From Puerhibacterium puerhi (GTDB taxonomy: Bacteria; Actinomycetota; Actinomycetes; Actinomycetales; Cellulomonadaceae), in the NCBI RefSeq assembly GCF_009846865.1, contig NZ_WUWN01000001.1, positions 62,001 to 126,000 of the forward strand: a stretch of DNA of 64,000 nt. The letters are read 5' to 3'. Positions 1 through 64,000 of the stretch are shown here, in pieces. Under the pieces are notes generated by a model. That model saw only the letters and a list, made by a program, of their open reading frames with translations, was not told the origin of the DNA and made no database searches. A program made the position numbers and the translations under genes. Position 1 is the first letter of the stretch. Each line of letters opens with the position of its first letter.

Positions 1-433
1 CGTAGCCCGGGATCCGCACGCGCCGCACGAGCTTCTTCTGCGCGTTCTTGATCTCGGTCACCTCCTCCATGGGGACCTCGACCTGGAAGATGTAGTCCTC
101 CATGTTCAGGCTCTGGATGCGGTTCTCCAGGTTCGCCTTCACACGGTTCTCGTAGCCGGCGTACGAGTGGATGACGTACCAGTCGCCCTCCTGCATGCGC
201 AGGGTGCGCTTGAACTCCTCGAGCGGGTCGACGATGACGTCGCCGTCGGCGTCCTCGGGACGCTCGTCGGCCGTCTCGTCCGCGTCGGCCGTCTCGTCCG
301 CGTCGGCCGTCTCGTCCGCGTCGGCCGGCGTCTGCTCGGTCGCGTCGGCGGGCACGTCGAGGTCCGCCACGGCGTCCTCGCCGGGCTCGAGGGCGTCGAC
401 GTTCTCCGTCTGGTCCAGAGGCTCCTGGGACAC
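1..433 (-). CDS. nusG: Transcription termination/antitermination protein NusG (3' end beyond window)
   Basis: NusG binds RNA polymerase and modulates elongation, Rho termination and transcription-translation coupling. The visible 144 residues start at a GTG and begin with an acidic extension of about 80 residues, low in complexity and carrying three copies of ADADET. The NGN domain then opens with [20 protein letters not shown] from W85. The KOW domain lies off the left edge. It follows secE by 55 bp on the same strand, the standard bacterial order, and rplK would be expected next. Long acidic N-terminal extensions are usual in actinobacterial NusG; the exact 18-bp repeats are the odd part. 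Confidence 0.95.
273..326. repeat. Three 18-bp tandem repeats in nusG
   Basis: Three perfect 18-bp copies lie in frame in the acidic N-terminal extension and encode Ala-Asp-Ala-Asp-Glu-Thr three times. Because the unit is a multiple of 3, copy-number change would alter only the length of the extension. Confidence 0.9.
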
Positions 434-488
434 GAACGAACCTGCTTTCCGAGAAGTCGGGATGGTTGTGCTGCTGACCGTGCGGTGC

Positions 489-734
489 TCAGCCGAACAG
501 GGCCAGGACGCCCCGCCCGATGACGTAGTCGAGCACCGACACGAAGATCATGACCACGACGACGAACACCAGCACGACGGCGGTGTAGGTCATCAGCTCG
601 GAGCGCGTCGGGGAGACGACCTTCTTGAGCTCCGCGACCACCTGGCGCACGAACAGCGCGATGCGTGCGAACAGGCCCTTGCGACTCTTCTCGTCGCGCG
701 CGGTGCCGCCTGCCTGGACGGTCGACTCGCTCAC
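489..734 (-). CDS. secE: Preprotein translocase subunit SecE
   Basis: SecE is the essential small subunit of the SecYEG channel. The 81-residue protein starts at GTG ([10 protein letters not shown]). It has the conserved amphipathic segment ([19 protein letters not shown]) followed by one transmembrane helix ([20 protein letters not shown]), the short single-span form typical of actinobacteria. It lies between tRNA-Trp and nusG, the classical order. No closer in-frame start follows a recognisable ribosome-binding site. Confidence 0.95.
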
Positions 735-861
735 TTGCCCAACCCCGTTTCGCGACAGCCGCCCCGCACCGCCTGTCGGCGACGCGGCACGGCACGGACT
801 CCTGGCGTTCCGGGGACACCGGTCAGGGCCCCGCTGCGCGCGGCCCCGCGGGGGATCACGC

Positions 862-937
862 TGGCAGGGTAGACAGGACTCGAACCTGCAACCTGCGGTT
901 TTGGAGACCGCTGCGCTACCAATTGCGCCACTACCCT
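862..937 (-). tRNA. tRNA-Trp (CCA anticodon)
   Basis: On the minus strand a 76-nt cloverleaf folds with a 7-bp acceptor stem (AGGGTAG/CTACCCT). The D arm is GCGC/GCGC, the anticodon loop CTCCAAA gives anticodon CCA, and the T arm is GCAGG-TTCGAGT-CCTGT. The 3' CCA is encoded. Position upstream of secE matches the conserved trpT-secE-nusG order. Confidence 0.95.
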
Positions 938-1245
938 TCGTGCTCGACGACCCCGTCCGGTCACCGCACCGAGCACAGCCCGGGGCGCGTTCCAGCGTGG
1001 CGGTCGTCAACCACCGAGGGTCAACTGTACGCGAACCGGCGGCGTGGGTCGAACCGCGCCTCGTCGCCGGCGCCGTCGGGCCGGTGGACGCCCCGGTGGA
1101 CGCCCCGGTGGACGCCCCGGTGGACGCGCCGGTTCGGGGGCTCGGTGGGGGCCCGTGCGGCCGTCCGGCGTCAACCGTCCGGTGGACGCCGGGTCCCGCC
1201 GTCCGGGCCTCACGCGGTCGGCGGCGCGGCGGCCAGGCTGGCCGC
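938..1245. other. Intergenic region between tRNA-Trp and the ABC exporter
   Basis: This 308-bp divergent region has no open frame with convincing coding character. It must hold the minus-strand promoter of tRNA-Trp/secE/nusG and the plus-strand promoter of the exporter operon, but no clear -35/-10 pair was found. Its main feature is the 12-bp tandem repeat listed separately. Confidence 0.5.
1083..1130. repeat. Four 12-bp tandem repeats upstream of the ABC exporter
   Basis: The unit GGTGGACGCCCC occurs three times perfectly and a fourth time with one change, directly abutting. It lies about 115 bp upstream of the ATPase start, so copy number could affect promoter spacing. A degenerate further copy (GGTGGACGCCGG) lies near 1182. 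Confidence 0.85.
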
Positions 1246-2193
1246 ATGACGACGACGACACCGGCCCCCTCCCCCGGCGCCGGCCCGGCACCGGCCACCC
1301 CGCCGCCCTCCCCGCCGCCCTCCCCGCCGGCCTCCCCGCCGGCCGCGGCGGTCCGCGTGCGCGGGCTGCGCAAGACGTACGGCGACAAGCGCGCCGTGGA
1401 CGGCCTCGACCTGGACATCGCCCGCGGCGAGATCGTGGCCGTGCTCGGGCCCAACGGCGCGGGCAAGACCACCACCGTGGAGGTCCTCGAGGGCTTCCGC
1501 GACCGCGACGGCGGCGAGGTGTCCGTGCTCGGCGCCGACCCGGCCCGCGCCGGGCGCGCCTGGCGCGCCCGCATCGGTGTGGTCGCGCAGGACTCGCGCG
1601 ACCAGGCCGAGCTCACCGTGGCCGAGTCGGTGCGGCACACCGCGCGGTACTACCCGGCGCCCCGCGACCCCGACGAGGTCGTCGCGGCCGTCGGCCTGGC
1701 CGACAAGGCCCGCGCCCGCGTGCGCGGGCTGTCGGGCGGCCAGCGCCGCCGGCTCGACGTCGCCCTCGGCATCGTCGGGCGCCCCGAGCTGCTGTTCCTC
1801 GACGAGCCGACCACCGGGTTCGACCCGCAGGCCCGCCGGGTGTTCTGGGACCTCGTGCGGTCCCTGCGCGCGGACGGCACCACGGTCCTGCTGACCACGC
1901 ACGACCTCGACGAGGCCGCGCACCTGGCCGACCGCGTCGTCGTCGTGCGCGACGGGCGCGTCGTGGCCGAGGGCACGCCCGAGACGCTCGGCGGCCCCGA
2001 GGCGCGCGTGCCGGTCGTCTCGTGGACGGCCGGCGGCGTCGCGCGCTCGCGGCGCACCACCTCCCCCACCGCGCTGGTCGCCGAGCTGGCCGCCACTGCC
2101 GCCGGGCCCGACGGCGAGGTCGCCGACCTGCGCGTGACCCGCCCCAGCCTCGAGGACGTCTACCTCGGGCTCCTGCAGGAGGCCGACGCATGA
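1246..2193 (+). CDS. ABC transporter ATP-binding protein (ABC-2/DrrA-type exporter)
   Basis: This is the ATPase of an ABC-2 exporter, probably for a drug, lipid or peptide; the substrate is unknown. The 315-residue protein has a Pro/Ser/Thr-rich leader of about 33 residues. It then shows Walker A GPNGAGKTT, the Q-loop region (VVAQDS), signature LSGGQRRRLDVALG, Walker B LLFLDEP and the H-loop TTHD. A C-terminal extension like that of DrrA/NodI proteins follows. Its stop overlaps the permease start by 4 bp. No clear Shine-Dalgarno precedes the ATG, and the Pro-rich leader leaves the true start slightly uncertain. Confidence 0.9.
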   Translation: MTTTTPAPSPGAGPAPATPPPSPPPSPPASPPAAAVRVRGLRKTYGDKRAVDGLDLDIARGEIVAVLGPNGAGKTTTVEVLEGFRDRDGGEVSVLGADPARAGRAWRARIGVVAQDSRDQAELTVAESVRHTARYYPAPRDPDEVVAAVGLADKARARVRGLSGGQRRRLDVALGIVGRPELLFLDEPTTGFDPQARRVFWDLVRSLRADGTTVLLTTHDLDEAAHLADRVVVVRDGRVVAEGTPETLGGPEARVPVVSWTAGGVARSRRTTSPTALVAELAATAAGPDGEVADLRVTRPSLEDVYLGLLQEADA

Positions 2194-3074
2194 CCGCCAC
2201 CGCCCCCGTCCCCGCCCAGCACCCGTCCGTCACCGCGCCCGCCGCGCCCGCACGGCCGCGCGCGCCCCTGCCGGGCGTGCTGCGCCTCGGTCTCGTGCGC
2301 GCCGGCGTCGAGCTGCGCCAGTTCGCCCGCGAGCGCGACGCCGTCGTCTTCGTGTTCGCCTACCCGATCCTGCTGCTGGCGGTCTTCGCCACCGTGTTCG
2401 GCGGGGACACGCAGGGCGCCGACGGCGTCGAGGTCGACTTCGCGCGCTACTTCCTGCCCGGGATGATCGCCACGGGCGTCATGCTCACGAGCTTCCAGAC
2501 GCTGGCGATCTCGATCGCCGTCGAGCGTGACGACGGCACGCTGCGCCGGCTGCGCGCCACCCCGCTGCCGGCGACGTCCTACTTCCTGGGCAAGGTGCTG
2601 CTGACGCTGGCCACCTCCCTGGTGCAGACCGCGGCGCTGCTGGCGGTCGCCGCCCTCGCCTACGACGTGCCGCTGCCGAGCGACGCCGGGCGCTGGGCCA
2701 CGTTCGCCTGGGTGTTCGTGCTCGGCACCGCCACCGGTACGGTGTGCGGCGTGGCGTTCTCCTCGCTGCCGCGCTCCGGCCGGTCCGCGAGCGCCGTGGT
2801 GACCCCGGTGGTGCTGCTGCTGCAGTTCGTCTCCGGCGTGTTCTTCGCCTTCTACGCCCTGCCGGGCTGGCTGCAGTCCGTCGCGTCGGTGTTCCCGCTC
2901 AAGTGGCTGGCGCAGGGCATGCGCTCGGTGTTCCTGCCCGACGACATGGCCACGCTGGAGGTCGGGGGGTCGTGGCAGCACGGCGCCACCGCTGCTGTAC
3001 TGGTCGCATGGCTGGTGACGGGCCTCGTCGTGGGGGTCCGCACGTTCCGGTGGAGGCGGCGTGACGACGGGTGA
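2190..3074 (+). CDS. ABC-2 type exporter permease
   Basis: This is the membrane half of the exporter. The 294-residue protein has a cytoplasmic Pro/Ala-rich N terminus and about six hydrophobic helices. It contains the ABC-2 pattern RYFLPGMIATGVMLTSFQTL followed by ERDDGTLRRLRATPLP, the conserved elbow loop of DrrB-like permeases. It overlaps the ATPase by 4 bp and the downstream kinase start by 14 bp, so the four genes form one coupled operon. Confidence 0.9.
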   Translation: MTATAPVPAQHPSVTAPAAPARPRAPLPGVLRLGLVRAGVELRQFARERDAVVFVFAYPILLLAVFATVFGGDTQGADGVEVDFARYFLPGMIATGVMLTSFQTLAISIAVERDDGTLRRLRATPLPATSYFLGKVLLTLATSLVQTAALLAVAALAYDVPLPSDAGRWATFAWVFVLGTATGTVCGVAFSSLPRSGRSASAVVTPVVLLLQFVSGVFFAFYALPGWLQSVASVFPLKWLAQGMRSVFLPDDMATLEVGGSWQHGATAAVLVAWLVTGLVVGVRTFRWRRRDDG

Positions 3075-4332
3075 GGCTTCGGCCGCTGAGGCTTCGGCCG
3101 GCGGGGCGAGGGCCGGTGGCGAGACGGCCGGCGCGGTGACGGCCGTGCCGGCCGCCCCGGGTCCGGTCGACGACTGGGAGCGCGTGGTGCGCTGGTGGGA
3201 CGGCGCGTTCGTCGCGATCGTCGTGCTGACGGCCGCCGCCCTGGCGCTCGGCGGCCAGGAGGGCCGCCGCCTGTGGGTCGCCTACGGCGCGATGGCGGTG
3301 CTCCTGGCCGCGTACGCCGCGCTCGGCGCCCGCGCGGCCCGCACGCGCGACCAGCGGCGCGCCACCGCCTACGTCGTCGTCCTGGTCGCGGGCACGGCGC
3401 TGGCCGTGTCGCAGGGCGGCCTCGCGACCTTCCTGCTGTTCGCGGCGTTCACCCAGATCTGGATGCTGCTCGAGCCGCCGTGGCGCGCCGTCGTGGCCAG
3501 CACGGTCCTGGCGGCCGCGGTGACCGTGGGCATGGCCTTCGAGGACGGGTTCGACGTGCCGTCCCTGGTGGCGGCGGCGCCGCAGATGGGCGTCGCGCTC
3601 GCCTTCGCCGTCCTGCTGGGCATGTGGACGGCGACGACGATGCGGCGCTCTGACGAGCACGCGCGGCTCGTGTGCGAGCTGCGCGCCGCGCAGGACGCGC
3701 TGGCCGAGACGCACCACCGCGCCGGCGTCGCCGCCGAGCGCGAGCGCATGGCCCAGGAGATCCACGACACCCTCGCCCAGGGCTTCACGAGCGTGGTGAT
3801 GCAGGCGCAGGCGGCCACCGCGGCGCTCGACCGCGGCGAGACGGCTGCCGTGCGCGACCGGCTGGGGGTGGTGGAGACCACCGCCCGCGAGAACCTCGCC
3901 GAGGCGCGCGCCCTGGTCGCGGCGTTCGCCCCGCTCCCCCTGCAGGACGCCACGCTGGCCGAGGCGCTGCGCCGGCTCGGCGACCGGTTCGCCGCCGAGA
4001 CCGGCGTGGGCGTGCGGGTCGAGGTCGGGCCGGGCGACGGCCTGGCCCCAGCCTCCGACGTCGTGCTGCTGCGCGCGGCGCAGGAGGCCCTCGCCAACGT
4101 GCGCCGGCACGCCGGGGCCCGCTCCGTCGTCGTGCGGCTGGCGCGCGCCGACGGCGCGGCGGAGCTGGAGGTCACGGACGACGGGCGCGGCCTGCCGGCC
4201 GGCAACGTCGAGGGGTTCGGGCTCAGCGGCATGCGCGAGCGGGTCACCTCCGTGGGCGGCACGCTCGACGTCGGCCCCGGCCGCGCCGGCGGCACGACGC
4301 TGCGGGTGCGGGTGCCGGCGGTGGCGTCGTGA
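3061..4332 (+). CDS. Sensor histidine kinase (HisKA_3/NarL-partner class)
   Basis: Membrane sensor of a two-component pair, 423 residues from a GTG inside the 3' end of the permease gene. An Ala-rich N terminus precedes several transmembrane helices (about 48-64, 73-92, 102-135 and 143-190). The dimerisation/phosphoacceptor motif ERERMAQEIHDTLAQG places the phosphorylated His at 235. A HATPase domain with DDGRGLP and GFGLSGMRERV follows. Having the exporter in the same operon suggests it senses the transported compound or the resulting envelope stress, as in LiaRS/DesKR-like systems; that is inference. Its stop overlaps the regulator start (GTGA). Confidence 0.92.
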   Translation: MTTGEASAAEASAGGARAGGETAGAVTAVPAAPGPVDDWERVVRWWDGAFVAIVVLTAAALALGGQEGRRLWVAYGAMAVLLAAYAALGARAARTRDQRRATAYVVVLVAGTALAVSQGGLATFLLFAAFTQIWMLLEPPWRAVVASTVLAAAVTVGMAFEDGFDVPSLVAAAPQMGVALAFAVLLGMWTATTMRRSDEHARLVCELRAAQDALAETHHRAGVAAERERMAQEIHDTLAQGFTSVVMQAQAATAALDRGETAAVRDRLGVVETTARENLAEARALVAAFAPLPLQDATLAEALRRLGDRFAAETGVGVRVEVGPGDGLAPASDVVLLRAAQEALANVRRHAGARSVVVRLARADGAAELEVTDDGRGLPAGNVEGFGLSGMRERVTSVGGTLDVGPGRAGGTTLRVRVPAVAS

Positions 4333-4376
4333 CGCCGGACGTGACGCCGGACGTGACGCCGGACGTGACGCCGGTG
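4329..4376. repeat. 12-bp tandem repeat at the start of the response regulator
   Basis: GTGACGCCGGAC is repeated three times with a fourth partial copy. It begins exactly at the GTG start and encodes Val-Thr-Pro-Asp repeats. Each copy also supplies another in-frame GTG followed by an A, so several starts are possible. Confidence 0.85.
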
Positions 4377-4991
4377 CGGGTGCTCGTCGCCGACGACCAC
4401 CCCGTGGTGCGCTCCGGCATCGTGGGGATGCTCGCGGGCGAGCCCGACCTGGAGGTGGTCGGCGAGGCGCCGGACGGCGCCGCCGCCGTGGCGCAGGCGC
4501 GCGAGCTGGCGCCCGACGTCGTGCTGATGGACCTGCGGATGCCCGGGCTCGACGGCGTCGGCGCCACCGCCGCGCTCCTGCGGGAGTCCGCCGGGCGCAC
4601 CCGCGTCGTCGTGCTCACCACCTACGACACCGACGCCGACATCCTGCGCGCGGTCGAGGCCGGCGCCACCGGCTACCTGCTCAAGGACACCCCCCGCGAC
4701 CAGCTGGTGGCCGGCGTCCGGGCGGCCGCGCGCGGCGAGACGGTGCTCGCCCCGACGGTCGCCACGCGGCTCGTGACCTCGGTGCGGACCGCCGGCGAGC
4801 GCCCCACCGCCCGCGAGGCGGAGGTGCTCGGCCTCGTGGCGCGCGGGCTGTCCAACGCGGCGATCGGCCGCGAGCTGTACATCTCCGAGGCGACGGTCAA
4901 GACGCACCTGCTGCGGGCGTTCGCCAAGCTGGGGGTCGACGACCGGACGGCCGCCGTGACGGTGGCGCGCGAGCGGGGCTGGCTCGCCTGA
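4329..4991 (+). CDS. LuxR/NarL-family response regulator
   Basis: DNA-binding partner of the preceding kinase, 220 residues from GTG. The receiver domain has the acidic pair D22-D23, phosphoacceptor D68 in VVLMDLRMPG, and the conserved Lys in YLLKDT. The C terminus is a LuxR helix-turn-helix (PTAREAEVLGLVARGLSNAA, SEATVKTHLLRAFAKLGV). The N terminus begins with a VTPD repeat made by four 12-bp copies, so the start could also be any of the later in-frame GTG codons. It probably autoregulates the exporter operon. Confidence 0.92.
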   Translation: MTPDVTPDVTPDVTPVRVLVADDHPVVRSGIVGMLAGEPDLEVVGEAPDGAAAVAQARELAPDVVLMDLRMPGLDGVGATAALLRESAGRTRVVVLTTYDTDADILRAVEAGATGYLLKDTPRDQLVAGVRAAARGETVLAPTVATRLVTSVRTAGERPTAREAEVLGLVARGLSNAAIGRELYISEATVKTHLLRAFAKLGVDDRTAAVTVARERGWLA

Positions 4992-5045
4992 GACGACGCC
5001 CCGGTCCTGACGTCGAGCGGCGCCGAGCGGTGGCAGACTGCCGAG

Positions 5046-6158
5046 ATGCGTGACCTCTCCCTGCTGCCGAAGGCCCACCTGCACCTGCACTTCACCGGGT
5101 CGATGGACGTGCCGCTGCTGCGGGACATGGCGGCGGAGCACGGGATCCGCGTGCCGTCCGCGCTCGTCGACGCCGACCCGCTGCGCGTGCCCGCGACCGC
5201 GCGCGGCTGGTTCCGGTTCCAGCGGCTGTACGACGCGGCGCGCGCCTGCGTGCGCTCCGAGGCGGACATGCGCCGCATCGTGGACTCCGCCGCCCGCCTC
5301 GACGCGGCCGAGGGCTCCGGGCGGCTGGAGATCCAGGTCGACCCGACGTCGTACGCGCCGTTCGTCGGCGGCATCACGCCGGCGGTCGAGATCGTGCTCG
5401 ACGCCGCCCGCGCCGCGAGCGCCGCGCACGGCCTCGAGGTGGGCGTCGTGGTGGCGGCGTCGCGCATGAAGCACCCGCTGGACGCGCGCACGCTCGCGCG
5501 GCTGGCCGCCCAGTACGCCGGAGACGGGCCCGGCGAGGTGGTGGGCTTCGGGCTGTCGAACGACGAGCGGCACGGCGACACGGCAGCCTTCGCGGGGGCG
5601 TTCCGCATCGCCCGGCGCGCCGGGCTCGCGTCGGTGCCGCACGGCGGCGAGCTGCTCGGCCCGGACCACGTGACCGCCGTGCTCGACGAGCTGCACCCCG
5701 ACCGGCTGGGCCACGGGGTGCGCGCCAGCGAGGACCCCGCGGTCCTGGCCCGGGTCGTCGACGCCGGCGTGACGCTCGAGGTGTGCCCGTCGTCGAACGT
5801 CAGCCTCGGCGTGTACCCGGGCCTCGAGGACGTGCCGCTGCGCACGCTCGTCGACGCCGGGGCGCAGGTCGCGCTCGGGGCCGACGACCCGCTGCTGTTC
5901 GGCGCGCGCCTGGTGGACCAGTACGAGGCGGCCCGCACAGTGCACGGCTTCTCCGACGCGCAGCTGGCCGACCTGGCCCGTTCGTCGATCCGCGCGAGCC
6001 TGGCGTCGTCGGGCACCAAGGCCCGGCTGCTCGCCGGCGTCGAGGCATGGCTGGCCGCGCCCGACCCGGCCGACGCCGGGCCCGCCGACCCCGACGTGGC
6101 GCGCACCCGGCACCCCGCCGACGCGGTCGCCGCCGGCGACCGGGTCACGAATCGGTGA
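5046..6158 (+). CDS. add: Adenosine deaminase
   Basis: Zinc hydrolase that deaminates adenosine/deoxyadenosine to inosine, part of purine salvage. The 370-residue protein carries the family metal and catalytic motifs in order: LPKAHLHLHFTGS (HxH), GFGLSNDE, VPHGGE, RLGHG, EVCPSSN and GADDP. HGGE and GADDP are variants of the usual HAGE and S/TDDP, so a related aminohydrolase substrate is possible. The gene stands alone, 54 bp after the regulator, and its stop codon lies inside a hairpin. Confidence 0.85.
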   Translation: MRDLSLLPKAHLHLHFTGSMDVPLLRDMAAEHGIRVPSALVDADPLRVPATARGWFRFQRLYDAARACVRSEADMRRIVDSAARLDAAEGSGRLEIQVDPTSYAPFVGGITPAVEIVLDAARAASAAHGLEVGVVVAASRMKHPLDARTLARLAAQYAGDGPGEVVGFGLSNDERHGDTAAFAGAFRIARRAGLASVPHGGELLGPDHVTAVLDELHPDRLGHGVRASEDPAVLARVVDAGVTLEVCPSSNVSLGVYPGLEDVPLRTLVDAGAQVALGADDPLLFGARLVDQYEAARTVHGFSDAQLADLARSSIRASLASSGTKARLLAGVEAWLAAPDPADAGPADPDVARTRHPADAVAAGDRVTNR

Positions 6159-6175
6159 CGATCGCCGCGTCACCG
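6153..6175 (+). terminator. Hairpin at the end of add
   Basis: CGGTGACG and CGTCACCG form a perfect 8-bp stem round a 7-nt loop. The add TGA lies in the left arm. There is no U-tract, as is common for actinobacterial terminators. Confidence 0.5.
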
Positions 6176-6273
6176 TGCGCCCGCGCCTCCGCCCGGGCAC
6201 GGTGGAGCGGCGAGCCCACGCCGGGGGGACGGGCGAGCGCACGCCTCAGGGGACGCACGGCGAGGGGAACGCG

Positions 6274-7239
6274 ATGAGCCAGCGGGGACGCACGACCACG
6301 GGCCACCAGGGGGCGACCGGCCGCACGCCCCTGCGCCGGGCCGCCCTGCGCGCCGGCGCGGCGCTCGCCGTGCTGGCGCTCGCAGGCTGCGCCTGGCCGG
6401 GCGCCGACACGGCGGCGCCGTCGCCGACGGCCTCCGCGTCCGGCGGCGCCTCGGCGTCGTCGGCGCCGAGCACCTCGGCCACCCCGTCCGTCGAGCCGTC
6501 GGCGACGCCGTCACCCACGCCGAGCGCGGAGCCCTCGATGACGCCGTCGGCGGAACCCTCGGGGGAGCCGTCGGCGTCCCCGTCGACCGAGCCCTCCGCC
6601 GAGCCCTCCGCCGACCCGTCGCCCACGCCGACGCAGCCGGAGCACCTCGAGCGGGGCGCGGCGGGCGACGAGGTCGTGGCCCTGCAGCAGCGGCTGCAGG
6701 ACCTCGGCTACTTCCTCGCGGAGGCGGACGGGAAGTACGGCTCGGCGACCCAGCAGGCGGTCTGGGCGCTGCAGAAGGCGGCCGGGCTGACCCGCGACGG
6801 CGTGGTCGGCCCCCGGACCCAGGAGGCCCTCGACGGCGGGGTCGTGCCGCGACCGCGCTCGGACGCCGGGCACGTGGTGGAGATCGACCTCGACCGCCAG
6901 CTCGTGCTCGCCGTCGACGACGGCCGCGTCACCCGGGTGCTGAACGCCTCCTCCGGCAACGGCGAGTCGTACCAGGCGCAGGGCCGCACCTACCGGGCGA
7001 CCACCCCGCGCGGCGACTTCGCCGTCTACCGCGAGACCGACGGCATGCACGAGTCGACGCTCGAGCTGGGCAGCATGTGGCGGCCCAAGTACTTCACCGG
7101 GGCGTTCGCGGTGCACGGCTCGGGCTCGGTCCCGCCGTGGCCGGCGTCGCACGGGTGCGTGCGGGTGTCCAACGCCGCGATGAACTGGCTCTGGGACGAC
7201 TGGGGCATGCCGCAGGGCACGCGGGTGCTCGTCTACTGA
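6274..7239 (+). CDS. Lipoprotein L,D-transpeptidase with peptidoglycan-binding domain
   Basis: Extracytoplasmic enzyme that makes 3-3 cross-links in peptidoglycan or attaches partners to it. The 321-residue protein has a lipoprotein signal with lipobox LAGC (Cys39). A long Ser/Pro/Thr/Glu-rich spacer with EPSA-type repeats (about 45-125) follows, then a PG_binding_1 domain (about 128-185) and a YkuD catalytic domain. The catalytic signature HGSGSVPPWPASHGCVRVSN contains H293 and C295. The ATG is preceded by GAGGGG. Single gene, convergent with murB. Confidence 0.92.
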   Translation: MSQRGRTTTGHQGATGRTPLRRAALRAGAALAVLALAGCAWPGADTAAPSPTASASGGASASSAPSTSATPSVEPSATPSPTPSAEPSMTPSAEPSGEPSASPSTEPSAEPSADPSPTPTQPEHLERGAAGDEVVALQQRLQDLGYFLAEADGKYGSATQQAVWALQKAAGLTRDGVVGPRTQEALDGGVVPRPRSDAGHVVEIDLDRQLVLAVDDGRVTRVLNASSGNGESYQAQGRTYRATTPRGDFAVYRETDGMHESTLELGSMWRPKYFTGAFAVHGSGSVPPWPASHGCVRVSNAAMNWLWDDWGMPQGTRVLVY

Positions 7240-7267
7240 CGGGCCTCTGCTGGACGGGCCTCTGCTG
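7238..7267. repeat. 15-bp direct duplication at the transpeptidase stop codon
   Basis: Two adjacent copies of GACGGGCCTCTGCTG start within the TGA stop of the L,D-transpeptidase gene. A similar imperfect duplication (GGGCCGGCTGGCC) follows in the short convergent spacer. Confidence 0.8.
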
Positions 7268-7317
7268 GACAGGGCCGGCTGGCCGGGGCCGGCTGGCGGC
7301 GCCTGCTTGAGGTGCCG

Positions 7318-7351
7318 GCGCCCACGGGGTCACAGCGCCCACGGGGTCACA
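7318..7351. repeat. 17-bp direct duplication at the murB stop codon
   Basis: GCGCCCACGGGGTCACA occurs twice in tandem. The copy at 7335-7351 contains the murB stop; the outer copy lies just beyond it and is out of frame. Confidence 0.85.
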
Positions 7352-8531
7352 GCGAGACGCCGACCAGCACCGGCTCGGGCTCCAGGTCGATCCCGTACGC
7401 CTGGCGCACGCCGTCACGCACCTCGCGGGCGAGCGCCACGACGTCGTCGGCGGTGGCGCCGCCGCGGTTCGTCAGCGCGAGCGTGTGCTTGGTGGACAGC
7501 CGCGCCGGGCTGCGGTCCCCCGCCAGACCGAACCCCTTGCCGAAGCCGGCGTGCTCGATGAGCCACGCCGCCGAGGTCTTGACCAGCGTCGGGTCGATCG
7601 CGCCGAGGCTCGGCCCCGTGGAGGTCTCCGGGGTCGCCGACCGCACCGGGTAGCGCGGCGCGTCCTGCGGCAGGTGGTCGGCGGCGTCGGCCGGCAGCAC
7701 GGGGTTGGTGAAGAACGACCCGGCGGACCACCGGTCGTGGTCGGCGCCCGGCTCGGCGCCGTGGGCGCCGTCGAGCAGCATGCCCTTGCCGGCCCGCAGC
7801 TCGAGCACCGCGGCCCGGACGTCGGCCGACGGCGCGCGGGTGCCCACCTCGACGCCGAGGCGGCGGGCCAGCTCCGCGTACGCGACGGGCGCGGACAGCG
7901 TGCCGAGGCGCAGCTGGAAGCCGACCTCGAGCACCACGTAGCGCGGCGTCGGGTACCACGGGGCGCCGGGGTCGTCGGCCGTGGGGACGCCGCGCATCGA
8001 GCGCTTGAGCAGCGAGGTCCGGTAGCCGAACTGGAGCTCCCCGACGGCGAACGTGCGCACGCGCGCCTCGAGCCGGTCCCAGGTGCGCACCGTGGCGATC
8101 ACGCCGGAGACCTCCTGGCCGTACGCGCCGATGTTCTGCACCGGGGCGGCGCCGACCGTGCCGGGGATGCCGGACAGCGCCTCCACGCCCACCCAGCCGT
8201 TCTCGACGGCGGCCTGGACGAGCTCGTCCCAGTCCTGCCCGGCGGGCGCGGTGACGCTCGCGCCGCCGCAGGTGTCCTCGGCCTGGACCGTGATGCCGCT
8301 GCGGCGGTCGCGCACCACGACACCGGCGAAGCCCTCGTCGGACACCAGCACGTTCGAGCCGCCGCCGAGCACCAGCAGCGGCCGGCCGGCGTCGTCGGCC
8401 GCGCGGACGGCGTCGAGGAGCTCGGCCTCCGTGGTGGCCTCGACGTAGGCGTCGACGGGGCCGCCCACGCGCAGCGTGGTGAGGTCGGCGAGGAGGGGGG
8501 CGGTCGTCGGGCTGGGCGCGGGGAGACTCAC
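7347..8531 (-). CDS. murB: UDP-N-acetylenolpyruvoylglucosamine reductase MurB
   Basis: FAD enzyme that reduces UDP-GlcNAc-enolpyruvate to UDP-MurNAc in peptidoglycan synthesis. The 394-residue protein starts at GTG (VSLPAPSPTT). It has the FAD-binding motif GGGSNVLVSDEGF and the signature GIPGTVGAAPVQNIGAYGQE. The catalytic Ser region is SAGSFFTNPVL and the C-terminal motif is KHTLALTNRGGATADDV. Slightly longer than E. coli MurB, as usual for actinobacteria. Its place between the MaoC genes and secE resembles Streptomyces gene order. Start chosen after the conserved-family alignment; no strong ribosome-binding site is visible. Confidence 0.95.
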   Translation of the reverse strand: MSLPAPSPTTAPLLADLTTLRVGGPVDAYVEATTEAELLDAVRAADDAGRPLLVLGGGSNVLVSDEGFAGVVVRDRRSGITVQAEDTCGGASVTAPAGQDWDELVQAAVENGWVGVEALSGIPGTVGAAPVQNIGAYGQEVSGVIATVRTWDRLEARVRTFAVGELQFGYRTSLLKRSMRGVPTADDPGAPWYPTPRYVVLEVGFQLRLGTLSAPVAYAELARRLGVEVGTRAPSADVRAAVLELRAGKGMLLDGAHGAEPGADHDRWSAGSFFTNPVLPADAADHLPQDAPRYPVRSATPETSTGPSLGAIDPTLVKTSAAWLIEHAGFGKGFGLAGDRSPARLSTKHTLALTNRGGATADDVVALAREVRDGVRQAYGIDLEPEPVLVGVSL

Positions 8532-8595
8532 CGGTCCAGGGTAGGCCGCCCCGGGAGGGCGCCGCCCCGGAGCGCGTTCGCGCTGCGCGGACGGG

Positions 8596-9879
8596 TCAGT
8601 GCGACGGCGTGCCCGCGGCACGGTCGTCGCCCGCCCGCAGCGGCCGCGCGGCGCCCGCCACGAGCAGGCCGAGGGCCACGGGCACCGCCAGCACGAGCAG
8701 GGCGTGCCGGTAGCCGGTGTGCTCGGCCAGCAGGCCGATGAGCGCCGGGCCGACGAAGAACGCGGAGTAGCCGATCGTCGACACGGTGGCCACGCGCAGG
8801 CCGGCGCGCCGCGGGTCGTCCGAGGCCGCCGACATGCCCAGCGGGAAGCCCAGCGCCGCGCCCGCGCCCCACAGCAGCACACCCACCAGCGCCAGCGGCA
8901 GCACCGGGACCAGCGTGAAGACGAGCACGCCGGCGAGGGCGGCGGCGCCGCTGAGCCGCAGCACGGCCACGCGACCGAGCCGGTCGATGAGCACCGTGCC
9001 GGCCAGCCGGGCGCCGGCCATCGCGGCGAGGAACAGCGCGAGCCCGAGGGCGCCCAGCGACTCCACGGCGCCGAAGCCGTCGACGACGGCGAGGCCGACC
9101 CAGTCGTTCGCGGCGCCCTCGGTGAGGGCCGCCGCCAGCACGACGAGGCCCACGAGCAGGGTGCGCGGCTCGCGCCACGTGCTCAGCGTGTCGCGGAACG
9201 AGTGCGGCGCGTGCTCCGGCTGGACGGCCGTGCCTGGGTCGGCCCCGGCGGCGCCGGCCGCCGCGTCGGCGTGCGCCGCCGCCCCGGCCACCGTGGGCAG
9301 GAACCAGCGCACCGCCACCGCCACGGCCACGACGTCGAGCACGACGATCACCCCGACGTGCACGCCGAGCGGGACGCCCGCGCCGGCGGCGAGCGCACCG
9401 AGGCCCGCGCCGGCCACCGTGCCGAAGGAGTACGCCGCGTGGAAGCGCGGCATGATGGCGCGCCCGAGCCGCTGCTCGACGACGGCGCCCTCGAGGTTCA
9501 TCGCGGCGTCCCACACGCCGATGCCGATGCCGCCGACGAACAGGCCGGCGCGCACGAGGAGCGGGGAGGACTCCAGCACGCCGAGGCAGGCGGTGACGTA
9601 GCCGACGGCGCACACGGCGGCGAAGGCCACGACGCTGCGCGCCGCGCCGAGCCGGGAGGAGATCATCCCCGACAGGGGCAGCGCGAGGACCGAGCCGACG
9701 GCGCCGGTCAGCAGCAGCAGGCCCATCTGGGCCTCGGAGTAGCCCAGCCCGTCGCGCACGGCCGGGATGCGCGCCGCCCAGCTGGCGACGCCGAGGCCGT
9801 TCACGGCGAAGACGACGAAGACCGCCCAGGCGGCGGCGGACGTCCGGCGCGCGAGGCCGGCGGGCGCGCGTGTGCTCAC
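8596..9879 (-). CDS. MFS transporter
   Basis: Major facilitator of 427 residues with about 12 hydrophobic helices in two halves, separated by an Ala/Pro-rich central loop near residue 200. The N-terminal half resembles sugar/drug exporters of the YbjJ/FucP-like group (NGLGVASWAARIPAVRDGLG, then LPLSGMISSRLGAARSV); substrate unknown. It starts at GTG. It is divergent from a LacI-family gene, with a 160-bp shared control region containing a perfect dyad, so regulation by that repressor is likely. Confidence 0.85.
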   Translation of the reverse strand: MSTRAPAGLARRTSAAAWAVFVVFAVNGLGVASWAARIPAVRDGLGYSEAQMGLLLLTGAVGSVLALPLSGMISSRLGAARSVVAFAAVCAVGYVTACLGVLESSPLLVRAGLFVGGIGIGVWDAAMNLEGAVVEQRLGRAIMPRFHAAYSFGTVAGAGLGALAAGAGVPLGVHVGVIVVLDVVAVAVAVRWFLPTVAGAAAHADAAAGAAGADPGTAVQPEHAPHSFRDTLSTWREPRTLLVGLVVLAAALTEGAANDWVGLAVVDGFGAVESLGALGLALFLAAMAGARLAGTVLIDRLGRVAVLRLSGAAALAGVLVFTLVPVLPLALVGVLLWGAGAALGFPLGMSAASDDPRRAGLRVATVSTIGYSAFFVGPALIGLLAEHTGYRHALLVLAVPVALGLLVAGAARPLRAGDDRAAGTPSH

Positions 9880-9902
9880 GATGCCCGACGCTCCCGCAGT
9901 CG

Positions 9903-9915
9903 TGACGGTCCGTCA
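9903..9915. promoter_or_regulatory. Candidate operator between the MFS and LacI-family genes
   Basis: TGACGG-T-CCGTCA is a perfect 6-1-6 inverted repeat 24 bp upstream of the MFS start, in the divergent region. It is a plausible binding site for the adjacent LacI-type protein, although classic LacI operators usually have a central CG. Confidence 0.4.
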
Positions 9916-10039
9916 AATCGTTTCGGGCGGCGGGACGGCGGGTTGGGTAGAGTCGCGGCGACGTCCCGCCGCCCGGCTCCCCGGGCAGTCCGGGCGCACG
10001 CCGTGCCGGCGTCCCGCCGGCGCACGACGAGGAGGATCC

Positions 10040-11176
10040 ATGGGCCGCAGCACCGGGGGCCGCCCCACGCTCGCCCGGGTGGCCGAGCTCGCCGGGGTCT
10101 CCGTGTCCACGGCCTCGCTCGCGTTCTCCGGCGCCGGGCCCATCACGCCCGAGACCCGCGACCGCGTGCTGGCCGCCGCCGCCGAGCTCGGCTACTCCGG
10201 GCCCAACCCGCTCGGCCGCCAGCTGCGCTCGGGCCGGTCCGGGATCGTCGGCGTGGTCATCGGCGACCAGCCCGGCCGGGCGTTCCGCGACCCGGTGAGC
10301 GTCCAGGTGCTCGACGGGCTCATGACGGTGCTCGGCGAGCAGGGGCTCGGGGTGCTGCTCGTGCCGGGCAGCGACCGGTTCCCCGCCTCGGGCGACGACG
10401 CACGGGCCGCCGCCGTCGACGACGCGTCCCCGCGCGTGACGCCCGTCGACCCGCTCGTGGAGTCGGCGGCCATGGACGTGGCCGTGCTCGTGTGGGGCGT
10501 GCTGTCCGACGACCCGCACCTCGCTGCGCTGCAGCGGCGCGGCGTGCCGGTCGTCGTCGGCGAGGGCCACGCCGTGGCGGACGCGCCGCTGGTGCGGATC
10601 GACGACCGCGCCGGTACCGCCGAGGCGGTCCGGCACCTGCGCGACCTCGGCCACACGCGGATCGCGGAGATCACGCTGCCGCTGGGGCGCGACGAGCGCT
10701 CCGGGCCGATCGACGCCGCCCGGCTCGCGCAGGCGGACCGCACGCCCGCCCGCAACCGGCTGGACGGCGTGCGCGACGTCGTCGAGCCGGTGCTCAGCTG
10801 GGAGACGCCCGCCTCGCTCGTCGAGCACGGGCGCGACGCCGCGGTCGAGATCCTCGGGCAGTGGGTCCCGGCGTCGGAGCGGCCGACGGCCGTGTTCGCG
10901 CACTCCGACCTGCTCGCCGCGGGGGCGGTGATCGCGGCGCGCGAGCTGGGCATGCGCGTGCCGGAGGACGTGTCGATCGTCGGGTTCGACGGCATCGACA
11001 TGCCCTGGCTCTCCCCCGACGTGCTCACCAGCGTGCACCAGCCGCTGACGGAGAAGGGCGCCGCGCTGGGCCGCGCCGTGCTGGGGCTGCTCGCCGAGGA
11101 GGAGCCCCTCGTCACGACCCTGCCGGTGCGTCTCGTGCCGGGCACCACGACGGGCCCGGCCCCGGACCTGGGCTGA
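10040..11176 (+). CDS. LacI-family transcriptional regulator
   Basis: Repressor of 378 residues. The N-terminal helix-turn-helix (TLARVAELAGVSVSTASLAFSG) and hinge region are followed by a periplasmic-binding-protein-like effector domain with the late motif VSIVGFDGID. It is longer than usual because of two inserted linkers (about 110-140 and 215-240). Start chosen at the ATG preceded by GAGGAGG. It most likely controls the divergent MFS exporter; the effector is unknown. Confidence 0.9.
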   Translation: MGRSTGGRPTLARVAELAGVSVSTASLAFSGAGPITPETRDRVLAAAAELGYSGPNPLGRQLRSGRSGIVGVVIGDQPGRAFRDPVSVQVLDGLMTVLGEQGLGVLLVPGSDRFPASGDDARAAAVDDASPRVTPVDPLVESAAMDVAVLVWGVLSDDPHLAALQRRGVPVVVGEGHAVADAPLVRIDDRAGTAEAVRHLRDLGHTRIAEITLPLGRDERSGPIDAARLAQADRTPARNRLDGVRDVVEPVLSWETPASLVEHGRDAAVEILGQWVPASERPTAVFAHSDLLAAGAVIAARELGMRVPEDVSIVGFDGIDMPWLSPDVLTSVHQPLTEKGAALGRAVLGLLAEEEPLVTTLPVRLVPGTTTGPAPDLG

Positions 11177-11201
11177 AGCCGCCCGTTCGCCCCCGCGTCA
11201 T

Positions 11202-11330
11202 CGCCGAAGTAGAGAGCCCTCCCGCCGAAGTAGAGAGCTGTCCCGCCGAGATAGAGGACTGTCCCGCGGAGGGCTCTCTACTTCGGCGAGGTTGCTCTCT
11301 ATCTCGGCGGGAGGGCTCTCTATCTCGGCC
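11202..11330. repeat. Symmetric array of six 19-bp repeats (3 direct + 3 inverted)
   Basis: Units resembling CGCCGAAGTAGAGAGCCCT start at 11202, 11223 and 11244. Their reverse complements occupy 11270-11288, 11291-11309 and 11312-11330. Within each half the period is exactly 21 bp. Unit 1 and the unit at 11270 are perfect reverse complements over 19 bp. The TAGAGAG/CTCTCTA core is strikingly AT-rich for this genome. The array fills the spacer between two convergent genes, so it may act as a bidirectional terminator, a protein-binding array or a dispersed repeat element. Confidence 0.9.
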
Positions 11331-11346
11331 GGGTGGGCGGGCGGCG

Positions 11347-11787
11347 TCAGAGGCGGACGACGGCCTGGGCCTTGCCCAGCACCTTCACGCCCTCGTGCAC
11401 CACGGTGAGGTCCACGCGGACGGTGCGCGCCTCGGCGTCGATCGCGCCGACGGTGGCGGTCACCTCGACGGCGGCGGCGCCGTCGGCCGGCACCGGCACG
11501 GGGCGCGTGAACCGGGTCTGGTAGTCGACGACGGCACCGGGGTCGCCGGCCCAGTCCTCGACGACGCCGACGGCCGCGCCCATCGTGAGCATGCCGTGGG
11601 CGATGACGTTCGGCAGCCCCACCGACGTGGCGAACGCCTCGTCCCAGTGGATGCGGTTGAAGTCGCCGCTCGCGCCGGCGTACCGCACCAGGCGGGGCCG
11701 GTCCAGCTCGAGCGTGCGGGTGGCGACGACGTCGCCGACGGCGAGGTCCTCGAGCGCGGGAGCACCCACGGAGACGGCCTCGGTCAC
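11347..11787 (-). CDS. MaoC-like (R)-hydratase, HadB-type
   Basis: Hotdog-fold protein of 146 residues with the MaoC hydratase motif YAGASGDFNRIHWDEAFA (catalytic Asp/His) and the loop NVIAHGMLTMG. Related proteins dehydrate (3R)-hydroxyacyl thioesters; in mycobacteria HadB pairs with HadA or HadC. Its GTG start overlaps the stop of the upstream MaoC gene by 4 bp, suggesting a heterodimer. The cluster with rpmG matches the mycobacterial rpmG-hadABC order, although mycolates are not expected in this group, so the substrate is unknown. Confidence 0.9.
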   Translation of the reverse strand: MTEAVSVGAPALEDLAVGDVVATRTLELDRPRLVRYAGASGDFNRIHWDEAFATSVGLPNVIAHGMLTMGAAVGVVEDWAGDPGAVVDYQTRFTRPVPVPADGAAAVEVTATVGAIDAEARTVRVDLTVVHEGVKVLGKAQAVVRL

Positions 11788-12254
11788 TTGCCCTCCCCAC
11801 GGACCGCGAGGGTCGAGACGACGGTGGAGACCGGCTCGCGGTCGCCGTCGGCGCCGACGGCGAAGATCTCGCTGCGCGTGGTCACCATCGCGATGCCGGC
11901 GCGGTGCATCACGGAGTCGACGTGCAGGACGGTGACGAGCTCGTCACCGGCCACGATCGGGCGGTGGTGGGTGAACCGCTCGTCGGCGTGGACCACCCGG
12001 GAGAAGTCGATCCCCGCGGCCGGGTCCGCGACGTACTGCTGCTCGGCGCGCTGCGCGACGACGACGGCGAACGTCGCGGGCGCGACCACGTCCGCATAGC
12101 CGAGACCCCGCGCCACCTCGAGATCGTGGTGGGCGGGGTGCTGGGCGCCGACGGCGGCCGCGAACTCGCGGACCTTCTCCCGGCCGACGGAGTACGCCGG
12201 CGTGGCGGGGTACTCGCGTCCGGCGAAGGCCGGGTCGGGCAGCGCGACCGTCAT
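11784..12254 (-). CDS. MaoC-like N-terminal dehydratase, HadA/UPF0336-type
   Basis: A 156-residue hotdog protein of the FAS1-like dehydratase group (YSVGREKVREFAAAVG, HHRPIVAGDELVTVLHVDSV). In characterised pairs this type of subunit binds substrate while the partner supplies the catalytic Asp/His; here the partner is encoded immediately downstream with a 4-bp overlap. It lies 22 bp after rpmG, the order seen in Mycobacterium and Streptomyces. Confidence 0.9.
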   Translation of the reverse strand: MTVALPDPAFAGREYPATPAYSVGREKVREFAAAVGAQHPAHHDLEVARGLGYADVVAPATFAVVVAQRAEQQYVADPAAGIDFSRVVHADERFTHHRPIVAGDELVTVLHVDSVMHRAGIAMVTTRSEIFAVGADGDREPVSTVVSTLAVRGEGK

Positions 12255-12276
12255 CGGGATGTGCTGGACCGCTGGG

Positions 12277-12447
12277 TCAGCGGGTCTCGCGGTGCAGCGT
12301 GTGCTTGCCGTCGCGCGGGCAGAACTTCTTCATCTCGAGACGGTCCGGGTCGTTGCGCCGGTTCTTCTTCGTGATGTAGTTCCGCTCCTTGCACTCGACG
12401 CAGGCGAGCGTGATCTTCGGGCGGACGTCCGCGCTCTTCGAAGCCAT
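12277..12447 (-). CDS. rpmG: 50S ribosomal protein L33
   Basis: Ribosomal protein of 56 residues ([20 protein letters not shown]...). It keeps the first zinc-ribbon pair C16-x2-C19, but in the second knuckle only C43 remains ([11 protein letters not shown]), so the fourth Cys of zinc-binding L33 is replaced. It is either a non-canonical zinc site using His or a form losing zinc. It heads the rpmG-MaoC-MaoC group. Too short to stand out by length, but the sequence is unmistakable. Confidence 0.95.
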
Positions 12448-12548
12448 GGTGTGTCACCTCTCGCGCCCCCGGAAGGCGCCTCGTGCATCTCGGGACGGCA
12501 CGACGCCGGCCGCCGTGCCGATGGTCCACAGGACCGTCGGATCTGAGT

Positions 12549-12625
12549 TGGTAGCGAGGGCGGGGCTCGAACCCGCGACCTCACGATTATGAGTCGTGCG
12601 CTCTGACCAGCTGAGCTACCCCGCC
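12549..12625 (-). tRNA. tRNA-Met (CAT anticodon)
   Basis: A 77-nt cloverleaf on the minus strand with D arm GCTC/GAGC and anticodon stem CACGA/TCGTG. The loop CTCATAA gives anticodon CAT, the T arm is GCGGG-TTCGAGC-CCCGC, and CCA is encoded. The acceptor stem contains two G-U pairs. A first G-U rather than the initiator-type mismatch suggests an elongator Met, or possibly a lysidine-modified Ile tRNA. Confidence 0.9.
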
Positions 12626-12638
12626 GCGACGTGACTCG

Positions 12639-12680
12639 ACGCGAGACCGCCCGCCCGTTTCCGGACGGGCGGTCTCGCGT
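12639..12680 (-). terminator. Strong hairpin between tRNA-Thr and tRNA-Met
   Basis: A 15-bp perfect stem (ACGCGAGACCGCCCG with CGGGCGGTCTCGCGT), one mismatch, then 3 bp closed by a TTTC tetraloop. It lies 9 bp after the end of tRNA-Thr in transcription direction and 13 bp before tRNA-Met, so it probably ends tRNA-Thr transcription. Confidence 0.7.
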
Positions 12681-12688
12681 GATCACAG

Positions 12689-12761
12689 AGCCCCGAAAGG
12701 GAATCGAACCCTTGACCTTCTCCTTACCATGGAGATGCTCTGCCGACTGAGCTATCGGGGC
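12689..12761 (-). tRNA. tRNA-Thr (GGT anticodon)
   Basis: A 73-nt cloverleaf on the minus strand with acceptor GCCCCGA/TCGGGGC, D arm GCTC/GAGC and anticodon stem TCTCC/GGAGA. The loop ATGGTAA gives anticodon GGT. The T arm is AAGGG-TTCGATT-CCCTT. CCA is not encoded, unlike the flanking Met and Trp genes. Confidence 0.95.
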
Positions 12762-12919
12762 AGCGGGGAAAACACTACACGGATCCGCGCCGAGCGCGAA
12801 ATCGGCCGGATTCCGCGGATCGGGCCCCTGCGACGCCGTGACCTGGGCCACCGCGACGGGACCGCCGCAGCGGTGCCCGCACCCGACCCGTCGGGGCCGC
12901 AGCGCCGCGCACGTACGAC

Positions 12920-12951
12920 GACGGGGCGCCGCCTGCCGGCGACGCCCCGTC
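12920..12951 (-). terminator. Hairpin downstream of tRNA-Tyr
   Basis: GACGGGGCG and CGCCCCGTC form a 9-bp stem with a 14-nt loop, 6 bp past the 3' end of tRNA-Tyr on the minus strand. No U-tract. Confidence 0.55.
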
Positions 12952-12956
12952 CGAGG

Positions 12957-13038
12957 TGGCAGGTGAGGGATTCGAACCCCCGTAGCATGACGCGGCTGAT
13001 TTACAGTCAGCTCCCTTTGGCCGCTCGGGCAACCTGCC
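12957..13038 (-). tRNA. tRNA-Tyr (GTA anticodon)
   Basis: An 82-nt class II tRNA on the minus strand with acceptor GGCAGGT/ACCTGCC, anticodon GTA in loop CTGTAAA and an extended variable arm. The T loop is TTCGAAT. CCA is not encoded. Confidence 0.95.
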
Positions 13039-13165
13039 AGGTGTGGAGTTGTGCGCACCCGCCGGAGCGGGGCGGCACAACGATAGCGGCCCACCCGCCC
13101 AGTCGCGAAATCGGCCTCCGACGCCGATCGCGGACCTCGCACGGGCGCGCCCTACAGTGACGGGC

Positions 13166-14209
13166 GTGAGCACCACCCCGCCTCCCGAGCCGGCCACCGC
13201 CGTCGCCGGCGCCCCGGAGCCCGCCACCGGGCCCGCCACCACCTCCGCCGACACCGCGTCGCCCGCGGCCCCCGCCGGCGCGCGCCCCGTCGCGGGCGCC
13301 CCCGACCGGTGGGGCCTGCCGCTCGGCGTCGGCGCGTTCGTCATCTGGGGCGGGATGCCGCTGTTCTTCCCGCTGCTGGAGCCGGCCGGCGCGTTCGAGA
13401 TCATCGCGCACCGGGTGGTGTGGAGCCTGGTGTTCTGCGCGCTGCTGCTGGCGGCCACGCGCTCGTTCGGGGCGTTCGTGCGCGTGCTGCGCACCCCGCG
13501 CACGCTGGGTGTGCTCGCCGTCGCCTCGGTCTTCATCGTGTGCAACTGGACGGTGTACGTCTACGGCGTGCTCACCGGGCACGTGCTCGACGCCGCGCTC
13601 GGCTACTTCATCAACCCGCTGCTGACCGTCCTGCTCGCCGTCGTGGTGCTGCGCGAGCGCCTGCGCCCGGTGCAGTGGGTGGCCCTGGCCTTCGGCGCGG
13701 CCGCCGTCGTGGTGATCTCCACCGGCCGGTCCGGCGGCGGGCTGCCCTGGATCGCGCTGGTCCTGGCCTGCTCGTTCGGCATCTACTCGCTGCTGAAGAA
13801 CCGCGTGGGGCGCAGCGTGGACGCCCTGCCCGGCCTCGCCGTCGAGACCGTCGTGGCCACGCCGTTCGCGCTCGCCTACCTCGCCTGGCTCACCGCGCAG
13901 GGCACCTCGACGTTCGGTGCGCACGGCGCCGGCCACGTCCTGCTGCTCATGGCCAGCGGCGTCATCACCGGCCTGCCGCTGCTGCTGTTCGGCGGGGCCG
14001 CCCGCCGCCTGCCGCTGACCGCCGTCGGCATGATCCAGTACCTCGGCCCGGTGCTGCAGTTCCTGTGCGGGCTGGTGGTGTTCCACGAGCACATGCCGCT
14101 GACGCGGTGGGTCGGGTTCGGCCTGGTGTGGGTGGCCCTGGTGATCCTCACCACGGACGGGGTCCGCCAGGCCCGCGCGAGCCGCGTCGCCGCCCGCGCC
14201 GCGCGCTGA
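13166..14209 (+). CDS. rarD: EamA-family transporter, RarD-like
   Basis: Ten-helix drug/metabolite transporter of 347 residues; the substrate of RarD proteins is not established. After an Ala/Pro/Thr-rich cytoplasmic leader of about 45 residues come the RarD signatures GAFVIWGGMPLFFPLLEPAG and EIIAHRVVWSL. Two EamA repeats end with HEHMPLTRWVGFGLVWVAL. Start chosen at GTG just after a CTACAGT element (possible -10 at about 13153). Monocistronic. Confidence 0.88.
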   Translation: MSTTPPPEPATAVAGAPEPATGPATTSADTASPAAPAGARPVAGAPDRWGLPLGVGAFVIWGGMPLFFPLLEPAGAFEIIAHRVVWSLVFCALLLAATRSFGAFVRVLRTPRTLGVLAVASVFIVCNWTVYVYGVLTGHVLDAALGYFINPLLTVLLAVVVLRERLRPVQWVALAFGAAAVVVISTGRSGGGLPWIALVLACSFGIYSLLKNRVGRSVDALPGLAVETVVATPFALAYLAWLTAQGTSTFGAHGAGHVLLLMASGVITGLPLLLFGGAARRLPLTAVGMIQYLGPVLQFLCGLVVFHEHMPLTRWVGFGLVWVALVILTTDGVRQARASRVAARAAR

Positions 14210-14327
14210 GGCGCACGCCCGGGCGCCCGCCGGGGCGGCCACCGGGCGGGTCCCGGCGACCCCGCGGCCGCTACGGTTGTCCTCAGCACCGACCAGCACC
14301 TGACCCTCCACCCGAAGGAGCGCCGCC

Positions 14328-14822
14328 GTGGCCGACTCGTCGTTCGACATCGTGAGCAAGGTCGACCGCCAGGAGGTCGACAACGCCCTCAACCAGGCCG
14401 CCAAGGAGATCCAGCAGCGCTACGACTTCAAGAACGTCGGCGCCTCGATCTCCTGGAGCGGGGACGCGATCCTCATGGTCGCCAACTCCGCCGAGCGCGT
14501 GCTGGCGATCCTCGACGTGCTGCAGAGCAAGCTCATCAAGCGCGGCGTCTCGCTCAAGGCGCTGGACACCGGCGACGGCGAGCCCAAGCCGTCCGGCAAG
14601 GAGTACCGCCTCAGCGCCACCCTCAAGGAGGGCCTGAGCGGCGAGAACGCCAAGAAGATCACCAAGCTGGTGCGCGACGAGGGCCCCAAGGGCGTCAAGA
14701 CGCAGATCACCGGCGACGAGGTGCGCGTGAGCAGCAAGTCGCGCGACGACCTGCAGGCAGTCATCGCCCTGCTCAAGGGCGCCGACCTGGACTTCGCGCT
14801 GCAGTTCGTCAACTACCGCTGA
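14328..14822 (+). CDS. yajQ: YajQ family (UPF0234) nucleotide-binding protein
   Basis: A 164-residue protein with the full-length YajQ pattern ([42 protein letters not shown]). Members bind nucleic acids or cyclic di-GMP in some species; the role in actinobacteria is unproven. Starts at GTG preceded by GAAGGAG at ideal spacing. Confidence 0.95.
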
Positions 14823-14853
14823 ACCCGCAGGTCAGGGCGCCATACTGGCACCC

Positions 14854-15261
14854 ATGAGCAGCCCGTTCCCGCCGCCGACGCCCCCGTACGCCGCGCCCCG
14901 GCAGGTCCCCCCGACGTACCAGGCGCCCGGGCACGGGGCCGGCGGCCCCGGGGCGCCGCGGACCAACCCGGTCGCCGTGGTGGCCCTGGTGTGCAGCCTC
15001 GTCGGCGTCCTGGCGCTCGCCGTCCAGACCGTGACGGGCGGCGGGTGGCTCGGGCTCGCCCCCGGCGTGGCCGGCGCCGTCTGCGGGCACGTCGCCCTGG
15101 CACAGACGGGGCGCGACCGGCGCGCCGGGCTGCCGACCGCCGGCCGCGGCATGGCGGTCGCCGCGATCGTGCTCGGTTGGGCGGTCGTCGCCTTCGCCGT
15201 GCTCGTCGTCCTGGCGTTCGTCGCGGCCGCGCTCCTGATGGGGCTGGCCGCGGTGGCGTGA
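14854..15261 (+). CDS. DUF4190-type small membrane protein
   Basis: A 135-residue protein. A Pro-rich cytoplasmic N terminus of about 40 residues is followed by two hydrophobic pairs and the DUF4190-like pattern NPVAVVALVCSLVGVL, GHVALAQTGRDRRAGLPTAG and GRGMAVAAIVLGW. Function unknown. It sits 31 bp after yajQ and 25 bp before a phosphatase gene, so all three may be cotranscribed. Confidence 0.8.
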   Translation: MSSPFPPPTPPYAAPRQVPPTYQAPGHGAGGPGAPRTNPVAVVALVCSLVGVLALAVQTVTGGGWLGLAPGVAGAVCGHVALAQTGRDRRAGLPTAGRGMAVAAIVLGWAVVAFAVLVVLAFVAAALLMGLAAVA

Positions 15262-15286
15262 GCGGGCGTCGGTAGACTCCCGGCCC

Positions 15287-16162
15287 GTGAGCACCGTGCC
15301 GCTCCCCCGCGTCGTCGCCACCGACCTGGACGGCACGCTGCTGCGCTCGGACGGCACCGTCTCGGCGCGGACGCGGCGGGTGCTGGCCCAGGTGGAGGCC
15401 GCCGGCGTCGAGCTCGTGATGGTGACCGCACGCCCGCCGCGGTGGCTGGGCGAGGTCGCCGACGCCGCGGGCGGGCACGGGCGCGTGATCTGCCTCGGTG
15501 GGGCGGCCGTGTGGGACCTGGCGTCCGGCCGCGCGCTCGACGTGCGCGGCTTCGACGACGCCGTCGCCCGGGCGCTCGTGGCCGACCTGCGTGCGGCGGT
15601 GCCGGGCGTCCGCCTCGCCTTCGAGCGCGTCGACGGCCCCACGTTCGACCCCGGGTTCCGCGCGACGGCCGACGACGACGCCGCGGCGGGCCCGGTCGCA
15701 CCGGAGGCGTCGCTCGGCGCGGACGCCCCGCCGGTGGCCAAGATCCTCGCCCGCGCCGGCGGCGACGGCGCGTCCCGGGCTGCCGGATCGGGCCCGGCCA
15801 CCGCGCCGCACGCCCCGACGGCGGCGCAGGAGGCGTTCCTCGACCGGGTGCGCGAGGTCGCCGGCGAGCGCGCGCACCTCGCGTACTCCGGCGCCGCCGG
15901 GCTCGCCGAGCTGCTGGCCCCCACCGTGACCAAGGACGCCGCCCTGGCCCGCTGGTGCGCGCGCCTCGGCGTCGAGGCCGCGGACGTCTGGGCCTTCGGC
16001 GACATGCCCAACGACCTGCCGATGCTGCGCTGGGCCGGCCGGGCGATCGCCGTCGGCAACGCCCACCCGCACGTGCTCGCCGAGGCGGACGCCGTCGTCG
16101 GCGACAACGACGCGGACGGCGTCGCCGAGGCCCTGGAGAAGGCGCTCGCCGACGCCGGCTGA
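15287..16162 (+). CDS. HAD-superfamily (Cof-type) phosphatase
   Basis: Cytoplasmic phosphatase of 291 residues. Motif I is DLDGTLLRSDGT and motif IV is GDMPNDLPML. The conserved Lys is in TVTKDAAL, and a Cof-type (C2) cap lies between. The cap contains an Ala/Pro-rich insertion near residues 125-180, so that region is probably a loop. Substrate unknown, likely a sugar phosphate or nucleotide. Starts at GTG. Confidence 0.88.
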   Translation: MSTVPLPRVVATDLDGTLLRSDGTVSARTRRVLAQVEAAGVELVMVTARPPRWLGEVADAAGGHGRVICLGGAAVWDLASGRALDVRGFDDAVARALVADLRAAVPGVRLAFERVDGPTFDPGFRATADDDAAAGPVAPEASLGADAPPVAKILARAGGDGASRAAGSGPATAPHAPTAAQEAFLDRVREVAGERAHLAYSGAAGLAELLAPTVTKDAALARWCARLGVEAADVWAFGDMPNDLPMLRWAGRAIAVGNAHPHVLAEADAVVGDNDADGVAEALEKALADAG

Positions 16163-16192
16163 CGGCGCGGGCCGGGCCGCGCGCGTGGTAAC

Positions 16193-16241
16193 TACCGCGG
16201 CGTCAGTACCGCGGCATGAGTGCCGCGGCGTCAGTACCGCG
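16193..16241. repeat. 14-bp tandem repeat at the htpX stop codon
   Basis: TACCGCGGCGTCAG occurs in three adjacent copies (the middle one altered) plus half a fourth. The copy at 16221-16234 contains the htpX stop, and a further TCA lies in the outer copy. Confidence 0.8.
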
Positions 16242-17130
16242 TGATGCCGCCGTAACCCATGGAGCCCGGGCCGCCCGCCATCGCCTCGAGGCGGCGGATG
16301 CGCTCGTCCATCGGCGGGTGCGTCGAGAACAGCCGCGCCAGCCCCGCGCCGCGGAAGGGGTTGGCGAGCATGAGGTGGGAGACGTTCTCCAGCTCGCGGG
16401 TCTGCGGCAGCGGCGCCGCGGCGGTGCCCGCCTCGAGCTTGCGCAGCGCGCTCGCCAGGGCCATCGGGTCGCCGGTGAGGCGGGCGCCGTCCTCGTCGGC
16501 GTCGAACTCGCGGGTGCGCGAGATGGCCAGCTGGATGAGCGTGGCCGCGATCGGCGCGAGGATCACCATCGCGAGGGCGGCCAGCGGGTTGCCGTTGCCC
16601 TCGCGGCGGTCGCCGCCGCCGAAGAACATGAGGAACTGCGCGAGCGAGGTGATGACGCCCGCGAGGGCCGAGGCGACCGAGGAGGTGAGGATGTCGCGGT
16701 TGTAGACGTGCATCAGCTCGTGCCCCAGCACGCCGCGCAGCTCCCGCTCGTTCAGGATCTGCAGGATGCCCTCGGTGCAGCACACCGCCGCGTTCTTGGG
16801 GTTGCGGCCGGTGGCGAAGGCGTTCGGGGCCCGGGTGGGCGAGATGTACAGCCGCGGCATCGGCTGGCGCGCGGCCGTGGACAGCTCGCGCACGATCCGG
16901 TACATCTCCGGCGCCTCGAGCTCCGTGACGGGGTAGGCGTGCATGGCGCGGATGGCGATCTTGTCGGAGTTCCAGTACCCGACGAACGTCATGACCAGGC
17001 CGATCATCGTGAACAGCCACAGGAAGCGCCCGGTGCCGCCGCCCACGACCCAGCCGAGGCCCAGGACCACGGCCCACATGACGCCGAACAGCGCCGCCGT
17101 CTTGAGCCCGTTGAAGTGCTTGTGGCCCAT
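16231..17130 (-). CDS. htpX: Zinc metalloprotease HtpX
   Basis: Inner-membrane M48 protease that degrades damaged membrane proteins. The 299-residue protein has N-terminal helices (about 12-52), the zinc motif HELMH at 137-141, and the third ligand region [16 protein letters not shown]. Two further hydrophobic helices follow the HELMH segment. Start at [10 protein letters not shown] because it is preceded by GGAAAGGACAGGG and matches the family N terminus; an upstream in-frame ATG lacks this. Confidence 0.93.
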
Positions 17131-17218
17131 CCCTGTCCTTTCCCGATCCTGCAGACCTGCGGTCCGCCGGCCCGGTCGTCGTGCCGGCACCGGAACCGGT
17201 CCTGCCCCAGCAACGCGC

Positions 17219-17254
17219 CGGGCCCGGTGACGGTTCCCACCGTCACCGGGCCCG
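17219..17254 (-). terminator. 15-bp hairpin terminator after the ferredoxin reductase
   Basis: CGGGCCCGGTGACGG pairs perfectly with CCGTCACCGGGCCCG round a 6-nt loop, 15 bp beyond the stop of the reductase gene. No U-tract. Confidence 0.75.
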
Positions 17255-17268
17255 TACGCTCCGCCGGC

Positions 17269-18678
17269 TCAGCGCGGGAGGCGCCCCCTGGCGATCTGGA
17301 GCATCTCCTCGCGCGGCACGACCTTGACACGCTCGCGCCCGTGCGGCTCGCCGAGCGACTTCTCGTGCGCGTCCAGGAGCTCGAAGTCTGCCCACTGGAC
17401 GGGCTCGACGCCGCGCTCGACGAGGAAGTCGAGCACCGCCTGCGGGTCCGCGTGGGTGGCCGTGCGGCCGCCCGCGAGGTCACCGCTCGCGACGTCGCCG
17501 CCGTCGCCGACGCCCGTGACGTCCTCGACCAGGTGGCGGATCGTCTCGGAGGCGTCCGACTTGGTGTGGCCGATGAGGCCGACCGGGCCGCGCTTGATCC
17601 AGCCCGTGGTGTACACGCCGTCAAGGTGCTGGCCGTCGATGTCGACCACGCGGCCCTCGCGGTTGGCGATGACGCCCTTGGCCTCGTCGAACGGGATCTC
17701 GGGCAGCGGCGAGCCGAAGTACCCGACCGCCCGGTAGACCGCCTGCACGGGCCACTCGTGGAACTCCCCGGTGCCCTTGACGGTCCCGTCGCCCTGCAGC
17801 GCGGTGCGCTCGGTGCGCAGCGCCTCGACCTTGCCGTCGCCGAGCACGGCGTCGGGCCGGTGCAGGAAGTGCAGGTGGATGCGGCGCGACGCGGTCTGCG
17901 TCGAGGGGTCCACGAGCGTCCAGTCCGTGAGGGTCTTGACGACCTGCTTGGTCTGGTTCGAGGACTCGATCGCGGCCATCGAGCCCTCGTCGAAGTCGAA
18001 GTCCTCGGGGTAGACGACGATGTCGACGTCCGGCACGTGGCCCAGCTCGCGCAGCTCCAGCGGCGAGAACTTCACCTGGGCCGGGCCGCGGCGGGCGAAC
18101 ACGTGCACGTCGGTGACGGGCGAGGCCTTGAGGCCCTCGTAGACGTTGGCCGGGATCTCGGTCGGCAGCAGGTCGTCCGGGTGCTTGGCGAGCATGCGCG
18201 CGACGTCGAGGGCCACGTTGCCGGCGCCCAGCACCGCGATCTCCTTGGCCTCGAGCGGCCACGTGCGGGGCACGTCCGGGTGCCCGTCGTACCAGGAGAC
18301 GAAGTCGGCCGCGCCGTAGGAGCCGGGCAGGTCGATGCCCGGCACCGTCAGCGCCGCGTCCTTGATCGCGCCGGTGGCGAAGATCACCGCGTCGTAGAAC
18401 TGCCGCAGGTCGTCGAGCTTGACGTCCACGCCGTAGTCGACGTTGGCCAGGAGGCGCACGTCGCCGCGGGACAGCACCTTGTGCAGCGCCACGATGATCT
18501 GCTTGATGCGCGGGTGGTCCGGCGCGACGCCGTACCGCACCAGGCCGAACGGGGCGGGCAGGCGCTCGAGCAGGTCGATCGAGACGTCGAGGTCGGTCTT
18601 GGACAGGATGTCCGCGGCGTAGATGCCGGCGGGGCCTGCGCCGACGATGGCGACGCGCAGGGGGCGGGTGCTGGTCAC
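17269..18678 (-). CDS. fprA: NADPH:ferredoxin reductase, FprA/adrenodoxin-reductase type
   Basis: FAD enzyme passing electrons from NADPH to ferredoxin (or the reverse). The 469-residue protein has the FAD Rossmann motif GAGPAGIYAADIL at the N terminus and PAPFGLVRYGVAPDHP. The NADP motif is GAGNVALDVARML and the C-terminal FAD contact is TTGWIKRGPVGLIGHTK. These are the FprA/adrenodoxin reductase signatures. Start is GTG. The promoter holds a likely DtxR/IdeR iron box, so synthesis should rise under iron limitation, as expected for a reductase serving Fe-S or haem-iron chemistry. Confidence 0.93.
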   Translation of the reverse strand: MTSTRPLRVAIVGAGPAGIYAADILSKTDLDVSIDLLERLPAPFGLVRYGVAPDHPRIKQIIVALHKVLSRGDVRLLANVDYGVDVKLDDLRQFYDAVIFATGAIKDAALTVPGIDLPGSYGAADFVSWYDGHPDVPRTWPLEAKEIAVLGAGNVALDVARMLAKHPDDLLPTEIPANVYEGLKASPVTDVHVFARRGPAQVKFSPLELRELGHVPDVDIVVYPEDFDFDEGSMAAIESSNQTKQVVKTLTDWTLVDPSTQTASRRIHLHFLHRPDAVLGDGKVEALRTERTALQGDGTVKGTGEFHEWPVQAVYRAVGYFGSPLPEIPFDEAKGVIANREGRVVDIDGQHLDGVYTTGWIKRGPVGLIGHTKSDASETIRHLVEDVTGVGDGGDVASGDLAGGRTATHADPQAVLDFLVERGVEPVQWADFELLDAHEKSLGEPHGRERVKVVPREEMLQIARGRLPR

Positions 18679-18726
18679 AGCGGAAGGTGCCTTCCGGTTC
18701 GCGGTTCGTTGGCTTGCTCGGCCTCG

Positions 18727-18732
18727 ATTCTA
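18727..18732 (-). promoter_or_regulatory. -10 element of the ferredoxin reductase promoter
   Basis: TAGAAT on the minus strand, 49 bp before the GTG start, fits a sigma-70-type -10. The iron box lies just upstream and would cover the -35 position. Confidence 0.5.
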
Positions 18733-18735
18733 CGG

Positions 18736-18759
18736 CCGGGTGAGGCATGCCTTACCCGG
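18736..18759. promoter_or_regulatory. Candidate DtxR/IdeR iron box
   Basis: The 24-bp dyad CCGGGTGAGGCA/TGCCTTACCCGG has 11 of 12 pairs. Its core TGAGGCATGCCTTACC matches the IdeR/DtxR consensus TTAGGTTAGGCTAACC at 11 of 16 positions, including the AGG...CT.ACC contacts. It sits immediately upstream of a -10 for the minus-strand reductase and between two divergent genes, so an iron-bound repressor here could control both. Confidence 0.6.
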
Positions 18760-18836
18760 GTTCGCGCCGAGCGCACGATCTCCACACGAGGTCCCTCCCA
18801 GATGCCTCGGGCATCGATCGGTGATGGGCTCGTGGC

Positions 18837-19829
18837 ATGACCAGTCTCGGCACCCGCGGCGGAAGAAGCGACCCCTCCCTCCGGCACGGCGGTCGGCACG
18901 GCGGTCGGCACGGTGTCCGGTCCGGCGACCCGCGCGACGCACGTCGGGGCGCCCGTCCCCGCGCCGCGGCCCGGGCCCGCCTCGCGGCGGCGCTCACCGC
19001 CGGCCTGGTGCTCGCGGCCACCGCCGCGTGCGCCGGCGGCGCGCCCCCGTCCGGCACCGCCTCCGACGCCGGCTCCGGCGCCGCACCGTCGGCCGGCGGC
19101 GCGTCGCCCACCTCGTCCGGCCCCGCTGCGGCCGCGCCGACGGGCGGGGCCGCCACCTCGCCCGGAGCCTCCCCCGCCTCCCCGCCGGCGTCGGCGGCCG
19201 CCGGCTGCCCCGCCACCGGCGGCGGGACGCCGCACGGCGCGGGCACGCACGAGGTCGCCGACGTCGACGGCGACGGCCGGGCCGACACCGCCTGGCTCAC
19301 CGGCGGCGCGGACCGTGCGGTGGGCATCACCACGGCGTCCGGGGCGACCTTCTCGGCGCCCGTCGAGTCGGCGTCCCCGGTCGCCGCGAGCGCCGTCGTC
19401 GCCACCGTGAGCACCGACGACGGCGGGGTGCCGATCGTGCTCGTGGACGTCGGGCGCGAGGTGCTGCTGTACTCGGCCGCCGGCTGCGCCCTCACCCCGA
19501 CGCAGGCCGCCACCGCCGACGGCCCGACCGGCGAGCCGTACACGTTCGACAAGGGGTTCACCGGCTACGGCACCGGCGTCGGCTGCTCCACGGTGGCCGG
19601 CCGCCTGCGGCTGGCCGGGCTGGACGCGGCGTCCGACGACGGCGAGACGTTCACGGTCACGCGGACGTTCGTCGAGCTCGGCGACGCCGGCGCGGTGGCG
19701 CGCAACGGCGAGACCCGGACCGTGGCGCGGGGCGCGGCGGCCGACGACCCCGTGGTGGCCACCGCCCAGGAGACGACCTGCGGCGACCTGGTCGCCGGCC
19801 GGGACGGGCCGACGGAGCCGCAGGGCTGA
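18837..19829 (+). CDS. Putative lipoprotein with FG-GAP-like segment
   Basis: Hypothetical exported protein, 330 residues. A basic N terminus with a GGRHGGRHG repeat precedes a hydrophobic signal (LAAALTAGLVLAATAAC), whose Cys could be lipidated although the lipobox is imperfect. A long Ala/Ser/Pro-rich spacer follows. The C-terminal part opens with HEVADVDGDGRADTAWL, resembling an FG-GAP/calcium-binding repeat. Function unknown. It diverges from the iron-regulated reductase and might share that iron box. The true start could be a later codon nearer the signal. Confidence 0.65.
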   Translation: MTSLGTRGGRSDPSLRHGGRHGGRHGVRSGDPRDARRGARPRAAARARLAAALTAGLVLAATAACAGGAPPSGTASDAGSGAAPSAGGASPTSSGPAAAAPTGGAATSPGASPASPPASAAAGCPATGGGTPHGAGTHEVADVDGDGRADTAWLTGGADRAVGITTASGATFSAPVESASPVAASAVVATVSTDDGGVPIVLVDVGREVLLYSAAGCALTPTQAATADGPTGEPYTFDKGFTGYGTGVGCSTVAGRLRLAGLDAASDDGETFTVTRTFVELGDAGAVARNGETRTVARGAAADDPVVATAQETTCGDLVAGRDGPTEPQG

Positions 19830-19921
19830 GGGCCGAGGGGCCCGCACCGCCCGCCCCCGCGGGCCGGTGGCGACGGGCGGGTATAGCGTGCCGCCGTCGC
19901 CAGCGCGAGGAGGTGCTGTCC

Positions 19922-21406
19922 ATGTCCGCGTCCACGCCACCGACCAGCGTGTTCCGGCGCAAGCCGATCGAGCAGATCGAGCCCGAGGACACCGGGGGCG
20001 GTCTCAGACGGACCCTCGGCCTGTGGCAGCTCACGGCCATCGGGGTCGGCGGCATCATCGGCGCGGGGATCTTCTCGCTGGCCGGGGCCGTGGCGAACGA
20101 GACCGCCGGGCCCGCCGTGGTGATCTCGTTCCTCATCGCCGGGATCGCGAGCGCCGCCGCCGCGTTCTCCTACGCCGAGTTCGCCGGGCTCATCCCGCGG
20201 GCCGGCTCCGCGTACACCTACGGCTATGCCGTGCTCGGCGAGCTGGTGGGCTGGTTCATCGGCTGGGACCTGCTGCTGGAGTACACAGCGATCGTCGCCG
20301 TCGTCGCCATCGGCATCTCGGGCTACTTCAACGACCTGCTCTCGTTCCTGCACGTCGAGCTGCCGCTGTGGATGTCCGGCGCGCCGGGCACGGAGACCGA
20401 GGGCGTGCCCGCCGGGTCGTACCGGGTGAACCTGTTCGCCGCGCTGCTGTGCCTGCTCATCGCCTGGGTGCTCAACCGCGGCATGCGCTCGGCCGCGCGC
20501 TTCGAGACGTCGCTGGTGTACCTCAAGGTCGCGATCGTCGCGCTGGTGATCGTCGTCGGCGCGTTCCACGTCCAGACCGGCAACTGGCAGGACTTCTTCC
20601 CCTACGGCCTCGGAGGCGCCTTCACCGGTGCGGCCACCGTCTTCTTCGCGGTGTTCGGCTACGACGCGATGTCCACCGCGGCCGAGGAGTCCCAGGACTC
20701 CCGCCGGCACATGCCCAAGGCGATCCTGTACTCGCTGGCGATCTCGATGGTGCTGTACGTGCTCGCCTGCATGGTCCTGACCGGCATGGTGACCTTCCGC
20801 GACATCGACACCGAGAGCGCGTTCTCCAGCGCCTTCGCCGACGTCGGTCTGCCCGCCCTCGGCGCGGTGATCGCCGTCGGCGCCATCCTCGGCATCCTCA
20901 CCGTGCTGTTCACATTCCTGCTCGGCGCCACCCGCGTCGGGTACTCCATGAGCCGCGACGGCCTGCTGCCGCGGTGGCTGTCGGGCACGCACCCCACGCG
21001 CCAGGTGCCCACCCGGATGACGTGGATCCTGGGCGGCGCGGCGGCGGTCATCGCCGGCTTCCTGCCCATCGGCGAGGCGGCCGAGCTGACGAACATCGGC
21101 ATCCTGCTGGCGTTCGTGGTGGTGTGCATCGCGGTGATCGTCCTGCGCTACCGCCGCCCGGACCTGCCCCGGTCGTTCCGCTGCCCCGGGGTGCCGTTCG
21201 TCCCGGCGATCGGCGTGGTGTTCTCGCTGTGGCTCATCACGTTCCTGGACCCGGTCACGTGGCTGCGGTTCGCGGCCTGGTTCGCCATCGGCATGGTCAT
21301 CTACTTCGCCTACTCCCGGCGCCACTCCCGGCTGGCCCAACCGGCCGGAGCCCGGGACGACGGCCCTGTGGACGACGGCGGGCGGCCGGGGCCCGGCGCC
21401 GCCTAG
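19922..21406 (+). CDS. APC-superfamily amino acid permease (cationic amino acid transporter type)
   Basis: Twelve-helix permease of 494 residues. The N terminus FRRKPIEQIE...LRRTLGLWQLTAIGVGGIIG carries the GxG(I)IGAGIF substrate-site motif of APC/LeuT-fold proteins. Sequence matches the CAT (YfnA-like) subgroup (AFFSYAEF-like FSYAEFAGLIPRAGSAYTYG). Substrate likely an amino acid. ATG preceded by AGGAGGT. Confidence 0.9.
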   Translation: MSASTPPTSVFRRKPIEQIEPEDTGGGLRRTLGLWQLTAIGVGGIIGAGIFSLAGAVANETAGPAVVISFLIAGIASAAAAFSYAEFAGLIPRAGSAYTYGYAVLGELVGWFIGWDLLLEYTAIVAVVAIGISGYFNDLLSFLHVELPLWMSGAPGTETEGVPAGSYRVNLFAALLCLLIAWVLNRGMRSAARFETSLVYLKVAIVALVIVVGAFHVQTGNWQDFFPYGLGGAFTGAATVFFAVFGYDAMSTAAEESQDSRRHMPKAILYSLAISMVLYVLACMVLTGMVTFRDIDTESAFSSAFADVGLPALGAVIAVGAILGILTVLFTFLLGATRVGYSMSRDGLLPRWLSGTHPTRQVPTRMTWILGGAAAVIAGFLPIGEAAELTNIGILLAFVVVCIAVIVLRYRRPDLPRSFRCPGVPFVPAIGVVFSLWLITFLDPVTWLRFAAWFAIGMVIYFAYSRRHSRLAQPAGARDDGPVDDGGRPGPGAA

Positions 21407-21407
21407 C

Positions 21408-22016
21408 ATGCGAGGCGTGCCCGCTGCCGCGTCGAGGACCCACACCGGCCTTCCGCGCCGGCTGCGCGCCGAGCTGGCGCCGCACCGACGCGCCGTCGCG
21501 CTGCTCGCACCGCCCGCCGCGGGATGGGCGGTCTGGGCGAGCGGCCCGTCATGGGCCACGCCGGCGTTCGTCGTCGCCGCGGTGGCCGGTGCGGCGCTCG
21601 GCGTCGTCGACGCCCGCACGCACCGCCTGCCCGACGCCGTGACGCTGCCCGCCGTGGCGGCCGCGGCCCTGCTGCTGGGCCTCGCCGGCGCGGCGAGCGA
21701 CGACGACGGCAGGCTCCTGCGGTCCGTCGCCGCCGCAGCCGTGCTCGGCGGTGCCTACCTGCTGCTGCACCTGGTGAACCGGCGCGGGCTGGGCCTGGGC
21801 GACGTCAAGCTCGCCGTGCTGCTCGGCCTGCCCGCCGGGTGGGCGGGCTGGGACGCGGTGTGGTGGACGGGCGTGCTGCCGTTCCTGCTCGGCGGGCTCG
21901 CCGCGCTCGCGCTGGTGATGACGCGGCGCGCGACGCGGCACACCGCGCTCGCGTTCGGACCGTGGATGCTGGCCGGCGCGGCGGCGGCGCTGAGCCTCGC
22001 GCGGCTCGCGGGCTGA
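21408..22016 (+). CDS. Prepilin peptidase (A24 family), orphan
   Basis: Membrane aspartyl protease of 202 residues with the two A24 Asp motifs (VVDARTHRLPD and GLGLGDVKLA) and about six helices. It lacks the N-terminal Cys-rich methylase domain of PilD, like TadV/FlaK-type enzymes. Such enzymes cleave type IV/Tad prepilin leaders, but no pilin or pilus gene lies in this window. It begins 2 bp after the permease stop; a GTG at 21417 is an alternative start. Confidence 0.88.
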   Translation: MRGVPAAASRTHTGLPRRLRAELAPHRRAVALLAPPAAGWAVWASGPSWATPAFVVAAVAGAALGVVDARTHRLPDAVTLPAVAAAALLLGLAGAASDDDGRLLRSVAAAAVLGGAYLLLHLVNRRGLGLGDVKLAVLLGLPAGWAGWDAVWWTGVLPFLLGGLAALALVMTRRATRHTALAFGPWMLAGAAAALSLARLAG

Positions 22017-22586
22017 GGGCCGCAGGGCCACCTGGACCGCCACGGTGTCCGTCCCCTCGATGCCGCGGAAGACCGCCGCGAGGGTCGCCGTCTGACCACC
22101 GGCGAGCCGGCGCACGGCACGCCCGTCGTCTCCGACGCCCGGCAGGTAGACCGCCTTTGCCTCCAGGTCGAGCAGGCGGATCGCGCCGCCCTGCGCGGCC
22201 CGGTCCGGCAGCACCTCGCCGTCCAGCAGCCCCGCCAGGAGCAGGCCGCCGTCCTCGTCGGGCGACGACGCCGGGCGCAGGTCGAGCGTCAGGACCACGT
22301 GGCCGGCCGACCGCACCAGCGGGTGGACGTCCACGTCCAGCTCTCCGCCGCCGGCGGTCAGGGACAGGGTCTCCACCACCGCCTCCGGGTCGGCCGCGGT
22401 GCTGGGACCCGCGCCGCGGTCGCCCGCGGTGGTGCCCGCTGAGGACGGCGGCTCCCCCGTCCCTTCGCCGCCCGCGGTGCACCCGCCGAGCAGCAGCGCA
22501 CCCACCGCCTCTCCCGCGGCGAGCGTCCGGGCGGCCCGCGCCGCGCAGCAGCGGGGCGTGCAGAAGTGGGGACGGCGACCGAACAC
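22014..22586 (-). pseudogene. Truncated lipoprotein gene abutting the prepilin peptidase
   Basis: From a GTG at 22586 a GC3-rich frame encodes a short signal with lipobox LGGC and a Ser/Thr-rich linker. A beta-rich domain follows (VVETLSLTAGGGELDVDVHP, ... GGQTATLAAVFRGIEGTDTVAVQVAL). Such domains sit at the N terminus of longer actinobacterial lipoproteins, some with OmpA-like C termini. Here coding character ends exactly where the convergent prepilin peptidase stops. The frame then runs without a stop through its antisense to 21549. The start also overlaps the base of the WXG100 terminator. I read it as a 3'-truncated relic; a short functional protein reading into the neighbour is possible. 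Confidence 0.5.
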
Positions 22587-22587
22587 A

Positions 22588-22625
22588 GCGGGGCGGTGCC
22601 AGGCCCGAGCCCGGCACCGCCCCGC
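22588..22625 (-). terminator. 13-bp hairpin terminator after the WXG100 gene
   Basis: GCGGGGCGGTGCC and GGCACCGCCCCGC form a perfect 13-bp stem round a 12-nt loop, 15 bp past the WXG100 stop on the minus strand. It marks the 3' end of the secretion-like locus. Confidence 0.75.
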
Positions 22626-22639
22626 GGTGTGCAGCGGCG

Positions 22640-22936
22640 TCAGCCGCGGATGCCCTGCGCCAGCTGGGAGTCGACGTCCTGCAGCGTCGTGGCGGCCTGC
22701 TTGAGGAACTGCGACATGCCCTCGAGACCGGCGATGGTCTGCTTGGCGCCGTTGGTGAAGTCGTCGTAGGACTGCTGGAACGCGCCCGACGCGGCGTCGG
22801 TCTGGAAGCCGGAGGCCACCAGGTTGTTCACCTGGGTCTGCAGCATGTTGAGCGTGTCCTCGAGCTGGGCCTGACCCTGCGTGAGCTGGTCAGCGGTGGA
22901 GTTGAGCTCCTCGTAGGTCACGTTCATGTTCGCCAT
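22640..22936 (-). CDS. WXG100-family protein (EsxA-like)
   Basis: Small helical-hairpin protein of 98 residues, the class of substrate exported by type VII secretion. It has two predicted helices flanking a central turn near residue 43. The turn reads SGF rather than WXG, so the signature Trp is absent. The helices are otherwise typical (LNSTADQLTQGQAQLEDTLNMLQTQVNNL...). Start MANMNVTYEEL follows GGAGGA; MNVTY is an alternative. It is the last gene of the locus, with its own upstream palindrome and terminator, so it can be expressed separately and abundantly. Confidence 0.88.
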   Translation of the reverse strand: MANMNVTYEELNSTADQLTQGQAQLEDTLNMLQTQVNNLVASGFQTDAASGAFQQSYDDFTNGAKQTIAGLEGMSQFLKQAATTLQDVDSQLAQGIRG

Positions 22937-22989
22937 GTCAGGATTCCTCCCTCGTTGGGCCGGCCCCCTCGGCCGTACCGCCTGCCAGC

Positions 22990-22995
22990 ACAGTA
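22990..22995 (-). promoter_or_regulatory. Possible -10 of the WXG100 promoter
   Basis: TACTGT on the minus strand, 23 bp beyond the inner edge of the upstream palindrome and 53 bp before the start codon. Spacing resembles that at the second palindrome. Confidence 0.35.
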
Positions 22996-23018
22996 GAGGA
23001 GGCGCGCTGCCCAGGTCG

Positions 23019-23036
23019 ATGGGGAGGAGTCCCCAT
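23019..23036. promoter_or_regulatory. Locus-specific palindrome, copy 1 (ATGGGGA-N4-TCCCCAT)
   Basis: Perfect 7-bp arms with spacer GGAG, about 90 bp upstream of the WXG100 start. The same arms and spacer length recur upstream of two other genes of the locus, suggesting a shared regulator. Confidence 0.6.
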
Positions 23037-23093
23037 GGGTGCCCGGGGCACCGGCTACGGTGCCGCCCCGTCGACCCCCTGCGCCCGTCGACG

Positions 23094-23921
23094 TCAGCGC
23101 TCGCCGGCGCGGCGATCGCGCGCCCGCCGCAGCTCCTCGAGCCGCTCGCGGCGCTCGACCGCGGACATGTCGCCGACGCGTCGTTCCGGGCGGCTGCGCC
23201 GCACCGCGGCCCCGCGCCGGGCGAACGTCGGGTCGTACCGGGCGCGCCACTCCTCGCGGAGCCTCACCACCGTCAGGGCCACGAGCGCGGCACCCACGAG
23301 CGCGAGGACGACGCGCAGCACGGGCGGGGCGTCGGCGGCGACCACGACGACGTACAGGAGCCAGGCCAGGCCCGCAGGGATCGCCCAGCCGATCTCGCGC
23401 CACCGCGGCGTCCAGCCCATCCAGTAGAACCGCATGAGCAGGTCGGTGAAGCGTGACCGGTGCACCGGCTGCAGCGACAGCGCCACGTTGGTCGCGGTGA
23501 TGCCGAAGGTCTGCCCCCGACCGGCCCCCGTCGTGTACGACAGCGCGTCGCCGGCGAAGCGGGGGCGCAGCGACCGCACGAAGTGGACCCACGCCAGCGC
23601 AGCCAGGGGCCACGAGGCGCACGGCAGCATCCACAGGACCGCGGAACCCCACAGGAGGGAGAGCAGCGGGACCGCGAGGACGAACGCGACCATCTCCGAG
23701 GGCTGGGAGACGAGGCTCTGCCACTGCTCGCCGAGCGTCAGCTCCCCGTCGAGGAGCGCGTAGAGGAGGAAGCCCGGGCCGAGCGCGAAGAACACGAGCC
23801 CCATCGCGCTCCAGAAGATCGCCAGGAACAGGTACGCGAGCGGACGCAGCGCCAGCTGGGCGCGGCTCCGCGGGCGCACGGCAGGGGCGGTGTCCGACCG
23901 GGGCAGATCCTCCACGGTCAC
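23094..23921 (-). CDS. Membrane protein of the secretion-like locus
   Basis: Unrecognised 275-residue protein with about five hydrophobic helices in two groups (about 27-60 and 75-115, then 185-225). A basic, Arg-rich C-terminal tail follows (RRERLEELRRARDRRAGER). Starts at GTG overlapping the stop of the upstream gene by 4 bp. Its position after a candidate effector and two soluble accessory genes would suit a membrane immunity or anchoring protein, but nothing in the sequence proves a function. Confidence 0.75.
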   Translation of the reverse strand: MTVEDLPRSDTAPAVRPRSRAQLALRPLAYLFLAIFWSAMGLVFFALGPGFLLYALLDGELTLGEQWQSLVSQPSEMVAFVLAVPLLSLLWGSAVLWMLPCASWPLAALAWVHFVRSLRPRFAGDALSYTTGAGRGQTFGITATNVALSLQPVHRSRFTDLLMRFYWMGWTPRWREIGWAIPAGLAWLLYVVVVAADAPPVLRVVLALVGAALVALTVVRLREEWRARYDPTFARRGAAVRRSRPERRVGDMSAVERRERLEELRRARDRRAGER

Positions 23922-24571
23922 CGGACGCTACCAGCCGCGGCCGCCTCGGCCGCCGCCGGGCCGTGGCCGGCCCCCGGCCCGTCCGTGAACGTCACCGAGT
24001 CGATGATCTCGTCGAACAGCGTGGCGAACGGCTCGGCGGCCGGGATGTTCGGCACGTTGACCCGCGCCATCAGCAAGCGCGAGCGGTCCGGGTACGGGAC
24101 GTGGTACTCCAGGCGCATCGTCACGAGCTCCTGCCCGGAGTCCGTCGTCGCGCGGGTCATCTCGACGCCGCGCGCCACGGGCCCGTTCCGCTGCGGCGCG
24201 ACCTCCGCCGCCGGGTACGCCTCGCGGAGCGCCTGGGCCACGTCGCCCCGCTCGAGCGTCGCGCGCGCCGCGTCGGGCCACCCCTCGTCGAACACGACGA
24301 TCGCCGCCGGGAACGGCACGCCCGGCAGGAGCTCCAGCGACATCAGGTACGTGTGCGCGCCGAGAGCGGCCGCGTCCGCGGCGTTGCGGGTCAGCTCCGT
24401 GGCCGCCTCGCGGCGGGCGCGCGCCAGCCGGTCCGCGCGGCCGACCTGACGTCGGACGAACTGCTTGACGAAGCGTGCGGTGACCTCGGCGTCGTCCAGC
24501 GGGACGTTGGCCCACGTCCCCGGCAGGACGAACCGGAGCCGCCCGCCGGCGGCACCCACCGCGCGCGTCAC
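23918..24571 (-). CDS. Accessory protein of the secretion-like locus (possible PsbP/Mog1-like fold)
   Basis: Soluble 217-residue protein, not recognised by family. It opens with RLRFVLPGTWANVPLDD and ends with EPFATLFDEIIDSVTFTDG, a beginning and end typical of PsbP/Mog1/LpqN-like domains; this is a weak structural inference. GTG start overlaps the upstream gene's stop by 4 bp and its own stop overlaps the next start. Length and layout are close to the protein encoded just upstream, so the two may be diverged paralogues. Confidence 0.7.
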   Translation of the reverse strand: MTRAVGAAGGRLRFVLPGTWANVPLDDAEVTARFVKQFVRRQVGRADRLARARREAATELTRNAADAAALGAHTYLMSLELLPGVPFPAAIVVFDEGWPDAARATLERGDVAQALREAYPAAEVAPQRNGPVARGVEMTRATTDSGQELVTMRLEYHVPYPDRSRLLMARVNVPNIPAAEPFATLFDEIIDSVTFTDGPGAGHGPAAAEAAAAGSVR

Positions 24572-25224
24572 GCGGCCACCTCCGTCTCGAGCGTCAGCCC
24601 GGTGAGCAGGTCGAGCACGGCCTGCGGGAGGTCGTCGAACGCGCCCACGCCGTTGGCGATCGCGGTGACCTCGACCATGTCGGGGCAGCCGGGCGCGAAC
24701 ACACCGAGCGAGACGCGCTCCTCCAGGTGGGCGACGCCCTCCCCCAGGTGGGGCACCGTGTGGCCGATCATGAGGTGCAGCCCCCGCACCTCGCCGGCGG
24801 GGACGTCACCACGGATCTCGGCGGCGACGAGGTAGTTCTCCTCGCCGTCCGCGACGACGCGCTCGAGGTCGGCGTCGAACGCCTCGGCCGACAGGCCCTG
24901 CTGCGCGACGAGCGTGAGCATCGCGTCGAGCCGGCCCAGGTCCGGGCGGCGCACCAGGAAGGCCGTCTCCATCCCGGCGACCCCGGCGTCGGCGGCCACC
25001 AGCGCCACCCCGGCGATGCCGTCGGCGAGCGCCACGGCAGGGTCGACCAGCGCTTCGTCCCCGGGCCGCGCGTCCACCCCGGTCGTGGCGGGCGCACGCC
25101 CGCTGCGTGCGACGAGCGCCTCCGCCGTCTCGCGCGCCCAGCGGTCGACGTCCGGCACGGCGCGCGGCAGCACGACCCACGCCTCCGGGAGCGTGAGGTC
25201 GAACCCCACGAGGCGTGCCGTCAC
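24568..25224 (-). CDS. Accessory protein of the secretion-like locus
   Basis: Soluble 218-residue protein of unknown family, from a GTG that overlaps the stop of the LXG-like gene (GTGA). It begins ARLVGFDLTLPEAWVVLPRA and ends FDDLPQAVLDLLTGLTLE, the same overall plan as the next protein. Placement directly after a candidate effector fits an immunity protein or dedicated chaperone; that is inference from gene order only. Confidence 0.7.
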   Translation of the reverse strand: MTARLVGFDLTLPEAWVVLPRAVPDVDRWARETAEALVARSGRAPATTGVDARPGDEALVDPAVALADGIAGVALVAADAGVAGMETAFLVRRPDLGRLDAMLTLVAQQGLSAEAFDADLERVVADGEENYLVAAEIRGDVPAGEVRGLHLMIGHTVPHLGEGVAHLEERVSLGVFAPGCPDMVEVTAIANGVGAFDDLPQAVLDLLTGLTLETEVAA

Positions 25225-26645
25225 GGGACGGTCACCGCGTCGTCGGTCGGGTTGTCGATCAGCTGCGCCCCGTACCCGACGATCTTGCCGTAGGGGCCGC
25301 CGAACGGTGACGTGGCGATGTCGGCGCCGGGCTTGGCGGCCTGGCCCGAGTCGCCGGCGGCCGCCTCGGTCGCGAAGTCGACGAGGTTCTTGCCCTGGGC
25401 GTAGGCGTTGTTGGCGTAGGCGAGGCCCACCGCGACCGACGACGTCACGGTGCTGACGGTGTCCATCCGGATCCCGTCGGTGTTCATGATCCTCAGCATG
25501 TCGCTCACGTCGTCGTTCGTGAACAGCGCGCGCATGCCGGACCCGGTGAACGGGTTGGGGAACAGCGTCCTGAACCCGTGGCCGTAGCTGCCGCTGCGGA
25601 ACATGCCCGCGACGGCCTTGTCCGTGGTGGACCGGACGAACGGCGACTTGATGACCTCGGTGACGCGCTGGCCGGTGGTCTGCGCGAAGACCTTGCGTGC
25701 GCTGGTGATCGCGCTGCGACCGAACGTCGCCCGGGCGGTCGAGCCGGACATCCGCGCCGAGGTCTGGACGATCATGCGCGCCTTGGAGTACTGGGCGATC
25801 GAGCTGATGGCCTTGCCGCCGAAGAGCGACAGGGCCGCGAGACCGGCGGCGCCGAGCACTCCCCAGAACGACCCCTCGCCCTTGCTCCACTTCATCGCCG
25901 CCTCCACGACGGCGAGGATCGCGCCGGCCGCGGCGAGGATGAGCAGGGCCTGGCCGAGGACCGGGACCCAGGAGAAGAAGATCGCGAGGAAGCCTGCGAC
26001 GTCGCACACGACCTTGGCCAGCTCGTAGAACGAGTCCCAGGCCTTCGTGACCTTGTCCCAGGTGCCGTCCTTCAGGCCGTGGGTGTTCTTGCCGGTGACG
26101 ACCTCCTCGATGCGCCCGACGGCCGTACGGGCGGCGGAGTCCTTGGCCTCCGACGCTTCGCGCCAGCGGCCCTGCCAGTAGGCCAGGTCGCCCTCGGCGT
26201 CCGACACGCGGTCGCCCGCGCGGCTGCTCGCGGTGCGGGCCTCCACCGCCTCCTGCGGGGTGGCCGTCGCAGGCAGGCCCGACTCGTGCCGCTCCGCGTT
26301 GTGCTGCGCGGTCCGGGCCACCGCCAGCTCGGCCTCGGCCTTGTCGATCTCGAGGATCGCGCTGTGGGCGTCGTCCTTGGCCGCCCGCAGCGCGGTGGCG
26401 TAGTCCTGCAGCGCCGAGCCGGTCTCCCGGTAGCGGTCCTGCGCCTTCTCGATGCTCTCGCGGACCTTCTCCGCCTTCTCGCGGGTCTCGTCCATCGCGA
26501 GCGACTTCGTCTCGATCTCGTCGGAGATCTTCTTCAGCGCGCTGGTCGAGCGCTGGATGGCGTCGGCGATCTCGATGTACTTGCGAGCCTTGGACGCCAC
26601 CAGGGCCGGCGACCCCTGGAGCTCCTGGTACGGCGTGTCTGCCAT
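25221..26645 (-). CDS. LXG/WXG-like coiled-coil protein, candidate type VII substrate
   Basis: A 474-residue protein. The N-terminal third (about 10-190) is alpha-helical and highly charged (KISDEIETKSLAMDETREKA, EKAQDRYRETGSALQDYATA), with a helix-turn pattern typical of WXG/LXG domains. A hydrophobic central region follows (about 215-265 and 270-290: FLAIFFSWVPVLGQALLILA), then a basic segment and a variable C terminus. No known toxin motif is visible. It lies 14 bp after a 102-residue WXG-like gene, as LXG effectors lie after their Lap partners. ATG preceded by GGGGGGAAACC. Confidence 0.65.
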   Translation of the reverse strand: MADTPYQELQGSPALVASKARKYIEIADAIQRSTSALKKISDEIETKSLAMDETREKAEKVRESIEKAQDRYRETGSALQDYATALRAAKDDAHSAILEIDKAEAELAVARTAQHNAERHESGLPATATPQEAVEARTASSRAGDRVSDAEGDLAYWQGRWREASEAKDSAARTAVGRIEEVVTGKNTHGLKDGTWDKVTKAWDSFYELAKVVCDVAGFLAIFFSWVPVLGQALLILAAAGAILAVVEAAMKWSKGEGSFWGVLGAAGLAALSLFGGKAISSIAQYSKARMIVQTSARMSGSTARATFGRSAITSARKVFAQTTGQRVTEVIKSPFVRSTTDKAVAGMFRSGSYGHGFRTLFPNPFTGSGMRALFTNDDVSDMLRIMNTDGIRMDTVSTVTSSVAVGLAYANNAYAQGKNLVDFATEAAAGDSGQAAKPGADIATSPFGGPYGKIVGYGAQLIDNPTDDAVTVP

Positions 26646-26659
26646 GGTTTCCCCCCGGC

Positions 26660-26968
26660 CTACTTCGCGGCCTTCTCGACCGAGTCCTCGAGCGCCCTGC
26701 CCAGCTCGGTGTCGACCTCGGTGAAGGTGTCGACGATCTGGTTGAGGATGTCGCTGAGCGTCTTGACGTCGCCGAGCATCTCCTCGCGCTTGATCGCCCA
26801 CTTGGCCGCGAAGTCGGCGACCCGGTCGCGCAGCTCGTCGTGCCCGGTCGCCTCGGCCGCGTCGCCCGCGTTGTCGTCGGCGTTCTCGAGCTCGCTCACG
26901 ATCGTCGTGAGGTCGCCTGCGAGCTGCGAGAGCGTCCCCATGTCGATGCTCAGGTCGTACCCGGCCAT
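26660..26968 (-). CDS. WXG100-like protein, possible partner of the LXG-like protein
   Basis: A 102-residue, mostly helical acidic protein (LSIDMGTLSQLAGDLTTIVS, ... KTLSDILNQIVDTFTEVDTEL). It has a central KWA instead of a strict WXG turn and a helical-hairpin length typical of EsxA/Lap proteins. First gene of a five-gene transcription block, with its own palindrome and putative -10 upstream. It most likely pairs with, and is exported with, the protein encoded 14 bp downstream. Confidence 0.75.
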   Translation of the reverse strand: MAGYDLSIDMGTLSQLAGDLTTIVSELENADDNAGDAAEATGHDELRDRVADFAAKWAIKREEMLGDVKTLSDILNQIVDTFTEVDTELGRALEDSVEKAAK

Positions 26969-27004
26969 CCCCGTCCCCTGCAGTCGAGTTCCGTTGCTGC
27001 GGTC

Positions 27005-27010
27005 AAGCTA
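27005..27010 (-). promoter_or_regulatory. Possible -10 before the WXG-like/LXG-like block
   Basis: TAGCTT on the minus strand, 22 bp beyond the inner edge of the palindrome and 36 bp before the start codon. Confidence 0.35.
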
Positions 27011-27032
27011 GCGAAGGCCGCGAGCACCGTCG

Positions 27033-27050
27033 ATGGGGAGCGGTCCCCAT
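27033..27050. promoter_or_regulatory. Locus-specific palindrome, copy 2 (ATGGGGA-N4-TCCCCAT)
   Basis: Perfect 7-bp arms, extended by one more G:C pair, with spacer GCGG. It lies 64 bp upstream of the WXG-like start and 36 bp after the EccC-type stop, so it could regulate the former or help end transcription of the latter. Confidence 0.6.
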
Positions 27051-27085
27051 CCCTCGGCCCCCGGCCGCCCGACGCCCGCCACGCC

Positions 27086-30000
27086 TCAGCCGTCGATCAC
27101 CAGCGGCAGCTGCACGCGCACGTGCTTGCCGCGGGCAACGTACGCGCCACGGCCCACCGGGAACTCGCCCTTGGCGGCACGGGGCAGCGACGTCTTGAGG
27201 ATGGTGTCGCCGTCGAGGTTCTCCGGCTGCAGCAGGAGCCCGCGGCGGGCGTTCTTGACCTCCGCCAGCAGCGGCCACGTCGAGCCCCAGGCCGCGGTCT
27301 CGGCCTCCGCGACGAGCAGGTGGTCGCTCTTGCGCATCGCCTTGGTCAGCTCCTGGATCGGCTTGTCGGCCGGCGTCTGCAGGTACTCGTTGATGCCCTC
27401 GATCACGACGACGATGCCGGGCTCGACGTCCTCGTCGGTCACGGCGGCGAGCAGGTCCTTGGCCAGCTCGGCGACCTTGTCCGGGCCGGTGGCGACGTCC
27501 TCCCACGCCAGCTCTCCCGCGATCGCCGAGCGGGTCTGCGCGAACAGGTAGCAGCGTGCCTTCGGGTCGGCCCGCTGCACCGCGCGCGCGATCGCGACCA
27601 GGGCGTTGCTCCGCCCGGCCCCGGGCGGGCCGGAGACCACCATCGCGCCGGTCGGCTCGAACGCCAGGGGCGCGAGCCCGACGTTGTCGAGGCCGAGCAC
27701 GGGGCGCCCGTCGACGGCGTCGGGCAGCTCGGCCGCGGAGTACGACTGCGGCAGCACGCGCACCGCCGGCGCCGGCGCCACGCCGGCACGGCGCATGGAC
27801 GCCGCGAGCCGCTCGGTGGCCGCGGCCTGGTCGGCCACGGCCTTCGCCCCGCCCACGACGGCGACCTGCACCTCGAGCCCGTCGACGACGGCGCGCCCGG
27901 CCGGCGACGTCGCGGTCACGACGTCGCGCGGCGCGTTGAAGGACAGGTACCCGTCGTCGGTCATCCGCAGCAGCACGTTGCGCTGCACGAGCGACCTGAC
28001 GTAGGTGGGCACGGCGCCCGCGCGGTCGGCGGTGAAGACCACGTGCATGCCCAGGCCGCGGCCCTCCGTCATGAGGTCGCGGAAGACGTCGAACCACTCG
28101 GAGCGACCGGTGCCGACCTCCCAGTCGTCGCGGAAGGCGGCGAACCCGTCGACGACCAGCAGGATGCGCGGCACGTCGTGCCGGCCGGTGATCTGCCGGT
28201 ACTCGGTGATGTTCGACGCCGAGACCGCGGCGAACGCCTCGCCGCGGCGCTCGAGCTCGTCGCGCAGCATGCGCAGCAGGCTGACGATGCGCTCGCCGTC
28301 GTCGCCGCGCACCACGGCCCCCACGTGCGGCAGGGCCTCGAGCATGCGCAGGGCGCCGGAGGCGAAGTCCAGCCCGTAGACGTGCACGGGTCCCCCGCGC
28401 GGGGTGATGCCGGCGGCGGTGGCGATGGTGCGCAGCGCCGTCGACTTGCCCGAGCCGCCGGTGCCGTAGATCCCGAGGTTGCCGTCGAGGTCGGGCAGGA
28501 AGTACACCGGCCGCTGCGCCTGCTCCTGCGGCAGGTCCGCGACGCCGATCAGCAGCTCGGCGTCGGTGCGCTGGCGCAGGCGGGTCAGGTCGTACACGTC
28601 CGCGAGCGAGTCGAGCCACGGGCGCCGCGGCGTCGGCAGGCCACCGGCCTCGAACGCCTCGCGCACGCGCGCCACCAGTCGCTGCTGGTCGTTGGGGCCC
28701 AGGTCCTCGGCGGCGGCCGCCGCCGCCTCGTCGACCGGCTCCTCCCACGCCTCCTCGCGCCCGAACCGCAGGCCGGCGACCGCGACCTTGGCGCGCTCCG
28801 GCGCGCGGGTGCTCCATCCGCCGGCGTACCCGGACTGGAACGCCTGCACGCGCCCCGGGCCGGTCTTCACCAGGCCGCGGCCGGGGATGCTGGGGTCGAC
28901 GTAGGCGGCGTCGGGCACCTCGACGACGTCGGTGGAGTCGGACGCGTCGGCCATGCGCAGCGCCACCCGCAGGTTGGTGTTGGCGCGCAGGTTGTCCTTG
29001 ATGACGCCGGCGGGGCGCTGGGTGGCCATGATCAGGTGGATGCCCAGGGAGCGGCCGCGCTGCGCGACGTCGACGACGCCGTCGACGAACTCGGGCACGT
29101 CGCTGACCAGGGCCGCGAACTCGTCGATGACGATGACCAGCGCCGGCGGGGTCTCGGGGTCGCCCCGCTTCTCCAGCTCGAGCAGGTCCTTGGCCTTCTT
29201 GCGGTTGAACAGCCGCTCGCGGTGGTGCAGCTCGGCGCGCAGCGACGTCAGGGCCCGCAGCACGAGGTGCGGCGACAGGTCGGTGACCAGCCCGACGCTG
29301 TGCGGCAGGTGGATGCAGTCGGCGAACGCCGAGCCGCCCTTGTAGTCGACGAACAGGAACGTCACGCGGTCCGGGCTGTACTCGGCGGCCATGGCGAGCA
29401 CCCACGCCTGCAGGAACTCCGACTTGCCCGCGCCGGTCGTGCCGCCCACGAGGGCGTGCGGGCCCTGGGAGCGCAGGTCGAGGTGCTGGGCGTCCACGCC
29501 GGCGGAGCCGACGACGGCGCGCAGCGACCCGGCGCGCCGCCGCGCCCGCGCCTGGCCGGTGCGGTCGTACACCGACTGGTTCTGCCGCCACCGGTCGAGC
29601 ACGGCCTCGGCCGACTCGAACGGGTCGTGGCCCAGCAGGGCCGGCAGCGACACCGAGCGCGGCAGGTCGCTGGCGTCCTCGACGACGGCTCCGGCGTCGA
29701 ACACCGGCGCGAGGCGCCGGCCGTAGTCGAGCGCAGCGGCTGCGTCGAGCTCCTCGAGCTGCACGTCCTCGACCCAGCGGCCGAGCCGCACGAGCCCGAC
29801 GCGCGGCTGTGCGGCGCCGAGGTCGACGAAGGTGCGGCAGGCTGCCGGCAGGCGCGAGGCCTCGGTGGCGACCCACAGCAGGTACACGCCGGCGTCCGGG
29901 CCCTGCTCGGCGAGCTGGACCAGGCGGGCACGGTCGACGTCGATGTCGTCGCTCACCACCACCACGACGGCGGGGATCGGCGACCTCGTGCCGGCCTCGT

Positions 30001-31555
30001 GCGCGGACGCCCCGACGTCGGCGCCGCGCTCGATCGCGGCGTCGTCCTCGTCGACGGCCCCGCGCCGGCGCGGCCGGTTGACCTTGAGGCGCGTGGCGAC
30101 CAGCTCCTCGAGCTGCGCCACGAGGCGCGCGGCCCCCGTGGCCGAGTCGGCCAGGTGCAGGCCGTCGACCGGGCTCTGCGGGCTGGAGGTGTGCGGCACC
30201 CAGGTGAGCCACTCCAGCGTCCGTGTCCACACGGGGCTGACCATGGCGGTCACGACGAGCTCGCTCGGGGCGTGCAGGCCGGTGAGCTGCAGCAGGATCG
30301 CGTTGAGCGAGCCGGCCACCCGCGGCGGCGGGCCCGCGAAACCGAGCGCTCCGGCGTCGTAGAGGTTCTCCACCACGGGCACGCCGTCGACCGTGTCGTA
30401 CTGCGCGACGACGGCGTCGAGCTGCTCCTGGTGCTCCTTGAGCAGCTTGCCGCGGTCGCCGGTCTTGATCGAGCTGCGCGACGGCATGGTGCCCAGGCCG
30501 AACCGGACGTTGAGGAAGCTCCAGTGCTCGGGTCGGCGCGTCCACAGCAGCGGTCCGTGCCGCATGGCCTCGACGAACACGTGCTGGGTGGCCGGCGCCT
30601 CGCGCAGCCGCACGGAGCGCTCCTGCTCCTTCTCCCGCGCCAGCGCGGTGCGCAGCGACTCCAGCCGCTCGTCGAACCGCTGCACCTGGCGCTCGAGCCG
30701 CTTGCGGTTCTGCCGCCCCTGCGTGAGGTGGTTGCCCAGCAGCATGAGCGGGGTCATGAGCACGAACAGCAGCGCCGTGGGCCGGTGCAGGACGAAGAAC
30801 ATCGTCAGGCCCAGCAGGATCGGCGCGACGAGCGCCAGGAACGGGAACTCCCGCGGCTCGATCTCGTCGGGCGCGTCCGGCGCCTCGAACGTCTCGCCGG
30901 CGTAGCGCGCCTCGACCCGGGGCGAGCGCGTGAACGGCACCGGCCCCGCCTTGGGCGCGACGCCGCTGATGCGCGCCGCCTCGCGGCGCCGCTCGACGAC
31001 CACGGCGGTGTCGCCGACGACGACGCGCTGCACGCCGTCGACCCGCAGCCGCGTCACCGGTGCGCCGTCCACGAGGGTGCCGTTGGCGGACCCGAGGTCG
31101 ACGACGTCGACGGTCTCGGAGACGTCGAGCCGCAGGTGCTTCTTCGACACCAGCGGGTCGTCGAGCACCACGTCGCACTCGGGCGCGCGGCCCACCGTCC
31201 AGCTGCCCTCGGTGAGCTGGAACACCTGGCCGCCCTCGACCCGCACCAGGGCGCGCACGTCCTGCGAGCGCGGGTAGTCGAAGCCGGGCAGCGAGAGGTC
31301 GACGACGGCGATCTCGGCGCCGGAGCCGATCCACGCCTCGCCGAGCGCGGCGTCCTGCGGCAGCCGCACCGGCTGCTCCTGGCCGGGCAGCCGCGCCTCG
31401 AGCGTGCGCGGTGCGTCCGGGTCGCCGTACCCGCCGTGCGGGTCGACGCGCGCGACGGTCGCGGCGATCTCGCCGATCGTCGCGCCCGCGTCCGCGGTGA
31501 TGACGACGTCGTCCGCGGTGCCGTCGACGCGGCGCAGCGTGGCCTTGACGTGCAT
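27086..31555 (-). CDS. eccC: EccC/EssC-type FtsK/SpoIIIE secretion ATPase with FHA domain
   Basis: Motor and substrate-recognition ATPase of type VII secretion, 1,489 residues. Order: a ubiquitin-like or FHA-like start (1-95); an FHA domain (about 103-187: TVGRAPECDVVLDD, SKKHLRLD, GSANGT); two transmembrane helices (about 237-275); then three FtsK/SpoIIIE domains. Domain 1 (near 705) has intact Walker A GGTTGAGKS, FVDYKGGSAF and Walker B VIVIDEF. Domain 2 (near 1033) has GTGGSGKST but VVDGF in place of DE. Domain 3 (near 1312) has GPPGAGRS, with Arg for the Walker Lys. A fused FHA domain is EssC-like and suits control by the kinase in the same locus. Usual EccB/EccD/EccE partners are absent nearby. 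Confidence 0.92.
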   Translation of the reverse strand: MHVKATLRRVDGTADDVVITADAGATIGEIAATVARVDPHGGYGDPDAPRTLEARLPGQEQPVRLPQDAALGEAWIGSGAEIAVVDLSLPGFDYPRSQDVRALVRVEGGQVFQLTEGSWTVGRAPECDVVLDDPLVSKKHLRLDVSETVDVVDLGSANGTLVDGAPVTRLRVDGVQRVVVGDTAVVVERRREAARISGVAPKAGPVPFTRSPRVEARYAGETFEAPDAPDEIEPREFPFLALVAPILLGLTMFFVLHRPTALLFVLMTPLMLLGNHLTQGRQNRKRLERQVQRFDERLESLRTALAREKEQERSVRLREAPATQHVFVEAMRHGPLLWTRRPEHWSFLNVRFGLGTMPSRSSIKTGDRGKLLKEHQEQLDAVVAQYDTVDGVPVVENLYDAGALGFAGPPPRVAGSLNAILLQLTGLHAPSELVVTAMVSPVWTRTLEWLTWVPHTSSPQSPVDGLHLADSATGAARLVAQLEELVATRLKVNRPRRRGAVDEDDAAIERGADVGASAHEAGTRSPIPAVVVVVSDDIDVDRARLVQLAEQGPDAGVYLLWVATEASRLPAACRTFVDLGAAQPRVGLVRLGRWVEDVQLEELDAAAALDYGRRLAPVFDAGAVVEDASDLPRSVSLPALLGHDPFESAEAVLDRWRQNQSVYDRTGQARARRRAGSLRAVVGSAGVDAQHLDLRSQGPHALVGGTTGAGKSEFLQAWVLAMAAEYSPDRVTFLFVDYKGGSAFADCIHLPHSVGLVTDLSPHLVLRALTSLRAELHHRERLFNRKKAKDLLELEKRGDPETPPALVIVIDEFAALVSDVPEFVDGVVDVAQRGRSLGIHLIMATQRPAGVIKDNLRANTNLRVALRMADASDSTDVVEVPDAAYVDPSIPGRGLVKTGPGRVQAFQSGYAGGWSTRAPERAKVAVAGLRFGREEAWEEPVDEAAAAAAEDLGPNDQQRLVARVREAFEAGGLPTPRRPWLDSLADVYDLTRLRQRTDAELLIGVADLPQEQAQRPVYFLPDLDGNLGIYGTGGSGKSTALRTIATAAGITPRGGPVHVYGLDFASGALRMLEALPHVGAVVRGDDGERIVSLLRMLRDELERRGEAFAAVSASNITEYRQITGRHDVPRILLVVDGFAAFRDDWEVGTGRSEWFDVFRDLMTEGRGLGMHVVFTADRAGAVPTYVRSLVQRNVLLRMTDDGYLSFNAPRDVVTATSPAGRAVVDGLEVQVAVVGGAKAVADQAAATERLAASMRRAGVAPAPAVRVLPQSYSAAELPDAVDGRPVLGLDNVGLAPLAFEPTGAMVVSGPPGAGRSNALVAIARAVQRADPKARCYLFAQTRSAIAGELAWEDVATGPDKVAELAKDLLAAVTDEDVEPGIVVVIEGINEYLQTPADKPIQELTKAMRKSDHLLVAEAETAAWGSTWPLLAEVKNARRGLLLQPENLDGDTILKTSLPRAAKGEFPVGRGAYVARGKHVRVQLPLVIDG

Positions 31556-31574
31556 GCTTCCCCTGCCTCGTGCC

Positions 31575-31646
31575 GTGCTGGTGATCGTGCTGGTGATCGT
31601 GCTGGTGATCGTGCTGGTGATCGTGCTGGTGATCGTGCTGGTGGTG
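31575..31646. repeat. Five to six 12-bp tandem repeats in the EccC leader
   Basis: GTGCTGGTGATC occurs five times perfectly and a sixth time altered, all abutting, 20-91 bp upstream of the ATPase start (on the minus strand the unit reads GATCACCAGCAC). It occupies most of the 111-bp leader, so copy number would change leader length and structure. Confidence 0.92.
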
Positions 31647-31666
31647 CTGCTTCGTGCTGGTGCGGG

Positions 31667-31918
31667 TCAGCCGCGGCGCCGCAGGACGACCGCGTGGACC
31701 GCTCCGACGCCGAGGCCCGCCCCGGCGGCGAGCCCGACGGCCGCCCAGGTGCTCCCGGCGGTCAGCGCGCGGCCGGCCGCCCGGTACGGGTCGGCGAAGC
31801 TCCCCGTCCCGGCCCCGTGGAGCAGCACCTCGAGCGCGACGGCGACGACGAGCACGACCGCCGCGGCCGCGACCGGCCAGGCGACGAGCACGCGGCCGGG
31901 CGTGGGACCGGCGCTCAC
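31667..31918 (-). CDS. Small two-helix membrane protein
   Basis: An 83-residue protein from a GTG overlapping the stop of the upstream gene (GTGA). It is essentially two hydrophobic helices (about 10-32 and 55-80) joined by a short extracytoplasmic loop (HGAGTGSFADPYRAAGRALT), with a basic C terminus (VVLRRRG). No family recognised. Its place just before the EccC-type ATPase gene could make it a small membrane component like EssA or EsaA fragments; unproven. Confidence 0.7.
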   Translation of the reverse strand: MSAGPTPGRVLVAWPVAAAAVVLVVAVALEVLLHGAGTGSFADPYRAAGRALTAGSTWAAVGLAAGAGLGVGAVHAVVLRRRG

Positions 31919-32679
31919 TCGTCGCCCTCGCCGGGCTCGTCGAGCAGCGGCAGGTCCGCGCCGGTGACCAGTCGCGAGGCGACGGCGTACTCGACGAGCC
32001 GGGCGCGCCGGTTGGTGGCCAGCGACCCGGGCCCGCCACGCAGCCCCTGCACGCCGATGCGGTCGAGCTTCTCGCAGACGTTGTCGAGCTTGCGGTTGAA
32101 CCGGGTGGTCGTCCACCCCAGGCGCGCCGCGGCGGACGCCGACGACGGGATCTGGGCCAGGCTCGTGCCGTCGCGGCGCAGCAGCGGTTCCGCGAGCGCG
32201 ACGATGAGCTGGCGCTGGCTGCGGGTGAACGGGATCATCCCGATCGTCGTCGCGCCGCCGTCCTCCTCGTCCACGGCCTGCACCTGGTGGTACGGCGCAC
32301 CCTCGAGCGTCACGCCGATCTCGTAGGTGGTGGGACCGGCGGTGAACACCACCTGGGTGGCCGGGAAGACGACGGGCAGCCGGTTGCCGGGCGAGACCCA
32401 CGACTGCACGCCCCCGCCGGCGTCGCACACCGTGGCCGACAGCAGCGACCCGACGTTGGCGAGCCACCAGATGCCGCCCTCGTGGGTGAACTGCAGGAAC
32501 CGCCGGTGCAGGTACGGGTTGTCGTCGATCGCCAGGTCGCCGTCGCGGCCCACCTCGAAGGGCGCACCGTCCGGGTCCGGGTAGAACCACTCCCCGCAGA
32601 ACTCGACGGCGAGGCGGCCGCCAGGCGCCGCGGGGACGGGGGTCGCGGCCGGGGCGTCGGCCGTGCTGGGCTGGGTCAT
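31915..32679 (-). CDS. FHA-like N-terminal protein with C-terminal helical/winged-helix region
   Basis: A 254-residue cytoplasmic protein. Residues about 25-120 resemble a degenerate FHA fold (FEVGRDGDLAIDDNPYLHRRFLQF..., GGIWWLANVGSLLSATV). The C-terminal half (about 140-240) is helical with a possible winged-helix pattern (FTRSQRQLIVALAEPLLRRD, SASAAARLGWTTTRFNRKLD). It may read phosphorylation by the adjacent kinase and bind DNA or a partner; that is inference. ATG overlaps the kinase stop by 4 bp. Confidence 0.75.
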   Translation of the reverse strand: MTQPSTADAPAATPVPAAPGGRLAVEFCGEWFYPDPDGAPFEVGRDGDLAIDDNPYLHRRFLQFTHEGGIWWLANVGSLLSATVCDAGGGVQSWVSPGNRLPVVFPATQVVFTAGPTTYEIGVTLEGAPYHQVQAVDEEDGGATTIGMIPFTRSQRQLIVALAEPLLRRDGTSLAQIPSSASAAARLGWTTTRFNRKLDNVCEKLDRIGVQGLRGGPGSLATNRRARLVEYAVASRLVTGADLPLLDEPGEGDE

Positions 32680-34226
32680 GAGACGCACGCATCCTGGGGG
32701 CTGGCGGACTGCTTGCCGGAGCGCACCACCACGACCTCGACGCAGGTCTGCCCGTCCGGCGACAGCGGCACGGTGACGGTGGTGCCCTCGATGGGCTGGT
32801 AGAGGTTCTCCTCGGTCAGGCTCAGCACGCGCCACGCGTAGCGGTCGCCGTCCTGGGAGTCGGTGGGCGGCTGCCACGTGAACGTCGCACGGTCGCCCGC
32901 CACCGTGCCCTCGAGGCCGCGCACGGCGGGCACGAGCGAGCCGATGTTGTCGCGCGGCGGTCCGGTGGGCGACTCCGTCTGCCGCGCCACGGCGTCGGCA
33001 GCCGGCTCCTCGTCACCCCCGCCGAGCACGCCCCACAGCACGCCGGCGACCGCCACCAGGGCGACGGCGACGCCGACGACGATCCCGAGGCCCCGGCGCG
33101 CCGAACCGGGCTCGGCCGTGGGCGCCGCGGCATCGTCCGGCGCCGCGGCGCGCAGCATGGTGCTGTCCGCCACGGCGTCGTCACCGACGGCGCGGACCTC
33201 GCGCAGCGCCGTCGCCTCGCTCGCCTCGGCCTGCGGCGACCACGCCGGGGTGCTCGCGGGCCGCGGCGCGACCGGCGCCGCCGCCGGGTCGATCGAGGTG
33301 ACGCTGCGCAGGCGGGTGCCGGGCTCGTCGTCGGGCTCCTCCTCCGCGACCTCGCCGGAGTCGTCGAGCAGGTCGATCGGGGTCACGGCGAGCCGCAGCT
33401 CGGTCTGCACGTGCTGCAGGGCGCGGGCGAGCGCCAGCACCGACGGGTAGCGCGACTCGGGTCGCTTGGCCATCGCCGTGGCGAGCACGCGCTCGAGCGA
33501 GGCCGGTACGTCGTCGCGCCCCGTGGGCTGCAGCGGCGCGCGCTCGATGCGCGCGACGAGGTCGGCGCTGCCGTTGGGGCCGCCGGGGACCTCGAACGGC
33601 GAGCGGCCCGCGAGCAGCGTGTAGAGGGTCGCCGCGAGGGCCCACACGTCAGTGGCCACCCCGGAGACCGGCGGGTCGCCGAACGACTCGGGCGGCGACC
33701 ACGGGATCGACATGCCCTCGGCCGCGCGCGCGTCGTCGAGCGTGGACGAGATGCCGAAGTCGGTGAGCACCGGGTGGCCGTAGTCGGTGACGAGGATGTT
33801 GGCCGGCTTGATGTCGCGGTGCAGGATCCCGGCGCGGTGCGCCGTCTCCACCGCGCCGGCGATCTGCACGGCCACCCGCAAAGCCTCGGCGACCGAGAAC
33901 CGCTCCGTGCGGTAGCGCGAGCCGAGGTTGGGGCGCGAGCAGTACTCCATCGCCAGGTACGGGCGCCCGTCCTCGGCGATGGACGCCTCGTACATGGTGA
34001 CGATCGACGGGTGCGTCGACAGCGTCGCCATGAGGTCGGCCTCGGCGTCGAACGCGGCACGCTGGGAGGCGGTGCGCTCGCTGAGCAGCACCTTGACCGC
34101 CACCCGGCGGCGCGGGCGCTGCTGCTGGTACAGGAAGACGTCGGAGAACCCGCCGGACCCGACGAGCGAGACGTACTCGAAGCCCTCGATGCGCGGCGGG
34201 GCGGACGGCGGCCGCTTGCTGCTCAC
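32676..34226 (-). CDS. Transmembrane Ser/Thr protein kinase (PknB-like) with extracellular Fn3-like domain
   Basis: A 516-residue receptor kinase. The catalytic domain (about 17-290) has glycine loop VGSGGFSDVF, VAVK Lys45, HRDIKPANI (Asp138) and DFG 156-158, followed by an APE equivalent (WSPPESF). A 90-residue linker leads to one transmembrane helix (about 385-407: GIVVGVAVALVAVAGVLWGVL). The extracellular tail (EGTVAGDRATFTWQPPTDSQ ... CVEVVVVRSG) resembles a single fibronectin-type domain. Start is GTG. Clustered with three FHA proteins, the FHA-bearing ATPase and a phosphatase, it probably gates secretion by phosphorylation. Confidence 0.93.
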   Translation of the reverse strand: MSSKRPPSAPPRIEGFEYVSLVGSGGFSDVFLYQQQRPRRRVAVKVLLSERTASQRAAFDAEADLMATLSTHPSIVTMYEASIAEDGRPYLAMEYCSRPNLGSRYRTERFSVAEALRVAVQIAGAVETAHRAGILHRDIKPANILVTDYGHPVLTDFGISSTLDDARAAEGMSIPWSPPESFGDPPVSGVATDVWALAATLYTLLAGRSPFEVPGGPNGSADLVARIERAPLQPTGRDDVPASLERVLATAMAKRPESRYPSVLALARALQHVQTELRLAVTPIDLLDDSGEVAEEEPDDEPGTRLRSVTSIDPAAAPVAPRPASTPAWSPQAEASEATALREVRAVGDDAVADSTMLRAAAPDDAAAPTAEPGSARRGLGIVVGVAVALVAVAGVLWGVLGGGDEEPAADAVARQTESPTGPPRDNIGSLVPAVRGLEGTVAGDRATFTWQPPTDSQDGDRYAWRVLSLTEENLYQPIEGTTVTVPLSPDGQTCVEVVVVRSGKQSASPQDACVS

Positions 34227-35890
34227 CAGATCTCCTCGAAGGTCAGGGTCACGCCGTCGCCGAGGTCCACGACGTCGCCGTCGACGACGAGCACGCCCTC
34301 GCCGGGGTGCAGGCGCTGCGGCGGCTGACCCGGCCGCACGAGCGTGGTGCCGTTCGTGGTGGCCATGTCGCTGACCAGCACGTGCCAGCCCTCGAGCCGC
34401 ACCTCCACGTGGGAGCGGGAGATGTCCTGGCTGGGGCTGTCCACCGTGACCAGCCGGGCCGCGTCGCCACCAGCGGTGCGCGGGCCCCGCGGCCGGCGGC
34501 CGACGACGACGGTGCGGTCGAGCTCGACGACCTCGCCGCCGGAGGTGCGCATCCGGCCCAGCCGCGGACGGGGTGCGAGGGCGGCGTCCCCGGTCAGCTC
34601 CGCGCCGCAGGTACGGCACCGTTCCCACGACGGCGGGTTGGCGTGCCCCTGCGGGCAGGTGCGCGCCAGGATCTGCGGACCGGCGGCGGGCTCCGGCGGC
34701 GCGGCGGCGTCCGTGCCGGCCGCGCCGGGCGGGGCCGGCACGGCGGCGCCGCGCAGGCCGGCGACGGCCGAGGACAGCACCGTGTTGCCGTCGTGGTCGA
34801 GGTCGTCCACCGGTGGCCGCGGTGCCGGCGGCGCGGTGGCCGGGGCAGGGGCAGGGGCAGGAGCAGGAGCAGGGGCGGGCGGCGCCACCGGCGAGGCGTC
34901 CCAGACCTTCGGGACGCCCGCGAGGACGCCGGGCGGCGGCTCGGGCAGGCCGGCGGGCGCGGCCGGCGCGGGCGCAGCGGGGACGGGAGCAGCCCCCGGG
35001 GGGTCGACGGGCGGGGCGACAGTGGTGGGATCCGGCTCGGGCGCGGCCGGCGGGGCGAACGACGGCGCGGACGGCGCGGCGTGCGCTGCCCCGTCCGCGT
35101 CGTCGGGCTCGCCGGGATCCTCGGACTCCTCGGGGCGCACGGCCGCGGCCTCCACGCCGCGCATCACGGTCTGCCCCCACAGGTGCCCGTAGGTCTCCTC
35201 GACGGGGTCGTCCGCCGGCGTCCCGACGGCGGCCGCGGCGTCGGGCAGGGCCGTGGCGTCGGGCAGGGCCGCGGCGGGCGCGACGGTGCCGACGGTGCCA
35301 CCGATGGTGCTGTGCTCGGGCAGCAGGGTGTCGGGCGAGGCCTCGGCGCCCGCCGCGGGCCGCGCGGCGAGCACGGTGGCTTCCTCGGGCACCGCCGCCG
35401 GCTCGCCGACGGCGGCCGAGCCGGCCGGGAGGGCCGGGCGCACGCCCACGGCGCCCGCCGCGACGACGCCGCCGGCCAGCGGCCACGTGCCCTGCACCGG
35501 CAGCAGCCCGGTGCCGCCGTCGACCCGCACGGTGAGCCCGGCCACGCCGGGCACCGTCCGTTCGGACCACGTGGCCACGCCCACGCCGTCGACGGTCACG
35601 GCGCCGCCGTCGAGCGTCTCGAGCTCGACGGCGCAGGCGCCGCGCACCAGGACGTGGGCGTCGCCGGCCCGGAGCACGGCCACCGCGAACGGCGGCACGC
35701 GGTGCATCCCGCCCACGCCGTCCGTGAGCACGTGCAGGGCGTCGACGACGCCCGGCTCGGCGTCCTGCGCGGGGTCGAGCGCCTCCCACAGGCGGTCCAG
35801 CACGCCGGGCTCCGGCGGCTGCCGCAGCGCGACGACGACGTCGCCCCGCACGACGGCGCGACCCGCCCCGGCGGCGTAGCGCACACCCAT
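34223..35890 (-). CDS. FHA-domain protein with zinc-ribbon and long Pro/Ala linker
   Basis: A 555-residue cytoplasmic protein. An N-terminal beta-rich domain (about 1-150; RYAAGAGRAVVRGDVVVALR) precedes a long Ala/Pro/Glu-rich disordered linker that includes a PAPAPAPAPAP stretch. A zinc-ribbon-like element (CPQGH ... CRTCGAEL) near 435-460 and a C-terminal FHA domain (VVVGRRPRG, ISRSHVEVRLEGWHVLVSD, TNGTTLVRP) follow. The FHA domain should bind phosphothreonine made by the adjacent kinase. ATG preceded by GAGGGG. Its stop overlaps the kinase start. Confidence 0.88.
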   Translation of the reverse strand: MGVRYAAGAGRAVVRGDVVVALRQPPEPGVLDRLWEALDPAQDAEPGVVDALHVLTDGVGGMHRVPPFAVAVLRAGDAHVLVRGACAVELETLDGGAVTVDGVGVATWSERTVPGVAGLTVRVDGGTGLLPVQGTWPLAGGVVAAGAVGVRPALPAGSAAVGEPAAVPEEATVLAARPAAGAEASPDTLLPEHSTIGGTVGTVAPAAALPDATALPDAAAAVGTPADDPVEETYGHLWGQTVMRGVEAAAVRPEESEDPGEPDDADGAAHAAPSAPSFAPPAAPEPDPTTVAPPVDPPGAAPVPAAPAPAAPAGLPEPPPGVLAGVPKVWDASPVAPPAPAPAPAPAPAPATAPPAPRPPVDDLDHDGNTVLSSAVAGLRGAAVPAPPGAAGTDAAAPPEPAAGPQILARTCPQGHANPPSWERCRTCGAELTGDAALAPRPRLGRMRTSGGEVVELDRTVVVGRRPRGPRTAGGDAARLVTVDSPSQDISRSHVEVRLEGWHVLVSDMATTNGTTLVRPGQPPQRLHPGEGVLVVDGDVVDLGDGVTLTFEEIW

Positions 35891-35937
35891 GTCTCGGTCC
35901 CCTCCTTCGACGTGCCGCCCGTCCGGACCGCGCGGCC

Positions 35938-36756
35938 TCACCGGCCGGCCCCGACCGCGGCCGCGCGAGGACGCGTGTCCTCGTCCGCGTCGTCGCCGGG
36001 CAGCCCGCCCCCGGGCGCCTGGGACAGCGCGACGGCGTCCACGACGACGACGGTGATGTTATCCCGGCCGCCCGCGGCGAGGGCCTCGGCCACCAGGCGG
36101 TCCGCGGCGGCCTGCGCGTCGGGCGTCTCGCGCAGCACGTGCGCGACCCGCTCGTCGGTGAGCTCGCTGGTCAGGCCGTCGGAGCAGACGAGCACCCGGT
36201 CGTGGGACTCGACGGGCACGAACCAGAGGTCGGGCTGCGGGGCGTCGAGGGACCCGAGGGCGCGGGTGACGACGTGCCGGCGCGGGTGCGTCATCGCCTC
36301 GGCGCGCGTGATCATCCCGGCGTCCACCATCTCCTGGACCTCGGAGTGGTCCACGCTGACCTGCTCGAGCCGGCCGCGGGTCATCAGGTAGGTGCGCGAG
36401 TCGCCGAGGTTGACCACGAGCCACTGCGGCACCCCGTCGACCTCGGTGAGCACGACGCCCGAGACGGTCGTGCCCGCGCCGCGGCCGGGCTGCGTCGCGA
36501 TGGCCCGCACGCGCTCGTGCGCCGCGGCGAGCACCTGCGCGACGTCGTCGCGGCCCACGGGACCCCGCGCGCCGAGCCCGCCGAGCACGTCGACGGCCGT
36601 GGTGCTGGCGACCTCGCCGGCGTCGTGCCCGCCCATGCCGTCGGCGACCAGGAAGAGCGACGGCGTCACGAGGTAGCGGTCCTCGTTGAGCGTGCGACGC
36701 GCCCCGCGGTGCGTCGCCGCGCCCCACGCCAGGACGACCCCCTCGGCGCCGCTCAT
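35938..36756 (-). CDS. PP2C-type Ser/Thr phosphatase
   Basis: Counterpart of the kinase, 272 residues. It has the PPM metal-binding motifs in order: RTLNEDRYL, VADGMGGHDAGEVAS, VNLGDSRTYLM, LVCSDGLTSEL and GGRDNITVVVV. It is a soluble, single-domain enzyme with a disordered C-terminal tail. ATG overlaps the stop of the RDD-FHA gene by 4 bp. Confidence 0.95.
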   Translation of the reverse strand: MSGAEGVVLAWGAATHRGARRTLNEDRYLVTPSLFLVADGMGGHDAGEVASTTAVDVLGGLGARGPVGRDDVAQVLAAAHERVRAIATQPGRGAGTTVSGVVLTEVDGVPQWLVVNLGDSRTYLMTRGRLEQVSVDHSEVQEMVDAGMITRAEAMTHPRRHVVTRALGSLDAPQPDLWFVPVESHDRVLVCSDGLTSELTDERVAHVLRETPDAQAAADRLVAEALAAGGRDNITVVVVDAVALSQAPGGGLPGDDADEDTRPRAAAVGAGR

Positions 36757-38072
36757 GCTTCCCCCACCCGTGCCTCCCCCGTCGGGCTCGCCTCCCGCGC
36801 GGTCACGCGGTACTCCCCGAGGTGGATCGACGCGCCCGCCGGCACCCGCACCCGGGCGCCCGGCTCGACGACGCGCGGCGGCGCCCCGGGCGCCGAGACG
36901 ACAGTGCCGTTGGTCGAGCCGCGGTCGCTGACCCACAACCCACCGTGGTCGACGCCGAGCTCCGCGTGGGTCTTGGAGACCGACCGCCGCGGGTCGTCGA
37001 GCGGCAGCAGCGCCCAGCCGCCGTCGGCGGCCTGCGGGTCACGTCCGACGAGCGTGGGCCCGGCGACGACGTGCACCGCGCCGGTGGGCAGCTCGAGCGG
37101 CACGGGGCGCACGGGCGCCGCCGTGAGCCGCGCCCCGCCGTCGGGCACGCCGGCGGCCGCCGGGGCGGACAGCCGCGTCGCGTCCCACCCCTCCTCCTCG
37201 GGCTCCGGCTGCGCGGGCCCAAGCTGCGCGGGCCCCGGGTGCGCGGGCGTCGCGGCCGCGGCGGCAGACGGCGCGGGGGCCGGCGTCGCGGACCCGCCCG
37301 GCACGCCGGTGACGATGCCGTCCGCGGGCGGCGCCCCGACGGGGAACGCCCACGGGTCGGCCGGCGCTGCGGCAGCCGGTCGGGCGGCGGCCGGCCGGGC
37401 GGCCGCCGGGCGTGGCTCCCGGCCCGCGGCGCGCACGACGACGGACCGCGCCGCCCTGTCGTGCCAGCCCTGCAGCCGGCCGCCGGCGTCGAACAACGGG
37501 CTCAGGAGCACCAAGACCCAGCCGAGGCCGAGCACCAGGGACCCGAGGCCCACGACCAGCGAGCGCAGCACCGCGCGGCCGAACCCGATCGGCCGGCGGG
37601 AGTCCTGGTCCACCGTGCGCACGCCGAGCACGCGCCCGCCCACGGCAGCGCCCGTGCGCCCCTCCCATGCGCACAGCCCGAGCCAGAGCGCCAGGGACAG
37701 GAGCCCGGCACCGAGGTACCAGCCGGCCAGGGCGGCGAGCAGGTCGGCCGCGCCCGCCGGCGTCGTCGCCGCGGCCAGGCCGTCGCCCGTCACTGCCGTC
37801 CCGACCACGAGGACCAGCCACGGCGGCACCGACGCGGCCAGGGCGTCCAGCACCGCGACCGCGAACCGCCGGCCCACGCCGGCGAGCGGCGCCGGCGCCT
37901 CCTCGGCCGGGGGCGTCCCCCGGCGGGTGGCGGCGACGAGCTCCGGCTCCGTCGTCGTCCCGACCGGGTGCTCCGCCCCCCGCGCGGCACCGTCGCCGCG
38001 CGGCGTGCCGCAGACCGTGCAGAACGGCCCCGGCGCGGCCTGCGGCGACCCGCAGACGTCGCACACGCTCAT
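36753..38072 (-). CDS. RDD membrane protein with N-terminal zinc-ribbon and C-terminal FHA domain
   Basis: A 439-residue protein. The N terminus is a double-Cys zinc-ribbon (CDVCG ... CTVCG). An RDD-type membrane domain follows (about 65-215; GVGRRFAVAVLDALAAS, VGGRVLGVRTVDQDSRRPIGF). Next come an Ala/Pro-rich linker with a RPAAARPAAARPAAAAP repeat and a C-terminal FHA domain (LVGRDPQAAD, SVSKTHAELGVDHGGLWVSD, STNGTVV). The FHA domain could recruit phosphorylated partners to the membrane. Stop and start overlap both neighbours by 4 bp. Confidence 0.9.
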   Translation of the reverse strand: MSVCDVCGSPQAAPGPFCTVCGTPRGDGAARGAEHPVGTTTEPELVAATRRGTPPAEEAPAPLAGVGRRFAVAVLDALAASVPPWLVLVVGTAVTGDGLAAATTPAGAADLLAALAGWYLGAGLLSLALWLGLCAWEGRTGAAVGGRVLGVRTVDQDSRRPIGFGRAVLRSLVVGLGSLVLGLGWVLVLLSPLFDAGGRLQGWHDRAARSVVVRAAGREPRPAAARPAAARPAAAAPADPWAFPVGAPPADGIVTGVPGGSATPAPAPSAAAAATPAHPGPAQLGPAQPEPEEEGWDATRLSAPAAAGVPDGGARLTAAPVRPVPLELPTGAVHVVAGPTLVGRDPQAADGGWALLPLDDPRRSVSKTHAELGVDHGGLWVSDRGSTNGTVVSAPGAPPRVVEPGARVRVPAGASIHLGEYRVTAREASPTGEARVGEA

Positions 38073-40600
38073 GCCTCTCCCTTCGTCTCGCCGTCGGTCC
38101 CGGGCTGCCCCGGGCCGCCGGACGGCTTGCGTCGCACCAGGTCGCGCAGCGCCGCCCACCCGCGGGCACCGCGCAGGGAGCGCAGCGACAGGCGCGCGCG
38201 CCACCGCTGCCGCCGGGGGACGCGGGCGTGCAGGCCGCCGAGCAGCGCCTCGACCTCGGCCCAGTACGCCTCGACCTCCTGGGCCGTGGGCTCGGCGGCG
38301 CCGAACACCGTGGCGTCGGCCCGGTGGGCCAGCGGCACCGTCTCCGGCGCCTCGAGCGTGGCGACCAGCACGCCGGCGGCCTCGCGGCGCGTCGCGCCCT
38401 GCGGCACCGCCGCGCCGAGGTCCGTGGCGGCGTCGAGCACCTCGCGCCAGCCGCCCGCCACGCGGTCGGACGGCCGGCCCGCGGTGCGGCGGACCAGCCG
38501 CCGGCGCGCCTTGAGCGCCAGGATCAGCAGCACCGGCGCCAGCAGCACCGCCAGCGGGATCAGCACGGCCGCGGCGATGCGCGCGGCCAGGCCCCAGTCG
38601 AAGCCCTCGGTGTCCTGCTCCTCGTCGTCCTCGTCCTGGACGTCGCCGGGCACGGCGTCGGCCGGCTCCTCCGGCGGCTCGGGGTCCTCGAGCACCGGGG
38701 GCTTGGGGACCTCCTCGCTCTTAAGCTCGGGCTGGATCTTGTTGTCCTCGTCCGGGATCGCGTCGATCGGCGCCCAGCCGTAGCCCTCGAACGGCACCTC
38801 GACCCAGGCGTGGACGTCGGCGCCGGTGACCGTGTAGCTCTCGCCGTCCTTGCGGGTGTCGGTCTCCGGGTCGGCGTAGAAGCCCATCACCACCCGGGCC
38901 GGGATGCCCGCCTGCTGCGCCATGAGGGCGAGCGCGACGGCGAACTGCTCGTCGTCGCCCACCATCTCGTCGTCCGCGAGCAGCGAGTCGACGCGGTCGG
39001 CCGAGTGCCCGGGCCGCGACGGCGCCTGGTCCTCCAGTCCGCTGGAGAAGATGCCCGAGGCCACGAGCCCGTCGCGCAGCGCGAACAGCCGCTCGACCGG
39101 GTCGGTCTCCTCCCCCATGAACTGCGCGGCCTTGGCGGCGACCGAGCCCGGCACGGCGTCCTCCGGCAGCGGGGGCAGCGGCGTGTCCTCCACGATCTCG
39201 CCGGACCGCAGGTCCTCCTCGGTGGGCGGCGGCGCGACCTGGGCGCGCAGGCGGTAGCCGTCGCCCGGCCGCAGCCCGGCCGTGACCAGCGCGGTGCGCG
39301 TGGTGACGTTGTAGTACGTCGAGTCGGCGAGCTGATCGACGCGGTCGCCGGTCCACGTGATGCCGGTGAGGCTGCCGGCGTCCGGCACCCACACGCCGGC
39401 GTAGCCGAGCACCTCGACCTCGAGCTCGCGGCTCGGCGTGGTGTCCGCCGTGGCGATCTCCTCGCCCGCGCGGGTGTAGACGCCCGAGCCGGGCTGGTCG
39501 CTCGAGGCGTCGTAGACGACGCCGTCGTAGGTGTCGAGCGTGGCCAGCCGCAGCCGCGCCCCGGCGGGCAGCCCCTCGACGCGCAGCAGCTCGTCCTCGC
39601 GCTGCTCCTTGGCGAACTTGCGGAAGCCCACGAGCGGGCTGACGAACTCGTGCAGGTCGAGCGGCGGCGTGATGACGTCGCGCACGACCGTGCGGGGCGC
39701 GGCCGGCAGCAGCACGGGTGCGACGAGCGCCGCTGCGACCGCGCCGACGCCGAGGATCGTGGCGCCGGTGCGCAGGCGGTACCAGCGCAGGCGGCGGCTC
39801 GCCTCGCGGCTCGAGTCGGTGAGCACCGAGTGGCTGCCCACGCGGGCCTCGATCACCCGCAGCGCGCCCCACAGCAGGCCGACGACGCCGGCCACCAGGC
39901 CCTGGACCACCGGCAGCGCGGGCTCGACGGTGCCGAGCAGGATCGTGGCCACCAGGCCGGCCGCCACGGGCAGCAGCGCGAACGCCGCCAGCCGGGCGCG
40001 CCACGCGACGGTGCCGGCCACGACGGCGACGAGGTAGAGCACGCAGAACGGCACCACCGCGAGGTCCGGGAAGGAGTGCAGCGGCGGCACCGTGGTGACG
40101 AACTCCTTCCACCCGTGCACGGAGCCGAGCGCGAGCTCGCGGACCGTGCCCAGGGTGGGCAGCACGCCGCCGACCGTGGTGCCCGGCAGCGCGAGCGCGC
40201 CGCCGAGCAGCAGGTAGGCGGCGACGGTGGCCGCCGCCACGGGCAGGAGGGGCCAGCGGCGCCAGGCGCCGAGCCAGGCGACGAGCAGGCCGAGCAGCGC
40301 GCCGCCGACCGCGGGGCGCAGGTAGCCGGTCGTGCCCCACACGGGACCGAAGCCGACGACGACCGTGCCGAGCAGGAGCAGCAGCGCCAGGCCGTCGCCG
40401 GCGCCCGCCGGGGTGACGGCGCGGGGCGCCGCGTCGCCGGCGGAGCGCGTGGTCGCACCGCGCCGGGTGGTGGAGCCCGTGCGGTCCGACGGGCGCAGCC
40501 GGCGCGAGGCGCGGGTGCCGGTGCCGGTGCTCGTGCTCGTGCCGGTCGCCCCGGCGGTCGACTCCGGCGCGGGGGTCGGGGAGCTGGTGCGGTCGCTCAT
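38069..40600 (-). CDS. Transglutaminase-like membrane protein (TgpA type) lacking the catalytic Cys
   Basis: An 843-residue protein. A Ser/Thr/Arg-rich N terminus precedes six or so helices (about 60-280). A large extracytoplasmic part with a transglutaminase-core domain follows, then another helix (about 660-690) and a cytoplasmic tail. In the core the usual GYCEQFA reads GDDEQFAVALALMAQQAGIP, so the catalytic Cys is Asp. The His (ADVHAWVEVPFEGYGWAPID) and following Asp remain. It is probably a non-enzymatic binding fold or uses other chemistry. It forms the common MoxR-DUF58-transglutaminase trio with the next two genes. Confidence 0.9.
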   Translation of the reverse strand: MSDRTSSPTPAPESTAGATGTSTSTGTGTRASRRLRPSDRTGSTTRRGATTRSAGDAAPRAVTPAGAGDGLALLLLLGTVVVGFGPVWGTTGYLRPAVGGALLGLLVAWLGAWRRWPLLPVAAATVAAYLLLGGALALPGTTVGGVLPTLGTVRELALGSVHGWKEFVTTVPPLHSFPDLAVVPFCVLYLVAVVAGTVAWRARLAAFALLPVAAGLVATILLGTVEPALPVVQGLVAGVVGLLWGALRVIEARVGSHSVLTDSSREASRRLRWYRLRTGATILGVGAVAAALVAPVLLPAAPRTVVRDVITPPLDLHEFVSPLVGFRKFAKEQREDELLRVEGLPAGARLRLATLDTYDGVVYDASSDQPGSGVYTRAGEEIATADTTPSRELEVEVLGYAGVWVPDAGSLTGITWTGDRVDQLADSTYYNVTTRTALVTAGLRPGDGYRLRAQVAPPPTEEDLRSGEIVEDTPLPPLPEDAVPGSVAAKAAQFMGEETDPVERLFALRDGLVASGIFSSGLEDQAPSRPGHSADRVDSLLADDEMVGDDEQFAVALALMAQQAGIPARVVMGFYADPETDTRKDGESYTVTGADVHAWVEVPFEGYGWAPIDAIPDEDNKIQPELKSEEVPKPPVLEDPEPPEEPADAVPGDVQDEDDEEQDTEGFDWGLAARIAAAVLIPLAVLLAPVLLILALKARRRLVRRTAGRPSDRVAGGWREVLDAATDLGAAVPQGATRREAAGVLVATLEAPETVPLAHRADATVFGAAEPTAQEVEAYWAEVEALLGGLHARVPRRQRWRARLSLRSLRGARGWAALRDLVRRKPSGGPGQPGTDGETKGEA

Positions 40601-41901
40601 GCGTCGCTCAGCCTCCGCATGGCCAGGGGCAGCTCGCCGAGGCTGCCGAGGGTGAGCACCGTCAGCTCCGCGACGGTGTCGCGGCTCATCGCCGCGCCGG
40701 GCACGCACTGCAGCGCCATGACGTGCACCTCCTGGGGCAGGCGGGCCGAGGCGGCCCGCAGCTCGCGCGCGCCGACGCCGCTGCCGACGACGAAGGCCAC
40801 GACGGACGCGTCCCCCACCGTGGCGCCAGCGACGCGTGCGACGTCGACGAGCCGGGTGCTCGAGGGCACCGCCTCGACGCGCGCGAGGTCGTCGAGCAGG
40901 CGCGTGCGGTCGTCGCCGCGCAGGCGGCCGTCGTTGACCAGCACGGTGACGCCGCGGTCCTCGCGGATCGCCTGCAGCCCCAGCGAGCCGCAGACGCTCA
41001 CGGCGAGCTCGAACTCGTCGTCGCCGGCGTAGTCCTCCGCGCGCGTGGAGAGCAGCACCGCGAGGTGGGACCGGCGGGTCTCCTCGAACTGGCGGACCAT
41101 GAGCTGGCCGGTGCGGGCGGTGGTCTTCCAGTGGATGTGCCGGCGGTCGTCGCCGGGCACGTAGTCGCGCAGGGCGTGGAACGACACGTCGGAGTTGGAG
41201 ATGTCCTGCGTGACGCGGCCCTCGAGGTCCTTGAGGAAGCCCGTCGAGGACCCGGCGAGGCTCTTGACGACCGGGTGGACGAACAGCTCCTCGCGGTCGG
41301 TCAGGCGCACCTCCCGGCGCAGCAGCCCCAGCGGGTCGGCGCGCACGGAGCGCACCGGGCCGACCGTGATGACCGAGCGGCGGCGGGTGGGGACGGTGAA
41401 GATCTCCTCGTGGGCGGCGCCGGCGGCCAGGCGCGGCACCGGGAACGCGGCGGCGCCGGTGCCGACGGGCACCTCCATGACCGACGGCAGCAGCGCCCGC
41501 GACGACTCGTTGCGCACGTCGAGACGGCCCACGGCGCGGTCGCCGACGGTGACGCGGCGCTGGGCGAGGTCGAGCCCGACGGTGTAGCGGAAGCGCCCCA
41601 GCACGAACCCGACGGCGGCGAGCAGCGCCACCGTGAGCAGCACCGCGACCACCAGCAGCTCGAGCCAGGAGAACGCCAGCCCGAGCGCCCAGGCCACCGC
41701 GGCGGCCAGCAGCACCGCCCAGCCGTAGGGGCTCACCGCCGAGGCCACCGGGCCCACGACGGGACGGGCCGCCTCGCCGACGCGCCGGGCGGCGGCGTCG
41801 ACCCGCTCCAGCGCCGGACGCACGGCCCGCCCGGCGGCGCGCCACGCGCCGCGCGCTGCCCCGCGGGCGGCGGCGGCCCGCCCGGTCCTGCCCTGCGTCA
41901 T
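40597..41901 (-). CDS. DUF58 domain protein
   Basis: A 434-residue protein. A basic N terminus (about 1-55) precedes two transmembrane helices (about 57-100), a beta-rich region, and the DUF58 domain with the signature RDYVPGDDRRHIHWKTTARTG. Residues after it (MVRQFEETRRSHLAVLLSTR) resemble a vWA-like fold. DUF58 proteins work with MoxR AAA+ ATPases, encoded next door with a 4-bp overlap, in assembling or activating other proteins; the client here may be the secretion machinery or the giant surface proteins. Confidence 0.93.
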   Translation of the reverse strand: MTQGRTGRAAAARGAARGAWRAAGRAVRPALERVDAAARRVGEAARPVVGPVASAVSPYGWAVLLAAAVAWALGLAFSWLELLVVAVLLTVALLAAVGFVLGRFRYTVGLDLAQRRVTVGDRAVGRLDVRNESSRALLPSVMEVPVGTGAAAFPVPRLAAGAAHEEIFTVPTRRRSVITVGPVRSVRADPLGLLRREVRLTDREELFVHPVVKSLAGSSTGFLKDLEGRVTQDISNSDVSFHALRDYVPGDDRRHIHWKTTARTGQLMVRQFEETRRSHLAVLLSTRAEDYAGDDEFELAVSVCGSLGLQAIREDRGVTVLVNDGRLRGDDRTRLLDDLARVEAVPSSTRLVDVARVAGATVGDASVVAFVVGSGVGARELRAASARLPQEVHVMALQCVPGAAMSRDTVAELTVLTLGSLGELPLAMRRLSDA

Positions 41902-42872
41902 GCGTGGGCCTTCTCCTGCGGGGCTGCCACGGTGGTGAGGATGCGGTCCAGCACCTGCGCCGCGGTGGCCCCCGCGAACTCGGCCTCGGGGTCGAGCGTG
42001 ATGCGGTGCGCCCACACCGGCTGGACGAGCTCCTTGACGTCGTCGGGCAGCACGTAGTTGCGCCCGTGCGCGGCAGCCCACACCTTGGCGCAGCGCACCA
42101 GCGCGAGCGCGCCGCGCACGGACACGCCGACCCGCACCTCGGGCGCCTCGCGGGTCTCCTCGGTCAGGCGCGAGACGTACTCCAGCACCGCGGGGTCCAC
42201 GTGCGTGGTCGCGGCCAGCTCGGACATCTCGACGACGGCCTGGGTGGTGACCAGCGGCTGCAGGCCCGCGCTGCGGTCGCGCACCGCGGCGCCCGAGAGG
42301 ATCTCCACCGTCGAGGCGTGGTCCGGGTAGCCGACCGACGTCTTCATGAGGAAGCGGTCGAGCTGCGCCTCGGGCAGCCGGTAGGTGCCCGCCTGCTCGA
42401 TGGGGTTCTGCGTCGCGATGACCATGAACGGGCGGCCCACCGGGTGCGGCACGCCGTCGACCGTGACCCGGCCCTCCTCCATGACCTCCAGCAGCGCCGA
42501 CTGCGTCTTCGGCGAGGCGCGGTTGATCTCGTCGGCGAGCACGATCGAGGCGAACACCGGGCCCTGGTGGAAGTCGAACCGGCCGGACTGCTGGTCGTAG
42601 ATCGTCACGCCCGTGACGTCGGACGGCAGCAGGTCCGGGGTGAACTGGATGCGGTTGTTCGTGCCGTGCACGCTCGCGGCCAGCGAGCGCGCCAGCATCG
42701 TCTTGCCGGTGCCCGGCGCGTCCTCCAGGAGCATGTGCCCCTCGGCCAGCATGCAGGTCAGCGTCAGGCGCACCACGTGCGCCTTGCCGAGGACCGCCTG
42801 GCCCACGTTGCCGACCAGCCGGTCGAAGGTCTGGGCGAACCAGGCGGCCTGCTCCGGGGTCATGGTGCTCAT
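41898..42872 (-). CDS. MoxR-family AAA+ ATPase
   Basis: A chaperone-like ATPase of 324 residues with Walker A LLEDAPGTGKTMLARSLA, Walker B VLADEINRASPKTQSALLEVM, sensor IATQNPIEQAGTYRLPEAQ and the arginine-finger region LDRFLM. It starts MSTMTPEQAA at ATG, with only 64 bp between it and the giant surface protein gene upstream. Likely acts with the DUF58 and transglutaminase-like proteins. Confidence 0.95.
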   Translation of the reverse strand: MSTMTPEQAAWFAQTFDRLVGNVGQAVLGKAHVVRLTLTCMLAEGHMLLEDAPGTGKTMLARSLAASVHGTNNRIQFTPDLLPSDVTGVTIYDQQSGRFDFHQGPVFASIVLADEINRASPKTQSALLEVMEEGRVTVDGVPHPVGRPFMVIATQNPIEQAGTYRLPEAQLDRFLMKTSVGYPDHASTVEILSGAAVRDRSAGLQPLVTTQAVVEMSELAATTHVDPAVLEYVSRLTEETREAPEVRVGVSVRGALALVRCAKVWAAAHGRNYVLPDDVKELVQPVWAHRITLDPEAEFAGATAAQVLDRILTTVAAPQEKAHA

Positions 42873-42936
42873 CGGGTCGTGTCTCTTCCTTCGTGTTCGG
42901 TCGTGGGTGGAGCAGGTGCCGGACGGGGCCCGGTCG

Positions 42937-45900
42937 TCACCAGATCATGCGGTTGGTCGTGCCGATGTCTGTCTCGATCCAGACTTCTTTGCCCTTGTAG
43001 CCGTAGTGGCACCACGCCTCCAGAGGCCCGAAGTTCCCGTTACCGTCCGTGCGCGCCACGGTGCCGTCGCGCATCCTCGTCTGCCGGCTCGTGCCGATGG
43101 CGCCGTTCGAGGCCTGGCACATGTAGCTGAACGCGGCGTTCGGCTGGGCGTCGCGGATCGTCAGGGTGAGGGAGGCGCAGGAAGGGTCCGTGCACGTGCC
43201 CGAGAAGGTGGGGCTGCCTCGGCCGACGGTGAACGACGGCTGCGGCTTCGGCGCGGTGTTGCCGTTCGCGCGGCCCCACGGCCCGCACCCGGCGGCGTTG
43301 CACGCGCGTGCCTCGAGGGTGTAGCTGCGGTCGTAGCCGGCCGGCACCCCGACGTCGAACGGGAAGCCGCCGTTCGTGCCGTTCCCGCCGGCTGAGCCGC
43401 TGTACTGCCACTGGACGCTGGTGATCGCGTTGCCGCCGTCGCTGTTGGGCCGGGTCACCGTGAAGTAGCCGCCGTTGGTCCCGCTCTGGTGCCACGTCAC
43501 GCCCGGTGAGCCCGGGGTCGTGTACGGCGTGACCGCGTTGGAGGCGCCGGACCAGTCCGAGCAGTCGTACGCGTTGCAGGCGCGCACCTGGAACGAGTGG
43601 GCGGTGCCGTTGCTCAGCCCGTCGTAGGTGTACGGCGAGGTGGCCTGCCGCGCACCGGCGCCGTCGGCCCGGACCTCGTAGAACCCGCCGGGCCCGTAGA
43701 ACGCCGAGCCGGCGATGGCGTCCCACGTGACGCGGGCCTTGCCCGACGTGTCCCCGTCGATGAGCGACGCCGCGATGCCGCCCGGCACCGCCGGCTTGCC
43801 GTACGGCACCACGGCGGCCGACTGCGGGCCGACCTCGGACCAGCCGGCCTTGTTCTGCGCCGACACCCGGAAGGCGTAGGTCGTCGCCGGGTCGAGGTCC
43901 TGGACGGTCTGCGAGGTGCCCGCCACGGTGAGCGTGCGTGCCACGCCCCCGCCGGCGAGGACCTCCAGCCGGTAGGCCGACGGCGCGTCGCCGTTGCCGT
44001 CCGGCGCGGGCCAGGAGACCTGCACCTGGCCGCCCAGGGCGGTGCTGACGCGGGTCGCGGTGGGCGCGGCCGGGGTGACCGGCACGCCGGCGGGGACCTC
44101 CTCGGCGGAGTAGTCGCCCCACTCCGACGGCTCCGGGGCGGCGTTGACCGCCTGCGCGCGCACCTTGTAGGCGACGCCGTTGGTCAGGCCCGTCCAGGTC
44201 ACCGACCCGCCCGCCAGGCAGGTCTTCTGGATGGCGCCCGAGCTCGGCGCGGGCGAGATCTCCAGGTTGACGCACTGGATCGGCGAGCGGTCCGTGTAGG
44301 TCCTGTTCGTCCACGTCACGGTGAGGCTCCGGTCGCCGAACTCGAGCGTCGGCGGCGCCGGCGGGTCGGGCCGCTCGTCGGGCCGCGCCTCCTCGGAGGC
44401 GGGCGACGGGTCGGACTCCCCCACGTCGTTGGTGGCCGTCACCGTGAACGTGTAGGTCACGTCGTTCGTCAGGCCCGTGATGGTGCACGTGGTGGTGGCG
44501 CACTCCTGCGCGTGCCCGTCGTTCGTGCGCACCGTGTACCCGGTGATCGGCGTGCCGTTGTCGGCCGGCGGGTCCCAGGTGAGCACCACGGTGCGCGACC
44601 GCACCTCCTGCACCTGCGGGGCGCGGGGCGCCTCCGGCCGGCCCAGCACGGTCACCTGCGCGCGCCCCTCGACCTGACGGTCGGGGTCGCCCGTGGCGTC
44701 CTGCACGCGGTAGCGCACCACCATGACCCCGACGAAGTCGGCGGCGGGCGTCACGACGACGTCGTCGCCCGAGATCCGGGGCGCGTCCGCGCGCCCGGTC
44801 TCGACGACCGCGGAGACGAGCTCGAGCGGCGTCTCCGGGAACGGGTTGGTGTCGTTCGCGAGCACCGGCACGGTGGTGGGCTCGCCCTGGTGGGCGTCGT
44901 CCACGCGGTCGGGGTTGGCGCGCGCGAGCGGGCGCGTCGAGGCGACGACCTCGGCCTGCACCCGGCCCGTCACGGGCGGGTTCTCGCCGTCGCGCACGCT
45001 GACGGTCACCGGCACGGCCGTCCCCCTGGGCACGCTGGCCTCCGCCTGCACGCGCAGCACGGACCCCTCGATCGCGGCGGTGATCCCGCTGCCGGCGCCG
45101 TCGACGGCGAAGACCAGGTCGTCGCCGTCCGGGTCGGTGGCCGCCCGCGACAGGTCGAGCGTGGCCTCCTCGCCGGCGGAGACCTGCAGCGTGGCGCCGA
45201 CGAACTCCGGCGGCATGTTCTGCACCGGCAGCACGGTGATCGGCTGCGTGAGCAGAGCGACGTTGCCCTCCGGGTCGTCGGGGCCGGAGCCGTCGGTCGC
45301 CTCGAACGTCACCGACGCCGGCCCGGCGTAGTCCTCGGGCGCGGTGAAGACGATCTGCTGCGGACCGGTGACCTCGGCCCTGCCCTCGACGCCCTTGACG
45401 CTGCGCTCCTCCGTGATCCGGGCCTCGCGCCCCTCGGCGACCGTGACGATCTCGGTCAGGTCGAGGGTCAGCGGCTCGCCGGCCACCACCTCGAGCGGCG
45501 GGCCGGGCGCGATGACCGGCAGCGGGCGGTTGCCGCCCGGCACGGCGGGCACGTGCACGAACGCGTGGGCCTCGAGCCCGTCGCGGTCGGTGACCGTGTA
45601 GGTGACGATCTGGCGCCGGTCCGTGACGGGCACCTCCAGCGTGCCGTCCTCGGCCACGGTGACCCGCTCGTCGTCGACCGACACGGTCAGCGCGTCGGCG
45701 GTACCGTCCGGGTCCTCGTCGTTGGCGAGCACGTCCACGCTCACGGTCGGGTTGCCGTACGCCTGCTCCAGCGTGACGACGTCGTCGCGGGCCACGGGCC
45801 GCAGCAGCGGGGCGTCGCTGCTGGTGGTCACGGTGATCGCGGCGCCGGCCCGGGCCCCGTGCGGGTCCTCGACCGTGTAGTAGAAGGCGTCGACCGCATC

Positions 45901-48900
45901 GGCCTTCGGCGTGGTGACGACGACGCGGTCGTCGACCACCTCGCCGTGCAGCTCCACCGCGCCCTCCAGCCCGTCCGCCACGAGGCTCACGAGGTCGCCG
46001 TCGGGGTCGGAGTCGTTCCGCAGCGCGGGGACCGCCACGGTGCGGTCGGGGCGCACCGTGACCTCGTCGTCGACCGGGTCCGGGGGCCGGTTGCCGTCGG
46101 CGGCGCGGGCGATGCCGACGCGGACGGTGCCGGTCGCGGTGGCGCCGCGGGCGTCCTGCACCGCGTAGGTGAAGGTGTCGGTGCCGAAGGACGTGGCACC
46201 CGCCTGGTACTCCAGGAAGCCGTCGACGATGCGGGCGGTGCCCTTGGCGGGCGCCGTGGCCACGCCGGTGAGCGTGACGGAGTCGCCGTCGGGGTCCACG
46301 CCGTCGAGCGAGAGGTCCACGCGGGCGGCGGAGCCGGCGAGCAGCCGCAGCTCGGCGTCCGGCGGCCGCGGCGCGCTGTTCTCCTCGCCCTCTCGCACGT
46401 GCACGGTGACCTGGGCGGAGTCCTTCTGGCCGTTGGGGTCGGTGACCTCGTAGACCAGGTAGGCGGTGCCGCCCTGGCTCCCGGCCTTGAACCGCACCAC
46501 GTCCTCGGCCACGAACGCCTCGCCGAGCGTGGGGTCGGGCGTCTCGCCGAGCTCGGGCGCCAGCGACAGCTCCAGGCCGTCCGGGTGCGAGTCGTTCCGC
46601 AGCACGGGGATCGTCACGACGTCGCCGGCGTGCACCGTGACCTCGTCCGGCGCGGCGTCCGGCGGCTGCAGCCGGTCCGGCGCGGGCACGGGCACGACCC
46701 GGACCTCGCCGGTGGCCGAGCGGCTGCCGTTGGAGACGGTGTAGCGGACCGTCACGGGCCCGTCGAGGCGGCGCACCTCGGTCACCCGCAGCACGTCGTG
46801 CGCGAGCACGGCCACGCTCACGCCGGCGTCCGCCGGCACGTCGACGGACTGGACCACCAGGACGCCGCCCGCGGGGTCGGTGTCGTTGGCCAGGACGTCG
46901 ACGAGCGTCGAGCCGCCGGTCGGCAGCAGCGCCTGGTCGGCCACGACCACGGGCACGCCCTCGTCCTGCGCCGGCGGCTCGGTGACGTCCACCCGCACCA
47001 GGCCGGTGGTCGCCGAGGGGCCGTCGCTCACCTGGTAGGTGACGTCGTACGAGCCGGGCTCGGTCGAGACGAAGCCGAACGTGCCGGCGTCGAGGTTCGG
47101 CGTGATCTCCGCGGGCGCGGCGTCCGCGACGCCCACCAGGCGCAGCGTGTCACCGTTGGGGTCGGTGTCGTTGCGCAGGGGCTCGACCGTGACGGGCTGG
47201 CCGGCCACCACGGTGACGTGGTCGTTGACGGCGATCGGCGGCTCCGGGGCGGCCACGACGTCCACGAGCAGGCGCCCCTCGGCCACCAGGCCAAGGCCGT
47301 CGGAGACGGTGAGGTCGACGATCTTGCGGCCGGTGGACGTGCCGGCGTCGCGCATCTCCACCGTGCCGTCCGGCCGGGAGCGCACCTCGTCGCCCGCCGC
47401 GGTGGCGTCGGCGCTCGCCAGCACGAGGTCGTCGCCGTCGGGGTCCAGGAAGTACGGCAGCACGTCGATCGACGCGGTGCCGCCCTTGGCGATCTTGAGC
47501 ACCGGCTCCCCGGTCTGCTCCGGCGCCGAGTTCTGCTGCGTCGGCGCGACCGTCAGGGTCACCTGCGCCTCGGCCACCCCGCCGCGGCCGTCGGAGACGG
47601 CGTAGCGGAACGTGGCGACCCCCTCCACGCCCTCGGCGACGACAGCCTGCAGCGCCGCGCCGCCCATGATCCGCTGCACCTCGACGCCCTCGAGCGCCGG
47701 CGGCTCGACCACCTCCGCGGTGATGACGTCGCCGTCCGGGTCGACGTCGTTGGCGAGCACCGGCAGCACCGTGGTGCGGCCGGGCCGCGCGCCCATCGCG
47801 TCGTCCTGGGGCCGCGGCGGCCGGTTGGGCTGCGTGCGGTCGGCCACGACCTGGTCGACCTGCTCCGGGGTCGTCTCCTCGGACTCGGTCTCCTCGCCCT
47901 CGGCGTCCTCGGGGATCTGCTGGTCCCAGTCGTCGACCTTCTGGTACTCCTCCGCGGCCAGCCAGACGGTGCCCGCCGACAGGTCGTTGAGCACGATGAC
48001 GTCGCGGTTGACGCGGTACTCGAGCCGGGATTCCGTGCCGAGCCCCTCGAGGGTCCGGTCGACGTCGAGGTCGGTGCCCGCGCAGTCGCGGACCACCTGG
48101 CCCGACTGGGCCCAGGCGCCGTAGCTGCACCCCCCGAGCTGCACCGGCGCGCCCGGCAGTCCGGACGCGGGGCGCACCCGCGCGTCGCCGCCGTCGAGCG
48201 GCTGGCTCACCAGGCCGGAGGTCGTGGCCACGAGGACGACGTCGGACGCCGCGGACGGCTGCTGCAGACGCGCCTCACCCGGGTCAGGGAGGTCGACGGC
48301 GTCGCCGCCGGGCAGGACGAGCCGGCCGGCCGAGCGGTCGAGCACCACCGCCTCGTCGCCGACGGCGGTGACCTCCACCTCGGCGCCGGGGGCGACGTCC
48401 AGCTCGCGCTCGCGCGGCTCCTCGGCCACCCCGTTGGCGGTGGTCGGCACCTCGACCAGCACGCCCTCGTGCGGCAGCGCGGCCAGGACGGTGCCGTCGC
48501 GCGTGACGGCGAGCGCGCCGGCGCCCTCGAACGCCCGGACCGGCTCCGTCTCCTCGGGGTCGAAGCTGGTCGCCGAGGCGAACGGCAGCACCCAGAGCTT
48601 CCCGTCCTTCGCGTCGAGGACGGCCGTCGTCGCGCCGCCCGAGGCGACCTGCGCGCCGGACGGGGCGCGCAGCGTGCCGCCGAGCTCGAGGTGCGCCGGG
48701 TCCACCGGGGAGGCCGAGGACGTTCCGGGGTCGGTGAGCAGCACGCGCTGGGCGTCCTGCTGGACGTCGAAGGTCGAGCTGCCCGCCAGCAGCGTGCCGT
48801 CGAGGGCCTGCGCCTCGGCGTTGAACCGGCCGAGGAGGCCGGCCGACGTCTTGGTGACCCACACGCCCGAGTCGTTGAGGGCGACGTCGGCCGTGGCCTC

Positions 48901-49005
48901 GCCGTCGTACGTGACCGCGGCGACCACCAGGGTCGCCGCGACCGTCACGACCGTCGTCGACGCGACGGCGCGCCGCTTCTCGCCGAGCATGCCCCTCAGG
49001 CTCAC
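42937..49005 (-). CDS. Giant Ig-like/cadherin-like and fibronectin type III surface protein A
   Basis: A 2,022-residue predicted cell-surface protein. A short basic start and one signal-anchor helix (STTVVTVAATLVVAAVTY) precede a region of about 300 residues with LNDSGVWVTKTSAGLL and repeat-like beta segments, possibly a propeller. An acidic linker (EDAEGEETESEETTPEQVDQ) follows. About eleven Ig/cadherin-like repeats with NDxDPDGD calcium-type loops run to about residue 1480. About five Fn3 domains (PADNGTPITGYTVRTND) with paired Cys come next, then a Cys-rich end closing ...NRMIW. GTG start chosen after GGGGGA; an ATG 15 bp in is possible. Probable adhesin or stalk, paralogous to the next gene. 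Confidence 0.88.
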   Translation of the reverse strand: MSLRGMLGEKRRAVASTTVVTVAATLVVAAVTYDGEATADVALNDSGVWVTKTSAGLLGRFNAEAQALDGTLLAGSSTFDVQQDAQRVLLTDPGTSSASPVDPAHLELGGTLRAPSGAQVASGGATTAVLDAKDGKLWVLPFASATSFDPEETEPVRAFEGAGALAVTRDGTVLAALPHEGVLVEVPTTANGVAEEPRERELDVAPGAEVEVTAVGDEAVVLDRSAGRLVLPGGDAVDLPDPGEARLQQPSAASDVVLVATTSGLVSQPLDGGDARVRPASGLPGAPVQLGGCSYGAWAQSGQVVRDCAGTDLDVDRTLEGLGTESRLEYRVNRDVIVLNDLSAGTVWLAAEEYQKVDDWDQQIPEDAEGEETESEETTPEQVDQVVADRTQPNRPPRPQDDAMGARPGRTTVLPVLANDVDPDGDVITAEVVEPPALEGVEVQRIMGGAALQAVVAEGVEGVATFRYAVSDGRGGVAEAQVTLTVAPTQQNSAPEQTGEPVLKIAKGGTASIDVLPYFLDPDGDDLVLASADATAAGDEVRSRPDGTVEMRDAGTSTGRKIVDLTVSDGLGLVAEGRLLVDVVAAPEPPIAVNDHVTVVAGQPVTVEPLRNDTDPNGDTLRLVGVADAAPAEITPNLDAGTFGFVSTEPGSYDVTYQVSDGPSATTGLVRVDVTEPPAQDEGVPVVVADQALLPTGGSTLVDVLANDTDPAGGVLVVQSVDVPADAGVSVAVLAHDVLRVTEVRRLDGPVTVRYTVSNGSRSATGEVRVVPVPAPDRLQPPDAAPDEVTVHAGDVVTIPVLRNDSHPDGLELSLAPELGETPDPTLGEAFVAEDVVRFKAGSQGGTAYLVYEVTDPNGQKDSAQVTVHVREGEENSAPRPPDAELRLLAGSAARVDLSLDGVDPDGDSVTLTGVATAPAKGTARIVDGFLEYQAGATSFGTDTFTYAVQDARGATATGTVRVGIARAADGNRPPDPVDDEVTVRPDRTVAVPALRNDSDPDGDLVSLVADGLEGAVELHGEVVDDRVVVTTPKADAVDAFYYTVEDPHGARAGAAITVTTSSDAPLLRPVARDDVVTLEQAYGNPTVSVDVLANDEDPDGTADALTVSVDDERVTVAEDGTLEVPVTDRRQIVTYTVTDRDGLEAHAFVHVPAVPGGNRPLPVIAPGPPLEVVAGEPLTLDLTEIVTVAEGREARITEERSVKGVEGRAEVTGPQQIVFTAPEDYAGPASVTFEATDGSGPDDPEGNVALLTQPITVLPVQNMPPEFVGATLQVSAGEEATLDLSRAATDPDGDDLVFAVDGAGSGITAAIEGSVLRVQAEASVPRGTAVPVTVSVRDGENPPVTGRVQAEVVASTRPLARANPDRVDDAHQGEPTTVPVLANDTNPFPETPLELVSAVVETGRADAPRISGDDVVVTPAADFVGVMVVRYRVQDATGDPDRQVEGRAQVTVLGRPEAPRAPQVQEVRSRTVVLTWDPPADNGTPITGYTVRTNDGHAQECATTTCTITGLTNDVTYTFTVTATNDVGESDPSPASEEARPDERPDPPAPPTLEFGDRSLTVTWTNRTYTDRSPIQCVNLEISPAPSSGAIQKTCLAGGSVTWTGLTNGVAYKVRAQAVNAAPEPSEWGDYSAEEVPAGVPVTPAAPTATRVSTALGGQVQVSWPAPDGNGDAPSAYRLEVLAGGGVARTLTVAGTSQTVQDLDPATTYAFRVSAQNKAGWSEVGPQSAAVVPYGKPAVPGGIAASLIDGDTSGKARVTWDAIAGSAFYGPGGFYEVRADGAGARQATSPYTYDGLSNGTAHSFQVRACNAYDCSDWSGASNAVTPYTTPGSPGVTWHQSGTNGGYFTVTRPNSDGGNAITSVQWQYSGSAGGNGTNGGFPFDVGVPAGYDRSYTLEARACNAAGCGPWGRANGNTAPKPQPSFTVGRGSPTFSGTCTDPSCASLTLTIRDAQPNAAFSYMCQASNGAIGTSRQTRMRDGTVARTDGNGNFGPLEAWCHYGYKGKEVWIETDIGTTNRMIW

Positions 49006-49078
49006 GAATGTCCCCCGTGCCCTCGTGGGGCGTCCCTTCCCCCGGTGCGGCGCCGCCCTGCCACGTCGCGCCGGGACG

Positions 49079-49084
49079 AGGATA
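49079..49084 (-). promoter_or_regulatory. Possible -10 of the surface protein A promoter
   Basis: TATCCT on the minus strand, 32 bp past the inner edge of the palindrome, about one helical turn further than at the other two copies. Confidence 0.3.
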
Positions 49085-49109
49085 GCCGGAGGCCTGCGGC
49101 GCGTCTCGT

Positions 49110-49141
49110 CCGGGGGATGGGGAGCGCTCCCCATCCCCCGG
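49110..49141. promoter_or_regulatory. Locus-specific palindrome, copy 3 (within a 32-bp perfect palindrome)
   Basis: ATGGGGA-GCGC-TCCCCAT at 49117-49134 lies at the centre of a perfect 32-bp, gapless palindrome (CCGGGGGATGGGGAGC and its complement). It lies 105 bp upstream of surface protein A and 27 bp after the stop of surface protein B. A regulator site is favoured because the core recurs; a terminator for protein B is the alternative. Confidence 0.6.
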
Positions 49142-49167
49142 ACGCGGTCACCGGCCGCCTGTCCCGG

Positions 49168-52100
49168 TCACCACGGTGCGTGGTTGGACTCGCCCCAGGC
49201 CGGGCTCGTCGCCACGATCCAGGTGGACTCGCCGACGTAGGTGTGCTGGCACGTGAGGTCCCCGGAGAAGCTGCCGTTGCCGTCCGTGCGGAACGTGTAC
49301 GGGCCCGCGTACTGCCGCGGCGACTCCGCCCTGCCCCAGTAGTCGTCGGTGGTCCAGCACGTGTAGGTCACCGTGGTGCTCGGCGTGCCGTTGCGCAGCT
49401 CCAGGTGCAGGTAGTGGCAGTCCTGCACGTCCGGGCCGTAGGTCTCCGTGTAGCAGCCGTCGTCCGCCGTGCCCTTGTCGCTGCTCGCGCCCTTGGTGAT
49501 GGTCATCGTGCGCGTGGCCGGGTCGGGGTCCGTGCGGCCCGAGGCGGACTGCGACGGCCCGCAGCCGGCAGCGTTGCACGCCCGCGCCTCGAGGGTGTAC
49601 GTCGTCGCCCACGCGGGCCCGACGTCGACGGTCCCGCCGGTGCGCTGCCAGCCGCCGCCGTTGAGGCGGTACTCGAGCCGGTCGACGCTCTCGCCGCCGT
49701 CGCCGCCCGCGCGCACGGTGAACCGGCCGGTCTGCTCGCCGGTCCGCGAGTAGCTGACGCCCGGGCGGTCCGGCGTGGTGTACGGCGTCGCCGCGTTCGT
49801 GTCCGCGGCGGGACCGCACCTGTACTGGTTGCACGCCCGCACCTGGAACGTGTAGCGCGTGCCGTTGCTCAGCCCCGTGTACACGAACCTGCCGGAGTCG
49901 GTGGTGGCCTGGTCGCCCGTCTTCCACTCCCCGCCCGCGGTACGCACCTGGTAGTACCCGTCCGGCCCGCGCAGGTCCGCGGCGGCCAGCCGCGACCAGG
50001 AGACGATCACGCGCCCCGACGGCGTCGCCGGGTCGACCGCGGCGCTCGCCCCCGTCGGCGTGGCCGGCGTGCCGTAGGGCACGACGGCGGCCGACGCCGG
50101 GGAGGCCGGCGAGCGTCCGGCCTTGTTCTCGGCGACCACGACGAACGCGTAGGACGCGCCCGGGTCGAGGTCGCGCGCCTCGAACGTCGTGCCGGTGACG
50201 GTGTCCGTGGCGATCGACTGCCCGTCCCGCACCGTCGTGACGTGGTAGCGCGTGGGGCCGTCGCCGTTGCCGTCCGGCGCGCTCCAGGTCACCTGGGCGA
50301 CGCCGCCGAGGGCGGTGTCGGTGCGCGTCGCCCTCGGGGCGCCCGGCCGCTCCGGCGGGCCTGCCGGCACCATCGGGGCGGACGGCACGCTCCAGTCCGA
50401 CGGGTCGGGCGCGCCGTTGACGGCCTGCACCCGCACCGTGTACGCCACGCCGTTGGTCAGGCCGCTCCACGTCGTCGACGTGCCGGTGACGCACGGCTTC
50501 TGGATCGCCCCCGACGGGGGCGCCGGGGAGATCTCGAGGTTCACGCACTCGATCGGCGACCGGTCGGAGTACGTACGGTTCGTCCACGACACGGCGAGCG
50601 ACCCGTCGCCGAACTCGAGGGTCGGCGCGTCGGGCTGGTCAGGGCGCTGGTCCGGGCGGGCCTCCGGCGACGCCGGCGAGGCGTCGGAGTCCCCGACGTC
50701 GTTCGTCGCCGTCACGGTGAACGTGTAGGTCACGTCGTTCGTCAGCCCGGTGACGGTGCACGTGGTGCTCGCGCAGTCCTGGGTGCGGCCGTCGTTCGCG
50801 CGGACCGTGTAGCCGGTGATCGGCGCGCCGTTGTCCGCCGGCGGGTCCCAGGTGAGCACGACCGTCTGCGAGCGGACCTCCTGGACCTGCGGGGCGCGCG
50901 GCGTCTCCGGCCGGCCGAGCACGGTCACCTGGACGCGGCCCTCGACCTCGCGCTCCGGGTCGCCGGTCGCGTCCTGGACCCGGTAGCGCGCCACGAGCAC
51001 GCCGACGAAGTCGTCGGCCGGGGTGACCACGAGCTCGTCCCCGTCGACGGCGACCGTGCCGGCGCCGGTCTCGCACGCGGCGCCGACCAGGACGAGGTCC
51101 TCGTCGGGGAAGGGGTTCGAGTCGTTGCGCAGCACGGGCACGCTCACCGGCTCGCCCTGGTGGGCGTCCTCGACGACGTCGTCGGTGGCGCGCACGAGCG
51201 GGCGGGTGGACCCCACCACGGTGACGGCGACCCGGCCCTCAACGGGCGGGTGGTCCGCGTCGGCGACGCTGACGGGCACGGAGATCTCGCTGCCCCGCGG
51301 CAGCGACGCGTCCGCCCGCACGGTGACCCGCGTGCCCTGGACGCTCGTCGACAGCCCGTCGACGCTCCCGGCGACGCGCACCGTGACCGGGTCGCCGTCG
51401 GGGTCGTCGACGAAGCGGGCCACGTCGACCCCGGCCTCCTCGCCCGCGGCCACCTCGACCGCCGGCGTGCCCGTGAGCTCAGGCGGCAGGTTCTCGGCGG
51501 CCACCACGGTGATCGGCACCGAGAGCGTCGCGACGCGCGCGTCGGGATCGTCCTGGCCCGTCGCGTCGCTCACCTCGAAGCTCACGGAGGCGGCCCCCAC
51601 GAAGTCGTCGGCCGACGTGAACACCACCGTCGTGGCGTCCTGGACCTCTCGCTGCCCCGAGACCGCGGTGACCCGGTCCTCGGCCGTGAGCCGCGGCCGA
51701 CGGCCCTCGGCGACGACGACGAGCTCGGTCAGGTCGAGCGTGAGCGGCTCGCCGCTGACCACCTCGAGCGGCGGCAGCGGGGAGCGCAGCCGCGGCCCCT
51801 GCCCGTCGCGCGGCACCCGCAGGAAGGCGCGGGCGGTCTGGCCGTCCACGTCCGTGACCGTGTAGGTGAGCACCTGCGGGCTGCCGGTGAGCGGCACCGT
51901 CACGGCGCCGTCGTCGGCCACCGTGACGCCCGCCTCCTCGGCGGCCGCGTCGACGCTCACCTCGAGCTGGGACGCCACGCCGTCCGGGTCGGAGTCGTTG
52001 CGCAGCACGTCGACCGTGACGGTGTCGCCGTCCACCGAGCCCTGCGGCACCACGTCGTCGCGCGCGACCGGGCGCAGCAGCGGCGCGTCGGGGTCGACCT

Positions 52101-55100
52101 CCACCGTGACCGCCCCCGTGGCGCGGGCCGCGTAGGTGTCCTCGACGCCGTAGTAGAAGGTGTGGACGCCCGCCTCGCCCGGCGTCGTCATCCGCACGAC
52201 GCCGTCCACGACCTCCGCCTCGAGCGGCTCGCCACCCTCGAGGGAGCCGGGCACCAGGCCGATCGGGTCGCCGTCCGGGTCGGAGTCGTTGGCTGCGGCG
52301 TCGACCGCGACGGCGCGGCCCGGGCGCACGTGCGTGCCGTCGTCGACCGCCACCGGCGGCTGGTTGGTGGTCGCCGTCGGCGCGATGCCCACGCGCACGG
52401 TCCCGACGGCGGACGCACCGCGGGTGTCCGTGACGCGGTAGCCGAACGTGTCGACGCCGACGGCGTCGGCGGCCGCCGTGTACTGCAGCGCGCCGTCGAC
52501 GATCTCGACGGTGCCCTTGGTGGGGGCGGTCGCCACCGCGTCGAGCGTCACGAGGTCGCCGTCGGGGTCGGTGCCCTCGAGCGGCGGGACGACCTGGACC
52601 GTGCCGCCGGACAGCACGCGCGCCTCGACGTCGGGCAGCTGCGGCGCGGCGTTCTCCGGCGTGTCGACGACCCGGATCGTCACCTGCGCCGAGTCGCGCT
52701 GCCCGCGGGCGTCCGTGACCTCGTAGACCGCGTAGGCGACGCCGGCCTCGCCGCCCGCCTTGAAGCGCACCGTGTCCTCGGCGACGAACGCCTCGCCCAG
52801 GCCCGGGTCCGGCTCCTCGACGAGCTCGGGCACCACGCTCAGCTCGAGGCCGTCGGGGTGGGAGTCGTTCGCCAGCACCGGCACGGTGACCACGTCGCCC
52901 GTGTGCACGGTGATCTCGTCCGGCGCGGCGTCCGGCGGGCGCAGCCGCTCGGGCGCCGGGATGGGCACCACCTGCAGCTGGCCCGTGCTCGTCGCGGCCC
53001 CGTTGGAGACCGTGTAGGTCACGGTGACCGGCGACGCGAGGCGGCGGGTCTCCGTCACCCGCAGCACCTGGTGGGCGAGGACCGCGACGGTCACGCCGGC
53101 GTCCTGGGGCACCTCGACGGACTGCACCACGAGCACCCCGCCGGTGGGGTCGGTGTCGTTGGCCAGCACGTCCACGAGCGCGGAGCCGCCGGCGGGCAGC
53201 AGCACCTGGTCGGCGACCGCCACCGGGGGGCTGGCCTGCTCCGGCGGCGCCACCACGTCGACGCGCACCAGGCCGGTCGAGGCGCTCGGGCCGTCGCTCA
53301 CCTGGTAGGTCAGGTCGTAGCTGCCGGGCTCGGCGCTGGTGAACCGGAACGTGCCCGCCGTGTAGTTGGGGGCGACCTCCGCCGGTGCCTGCTCGGCGAC
53401 GTTCACGAGGCGCAGCAGGTCGCCGTTCGGGTCGGAGTCGTTCTCCAGCGGCTCCACGGTGACGGCCTGCCCCGCGACGACGGTGACGTGGTCGTTGACG
53501 GGGACCGGCGGCTCCGCGGCGGCGACGACGTCGACGAGCAGCGTGCCCTCGACCACCATGCCCCGCTCGTCGGCCACGGTGAGCGCCACGGTCTTGCGCC
53601 CGGCCGACCTGCCGGCGTCGCGCAGCTCGACGGTGCCGTCGGGTCGCGACCGGACCTCGTCGCGCGCCACCGTCGCGGCCGCGCTGGCGAGCACGAGGTC
53701 GTCGCCGTCGGGGTCCCGGAAGTACGGCAGCACGTCGATCTCGGCAGTGCCGCCCTTGGCGACCTTGAGCACCGGCTCGCCGGTCTGCTCCGGCGGGGAG
53801 CCCTCCTCGTCGGGGACCACCCGGACCGTCGCCCTCGCGTCGGCCGTCCCGCCGCGCCCGTCGGACACCGTGTAGGTGAGGGTGAACGTGCCCTCGGTCC
53901 CCCGCGGCACGTCGGCCTGCAGCGCGGCGCCGCCGAGGACCGGGCTCACCCCGAGGCCGCGGGCCGGCCGTGCCACCGACGCCGTGAGCACGTCGCCGTC
54001 CGGGTCGACGTCGTTGGCGAGCACGTCCAGCACGGTGGTGCGCCCGGCGCGCACGCCGATCTCGTCGTCCTTCGGCTGGGGCGGGCGGTTGGGCCGGCTG
54101 CGGTCGGCGACGAACTGGTCGACCTGCTCCGGCGTCGTCTCCTCGGACTCCGTCTCCTCGCCCTCGGCGTCCTCGGGCATCACGAGGTCCCAGTCGTCGA
54201 CCTTCTGGAAGGAGTCGGCGGCCATCCACACCGTGCCGGCCGCCAGGTCGTTGAGCACGATGGCGTCGCGGTTGACGCGGTACTCCAGCCGCGACTGCGG
54301 CCCGAGGCCCTCGAGCGCGCGGTCCACGTCGTGGTCGGCGCCCGCGCAGTCCCGGACCACCTGGCCGGTCTGCGACCACGCACCGTAGGAGCAGCCGCCG
54401 AGCTGGACCGGCGCCGCCGGCAGGCCGGAGGCGTGCCGCACGAGCGCGTCGCCGCCGCCCAGCGGTTGGCTGACCAGGCCGGAGGTCGTGGCCACGAGGA
54501 CCTGGTCCGCCGCCGCCGAGGGCTGCTGGAGCCGGGCCTCGCCCGGGTCCTGCACCTCGACGGCGTCGCCGCCGGGCAGCAGCAGCCGGCCGGCGGACCG
54601 GTCGAGCACGACCGGGTCGTCGCCCACGGCGGTCACCTCGACCTCGGCACCGGGCGCGACGTCCAGGGCCGACGTCGCGGGGTCCCGGGGCGTGCCGTTG
54701 ACAGTGGTGGGCACGGTGACCAGGCGCCCGGCGGCGGTGTCGACGGCCAGCACGGTGCCGTCGCGCGCGACCGTGACGGCAGCGGCCTGCTCGAGCTCGG
54801 CGACGGGGTCCACCTCGTCGGGGTCGAAGGCGGCGACGCCGTCGAACGGCAGGACCCACAGCCGCCCGTCCTCGGTGTCGAGCACGGCGGCGGTGGCCGC
54901 CGCGGAGGCGACCACCGACCCGGCCGGCGCGCGCAGGGTGCCGCCCAGCTCCAGGTGCGCGGGGTCCACGGGGGCGGCGTTGGCGCCGTCGGTCTGCAGG
55001 ACCCGCTGGGCGTCCTGCTGGACGTCGAACGTGGAGCTGCCGGCGAGGATCGTGCCGTCGAGGGCCTGCGACTCGGTGTTGAACCGGCCGAGCAGGCCGG

Positions 55101-55248
55101 CGGACGTCTTCGTCACCCACACGCCCGAGTCGTTGAGGTCGACGTCGGCGGTGGCCTCCCCCTCGGAGACGACGGCGAGCGTCACCACCGTCGCCGCCAG
55201 CACGCTGACGACGGCGGCCGAGGCGGTCGTCCGCCGTCCGCGCGTCAT
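49168..55248 (-). CDS. Giant Ig-like/cadherin-like and fibronectin type III surface protein B
   Basis: A 2,026-residue paralogue of surface protein A with the same layout: N-terminal signal-anchor (ASAAVVSVLAATVVTLAVV), shared segments such as LNDSGVWVTKTSAGLL and QLGGCSYGAW, the same acidic linker, NDxDPDGD repeats and Fn3 domains. Only the C-terminal ~130 residues differ strongly (ending ...SNHAPW). Domain count and length are nearly identical, so they arose by tandem duplication. ATG chosen; a GTG at 55253 after GGGGGC is possible. No copy of the locus palindrome precedes it; TATGCT at 55333-55338 may be its -10. Confidence 0.88.
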   Translation of the reverse strand: MTRGRRTTASAAVVSVLAATVVTLAVVSEGEATADVDLNDSGVWVTKTSAGLLGRFNTESQALDGTILAGSSTFDVQQDAQRVLQTDGANAAPVDPAHLELGGTLRAPAGSVVASAAATAAVLDTEDGRLWVLPFDGVAAFDPDEVDPVAELEQAAAVTVARDGTVLAVDTAAGRLVTVPTTVNGTPRDPATSALDVAPGAEVEVTAVGDDPVVLDRSAGRLLLPGGDAVEVQDPGEARLQQPSAAADQVLVATTSGLVSQPLGGGDALVRHASGLPAAPVQLGGCSYGAWSQTGQVVRDCAGADHDVDRALEGLGPQSRLEYRVNRDAIVLNDLAAGTVWMAADSFQKVDDWDLVMPEDAEGEETESEETTPEQVDQFVADRSRPNRPPQPKDDEIGVRAGRTTVLDVLANDVDPDGDVLTASVARPARGLGVSPVLGGAALQADVPRGTEGTFTLTYTVSDGRGGTADARATVRVVPDEEGSPPEQTGEPVLKVAKGGTAEIDVLPYFRDPDGDDLVLASAAATVARDEVRSRPDGTVELRDAGRSAGRKTVALTVADERGMVVEGTLLVDVVAAAEPPVPVNDHVTVVAGQAVTVEPLENDSDPNGDLLRLVNVAEQAPAEVAPNYTAGTFRFTSAEPGSYDLTYQVSDGPSASTGLVRVDVVAPPEQASPPVAVADQVLLPAGGSALVDVLANDTDPTGGVLVVQSVEVPQDAGVTVAVLAHQVLRVTETRRLASPVTVTYTVSNGAATSTGQLQVVPIPAPERLRPPDAAPDEITVHTGDVVTVPVLANDSHPDGLELSVVPELVEEPDPGLGEAFVAEDTVRFKAGGEAGVAYAVYEVTDARGQRDSAQVTIRVVDTPENAAPQLPDVEARVLSGGTVQVVPPLEGTDPDGDLVTLDAVATAPTKGTVEIVDGALQYTAAADAVGVDTFGYRVTDTRGASAVGTVRVGIAPTATTNQPPVAVDDGTHVRPGRAVAVDAAANDSDPDGDPIGLVPGSLEGGEPLEAEVVDGVVRMTTPGEAGVHTFYYGVEDTYAARATGAVTVEVDPDAPLLRPVARDDVVPQGSVDGDTVTVDVLRNDSDPDGVASQLEVSVDAAAEEAGVTVADDGAVTVPLTGSPQVLTYTVTDVDGQTARAFLRVPRDGQGPRLRSPLPPLEVVSGEPLTLDLTELVVVAEGRRPRLTAEDRVTAVSGQREVQDATTVVFTSADDFVGAASVSFEVSDATGQDDPDARVATLSVPITVVAAENLPPELTGTPAVEVAAGEEAGVDVARFVDDPDGDPVTVRVAGSVDGLSTSVQGTRVTVRADASLPRGSEISVPVSVADADHPPVEGRVAVTVVGSTRPLVRATDDVVEDAHQGEPVSVPVLRNDSNPFPDEDLVLVGAACETGAGTVAVDGDELVVTPADDFVGVLVARYRVQDATGDPEREVEGRVQVTVLGRPETPRAPQVQEVRSQTVVLTWDPPADNGAPITGYTVRANDGRTQDCASTTCTVTGLTNDVTYTFTVTATNDVGDSDASPASPEARPDQRPDQPDAPTLEFGDGSLAVSWTNRTYSDRSPIECVNLEISPAPPSGAIQKPCVTGTSTTWSGLTNGVAYTVRVQAVNGAPDPSDWSVPSAPMVPAGPPERPGAPRATRTDTALGGVAQVTWSAPDGNGDGPTRYHVTTVRDGQSIATDTVTGTTFEARDLDPGASYAFVVVAENKAGRSPASPASAAVVPYGTPATPTGASAAVDPATPSGRVIVSWSRLAAADLRGPDGYYQVRTAGGEWKTGDQATTDSGRFVYTGLSNGTRYTFQVRACNQYRCGPAADTNAATPYTTPDRPGVSYSRTGEQTGRFTVRAGGDGGESVDRLEYRLNGGGWQRTGGTVDVGPAWATTYTLEARACNAAGCGPSQSASGRTDPDPATRTMTITKGASSDKGTADDGCYTETYGPDVQDCHYLHLELRNGTPSTTVTYTCWTTDDYWGRAESPRQYAGPYTFRTDGNGSFSGDLTCQHTYVGESTWIVATSPAWGESNHAPW

Positions 55249-55370
55249 CCTCACGCTGCCCCCTGGCTCCTGGTCGCGACGCCGGCCATCCCCCCGGCCG
55301 GGCGTGCTGCCCCGGCTCCGGCTCGCGCCCGCAGCATACCGACGCCGCCGCGCACGGCGCGCAGGCGGAG

Positions 55371-55385
55371 GCGCCCGTCGGGCGC
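55371..55385 (-). terminator. Weak hairpin after the polyprenyl synthase
   Basis: GCGCCC-GTC-GGGCGC, a compact inverted repeat 36 bp past the stop on the minus strand. Short and without a U-tract. Confidence 0.3.
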
Positions 55386-55402
55386 GCAGGCTCGGGCCCG
55401 CC

Positions 55403-55432
55403 GGATCAGGCGGCGCGGGATCAGGCGGCGCG
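55403..55432. repeat. 15-bp direct duplication at the polyprenyl synthase stop codon
   Basis: GGATCAGGCGGCGCG occurs twice in tandem, the inner copy containing the stop. The unit is a multiple of 3, giving a second in-frame stop 5 codons on. Confidence 0.85.
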
Positions 55433-56467
55433 GTCCGCCAGGGCCGTGGCGAAGCGGACCAGCGCCTCCTTGACGGGCCCCTCCGGCAGCGGGTCGAGCT
55501 CCGCGGCGGCCTCGCGCGCCCACCGGACGGCGAGGCCGCGCGTCTCGGCCAGCACGTCGTGCGCCCGCAGCCGCTCGACGGCGTCGGCGAGCACCGCGTC
55601 GGAGGACAGGTCGCCGTCGAGCAGCGCGAGCAGGTCCTCGTCCCCCGGCTGGGTCGTGCCGCGGGCCACGCGCTGGCGCAGGAGCAGCACGGGCATCGTG
55701 GGGACCTTCTCGCGCAGGTCGGTGCCGGGCGTCTTGCCCGACTCCGCGCCCGAGGAGGCCAGGTCGAGGACGTCGTCGGCGAGCTGGAAGGCGACGCCGA
55801 GCTTCTCGCCGTAGGCACCGACCACCTCGACGACCTCGTCGTCGCAGCCGCCGTAGACCGCCCCGAACCGCGCGGCGGTGGCCAGCAGCGAGGCGGTCTT
55901 GTCGGCGAGCACCTGCAGGTAGTGCTCGACCGGGTCCTCGCCCGCGGCCGGGCCCGTGGTCTCGTGCAGCTGGCCCAGGCACAGCCGCTCGAACGTCGTC
56001 GCCTGGCGCACCACGGCGTCGGGCCCCAGCGCGGCCACGCGCGTGGACGCGCGCGCGAAGAGCAGGTCGCCCACGAGGATCGCGACGGTGTTGCCCCACA
56101 GCGAGTGCACGCTCGGGGCACCCCGGCGCAGGGGCGCGGAGTCCATGACGTCGTCGTGGTACAGCGAGGCGAGGTGCGTCAGCTCGACGACGACGGCGGC
56201 GTCGACCAGCTCCGGCCGCGTGCCGTCGCCGAGCTCGCCGGTGAGCAGGGTGAGGAACGGGCGCAGCCGCTTGCCGCCGGCGGCGACGAGGTGGCGCGAG
56301 GCGTCGTCGGCCAGCCGGTCGGCGTTCTCGACGGCCTCGGCGAGCGCCTCCTCGACGGTCCGCATCCGCTCCACGAGCCGCTCCGCGAGGGCGGGGTCGG
56401 ACAGCGGGATGGCCGTCGCCGCGGTCGCGACGGTCGGCACGGCGGGGGGCTGGTCGGGCAGGCTCAC
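55421..56467 (-). CDS. Long-chain polyprenyl diphosphate synthase (menaquinone side chain)
   Basis: trans-Prenyltransferase that elongates farnesyl or geranylgeranyl diphosphate with isopentenyl diphosphate, most likely for the menaquinone tail. The 348-residue protein has GGKRLRP, the first Asp-rich motif LYHDDVMD and the second QLADDVLD, plus GxKT-type ESGKTPGTDL. Starts at GTG overlapping the nuoN stop by 4 bp. Translational coupling to complex I, which reduces menaquinone, supports this role. Chain length cannot be read from sequence. Confidence 0.92.
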   Translation of the reverse strand: MSLPDQPPAVPTVATAATAIPLSDPALAERLVERMRTVEEALAEAVENADRLADDASRHLVAAGGKRLRPFLTLLTGELGDGTRPELVDAAVVVELTHLASLYHDDVMDSAPLRRGAPSVHSLWGNTVAILVGDLLFARASTRVAALGPDAVVRQATTFERLCLGQLHETTGPAAGEDPVEHYLQVLADKTASLLATAARFGAVYGGCDDEVVEVVGAYGEKLGVAFQLADDVLDLASSGAESGKTPGTDLREKVPTMPVLLLRQRVARGTTQPGDEDLLALLDGDLSSDAVLADAVERLRAHDVLAETRGLAVRWAREAAAELDPLPEGPVKEALVRFATALADRAA

Positions 56468-58218
56468 GGCACGAACTTAGCCGCCTCGGAGGCCAGATCG
56501 AGAACCGAGGAGGGCAGCACGCCCAGCAGCAGCACGGCCGCGGCGCACACGGCGACGACGAACGTCGCCGTCCCGGGGCCCGCGGCCACCGTCACGACGG
56601 CCCGCGCGGCCGGTCGCGTGGCGGTCGCCACACCGCTGCCGGGCGTGTCGGCGCCGGCCGGCGCGGGGCTCGGGGACGGGGCGGCCGGCGCTCCCGCCGA
56701 GGCGTCCGCGGGCGGGGTGAGCACCATGAGCACGATGACGCGCAGGTAGAAGAACACCGCCACCGCCGAGGCGATCACGCCGAGCAGCGCGAGCGGCCAG
56801 GCGCCGGCGTCGACGGCCGCCGCGAACGCCCCGAGCTTGGCGACGAACCCGGCGGTGAGCGGGATGCCGGCCATCGACAGCAGGAACAGCGCGAACGCCG
56901 CCGTCAGCCAGGGGGCCGTGCGGCCGAGGCCGGCCCACTGCGCCAGGTGCGTCGCCTCGCCGAGCACGACGCCGTCGCCGCCGTCGTCCCCGTCCCCGCC
57001 GTCCTCCCCGGCGGCGCCCCGCGCCGCCCGCCCGGGCGTCTGCAGCCGCTCGCGCACCAGCGTGACCACCGCGAACGCGCCGACCGTGGCCACGCCGTAG
57101 GCGAGCAGGTAGAACAGCACGGCGGCGCTGCCCCGCTCGTCGAGCCCGACGAGCCCCACGAGGATGAAGCCGGCGTGGGCGATCGAGGAGTACGCGAGCA
57201 GGCGCTTGACGTCGGTCTGCACGGCGCCGACGACGGTGCCGACCGCCATCGTGACCACGGCCACCGCCCACAGCAGCACCTCGACGTCGTGCCGCATGCC
57301 CGGGTCCATGGCGGCGGCGAGCCCGAGCAGCACGCGCACCAGCGCCCCGACGGCGGCGGCCTTGGTGCAGGCGGCCATGAACCCGGTGATCGGCGTGGGC
57401 GCGCCGGTGTACACGTCGGGCGTCCAGGTGTGGAACGGCGCGGCGCCCACCTTGAACAGCAGGCCCGCCGCGACGAGCACGAGGCCGGCGACGGCGAGCA
57501 GGGGCGTGCCGGCCAGCGGCGAGTCCCCCTCCCCCGCCAGCGCGGCGGCGATCGCGGGCAGGCGCACCGACCCGGCGAAGCCGTACAGCAGCGCGACGCC
57601 GAAGATCAGCAGGGCGGAGGCGAACGACCCCAGCACGAAGTACTTGAACGCCGCCTCCTGGCTCAGCAGCCGGCGGCGCCGGGCGGTGGCGCACAGCACG
57701 TACAGCGGCAGGCTGAGCACCTCGAGCGCGATGAACAGCACGACGAGGTCGTCGGTGGCGGGGAACAGCAGCATGCCGCCGGTGGCGAACAGCAGCAGGG
57801 GGTAGACCTCCGTCTGCTCGAGGCCGGCGCGGCGGGCCTGCTCCTCGTAGGTGCTGCCCGGCACGGACGCGGCGGTGGGCGCGAAGGCGTCCTGCCCCGC
57901 GCTGCGGTCGGCCACGACGAGCACGCCGAGCAGCGCGCACAGCGCGACCACCGCCTGCACGCCCAGGCCGAACGGCGTCAGCTGGTAGGTGCCGCCGGCC
58001 ACGGCGACCCCGCCCTCCGCCTGCACCCGGCCCCACAGCAGCGCGACGGCCACCAGCGCCCCGGCCAGCGCGGCGATCGTGAGCACCACCTGGACGCCGC
58101 GGCGCCCGCGGGCCGGCACGAAGGCCTCGACGAGCACGCCGAGCACGCCCGCGGCGAGCACCACGAGCACCGGCGAGACGGCACCCCAGTCGATGGTGGT
58201 GGGGACGAAGTCGGTCAC
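56464..58218 (-). CDS. nuoN: NADH-quinone oxidoreductase subunit N
   Basis: Antiporter-like proton-pumping subunit of complex I, 584 residues. It has about 14 helices with the conserved core FKVGAAPFHTWTPDVYTGAP, MAACTKAAAVGAL and RLLAYSSIAHAGF. An unusual Gly/Asp-rich insertion (GAAGEDGGDGDDGGDGVV) sits in a loop near residue 400, and a Pro/Ala/Ser-rich loop near 515. GTG start overlaps the nuoM stop. Confidence 0.96.
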   Translation of the reverse strand: MTDFVPTTIDWGAVSPVLVVLAAGVLGVLVEAFVPARGRRGVQVVLTIAALAGALVAVALLWGRVQAEGGVAVAGGTYQLTPFGLGVQAVVALCALLGVLVVADRSAGQDAFAPTAASVPGSTYEEQARRAGLEQTEVYPLLLFATGGMLLFPATDDLVVLFIALEVLSLPLYVLCATARRRRLLSQEAAFKYFVLGSFASALLIFGVALLYGFAGSVRLPAIAAALAGEGDSPLAGTPLLAVAGLVLVAAGLLFKVGAAPFHTWTPDVYTGAPTPITGFMAACTKAAAVGALVRVLLGLAAAMDPGMRHDVEVLLWAVAVVTMAVGTVVGAVQTDVKRLLAYSSIAHAGFILVGLVGLDERGSAAVLFYLLAYGVATVGAFAVVTLVRERLQTPGRAARGAAGEDGGDGDDGGDGVVLGEATHLAQWAGLGRTAPWLTAAFALFLLSMAGIPLTAGFVAKLGAFAAAVDAGAWPLALLGVIASAVAVFFYLRVIVLMVLTPPADASAGAPAAPSPSPAPAGADTPGSGVATATRPAARAVVTVAAGPGTATFVVAVCAAAVLLLGVLPSSVLDLASEAAKFVP

Positions 58219-59852
58219 TGCAGGCTCCCCTCGGTGGGCGCGGCGTCGGCGGGCGGATGGACCGGCCCGACGTCGGTGGCGCCGACGAGCTCGACGGAGC
58301 GCACTCCGGGCGCGGCGACGTACCCGGTGACGAGGCCGGGCGCCACGCCCAGCACGAGCAGGGCGGCCACCAGCACGCCGGCCACGGTGCGCTCGCGGCC
58401 GCCGAGGTCGCGCGCGGCGGCGACGTCGGGCGCGACGTCGCCGGTGAACATCCGCTGGTAGGTCAGCAGCACGTAGACGGCGGCCAGCACGACGGCGGGC
58501 ACGGCGACGAGCGCGGCGGCGTGGGCGCGGGCGAACGCGCCGAGGAACACCATGATCTCGGAGACGAACGTGGCCAGGCCGGGCAGCGCCGCGGCGGACA
58601 GGCCCGCGACCAGGAAGGTGCCCCCGAGCACCGGGGCGACCCGGCGCAGCCCCCCGTAGTCGGCGATGCGCTGGCTGGCGGCCGGGTGCCGGGCGATCGC
58701 GAAGCCGGCGACGAGGAACAGCGCCCCGGTGGAGATGCCGTGGTTGAGCATCATGAGGCTCGAGCCGGCCATCCCCAGGGAGGTGAACGTGAAGATTCCC
58801 AGCACGATGAACCCGAAGTGGCTCACCGACGTGTACCCGACCAGGCGCAGCAGGTCGCTCTGCCCGATCGCCAGGACAGCCCCGTAGAGGATCGACACCA
58901 CCGCCAGCACCACGATCGCCGGCGCCGCCCAGCGGGACGCCTCGGGGAACAGCGGCAGGCAGAGCGTGAGCATGCCGAACGTGCCGACCTTGTCCAGCAC
59001 GCAGATCAGCAGCGTGGACGTGCCGGGCGTGGCGTTCTGCGCCACGTCGGGCAGCCACGAGTGCACCGGCACCAGCGGCGCCTTGACGGCGAACGCGAGG
59101 AAGAACGCGCAGAACATCAGCCGCTCGGCGGTGGTGCCCATCGACAGGCCGGTGAGGTTCGCGGTGAGGAACGCGTCGGCGGGCCGCGCGCCGGTGGCCG
59201 GGTCGACGGGCACCTGCAGGTACAGCGCGATCACCGCGACCAGCATGATCAGCCCGCCGGCCAGGGAGTAGAGCAGGAACTTCGTGGCCGCGTAGCGGCG
59301 CTGCGCGCCCTGCCCGAACCCCCCGACCAGGAAGAACGCCGGCACGAGCATGGCCTCGAACAGCACGTAGAACAGCAGCACGTCGCGCGCGGCGAACACC
59401 GCCACCATGAACGACTCGAGCACGAGCACCGTGGCGAGGTACCGCCGCAGGCGCACCGGGTCGCCGCCCTGCTCGCGCCACGCCGCGAGGATCACCAGCG
59501 GCACCAGCCCCACCGACAGCGCCACGAGCAGCAGCCCCACGCCGTCCACGCCGACGGCGTAGCTGGCGCCGACCGCCGGGATCCACGGCCGGGTCTCGGC
59601 GAGCTGGTGCTCGGCCGCGCGCGCGGTGTCGAACGCGGCGATCGCGCCGACGCCGAGGGCCACCTCGACCAGGGAGCCGCCGAGCGCCACGACGCGGGCC
59701 GCGCGGGCGCCGAACGCCCCCGTGCCGAGCGTCCCGGCGCTGCCCGGCGCCGAGCCGGCGGGCCGGCCGCGGCCGCGCCCGGTCACCGCCGTCGCGGCCG
59801 CCGCGACCAGCGGCCAGACGATCAGCGCCGTCAACCACGGAAAGGTCGTCAT
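58215..59852 (-). CDS. nuoM: NADH-quinone oxidoreductase subunit M
   Basis: Second antiporter-like subunit, 545 residues, with LVPLVILAAWREQGGD, FVLFEAML-type YVLFEAMLVPAFFLVGGFG, KAPLVPVHSWLPDVAQNATP and LVGYTSVSHFGFIVLGIF. ATG start, 46 bp after the nuoL stop. Standard length for the family. Confidence 0.97.
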   Translation of the reverse strand: MTTFPWLTALIVWPLVAAAATAVTGRGRGRPAGSAPGSAGTLGTGAFGARAARVVALGGSLVEVALGVGAIAAFDTARAAEHQLAETRPWIPAVGASYAVGVDGVGLLLVALSVGLVPLVILAAWREQGGDPVRLRRYLATVLVLESFMVAVFAARDVLLFYVLFEAMLVPAFFLVGGFGQGAQRRYAATKFLLYSLAGGLIMLVAVIALYLQVPVDPATGARPADAFLTANLTGLSMGTTAERLMFCAFFLAFAVKAPLVPVHSWLPDVAQNATPGTSTLLICVLDKVGTFGMLTLCLPLFPEASRWAAPAIVVLAVVSILYGAVLAIGQSDLLRLVGYTSVSHFGFIVLGIFTFTSLGMAGSSLMMLNHGISTGALFLVAGFAIARHPAASQRIADYGGLRRVAPVLGGTFLVAGLSAAALPGLATFVSEIMVFLGAFARAHAAALVAVPAVVLAAVYVLLTYQRMFTGDVAPDVAAARDLGGRERTVAGVLVAALLVLGVAPGLVTGYVAAPGVRSVELVGATDVGPVHPPADAAPTEGSLQ

Positions 59853-59898
59853 CGTCCCTCCCCCTCAGTCCTCGTGCCGGCCCCCACGCACGGCCGCC

Positions 59899-61803
59899 TC
59901 ATGCCCAGCCCGCCAGCGCCCACACGACGACGGCGAGCCCGAGCAGGCCGCCGAGCGTCGTCGCCGCGTACGACCGGACGTACCCGTTCTGCAGCCGCCG
60001 CAGCGCGTCGCCGGAGCGCCGCACCGCCGACGCGATCGCCAGGAAGCCGCTGTCGACGCCGGCACGGTCGGCGTACACGAGGGTGCGGGTCAGCACCTGC
60101 CCCGGCACCATGACGGCGGTCTCGTTGACCGCGTCCTGGTAGAGGTCCCGGCGGGCGGCGCGCACCAGCGCGGTCGACGCCGGCGCCACCACCGGCACCG
60201 GCGCGGCCGCGTAGGTGCGGAACGCGAGCACCACGCCGACGACCACGAGGACCAGCGTCAGCGCGATGAGCAGCGGCACCGGCAGCACGGGCTCGTGGTG
60301 GTCGGCGGGACCGACGACCGGCTCGAGCCACGCGGTGAACGCCCCGCCCACCGCCAGCAGGCCGCCGAGCGCCACGGACCCCACGGCGAGCACGACCATG
60401 GGCCAGCGCATCAGCGCCGGCGCCTCGTGCGGGTGCTGCGCCTCGGGGCCGGTCTCGGCCCACCGCCGCCGCCCGCCGAACGTCATGAACATCAGCCGGG
60501 ACATGTAGAACGCGGTGATGCCGGCGCCCAGCAGCGCCGCCCCGCCGAACACCCAGGGCCGCCAGCCCTCGCCGGTGAAGGCGGCCTCGACGATGAGGTC
60601 CTTCGACCAGAACCCGGAGAACGGCGGCACGCCGATGATCGCCAGCCAGCCGAGCGCCATCGTCCCCGCGGTCACCGGCAGCAGACGGGCCAGCCCGCCG
60701 AAGCGGCGCATGTCCACCTCGTCGCCCATCGCGTGCATCACCGACCCGGCGCCGAGGAACAGCCCCGCCTTGAAGAACCCGTGCGTCACCAGGTGGAAGA
60801 TCGCGAACGCGTAGCCGGCCGGGCCCAGCCCGGCGGCGAGCATCATGTAGCCGATCTGGGACATCGTCGAGGCCGCGAGCGCCTTCTTGATGTCGTCCTT
60901 GGCGCAGCCGACGACCGCCCCGAACAGCAGGGTCACCACGCCGACGACCGCCACGACCAGCTGCGCCGCGGGGGCCGCCTCGAGGATCGGCGCGCTGCGC
61001 ACCAGCAGGTACACCCCGGCGGTGACCATCGTGGCCGCGTGGATCAGGGCGGACACCGGCGTCGGGCCGGCCATCGCGTCGCCGAGCCAGGCCTGCAGCG
61101 GCACCTGCGCGGACTTGCCGCACGCCGCCAGCAGCAGCATGAGGCCGACGGCGGTGGCCACGCCGGTGCCGAGCTCGCCGGCCCGCGGGAGCACGTCGGC
61201 GTAGGACAGCGAGCCGAGCTGGGCCAGCAGCAGCATCATCGCCACCACCAGGCCCATGTCGCCGACCCGGTTCATCACGAACGCCTTCTTGCCCGCCACC
61301 GCGTTGCCCCGCCGCCGGTCCCAGAACCCGATGAGCAGGAACGACGCCAGGCCCACGCCCTCCCAGCCGACGAACAGCAGCAGGTAGCCGTCGGCGAGCA
61401 CCAGCAGCAGCATCGCGGCGACGAAGAGGTTGAGGTAGCCGAAGAACCGGCGCCGGTCGGCGTCGTGCGCCATGTAGGCCACGGAGTACACGTGGATGAG
61501 CGAGCCGACGAACGTCACCAGCACCACGAACGTCATCGACAGCGGGTCGGCACGCAGCCCGGCGTCCACCTGCAGCGTGCCCACGTCGAGCCACGTGCCG
61601 AGCGAGGCGGTGCCCACCCGGTCGGCGGCGGGCCGGGCGAGCATGTCCACGAGCACGACCAGGCCGACGACGAACGCGCCGGCGCTCGCGGCCACGCCCA
61701 GCCAGTGCCCCCACCGGTCCAGGCGGCGCCCGCCGGCGACCAGCACGAGCGCGCCGAGCGCCGGCAGCCCCACGAGCCAGGGCATCAGACCCAGCGTCTG
61801 CAT
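59899..61803 (-). CDS. nuoL: NADH-quinone oxidoreductase subunit L
   Basis: Largest membrane subunit, 634 residues. The antiporter core is [72 protein letters not shown] and [14 protein letters not shown]. The C-terminal extension carries the long lateral helix region. Confidence 0.97.
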
Positions 61804-61812
61804 CGGACCCCC

Positions 61813-62112
61813 TCAGCCGTTGAGCAGGTTGACGTCGTCGACCGAGGCCGACCGGCGGGTGCGGAAGATCGTCACGATGATCGCGAGGCCCACCACGACC
61901 TCCGCGGCCGCGACGACCATGACGAAGAACGCCAGCACCTGGCCGGTGAGGTCGCCGTGCAGGCGGGCGAACGTGACGAAGGCCAGGTTGGTCGCGTTGA
62001 GCATGAGCTCGACGCCCATGAACACGACGATCGCGTTGCGGCGCAGCAGCACCGTGGCGGCGCCGACGGCGAACAGGATCGCGGCCAGCCACAGGTAGTT
62101 GGTCACGGCCAT
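61813..62112 (-). CDS. nuoK: NADH-quinone oxidoreductase subunit K
   Basis: Three-helix subunit, 99 residues, with the conserved membrane glutamates in [16 protein letters not shown] and [14 protein letters not shown]. Its ATG overlaps the nuoJ stop by 1 bp; nuoL follows after 9 bp. Confidence 0.97.
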
Positions 62113-63026
62113 CAGCCCCGCACCTCCCGGTCGTCGCGCGCTCGCCGGCCCCCGTCGCCGGTGTCGGGCGCGCCGTCGGTCTTCGCGGCCGGTCCACCGT
62201 CGGGCGGCGCACCGTCGGCCGGCGCACCGTCGGCGTCGGCCGGCTCCAGCGCCCCGGGGGCGCCGCGCTCGACGAGCGTCTCCTCGGCCGCGAGCACCGC
62301 CGTCACCGAGCGCTGCTGGCCGCGGATGCGCAGCACGCGCGGCACCGAGTGCTCCAGCGGCCGGCCGTCGGGGCCGAGCGCCGGGGTGTCCATCGCGGTG
62401 TTCTGGGCGTAGACGCCGGGCGCGGGCAGCGGGGTGAGGGGGCGGCCCTCGGCAAGCTGCGCCACGCGCTGCTCGGCGACGAACCGCTGGGTGCGGCGCG
62501 GGCCGAGCCGGCGCCGGTGGGTCAGCACGAGGCCGGCGAGCGCGGCGGTGACCAGCAGCACGCCCACGACCTCCATGGCCAGCACGTAGTCGCCGAACAG
62601 CACGCGGGCCAGGCCTTCGGGGTTGGTCGCCGCGGCGCCGGCCCCGGGGGCCGCCGCCGGGCCCGGCGGGAGCACCACCCGCCCCACCACGCCGCCGAGC
62701 ACCACGAGCAGGCCCAGCCCGAGCAGCACGCCGATCCAGCGCTGGCCGCGGATCGTCTCGGTGAGGGAGTCGGCGGCGTCGACGCCCACGAGCATGAGCA
62801 CGAAGAGGAACAGCATCATCACCGCGCCGGTGTAGACGACCACCTGCACGACGCCGAGGAAGGGGGCCTGGCTGGCCACGTAGAGCACGGCGAGCGCGAT
62901 CATCACGAACACCACGCAGATCGCCGCGTGCACGGCGCGGCGCACCACGAGCAGCCCCAGGCTCGCCAGGACCATGAGCGGGGCGAGGACGCCGAAGAGG
63001 GCTGCCTCGCCGCCCGAGGTGGTCAT
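62112..63026 (-). CDS. nuoJ: NADH-quinone oxidoreductase subunit J
   Basis: Five-helix subunit, 304 residues, with [21 protein letters not shown] as the family hallmark (pi-bulge helix). The C-terminal third is a disordered, Gly/Ala/Pro/Asp-rich cytoplasmic tail, longer than in E. coli but common in actinobacteria. Confidence 0.96.
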
Positions 63027-63841
63027 GCGTGCACCCCCTTGGGCCGGACGGCGTCCTCCGCCGTCGGCGCGTCAGTGCCCGGCTCGGGCTCCCGCTGGGC
63101 GCCCGCGGCCGCCGTCCCCGCCGCGCGCGCCGCGGCCGACTTGGTCGCCGACCCGCGCAGGCGGTGCCGGGTGGGCCGCGGGGGCGGCGCCTCGCCCTCG
63201 ACGACGCGCGCCGCGGCCTCGACGGTCGGGTCGTCGGGCCGGTGCTCGCGCACCCACGCCACCTGCTCGGCGGTGGGGCCCGTGACCTCGCCGCGGTAGT
63301 ACTCGGTGTCCGTGGTGCCCTCGACCATGGGGTGCGGCGCGGCGAGCATGCCCTCGGCGAGCGGCGCGAGGAGGTCCTGCTTCTCGTAGATCATCCCGGC
63401 GCGGGTCGGCCCCGCCAGCTCGTAGTCGTTGGTCATGGTCAGCGCCCGGGTGGGGCAGGCCTCGATGCACAGACCGCAGAAGATGCAGCGCAGGTAGTTG
63501 ATCTGGTAGACGCGGCCGTACCGCTCGCCGGGGCTGCGGTGCGCGCCGGCGCCGTCGGTGGCGGCGAGGTCGGCGTTGTCGGCGCCCTCGACGTAGATGG
63601 CGTCCGCCGGGCACGCCCAGGCGCACAGCTCGCAGCCGATGCACTTCTCCAGGCCGTCCGCGTACCGGTTGAGCTGGTGGCGGCCGTGGTAGCGCGGCTT
63701 CGGCGGCACCTTCTCGAACGGGTACTGCTCCGTGACGGTCGGCCGGAACATCGACCCGAGCGTGACGCCGAACCCGGCCACCGGGGCCAGCGCCCGCCCG
63801 ATCGGGCCCTTGCGGGGCCGCAGGGGCTGGTAGTCGCTCAT
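63023..63841 (-). CDS. nuoI: NADH-quinone oxidoreductase subunit I
   Basis: Two-[4Fe-4S] ferredoxin-like subunit, 272 residues, with both clusters intact ([12 protein letters not shown] and [12 protein letters not shown]). An Ala/Pro-rich C-terminal extension of about 80 residues follows. ATG overlaps the nuoH stop by 4 bp. Confidence 0.97.
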
Positions 63842-64000
63842 CGGGACTCCTCCTGGACGGGCTGGTCACGGTCCGGGTCACGGTCCGGGTCACGGTCCGG
63901 GCCGGCCTCGGGGTCGACGAGGTCCGGTTCGACGGCGTGGCGGGCCGCGCGCGGGGACGGCGGCAGGTGCTGGCCCGGCAGGGGCGGGACGGGGTACCCG
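63838..64000 (-). CDS. nuoH: NADH-quinone oxidoreductase subunit H (C-terminal end only)
   Basis: The last 53 residues of nuoH enter from the right edge ([21 protein letters not shown]...). Position before nuoI with a 4-bp overlap and the YPVPPLP end support the call. The tail contains DPDR repeats made by a 12-bp repeat. The catalytic quinone-site part lies outside the window. Confidence 0.8.
63865..63900. repeat. Three 12-bp tandem repeats in the nuoH tail
   Basis: GTCACGGTCCGG is repeated three times without interruption, in frame, in the disordered C-terminal tail of nuoH (Asp-Arg-Asp-Pro). Confidence 0.88.

Follow-up and report, generated by a model that had tools for sequence, protein, structure and literature searches.

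Tandem Ig-like/fibronectin stalk genes with divergent tips head a PFNA-like operon running on into type VII secretion genes in Puerhibacterium puerhi

The window analysed was a 64,000-nucleotide stretch of the Puerhibacterium puerhi genome (assembly GCF_009846865.1, contig NZ_WUWN01000001.1, positions 62,001 to 126,000). Coordinates below refer to this window, and all genes described lie on its reverse strand. Two neighbouring genes of about 6 kb encode predicted Ig-like/fibronectin surface stalks: copy A (49168..55254; 2,028 amino acids) and the MoxR-proximal copy B (42937..49005; 2,022 amino acids). The start of copy A was placed at GTG 55254, with ATG 55248 as codon 3, and that of copy B at GTG 49005, which aligns with the starts of relatives. 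ATG 49134, giving a 2,065-residue open reading frame for copy B, was discarded as an over-call lying within a perfect 19-bp inverted repeat. Coding signal was strong in both copies (GC3 0.96-0.98 for the listed open reading frames), and neither reading frame contained internal stops.

Both proteins share one domain order, starting with a membrane helix at the N-terminus, continuing through a beta-propeller and then Big_9 and fibronectin III domains, and finishing with a ~110-residue tip. Tandem Big_9 and fn3 domains scored above the Pfam cut-off in both, with 11 Big_9 and three fn3 domains counted in copy B and 10 and four, respectively, in copy A. Pfam also matched several Cadherin_4/5 stretches in each copy, completing the three domain types that had been proposed for checking, and six NDxDPxG-type motifs were found per protein. 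Judged by hydropathy only, each copy has one hydrophobic helix, at the N-terminus, and no second one. Identity between the copies, scored per 100 residues, was 60-86% over residues 1-800, 45-65% over 800-1400 and 78-80% over 1400-1600, then 58%, dropping to 27% at the C-terminus. The preliminary description, which had recognised two ~2,025-residue genes of one layout, each with a single N-terminal anchor, a diverging C-terminal end and a final Trp, was upheld on all these points.

The terminal Trp proved to be a property of the family. Among 54 full-length proteins of nearly constant length (1,991-2,047 amino acids), a set that includes both copies and omits three more distant family rows and one cut protein, W was the last residue in 41 and lay among the last four residues in all 54, against a background frequency of 1%. 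In the distant rows, W stood five residues from the end in L070, and both W and tip were missing in L071 and L072; with these three counted, the rule held for 54/57. Tandem stalk copies occurred in at least 18 genomes.

The membrane-proximal module of copy B (residues 38-397; 47815..48894) comprises a beta-propeller and a low-confidence linker, and that of copy A (54064..55143) is 77% identical to it. AlphaFold modelled the copy B propeller with a mean pLDDT of 85, and propeller structures were matched at Z 21.6; going by the best of these matches, it would be eight-bladed.

The Trp-terminated tips (copy B: last ~110 residues, 42940..43269; copy A: 49171..49535) behave differently from the bodies. 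Compared with its orthologue in Isoptericola variabilis, the nearest relative, copy B was 91% identical over the body and 38% over the tip. At the DNA level, this pair is separated by a divergent island (42906..43255) with 53-68% identity per 50 nt, upstream of which identity was 76-92%. Over the first 100 nt downstream of copy B, identity was 71%, rising to 93-98% beyond; counted from the island, it was 84% in the next window and then 92-98%. A single clade joining the two tips was rejected (p-AU 0.00057), in a tip tree in which the group of copy B, L041 and L049 was named after tree inspection. Across 1,431 pairs, body identity correlated less with tip identity (0.40) than with that of the fn3 region (0.68). 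These comparisons make the tip look like a replaceable cassette in its behaviour, with block-wise divergence seen in one close pair, and the earlier suggestion of long, N-terminally anchored stalks with different tips gains from a close orthologue that is nearly identical in its body and in the DNA downstream and yet has a different tip.

Fast divergence may nevertheless stand in place of tip exchange, since pS between copy B and the I. variabilis orthologue rises ahead of the tip and is noisy within it: it was 0.18-0.24 over the body, already 0.30-0.41 over residues 1741-1900 (identity 68-90%), and 0.56, 0.33 and 0.60 across the three final windows of 40 residues. Pairs of intermediate state were also found (body 90%, tip 43-58%), and for L059 and L061 (body 96%, tip 36%) a single tip clade was not rejected (p 0.41).

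Structure prediction of the divergent end, which had been proposed as a check, returned a confident beta domain that includes the last fn3. Consistent Pfam matches were lacking for 49/54 tips, and the best match among PDB sequences had an E value of only 0.3. Fibronectin III rows headed a fold search with fn3 plus tip; these rows cover mostly the fn3 part, and the search therefore says little on the tip alone. The idea of a widespread module was abandoned for the host genome, where only the two stalks matched (E 0.01). In the phylum sample, 6/245 other genomes gave tip matches, with at most 18 candidates scored per genome, and two of the six (L122, L123) were, by eye, on short lipoprotein-like open reading frames. 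Similar tips on actinobacterial kinases, also considered, were not shown by either search.

The origin of the pair differs from what had been supposed. A simple tandem duplication had been favoured, with independent acquisition shown by phylogeny as the outcome that would speak against it, and the latter is now partly borne out. A tree uniting the two copies and the I. variabilis orthologue in one clade was rejected (p-AU 0.00026) and copy A clustered with genus g9 (support 100), for which reasons recent tandem duplication was dismissed. The draft genome of I. variabilis showed copy B only. On the phylogeny, the pair is taken to be either old paralogues or the product of importing one copy.

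Both copies head a PFNA-like operon that runs on into T7SS genes. Following copy B are genes for a MoxR AAA+ ATPase (41898..42872; AAA_3 6e-62), a DUF58 protein (40597..41901), a TgpA_N/transglutaminase-core membrane protein (38069..40666), an RDD and FHA protein (36753..38072), a PP2C phosphatase (35938..36762) and an FHA protein (34223..35884), all assigned by Pfam, a Ser/Thr protein kinase (32676..34283; Pkinase 3e-38) and a small protein of 254 residues, FHA3 (31915..32679). The PFNA cluster of Bifidobacterium consists of pkb2, fn3, the MoxR-type aaa-atp, duf58 and tgm, with prpC and fha in some species (PMC6803598, PMC8430577, PMC10688814). Its order fn3, MoxR, DUF58, transglutaminase is found in the window, together with kinase, PP2C and FHA genes, and in one relative (L169) fn3 and MoxR are fused, an arrangement also reported from B. 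breve. MoxR adjoined a stalk gene in 28/35 fetched family loci and in 15/20 loci at the level of the order. Unlike in PFNA, fn3 is present in one to three tandem copies with a different tip domain, the operon continues into T7SS genes, and the kinase lies downstream instead of directly before fn3, for which reason the cluster is called PFNA-like and not PFNA; the kinase was upstream in L071, L072, L167, L169 and L173. A likeness between the mycobacterial moxR operon and PFNA has been noted (PMC12067865).

The T7SS part of the operon begins with an FHA and FtsK/SpoIIIE ATPase of EssC/EccC-like type (27086..31555), for which TIGR03928 was the best model (E 7e-157; 524 bits, below the cut-off of 778); the EccCa and EccCb models also stayed below their cut-offs. 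A ubiquitin-like start of this protein, suspected by eye, gave no match. Behind it lie genes for a 102-residue ESX-like protein without Pfam family (26660..26968), with homologues behind palindromes in the T7SS loci of four relatives, one of them more distant, for a T7SS_signal-type substrate candidate (25221..26645; 1.3e-5, just below the cut-off) and for a WXG100 protein (22640..22936; 7.6e-16), giving the locus both an EccC/EssC-type ATPase and a WXG100 protein. The preliminary description was right about a MoxR/DUF58 module and a secretion ATPase at the locus. Its view of this linkage as unusual holds in part: MoxR, DUF58 and transglutaminase genes beside fn3 are the known bifidobacterial PFNA arrangement (PMC6803598, PMC8430577), and type VII secretion has no occurrence in the accessible text of these two papers. 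Likewise, MoxR and fibronectin are absent from the accessible text of a T7SS paper on Actinotignum (PMC5720513).

A palindrome, ATGGGGA-N4-TCCCCAT, was found three times in the window against 0.03 expected: upstream of copy B (49117..49134; centre GCGC), behind the ATPase gene and before the 102-residue gene (27033..27050), and before the WXG100 gene (23019..23036). Matches to a -10-like consensus, which are not mapped starts, follow at 32 nt (TATCCT), 22 nt (TAGCTT) and 23 nt (TACTGT), respectively. The copy-B site is contained in the perfect 19-bp inverted repeat, which has no spacer (49107..49144) and might serve as copy-A terminator too. Four sites were present in the genome at no more than one mismatch (reversed control: 0), three of them upstream of copy B and of the two T7SS substrate-like genes. 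At up to 3/14 mismatches, the palindrome preceded 36/57 stalk genes against 1/228 control windows inside genes, and was missing upstream of the other 21, copy A included. On the stalk side, the distance to a TAnnnT-type hexamer was 32-34 nt in 24/36, 41-44 nt in 6/36 and 21-23 nt in 4/36, with none in 2/36. On the T7SS side, the side covered by the shuffle test, a strict TAnnnT stood at 22/23 nt in 19/29 sites (at most 4 in 1,000 shuffles); a hexamer widened after looking (TTGA[GC]T, ATAGT) raises this to 28/29.

Among relatives, 22/32 genomes had the palindrome immediately after the gene for the T7SS ATPase, in most cases 22-23 nt ahead of a -10-like hexamer belonging to WXG100-like genes. 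Exact copies numbered 74, in 27/50 chosen genomes, and occurred in 26/32 genomes with a strong T7SS ATPase and in 1/18 without. All ten downstream proteins tested gave WXG100-type Pfam matches, three above the cut-off. For unlinked palindromes, the next gene was not recognisably T7SS in 12/20 examined, and in three genomes (G103, G469, G547) none of the exact palindromes was at a T7SS ATPase or stalk gene. The arms are conserved in sequence and the centre is variable; a LacI-type (CebR/CelR-like) operator, considered for the copy-B site, was given up on account of this variable centre. From these sequence patterns, the stalk and the T7SS are probably co-regulated, and a promoter signal common to copy B and T7SS genes suggests that the two work together.

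FHA3 is the candidate regulator. By eye, its N-terminal half is FHA-like and its C-terminal half very conserved; searches gave no meaningful Pfam or NCBIfam match, and PDB matches only at E 0.1-0.8. Exact palindromes were present in 27/34 genomes with FHA3, the other seven having no exact site, and in 0/16 without (Fisher 5e-8; 1.6e-4 by genus and state, the only count that handles relatedness among these 50 author-chosen genomes). EspM is reported as an FHA and helix-turn-helix regulator of ESX-1 (PMC7002343). An FHA-type N-terminus and a gene beside the T7SS are shared with FHA3, and the DNA-binding C-terminus of EspM serves as a working model for it; the M. marinum protein has at least 363 residues against 254, and FHA3 lacks a meaningful family match.

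The interpretation to which we give a slightly better than even chance is that the pair are long recognition stalks of a PFNA-like cluster, with exchangeable tips and with copy B co-regulated with the T7SS. The N-terminal helix would anchor each stalk in the membrane, with the propeller adjoining it, and the Ig and fibronectin rod, of near-fixed length, would by its domain count span the wall. At the far end, presumably surface-exposed, the exchangeable C-terminal domain would determine the ligand. Going by their families, MoxR, DUF58 and transglutaminase probably serve to mature the stalks or fix them in place, while gating of the system may fall to the kinase, PP2C and FHA proteins. With the shared palindrome as putative operator, copy B and the secretion substrates would be made together, the simplest purpose being that cells with a T7SS make contact with, or recognise, their targets. 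The sequences themselves establish the domain order, the block-wise tip divergence of one close pair, the conserved cluster and the palindrome with its spacing; exposure, binding, the operator and regulator roles and any part in secretion are inferred. A more far-reaching version, which we hold only tentatively and think unlikely as a whole, is that kinase-controlled FHA3 switches a T7SS regulon of Actinomycetales at the palindrome, co-producing substrates and partner-choosing stalks with swappable tips, the choice being widened by tandem copies.

Alternatively, the stalks could belong to the T7SS structurally, as an envelope-spanning conduit or docking tower comparable to EsaA of T7SSb or TsdI of T7SSd, instead of being a separate adhesin; we consider this doubtful. 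The palindrome common to stalk and WXG100-type genes fits it, as does linkage, counted by hand from coordinates like the site distances: a strong ATPase lay within ~30 kb in 28/50 stalk-bearing genomes, and at least G098, G374, G425 and G567 had weaker matches within ~20 kb of the stalk (coordinates only). The other 22, the bifidobacteria-like family among them, have no strong ATPase beside the stalk, which weighs against the recognition-stalk reading too: it was elsewhere (five genomes) or only weaker matches were found (17). Extra stalk copies without MoxR, seen in 6/35 loci, also speak against a structural part. EsaA/YueB proteins, also long and T7SS-linked, are polytopic membrane proteins not known to have Ig/FN3 rods and would differ in this from the stalks. 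A long extracellular part tied to the T7SS locus is cited for them in PMC11217815 (Garrett, Higginson and Palmer 2024), which reports T7SSd in Bifidobacterium too and proposes an EsaA-like role for its large Ig-like protein TsdI (1,654 amino acids). At a single actinobacterial locus, T7SSd likewise unites an FHA-bearing EssC-type ATPase and WXG100 with a Ser/Thr kinase and an Ig-like envelope protein of very large size. However, TsdI is described with a signal peptide and a C-terminal membrane helix, whereas the stalks carry their only helix at the N-terminus, contain a propeller and end in a tip that is free; the accessible text of that paper contains no occurrence of MoxR, DUF58, transglutaminase or fibronectin.

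Equally improbable in our estimate is an envelope sensor or wall-architecture protein, in which the propeller signals to kinase and FHA proteins, the rod reads the wall, tip divergence follows from the chemistry of wall or capsule, and co-regulation with the T7SS reflects envelope stress. The kinase, the PP2C and the three operon proteins with Pfam FHA domains, ATPase included, would suit such a sensor, as would the far better conservation of the propeller module (mean column identity 67%, 43 rows) than of the tip (26%). A recognition end is the better fit for tips that diverge in blocks within a single domain type; B. longum FN3 is reported to bind TNF-alpha (PMC10688814), and a role in adhesion is reported for the fn3 product (PMC6803598). 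That the palindrome is a transcription terminator after copy A and after the ATPase gene, and no operator, is very unlikely: it forms a strong hairpin and follows stop codons at a distance of some tens of bases, but the conserved arms with variable centre, the kept spacing to the downstream hexamer with steps near one helical turn, the sites preceding unlinked T7SS-like genes and the absence of a following T-run in the window argue against this.

Under the recognition-stalk reading, replaceable tips on a rod that stays constant would, if true, make a natural scaffold for displaying binding domains, and the locus offers a testable handle on the products of MoxR/DUF58/transglutaminase modules and on the control and aiming of non-mycobacterial actinobacterial T7SS. 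The common palindrome ties to type VII secretion a cluster treated so far as a bifidobacterial host-interaction trait, with PFNA orthologues stated not to be found outside bifidobacteria (PMC6803598) and PFNA to be "found only in Bifidobacterium" (PMC10688814). By its N-terminal propeller module, the PFNA-like cluster extends to 36/73 sampled genera of the order. Among the matches listed, 11 genomes of family f66, probably Bifidobacteriaceae by inference, matched the propeller profile (E 8e-24 to 2e-57), with a homologous FN3 protein of ~1,800-2,200 amino acids carrying the same N-terminal module.

The window comes from a 3.9-Mb draft genome, and its two stalk genes, which encode long membrane-anchored Ig-like/fibronectin surface proteins, lie on the minus strand, copy A at 55254-49168 (2,028 residues) and copy B at 49005-42937 (2,022 residues). 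When copy B was used as a query against its own genome, only these two places were matched. One N-terminal hydrophobic helix was found in each copy, in agreement with the single anchor proposed in the preliminary description. The membrane-proximal N-terminal module contains a beta-propeller (AlphaFold mean pLDDT 85), for which a cytochrome cd1 propeller was the best structure match (308 residues aligned, Z 21.6, rmsd 3.8); the structure matches suggest eight blades. The stalk further comprises 10-11 Big_9 stretches, fibronectin III (fn3) domains and a tip, representing the last ~110 residues. The C-terminal end (last fn3 domain and tip) was modelled with a mean pLDDT of 94, and no fitting Pfam or PDB sequence family was found for the tip. 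Stalk length was 1,991-2,047 residues in 54 full-length proteins, a set excluding one cut protein and the more distant L070-L072. An alignment of 49 of these 54 tips showed two Cys and the C-terminal Trp to be invariant. L071 and L072 are without such a tip.

Following copy B in the 3′ direction are genes for MoxR, DUF58, a TgpA-type transglutaminase, an RDD/FHA protein, PP2C, FHA, a Ser/Thr kinase and the small conserved protein FHA3 (31915-32679, minus strand), followed by a T7SS ATPase with an FHA domain and by ESX-like, T7SS_signal and WXG100 proteins. Upstream of the stalk pair, a polyprenyl synthase-like gene and respiratory complex I genes were recognized by eye. MoxR follows the last stalk copy in 28 of 35 loci fetched from the family, the others being one contig end and six extra loci without MoxR, and is present in 15 of 20 loci fetched from the order. 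The order kinase, fn3, MoxR, DUF58, transglutaminase is known from the bifidobacterial PFNA cluster (PMC6803598, PMC8430577 and PMC10688814), and locus L169 shares the fn3-MoxR fusion reported for B. breve. The N-terminal module was detected in 132 of 150 family genomes and, across the order, in 101 of 198 genomes representing 36 of 73 genera, including one family with the bifidobacterial arrangement. This spread contradicts published statements that no orthologues had been found in other organisms. Around the T7SS_signal/WXG100 genes (21549-25194, minus strand), four ORFs of 345, 275, 217 and 208 aa gave zero Pfam matches; their products may be substrates of the T7SS or partner proteins.

At least 18 of the 132 genomes carry two or three stalk copies ~6-8 kb apart. 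The nearest named relative found was Isoptericola variabilis (92% over the N-terminal module), in which the copy-B orthologue lies directly after the polyprenyl synthase gene. In a tree built from body residues 60-1400, I. variabilis was the partner of copy B, and copy A fell together with two genomes from another genus (support 100). The simple tandem duplication assumed earlier was not upheld, a clade of copy A, copy B and I. variabilis being rejected (p-AU 0.00026). Since, in addition, the I. variabilis draft genome (91% complete) gave one stalk match, copy A either goes back to an old paralogue that I. variabilis has lost or arrived later.

Copy B matches its I. variabilis orthologue at 91% identity over the body and 87% over the fn3 region, vs 38% over the tip. 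In 50-nt windows, the DNA is 76-92% identical as far as ~43,256, 53-68% from there to 42,906, 84% in the first window beyond and then 92-98% in the MoxR gene. Before the tip, pS is raised (0.30-0.41 at residues 1741-1900 vs 0.18-0.24 in the body). A single clade of both tips was rejected (p-AU 0.00057). The copy B tip groups with those of the second copies at L041 and L049, two Isoptericola loci (SH-aLRT 90), a group defined once the tip tree had been seen, and the same grouping was rejected for the propeller (p-AU 7e-24). The pattern recurs between L059 and L061, from two Cellulosimicrobium genomes (body 96%, tip 36%), but here a common clade of the tips was not rejected (AU test p 0.41); other pairs with 90-93% bodies had tips of 76-97% or intermediate values of 43-58%. 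Body identity is a poor predictor of tip identity (r 0.40, vs 0.68 for the fn3 region; 1,431 non-independent pairs). The preliminary description had proposed stalks with different tips; from this body-like, tip-unlike orthologue pair, that proposal is supported, and the divergence is most simply read as an exchangeable end on a rod that stays constant. A less probable explanation is strong diversifying selection on the tip. Ends vary more in the order's other families, where the tip profile was matched by 6 of 30 proteins, L070-L072 being among the 30, the printed stretch not being C-terminal in three of the six.

Extra stalk loci without the MoxR cluster (L044, L046, L059, L061, L064, L066) differ from main-locus copies in the tip, with body identities that reach 90-91%; within one genome, L058 and L059 share 90% over the body and 24% over the tip. 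In the distant phylum members L122 and L123, short lipoprotein-like ORFs carry the Trp-ended tip by itself, preceded by a long linker. In L157, L158, L163 and L164, from another family of the order, the domain at the stalk end is quite different, being rich in Tyr/Trp and resembling SH3 by eye.

A perfect inverted repeat with the core ATGGGGA-N4-TCCCCAT lies between copies A and B. This core was found three times in the window (0.03 expected), upstream of copy B, the ESX-like gene and the WXG100 gene. Four sites with at most one mismatch occur in the genome (reversed control 0). Among 50 genomes of our own selection, 27 carry exact palindromes (74 sites; reversed control none). Allowing 3/14 mismatches, the palindrome precedes 36 of 57 stalk genes (nine exactly) and occurs in 1 of 228 control windows inside genes. 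In 17 listed multi-copy loci, it precedes the last copy in 15, the exceptions being L043 and L038 (with an incomplete third copy), and the first one in five (L036, L043, L049, L050, L055).

A strong T7SS ATPase (match with E = 0) lies within ~30 kb of the stalk in 28 of 50 stalk-bearing genomes, counted by hand, and elsewhere in five; 17 have weaker matches only, at least four of these (G098, G374, G425, G567) ~20 kb or less from the stalk. By these counts, the stalk can do without this ATPase. The palindrome lies at most 200 bp behind the strong ATPase gene in 22 of the 32 genomes of the selected set that have one; G103, G469 and G547 have palindromes, none of them behind this gene or at the stalk.

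On the stalk side, a TAnnnT-type hexamer lies 32-34 nt from the palindrome in 24 of 36 cases, at 41-44 nt in six, at 21-23 nt in four and is missing in two, the spacings differing by steps of about one helical turn. The T7SS-side set comprised 29 exact sites, two in the window and 27 in L180-L200. The strict hexamer occurs at 22/23 nt in 19 of these (1,000 shuffles of a 30-sequence set that included copy B gave at most four), and in 28 with a pattern widened after looking. ORFs of ~90-110 aa follow at 26 of the 29 sites; all 10 submitted matched WXG100-type Pfam models with E values of at most 0.0005, and three of these matches exceeded the cut-off. Four other downstream proteins (L181, L185, L194, L196) and, more weakly, one of L200 resemble the window's ESX-like protein, for which no Pfam family was found. 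Of 35 unlinked palindromes, 20 were looked at: eight precede WXG100- or T7SS-signal-like genes (L201, L208, L209, L210, L212, L214, and L215 and L219, assigned by the WxG motif alone) and 12 do not.

Judged from sequence, the palindrome resembles a site bound by an activator or repressor, whose T7SS regulon would include copy B; no description of it was found in the open-licence library searched. This kind of protein is already known as the PFNA FN3 protein, and T7SSd has its own Ig-like TsdI (PMC11217815), so novelty is limited to tandem stalks with exchangeable tips, apparently tied to T7SS by a common palindrome.

FHA3 correlates with the palindrome, being present in 27 of 27 palindrome-bearing genomes, and the exact palindrome occurs in 0 of 16 genomes without FHA3; seven genomes have FHA3 and no exact palindrome. 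Its gene lies beside the ATPase or stalk operon. By eye, the N-terminal half is FHA-like and the C-terminal half most conserved; family searches gave no meaningful match. By this correlation only, FHA3 is a candidate binder of the palindrome, with a precedent in the ESX-1 regulator EspM, which combines FHA and helix-turn-helix (PMC7002343).

A fourth palindrome in the own genome (L179, contig C67, 66065-66082) precedes the gene of an XPB-type helicase, with a second gene running divergently; the site shows no TAnnnT hexamer at the usual spacing and is possibly a chance site. In two Cellulosimicrobium genomes, palindromes with TAnnnT at 32-33 nt (L204-L207) precede genes that are not T7SS-like and are possible further regulon members; one product is a membrane protein, and another begins with VTDVNAPDPQ.
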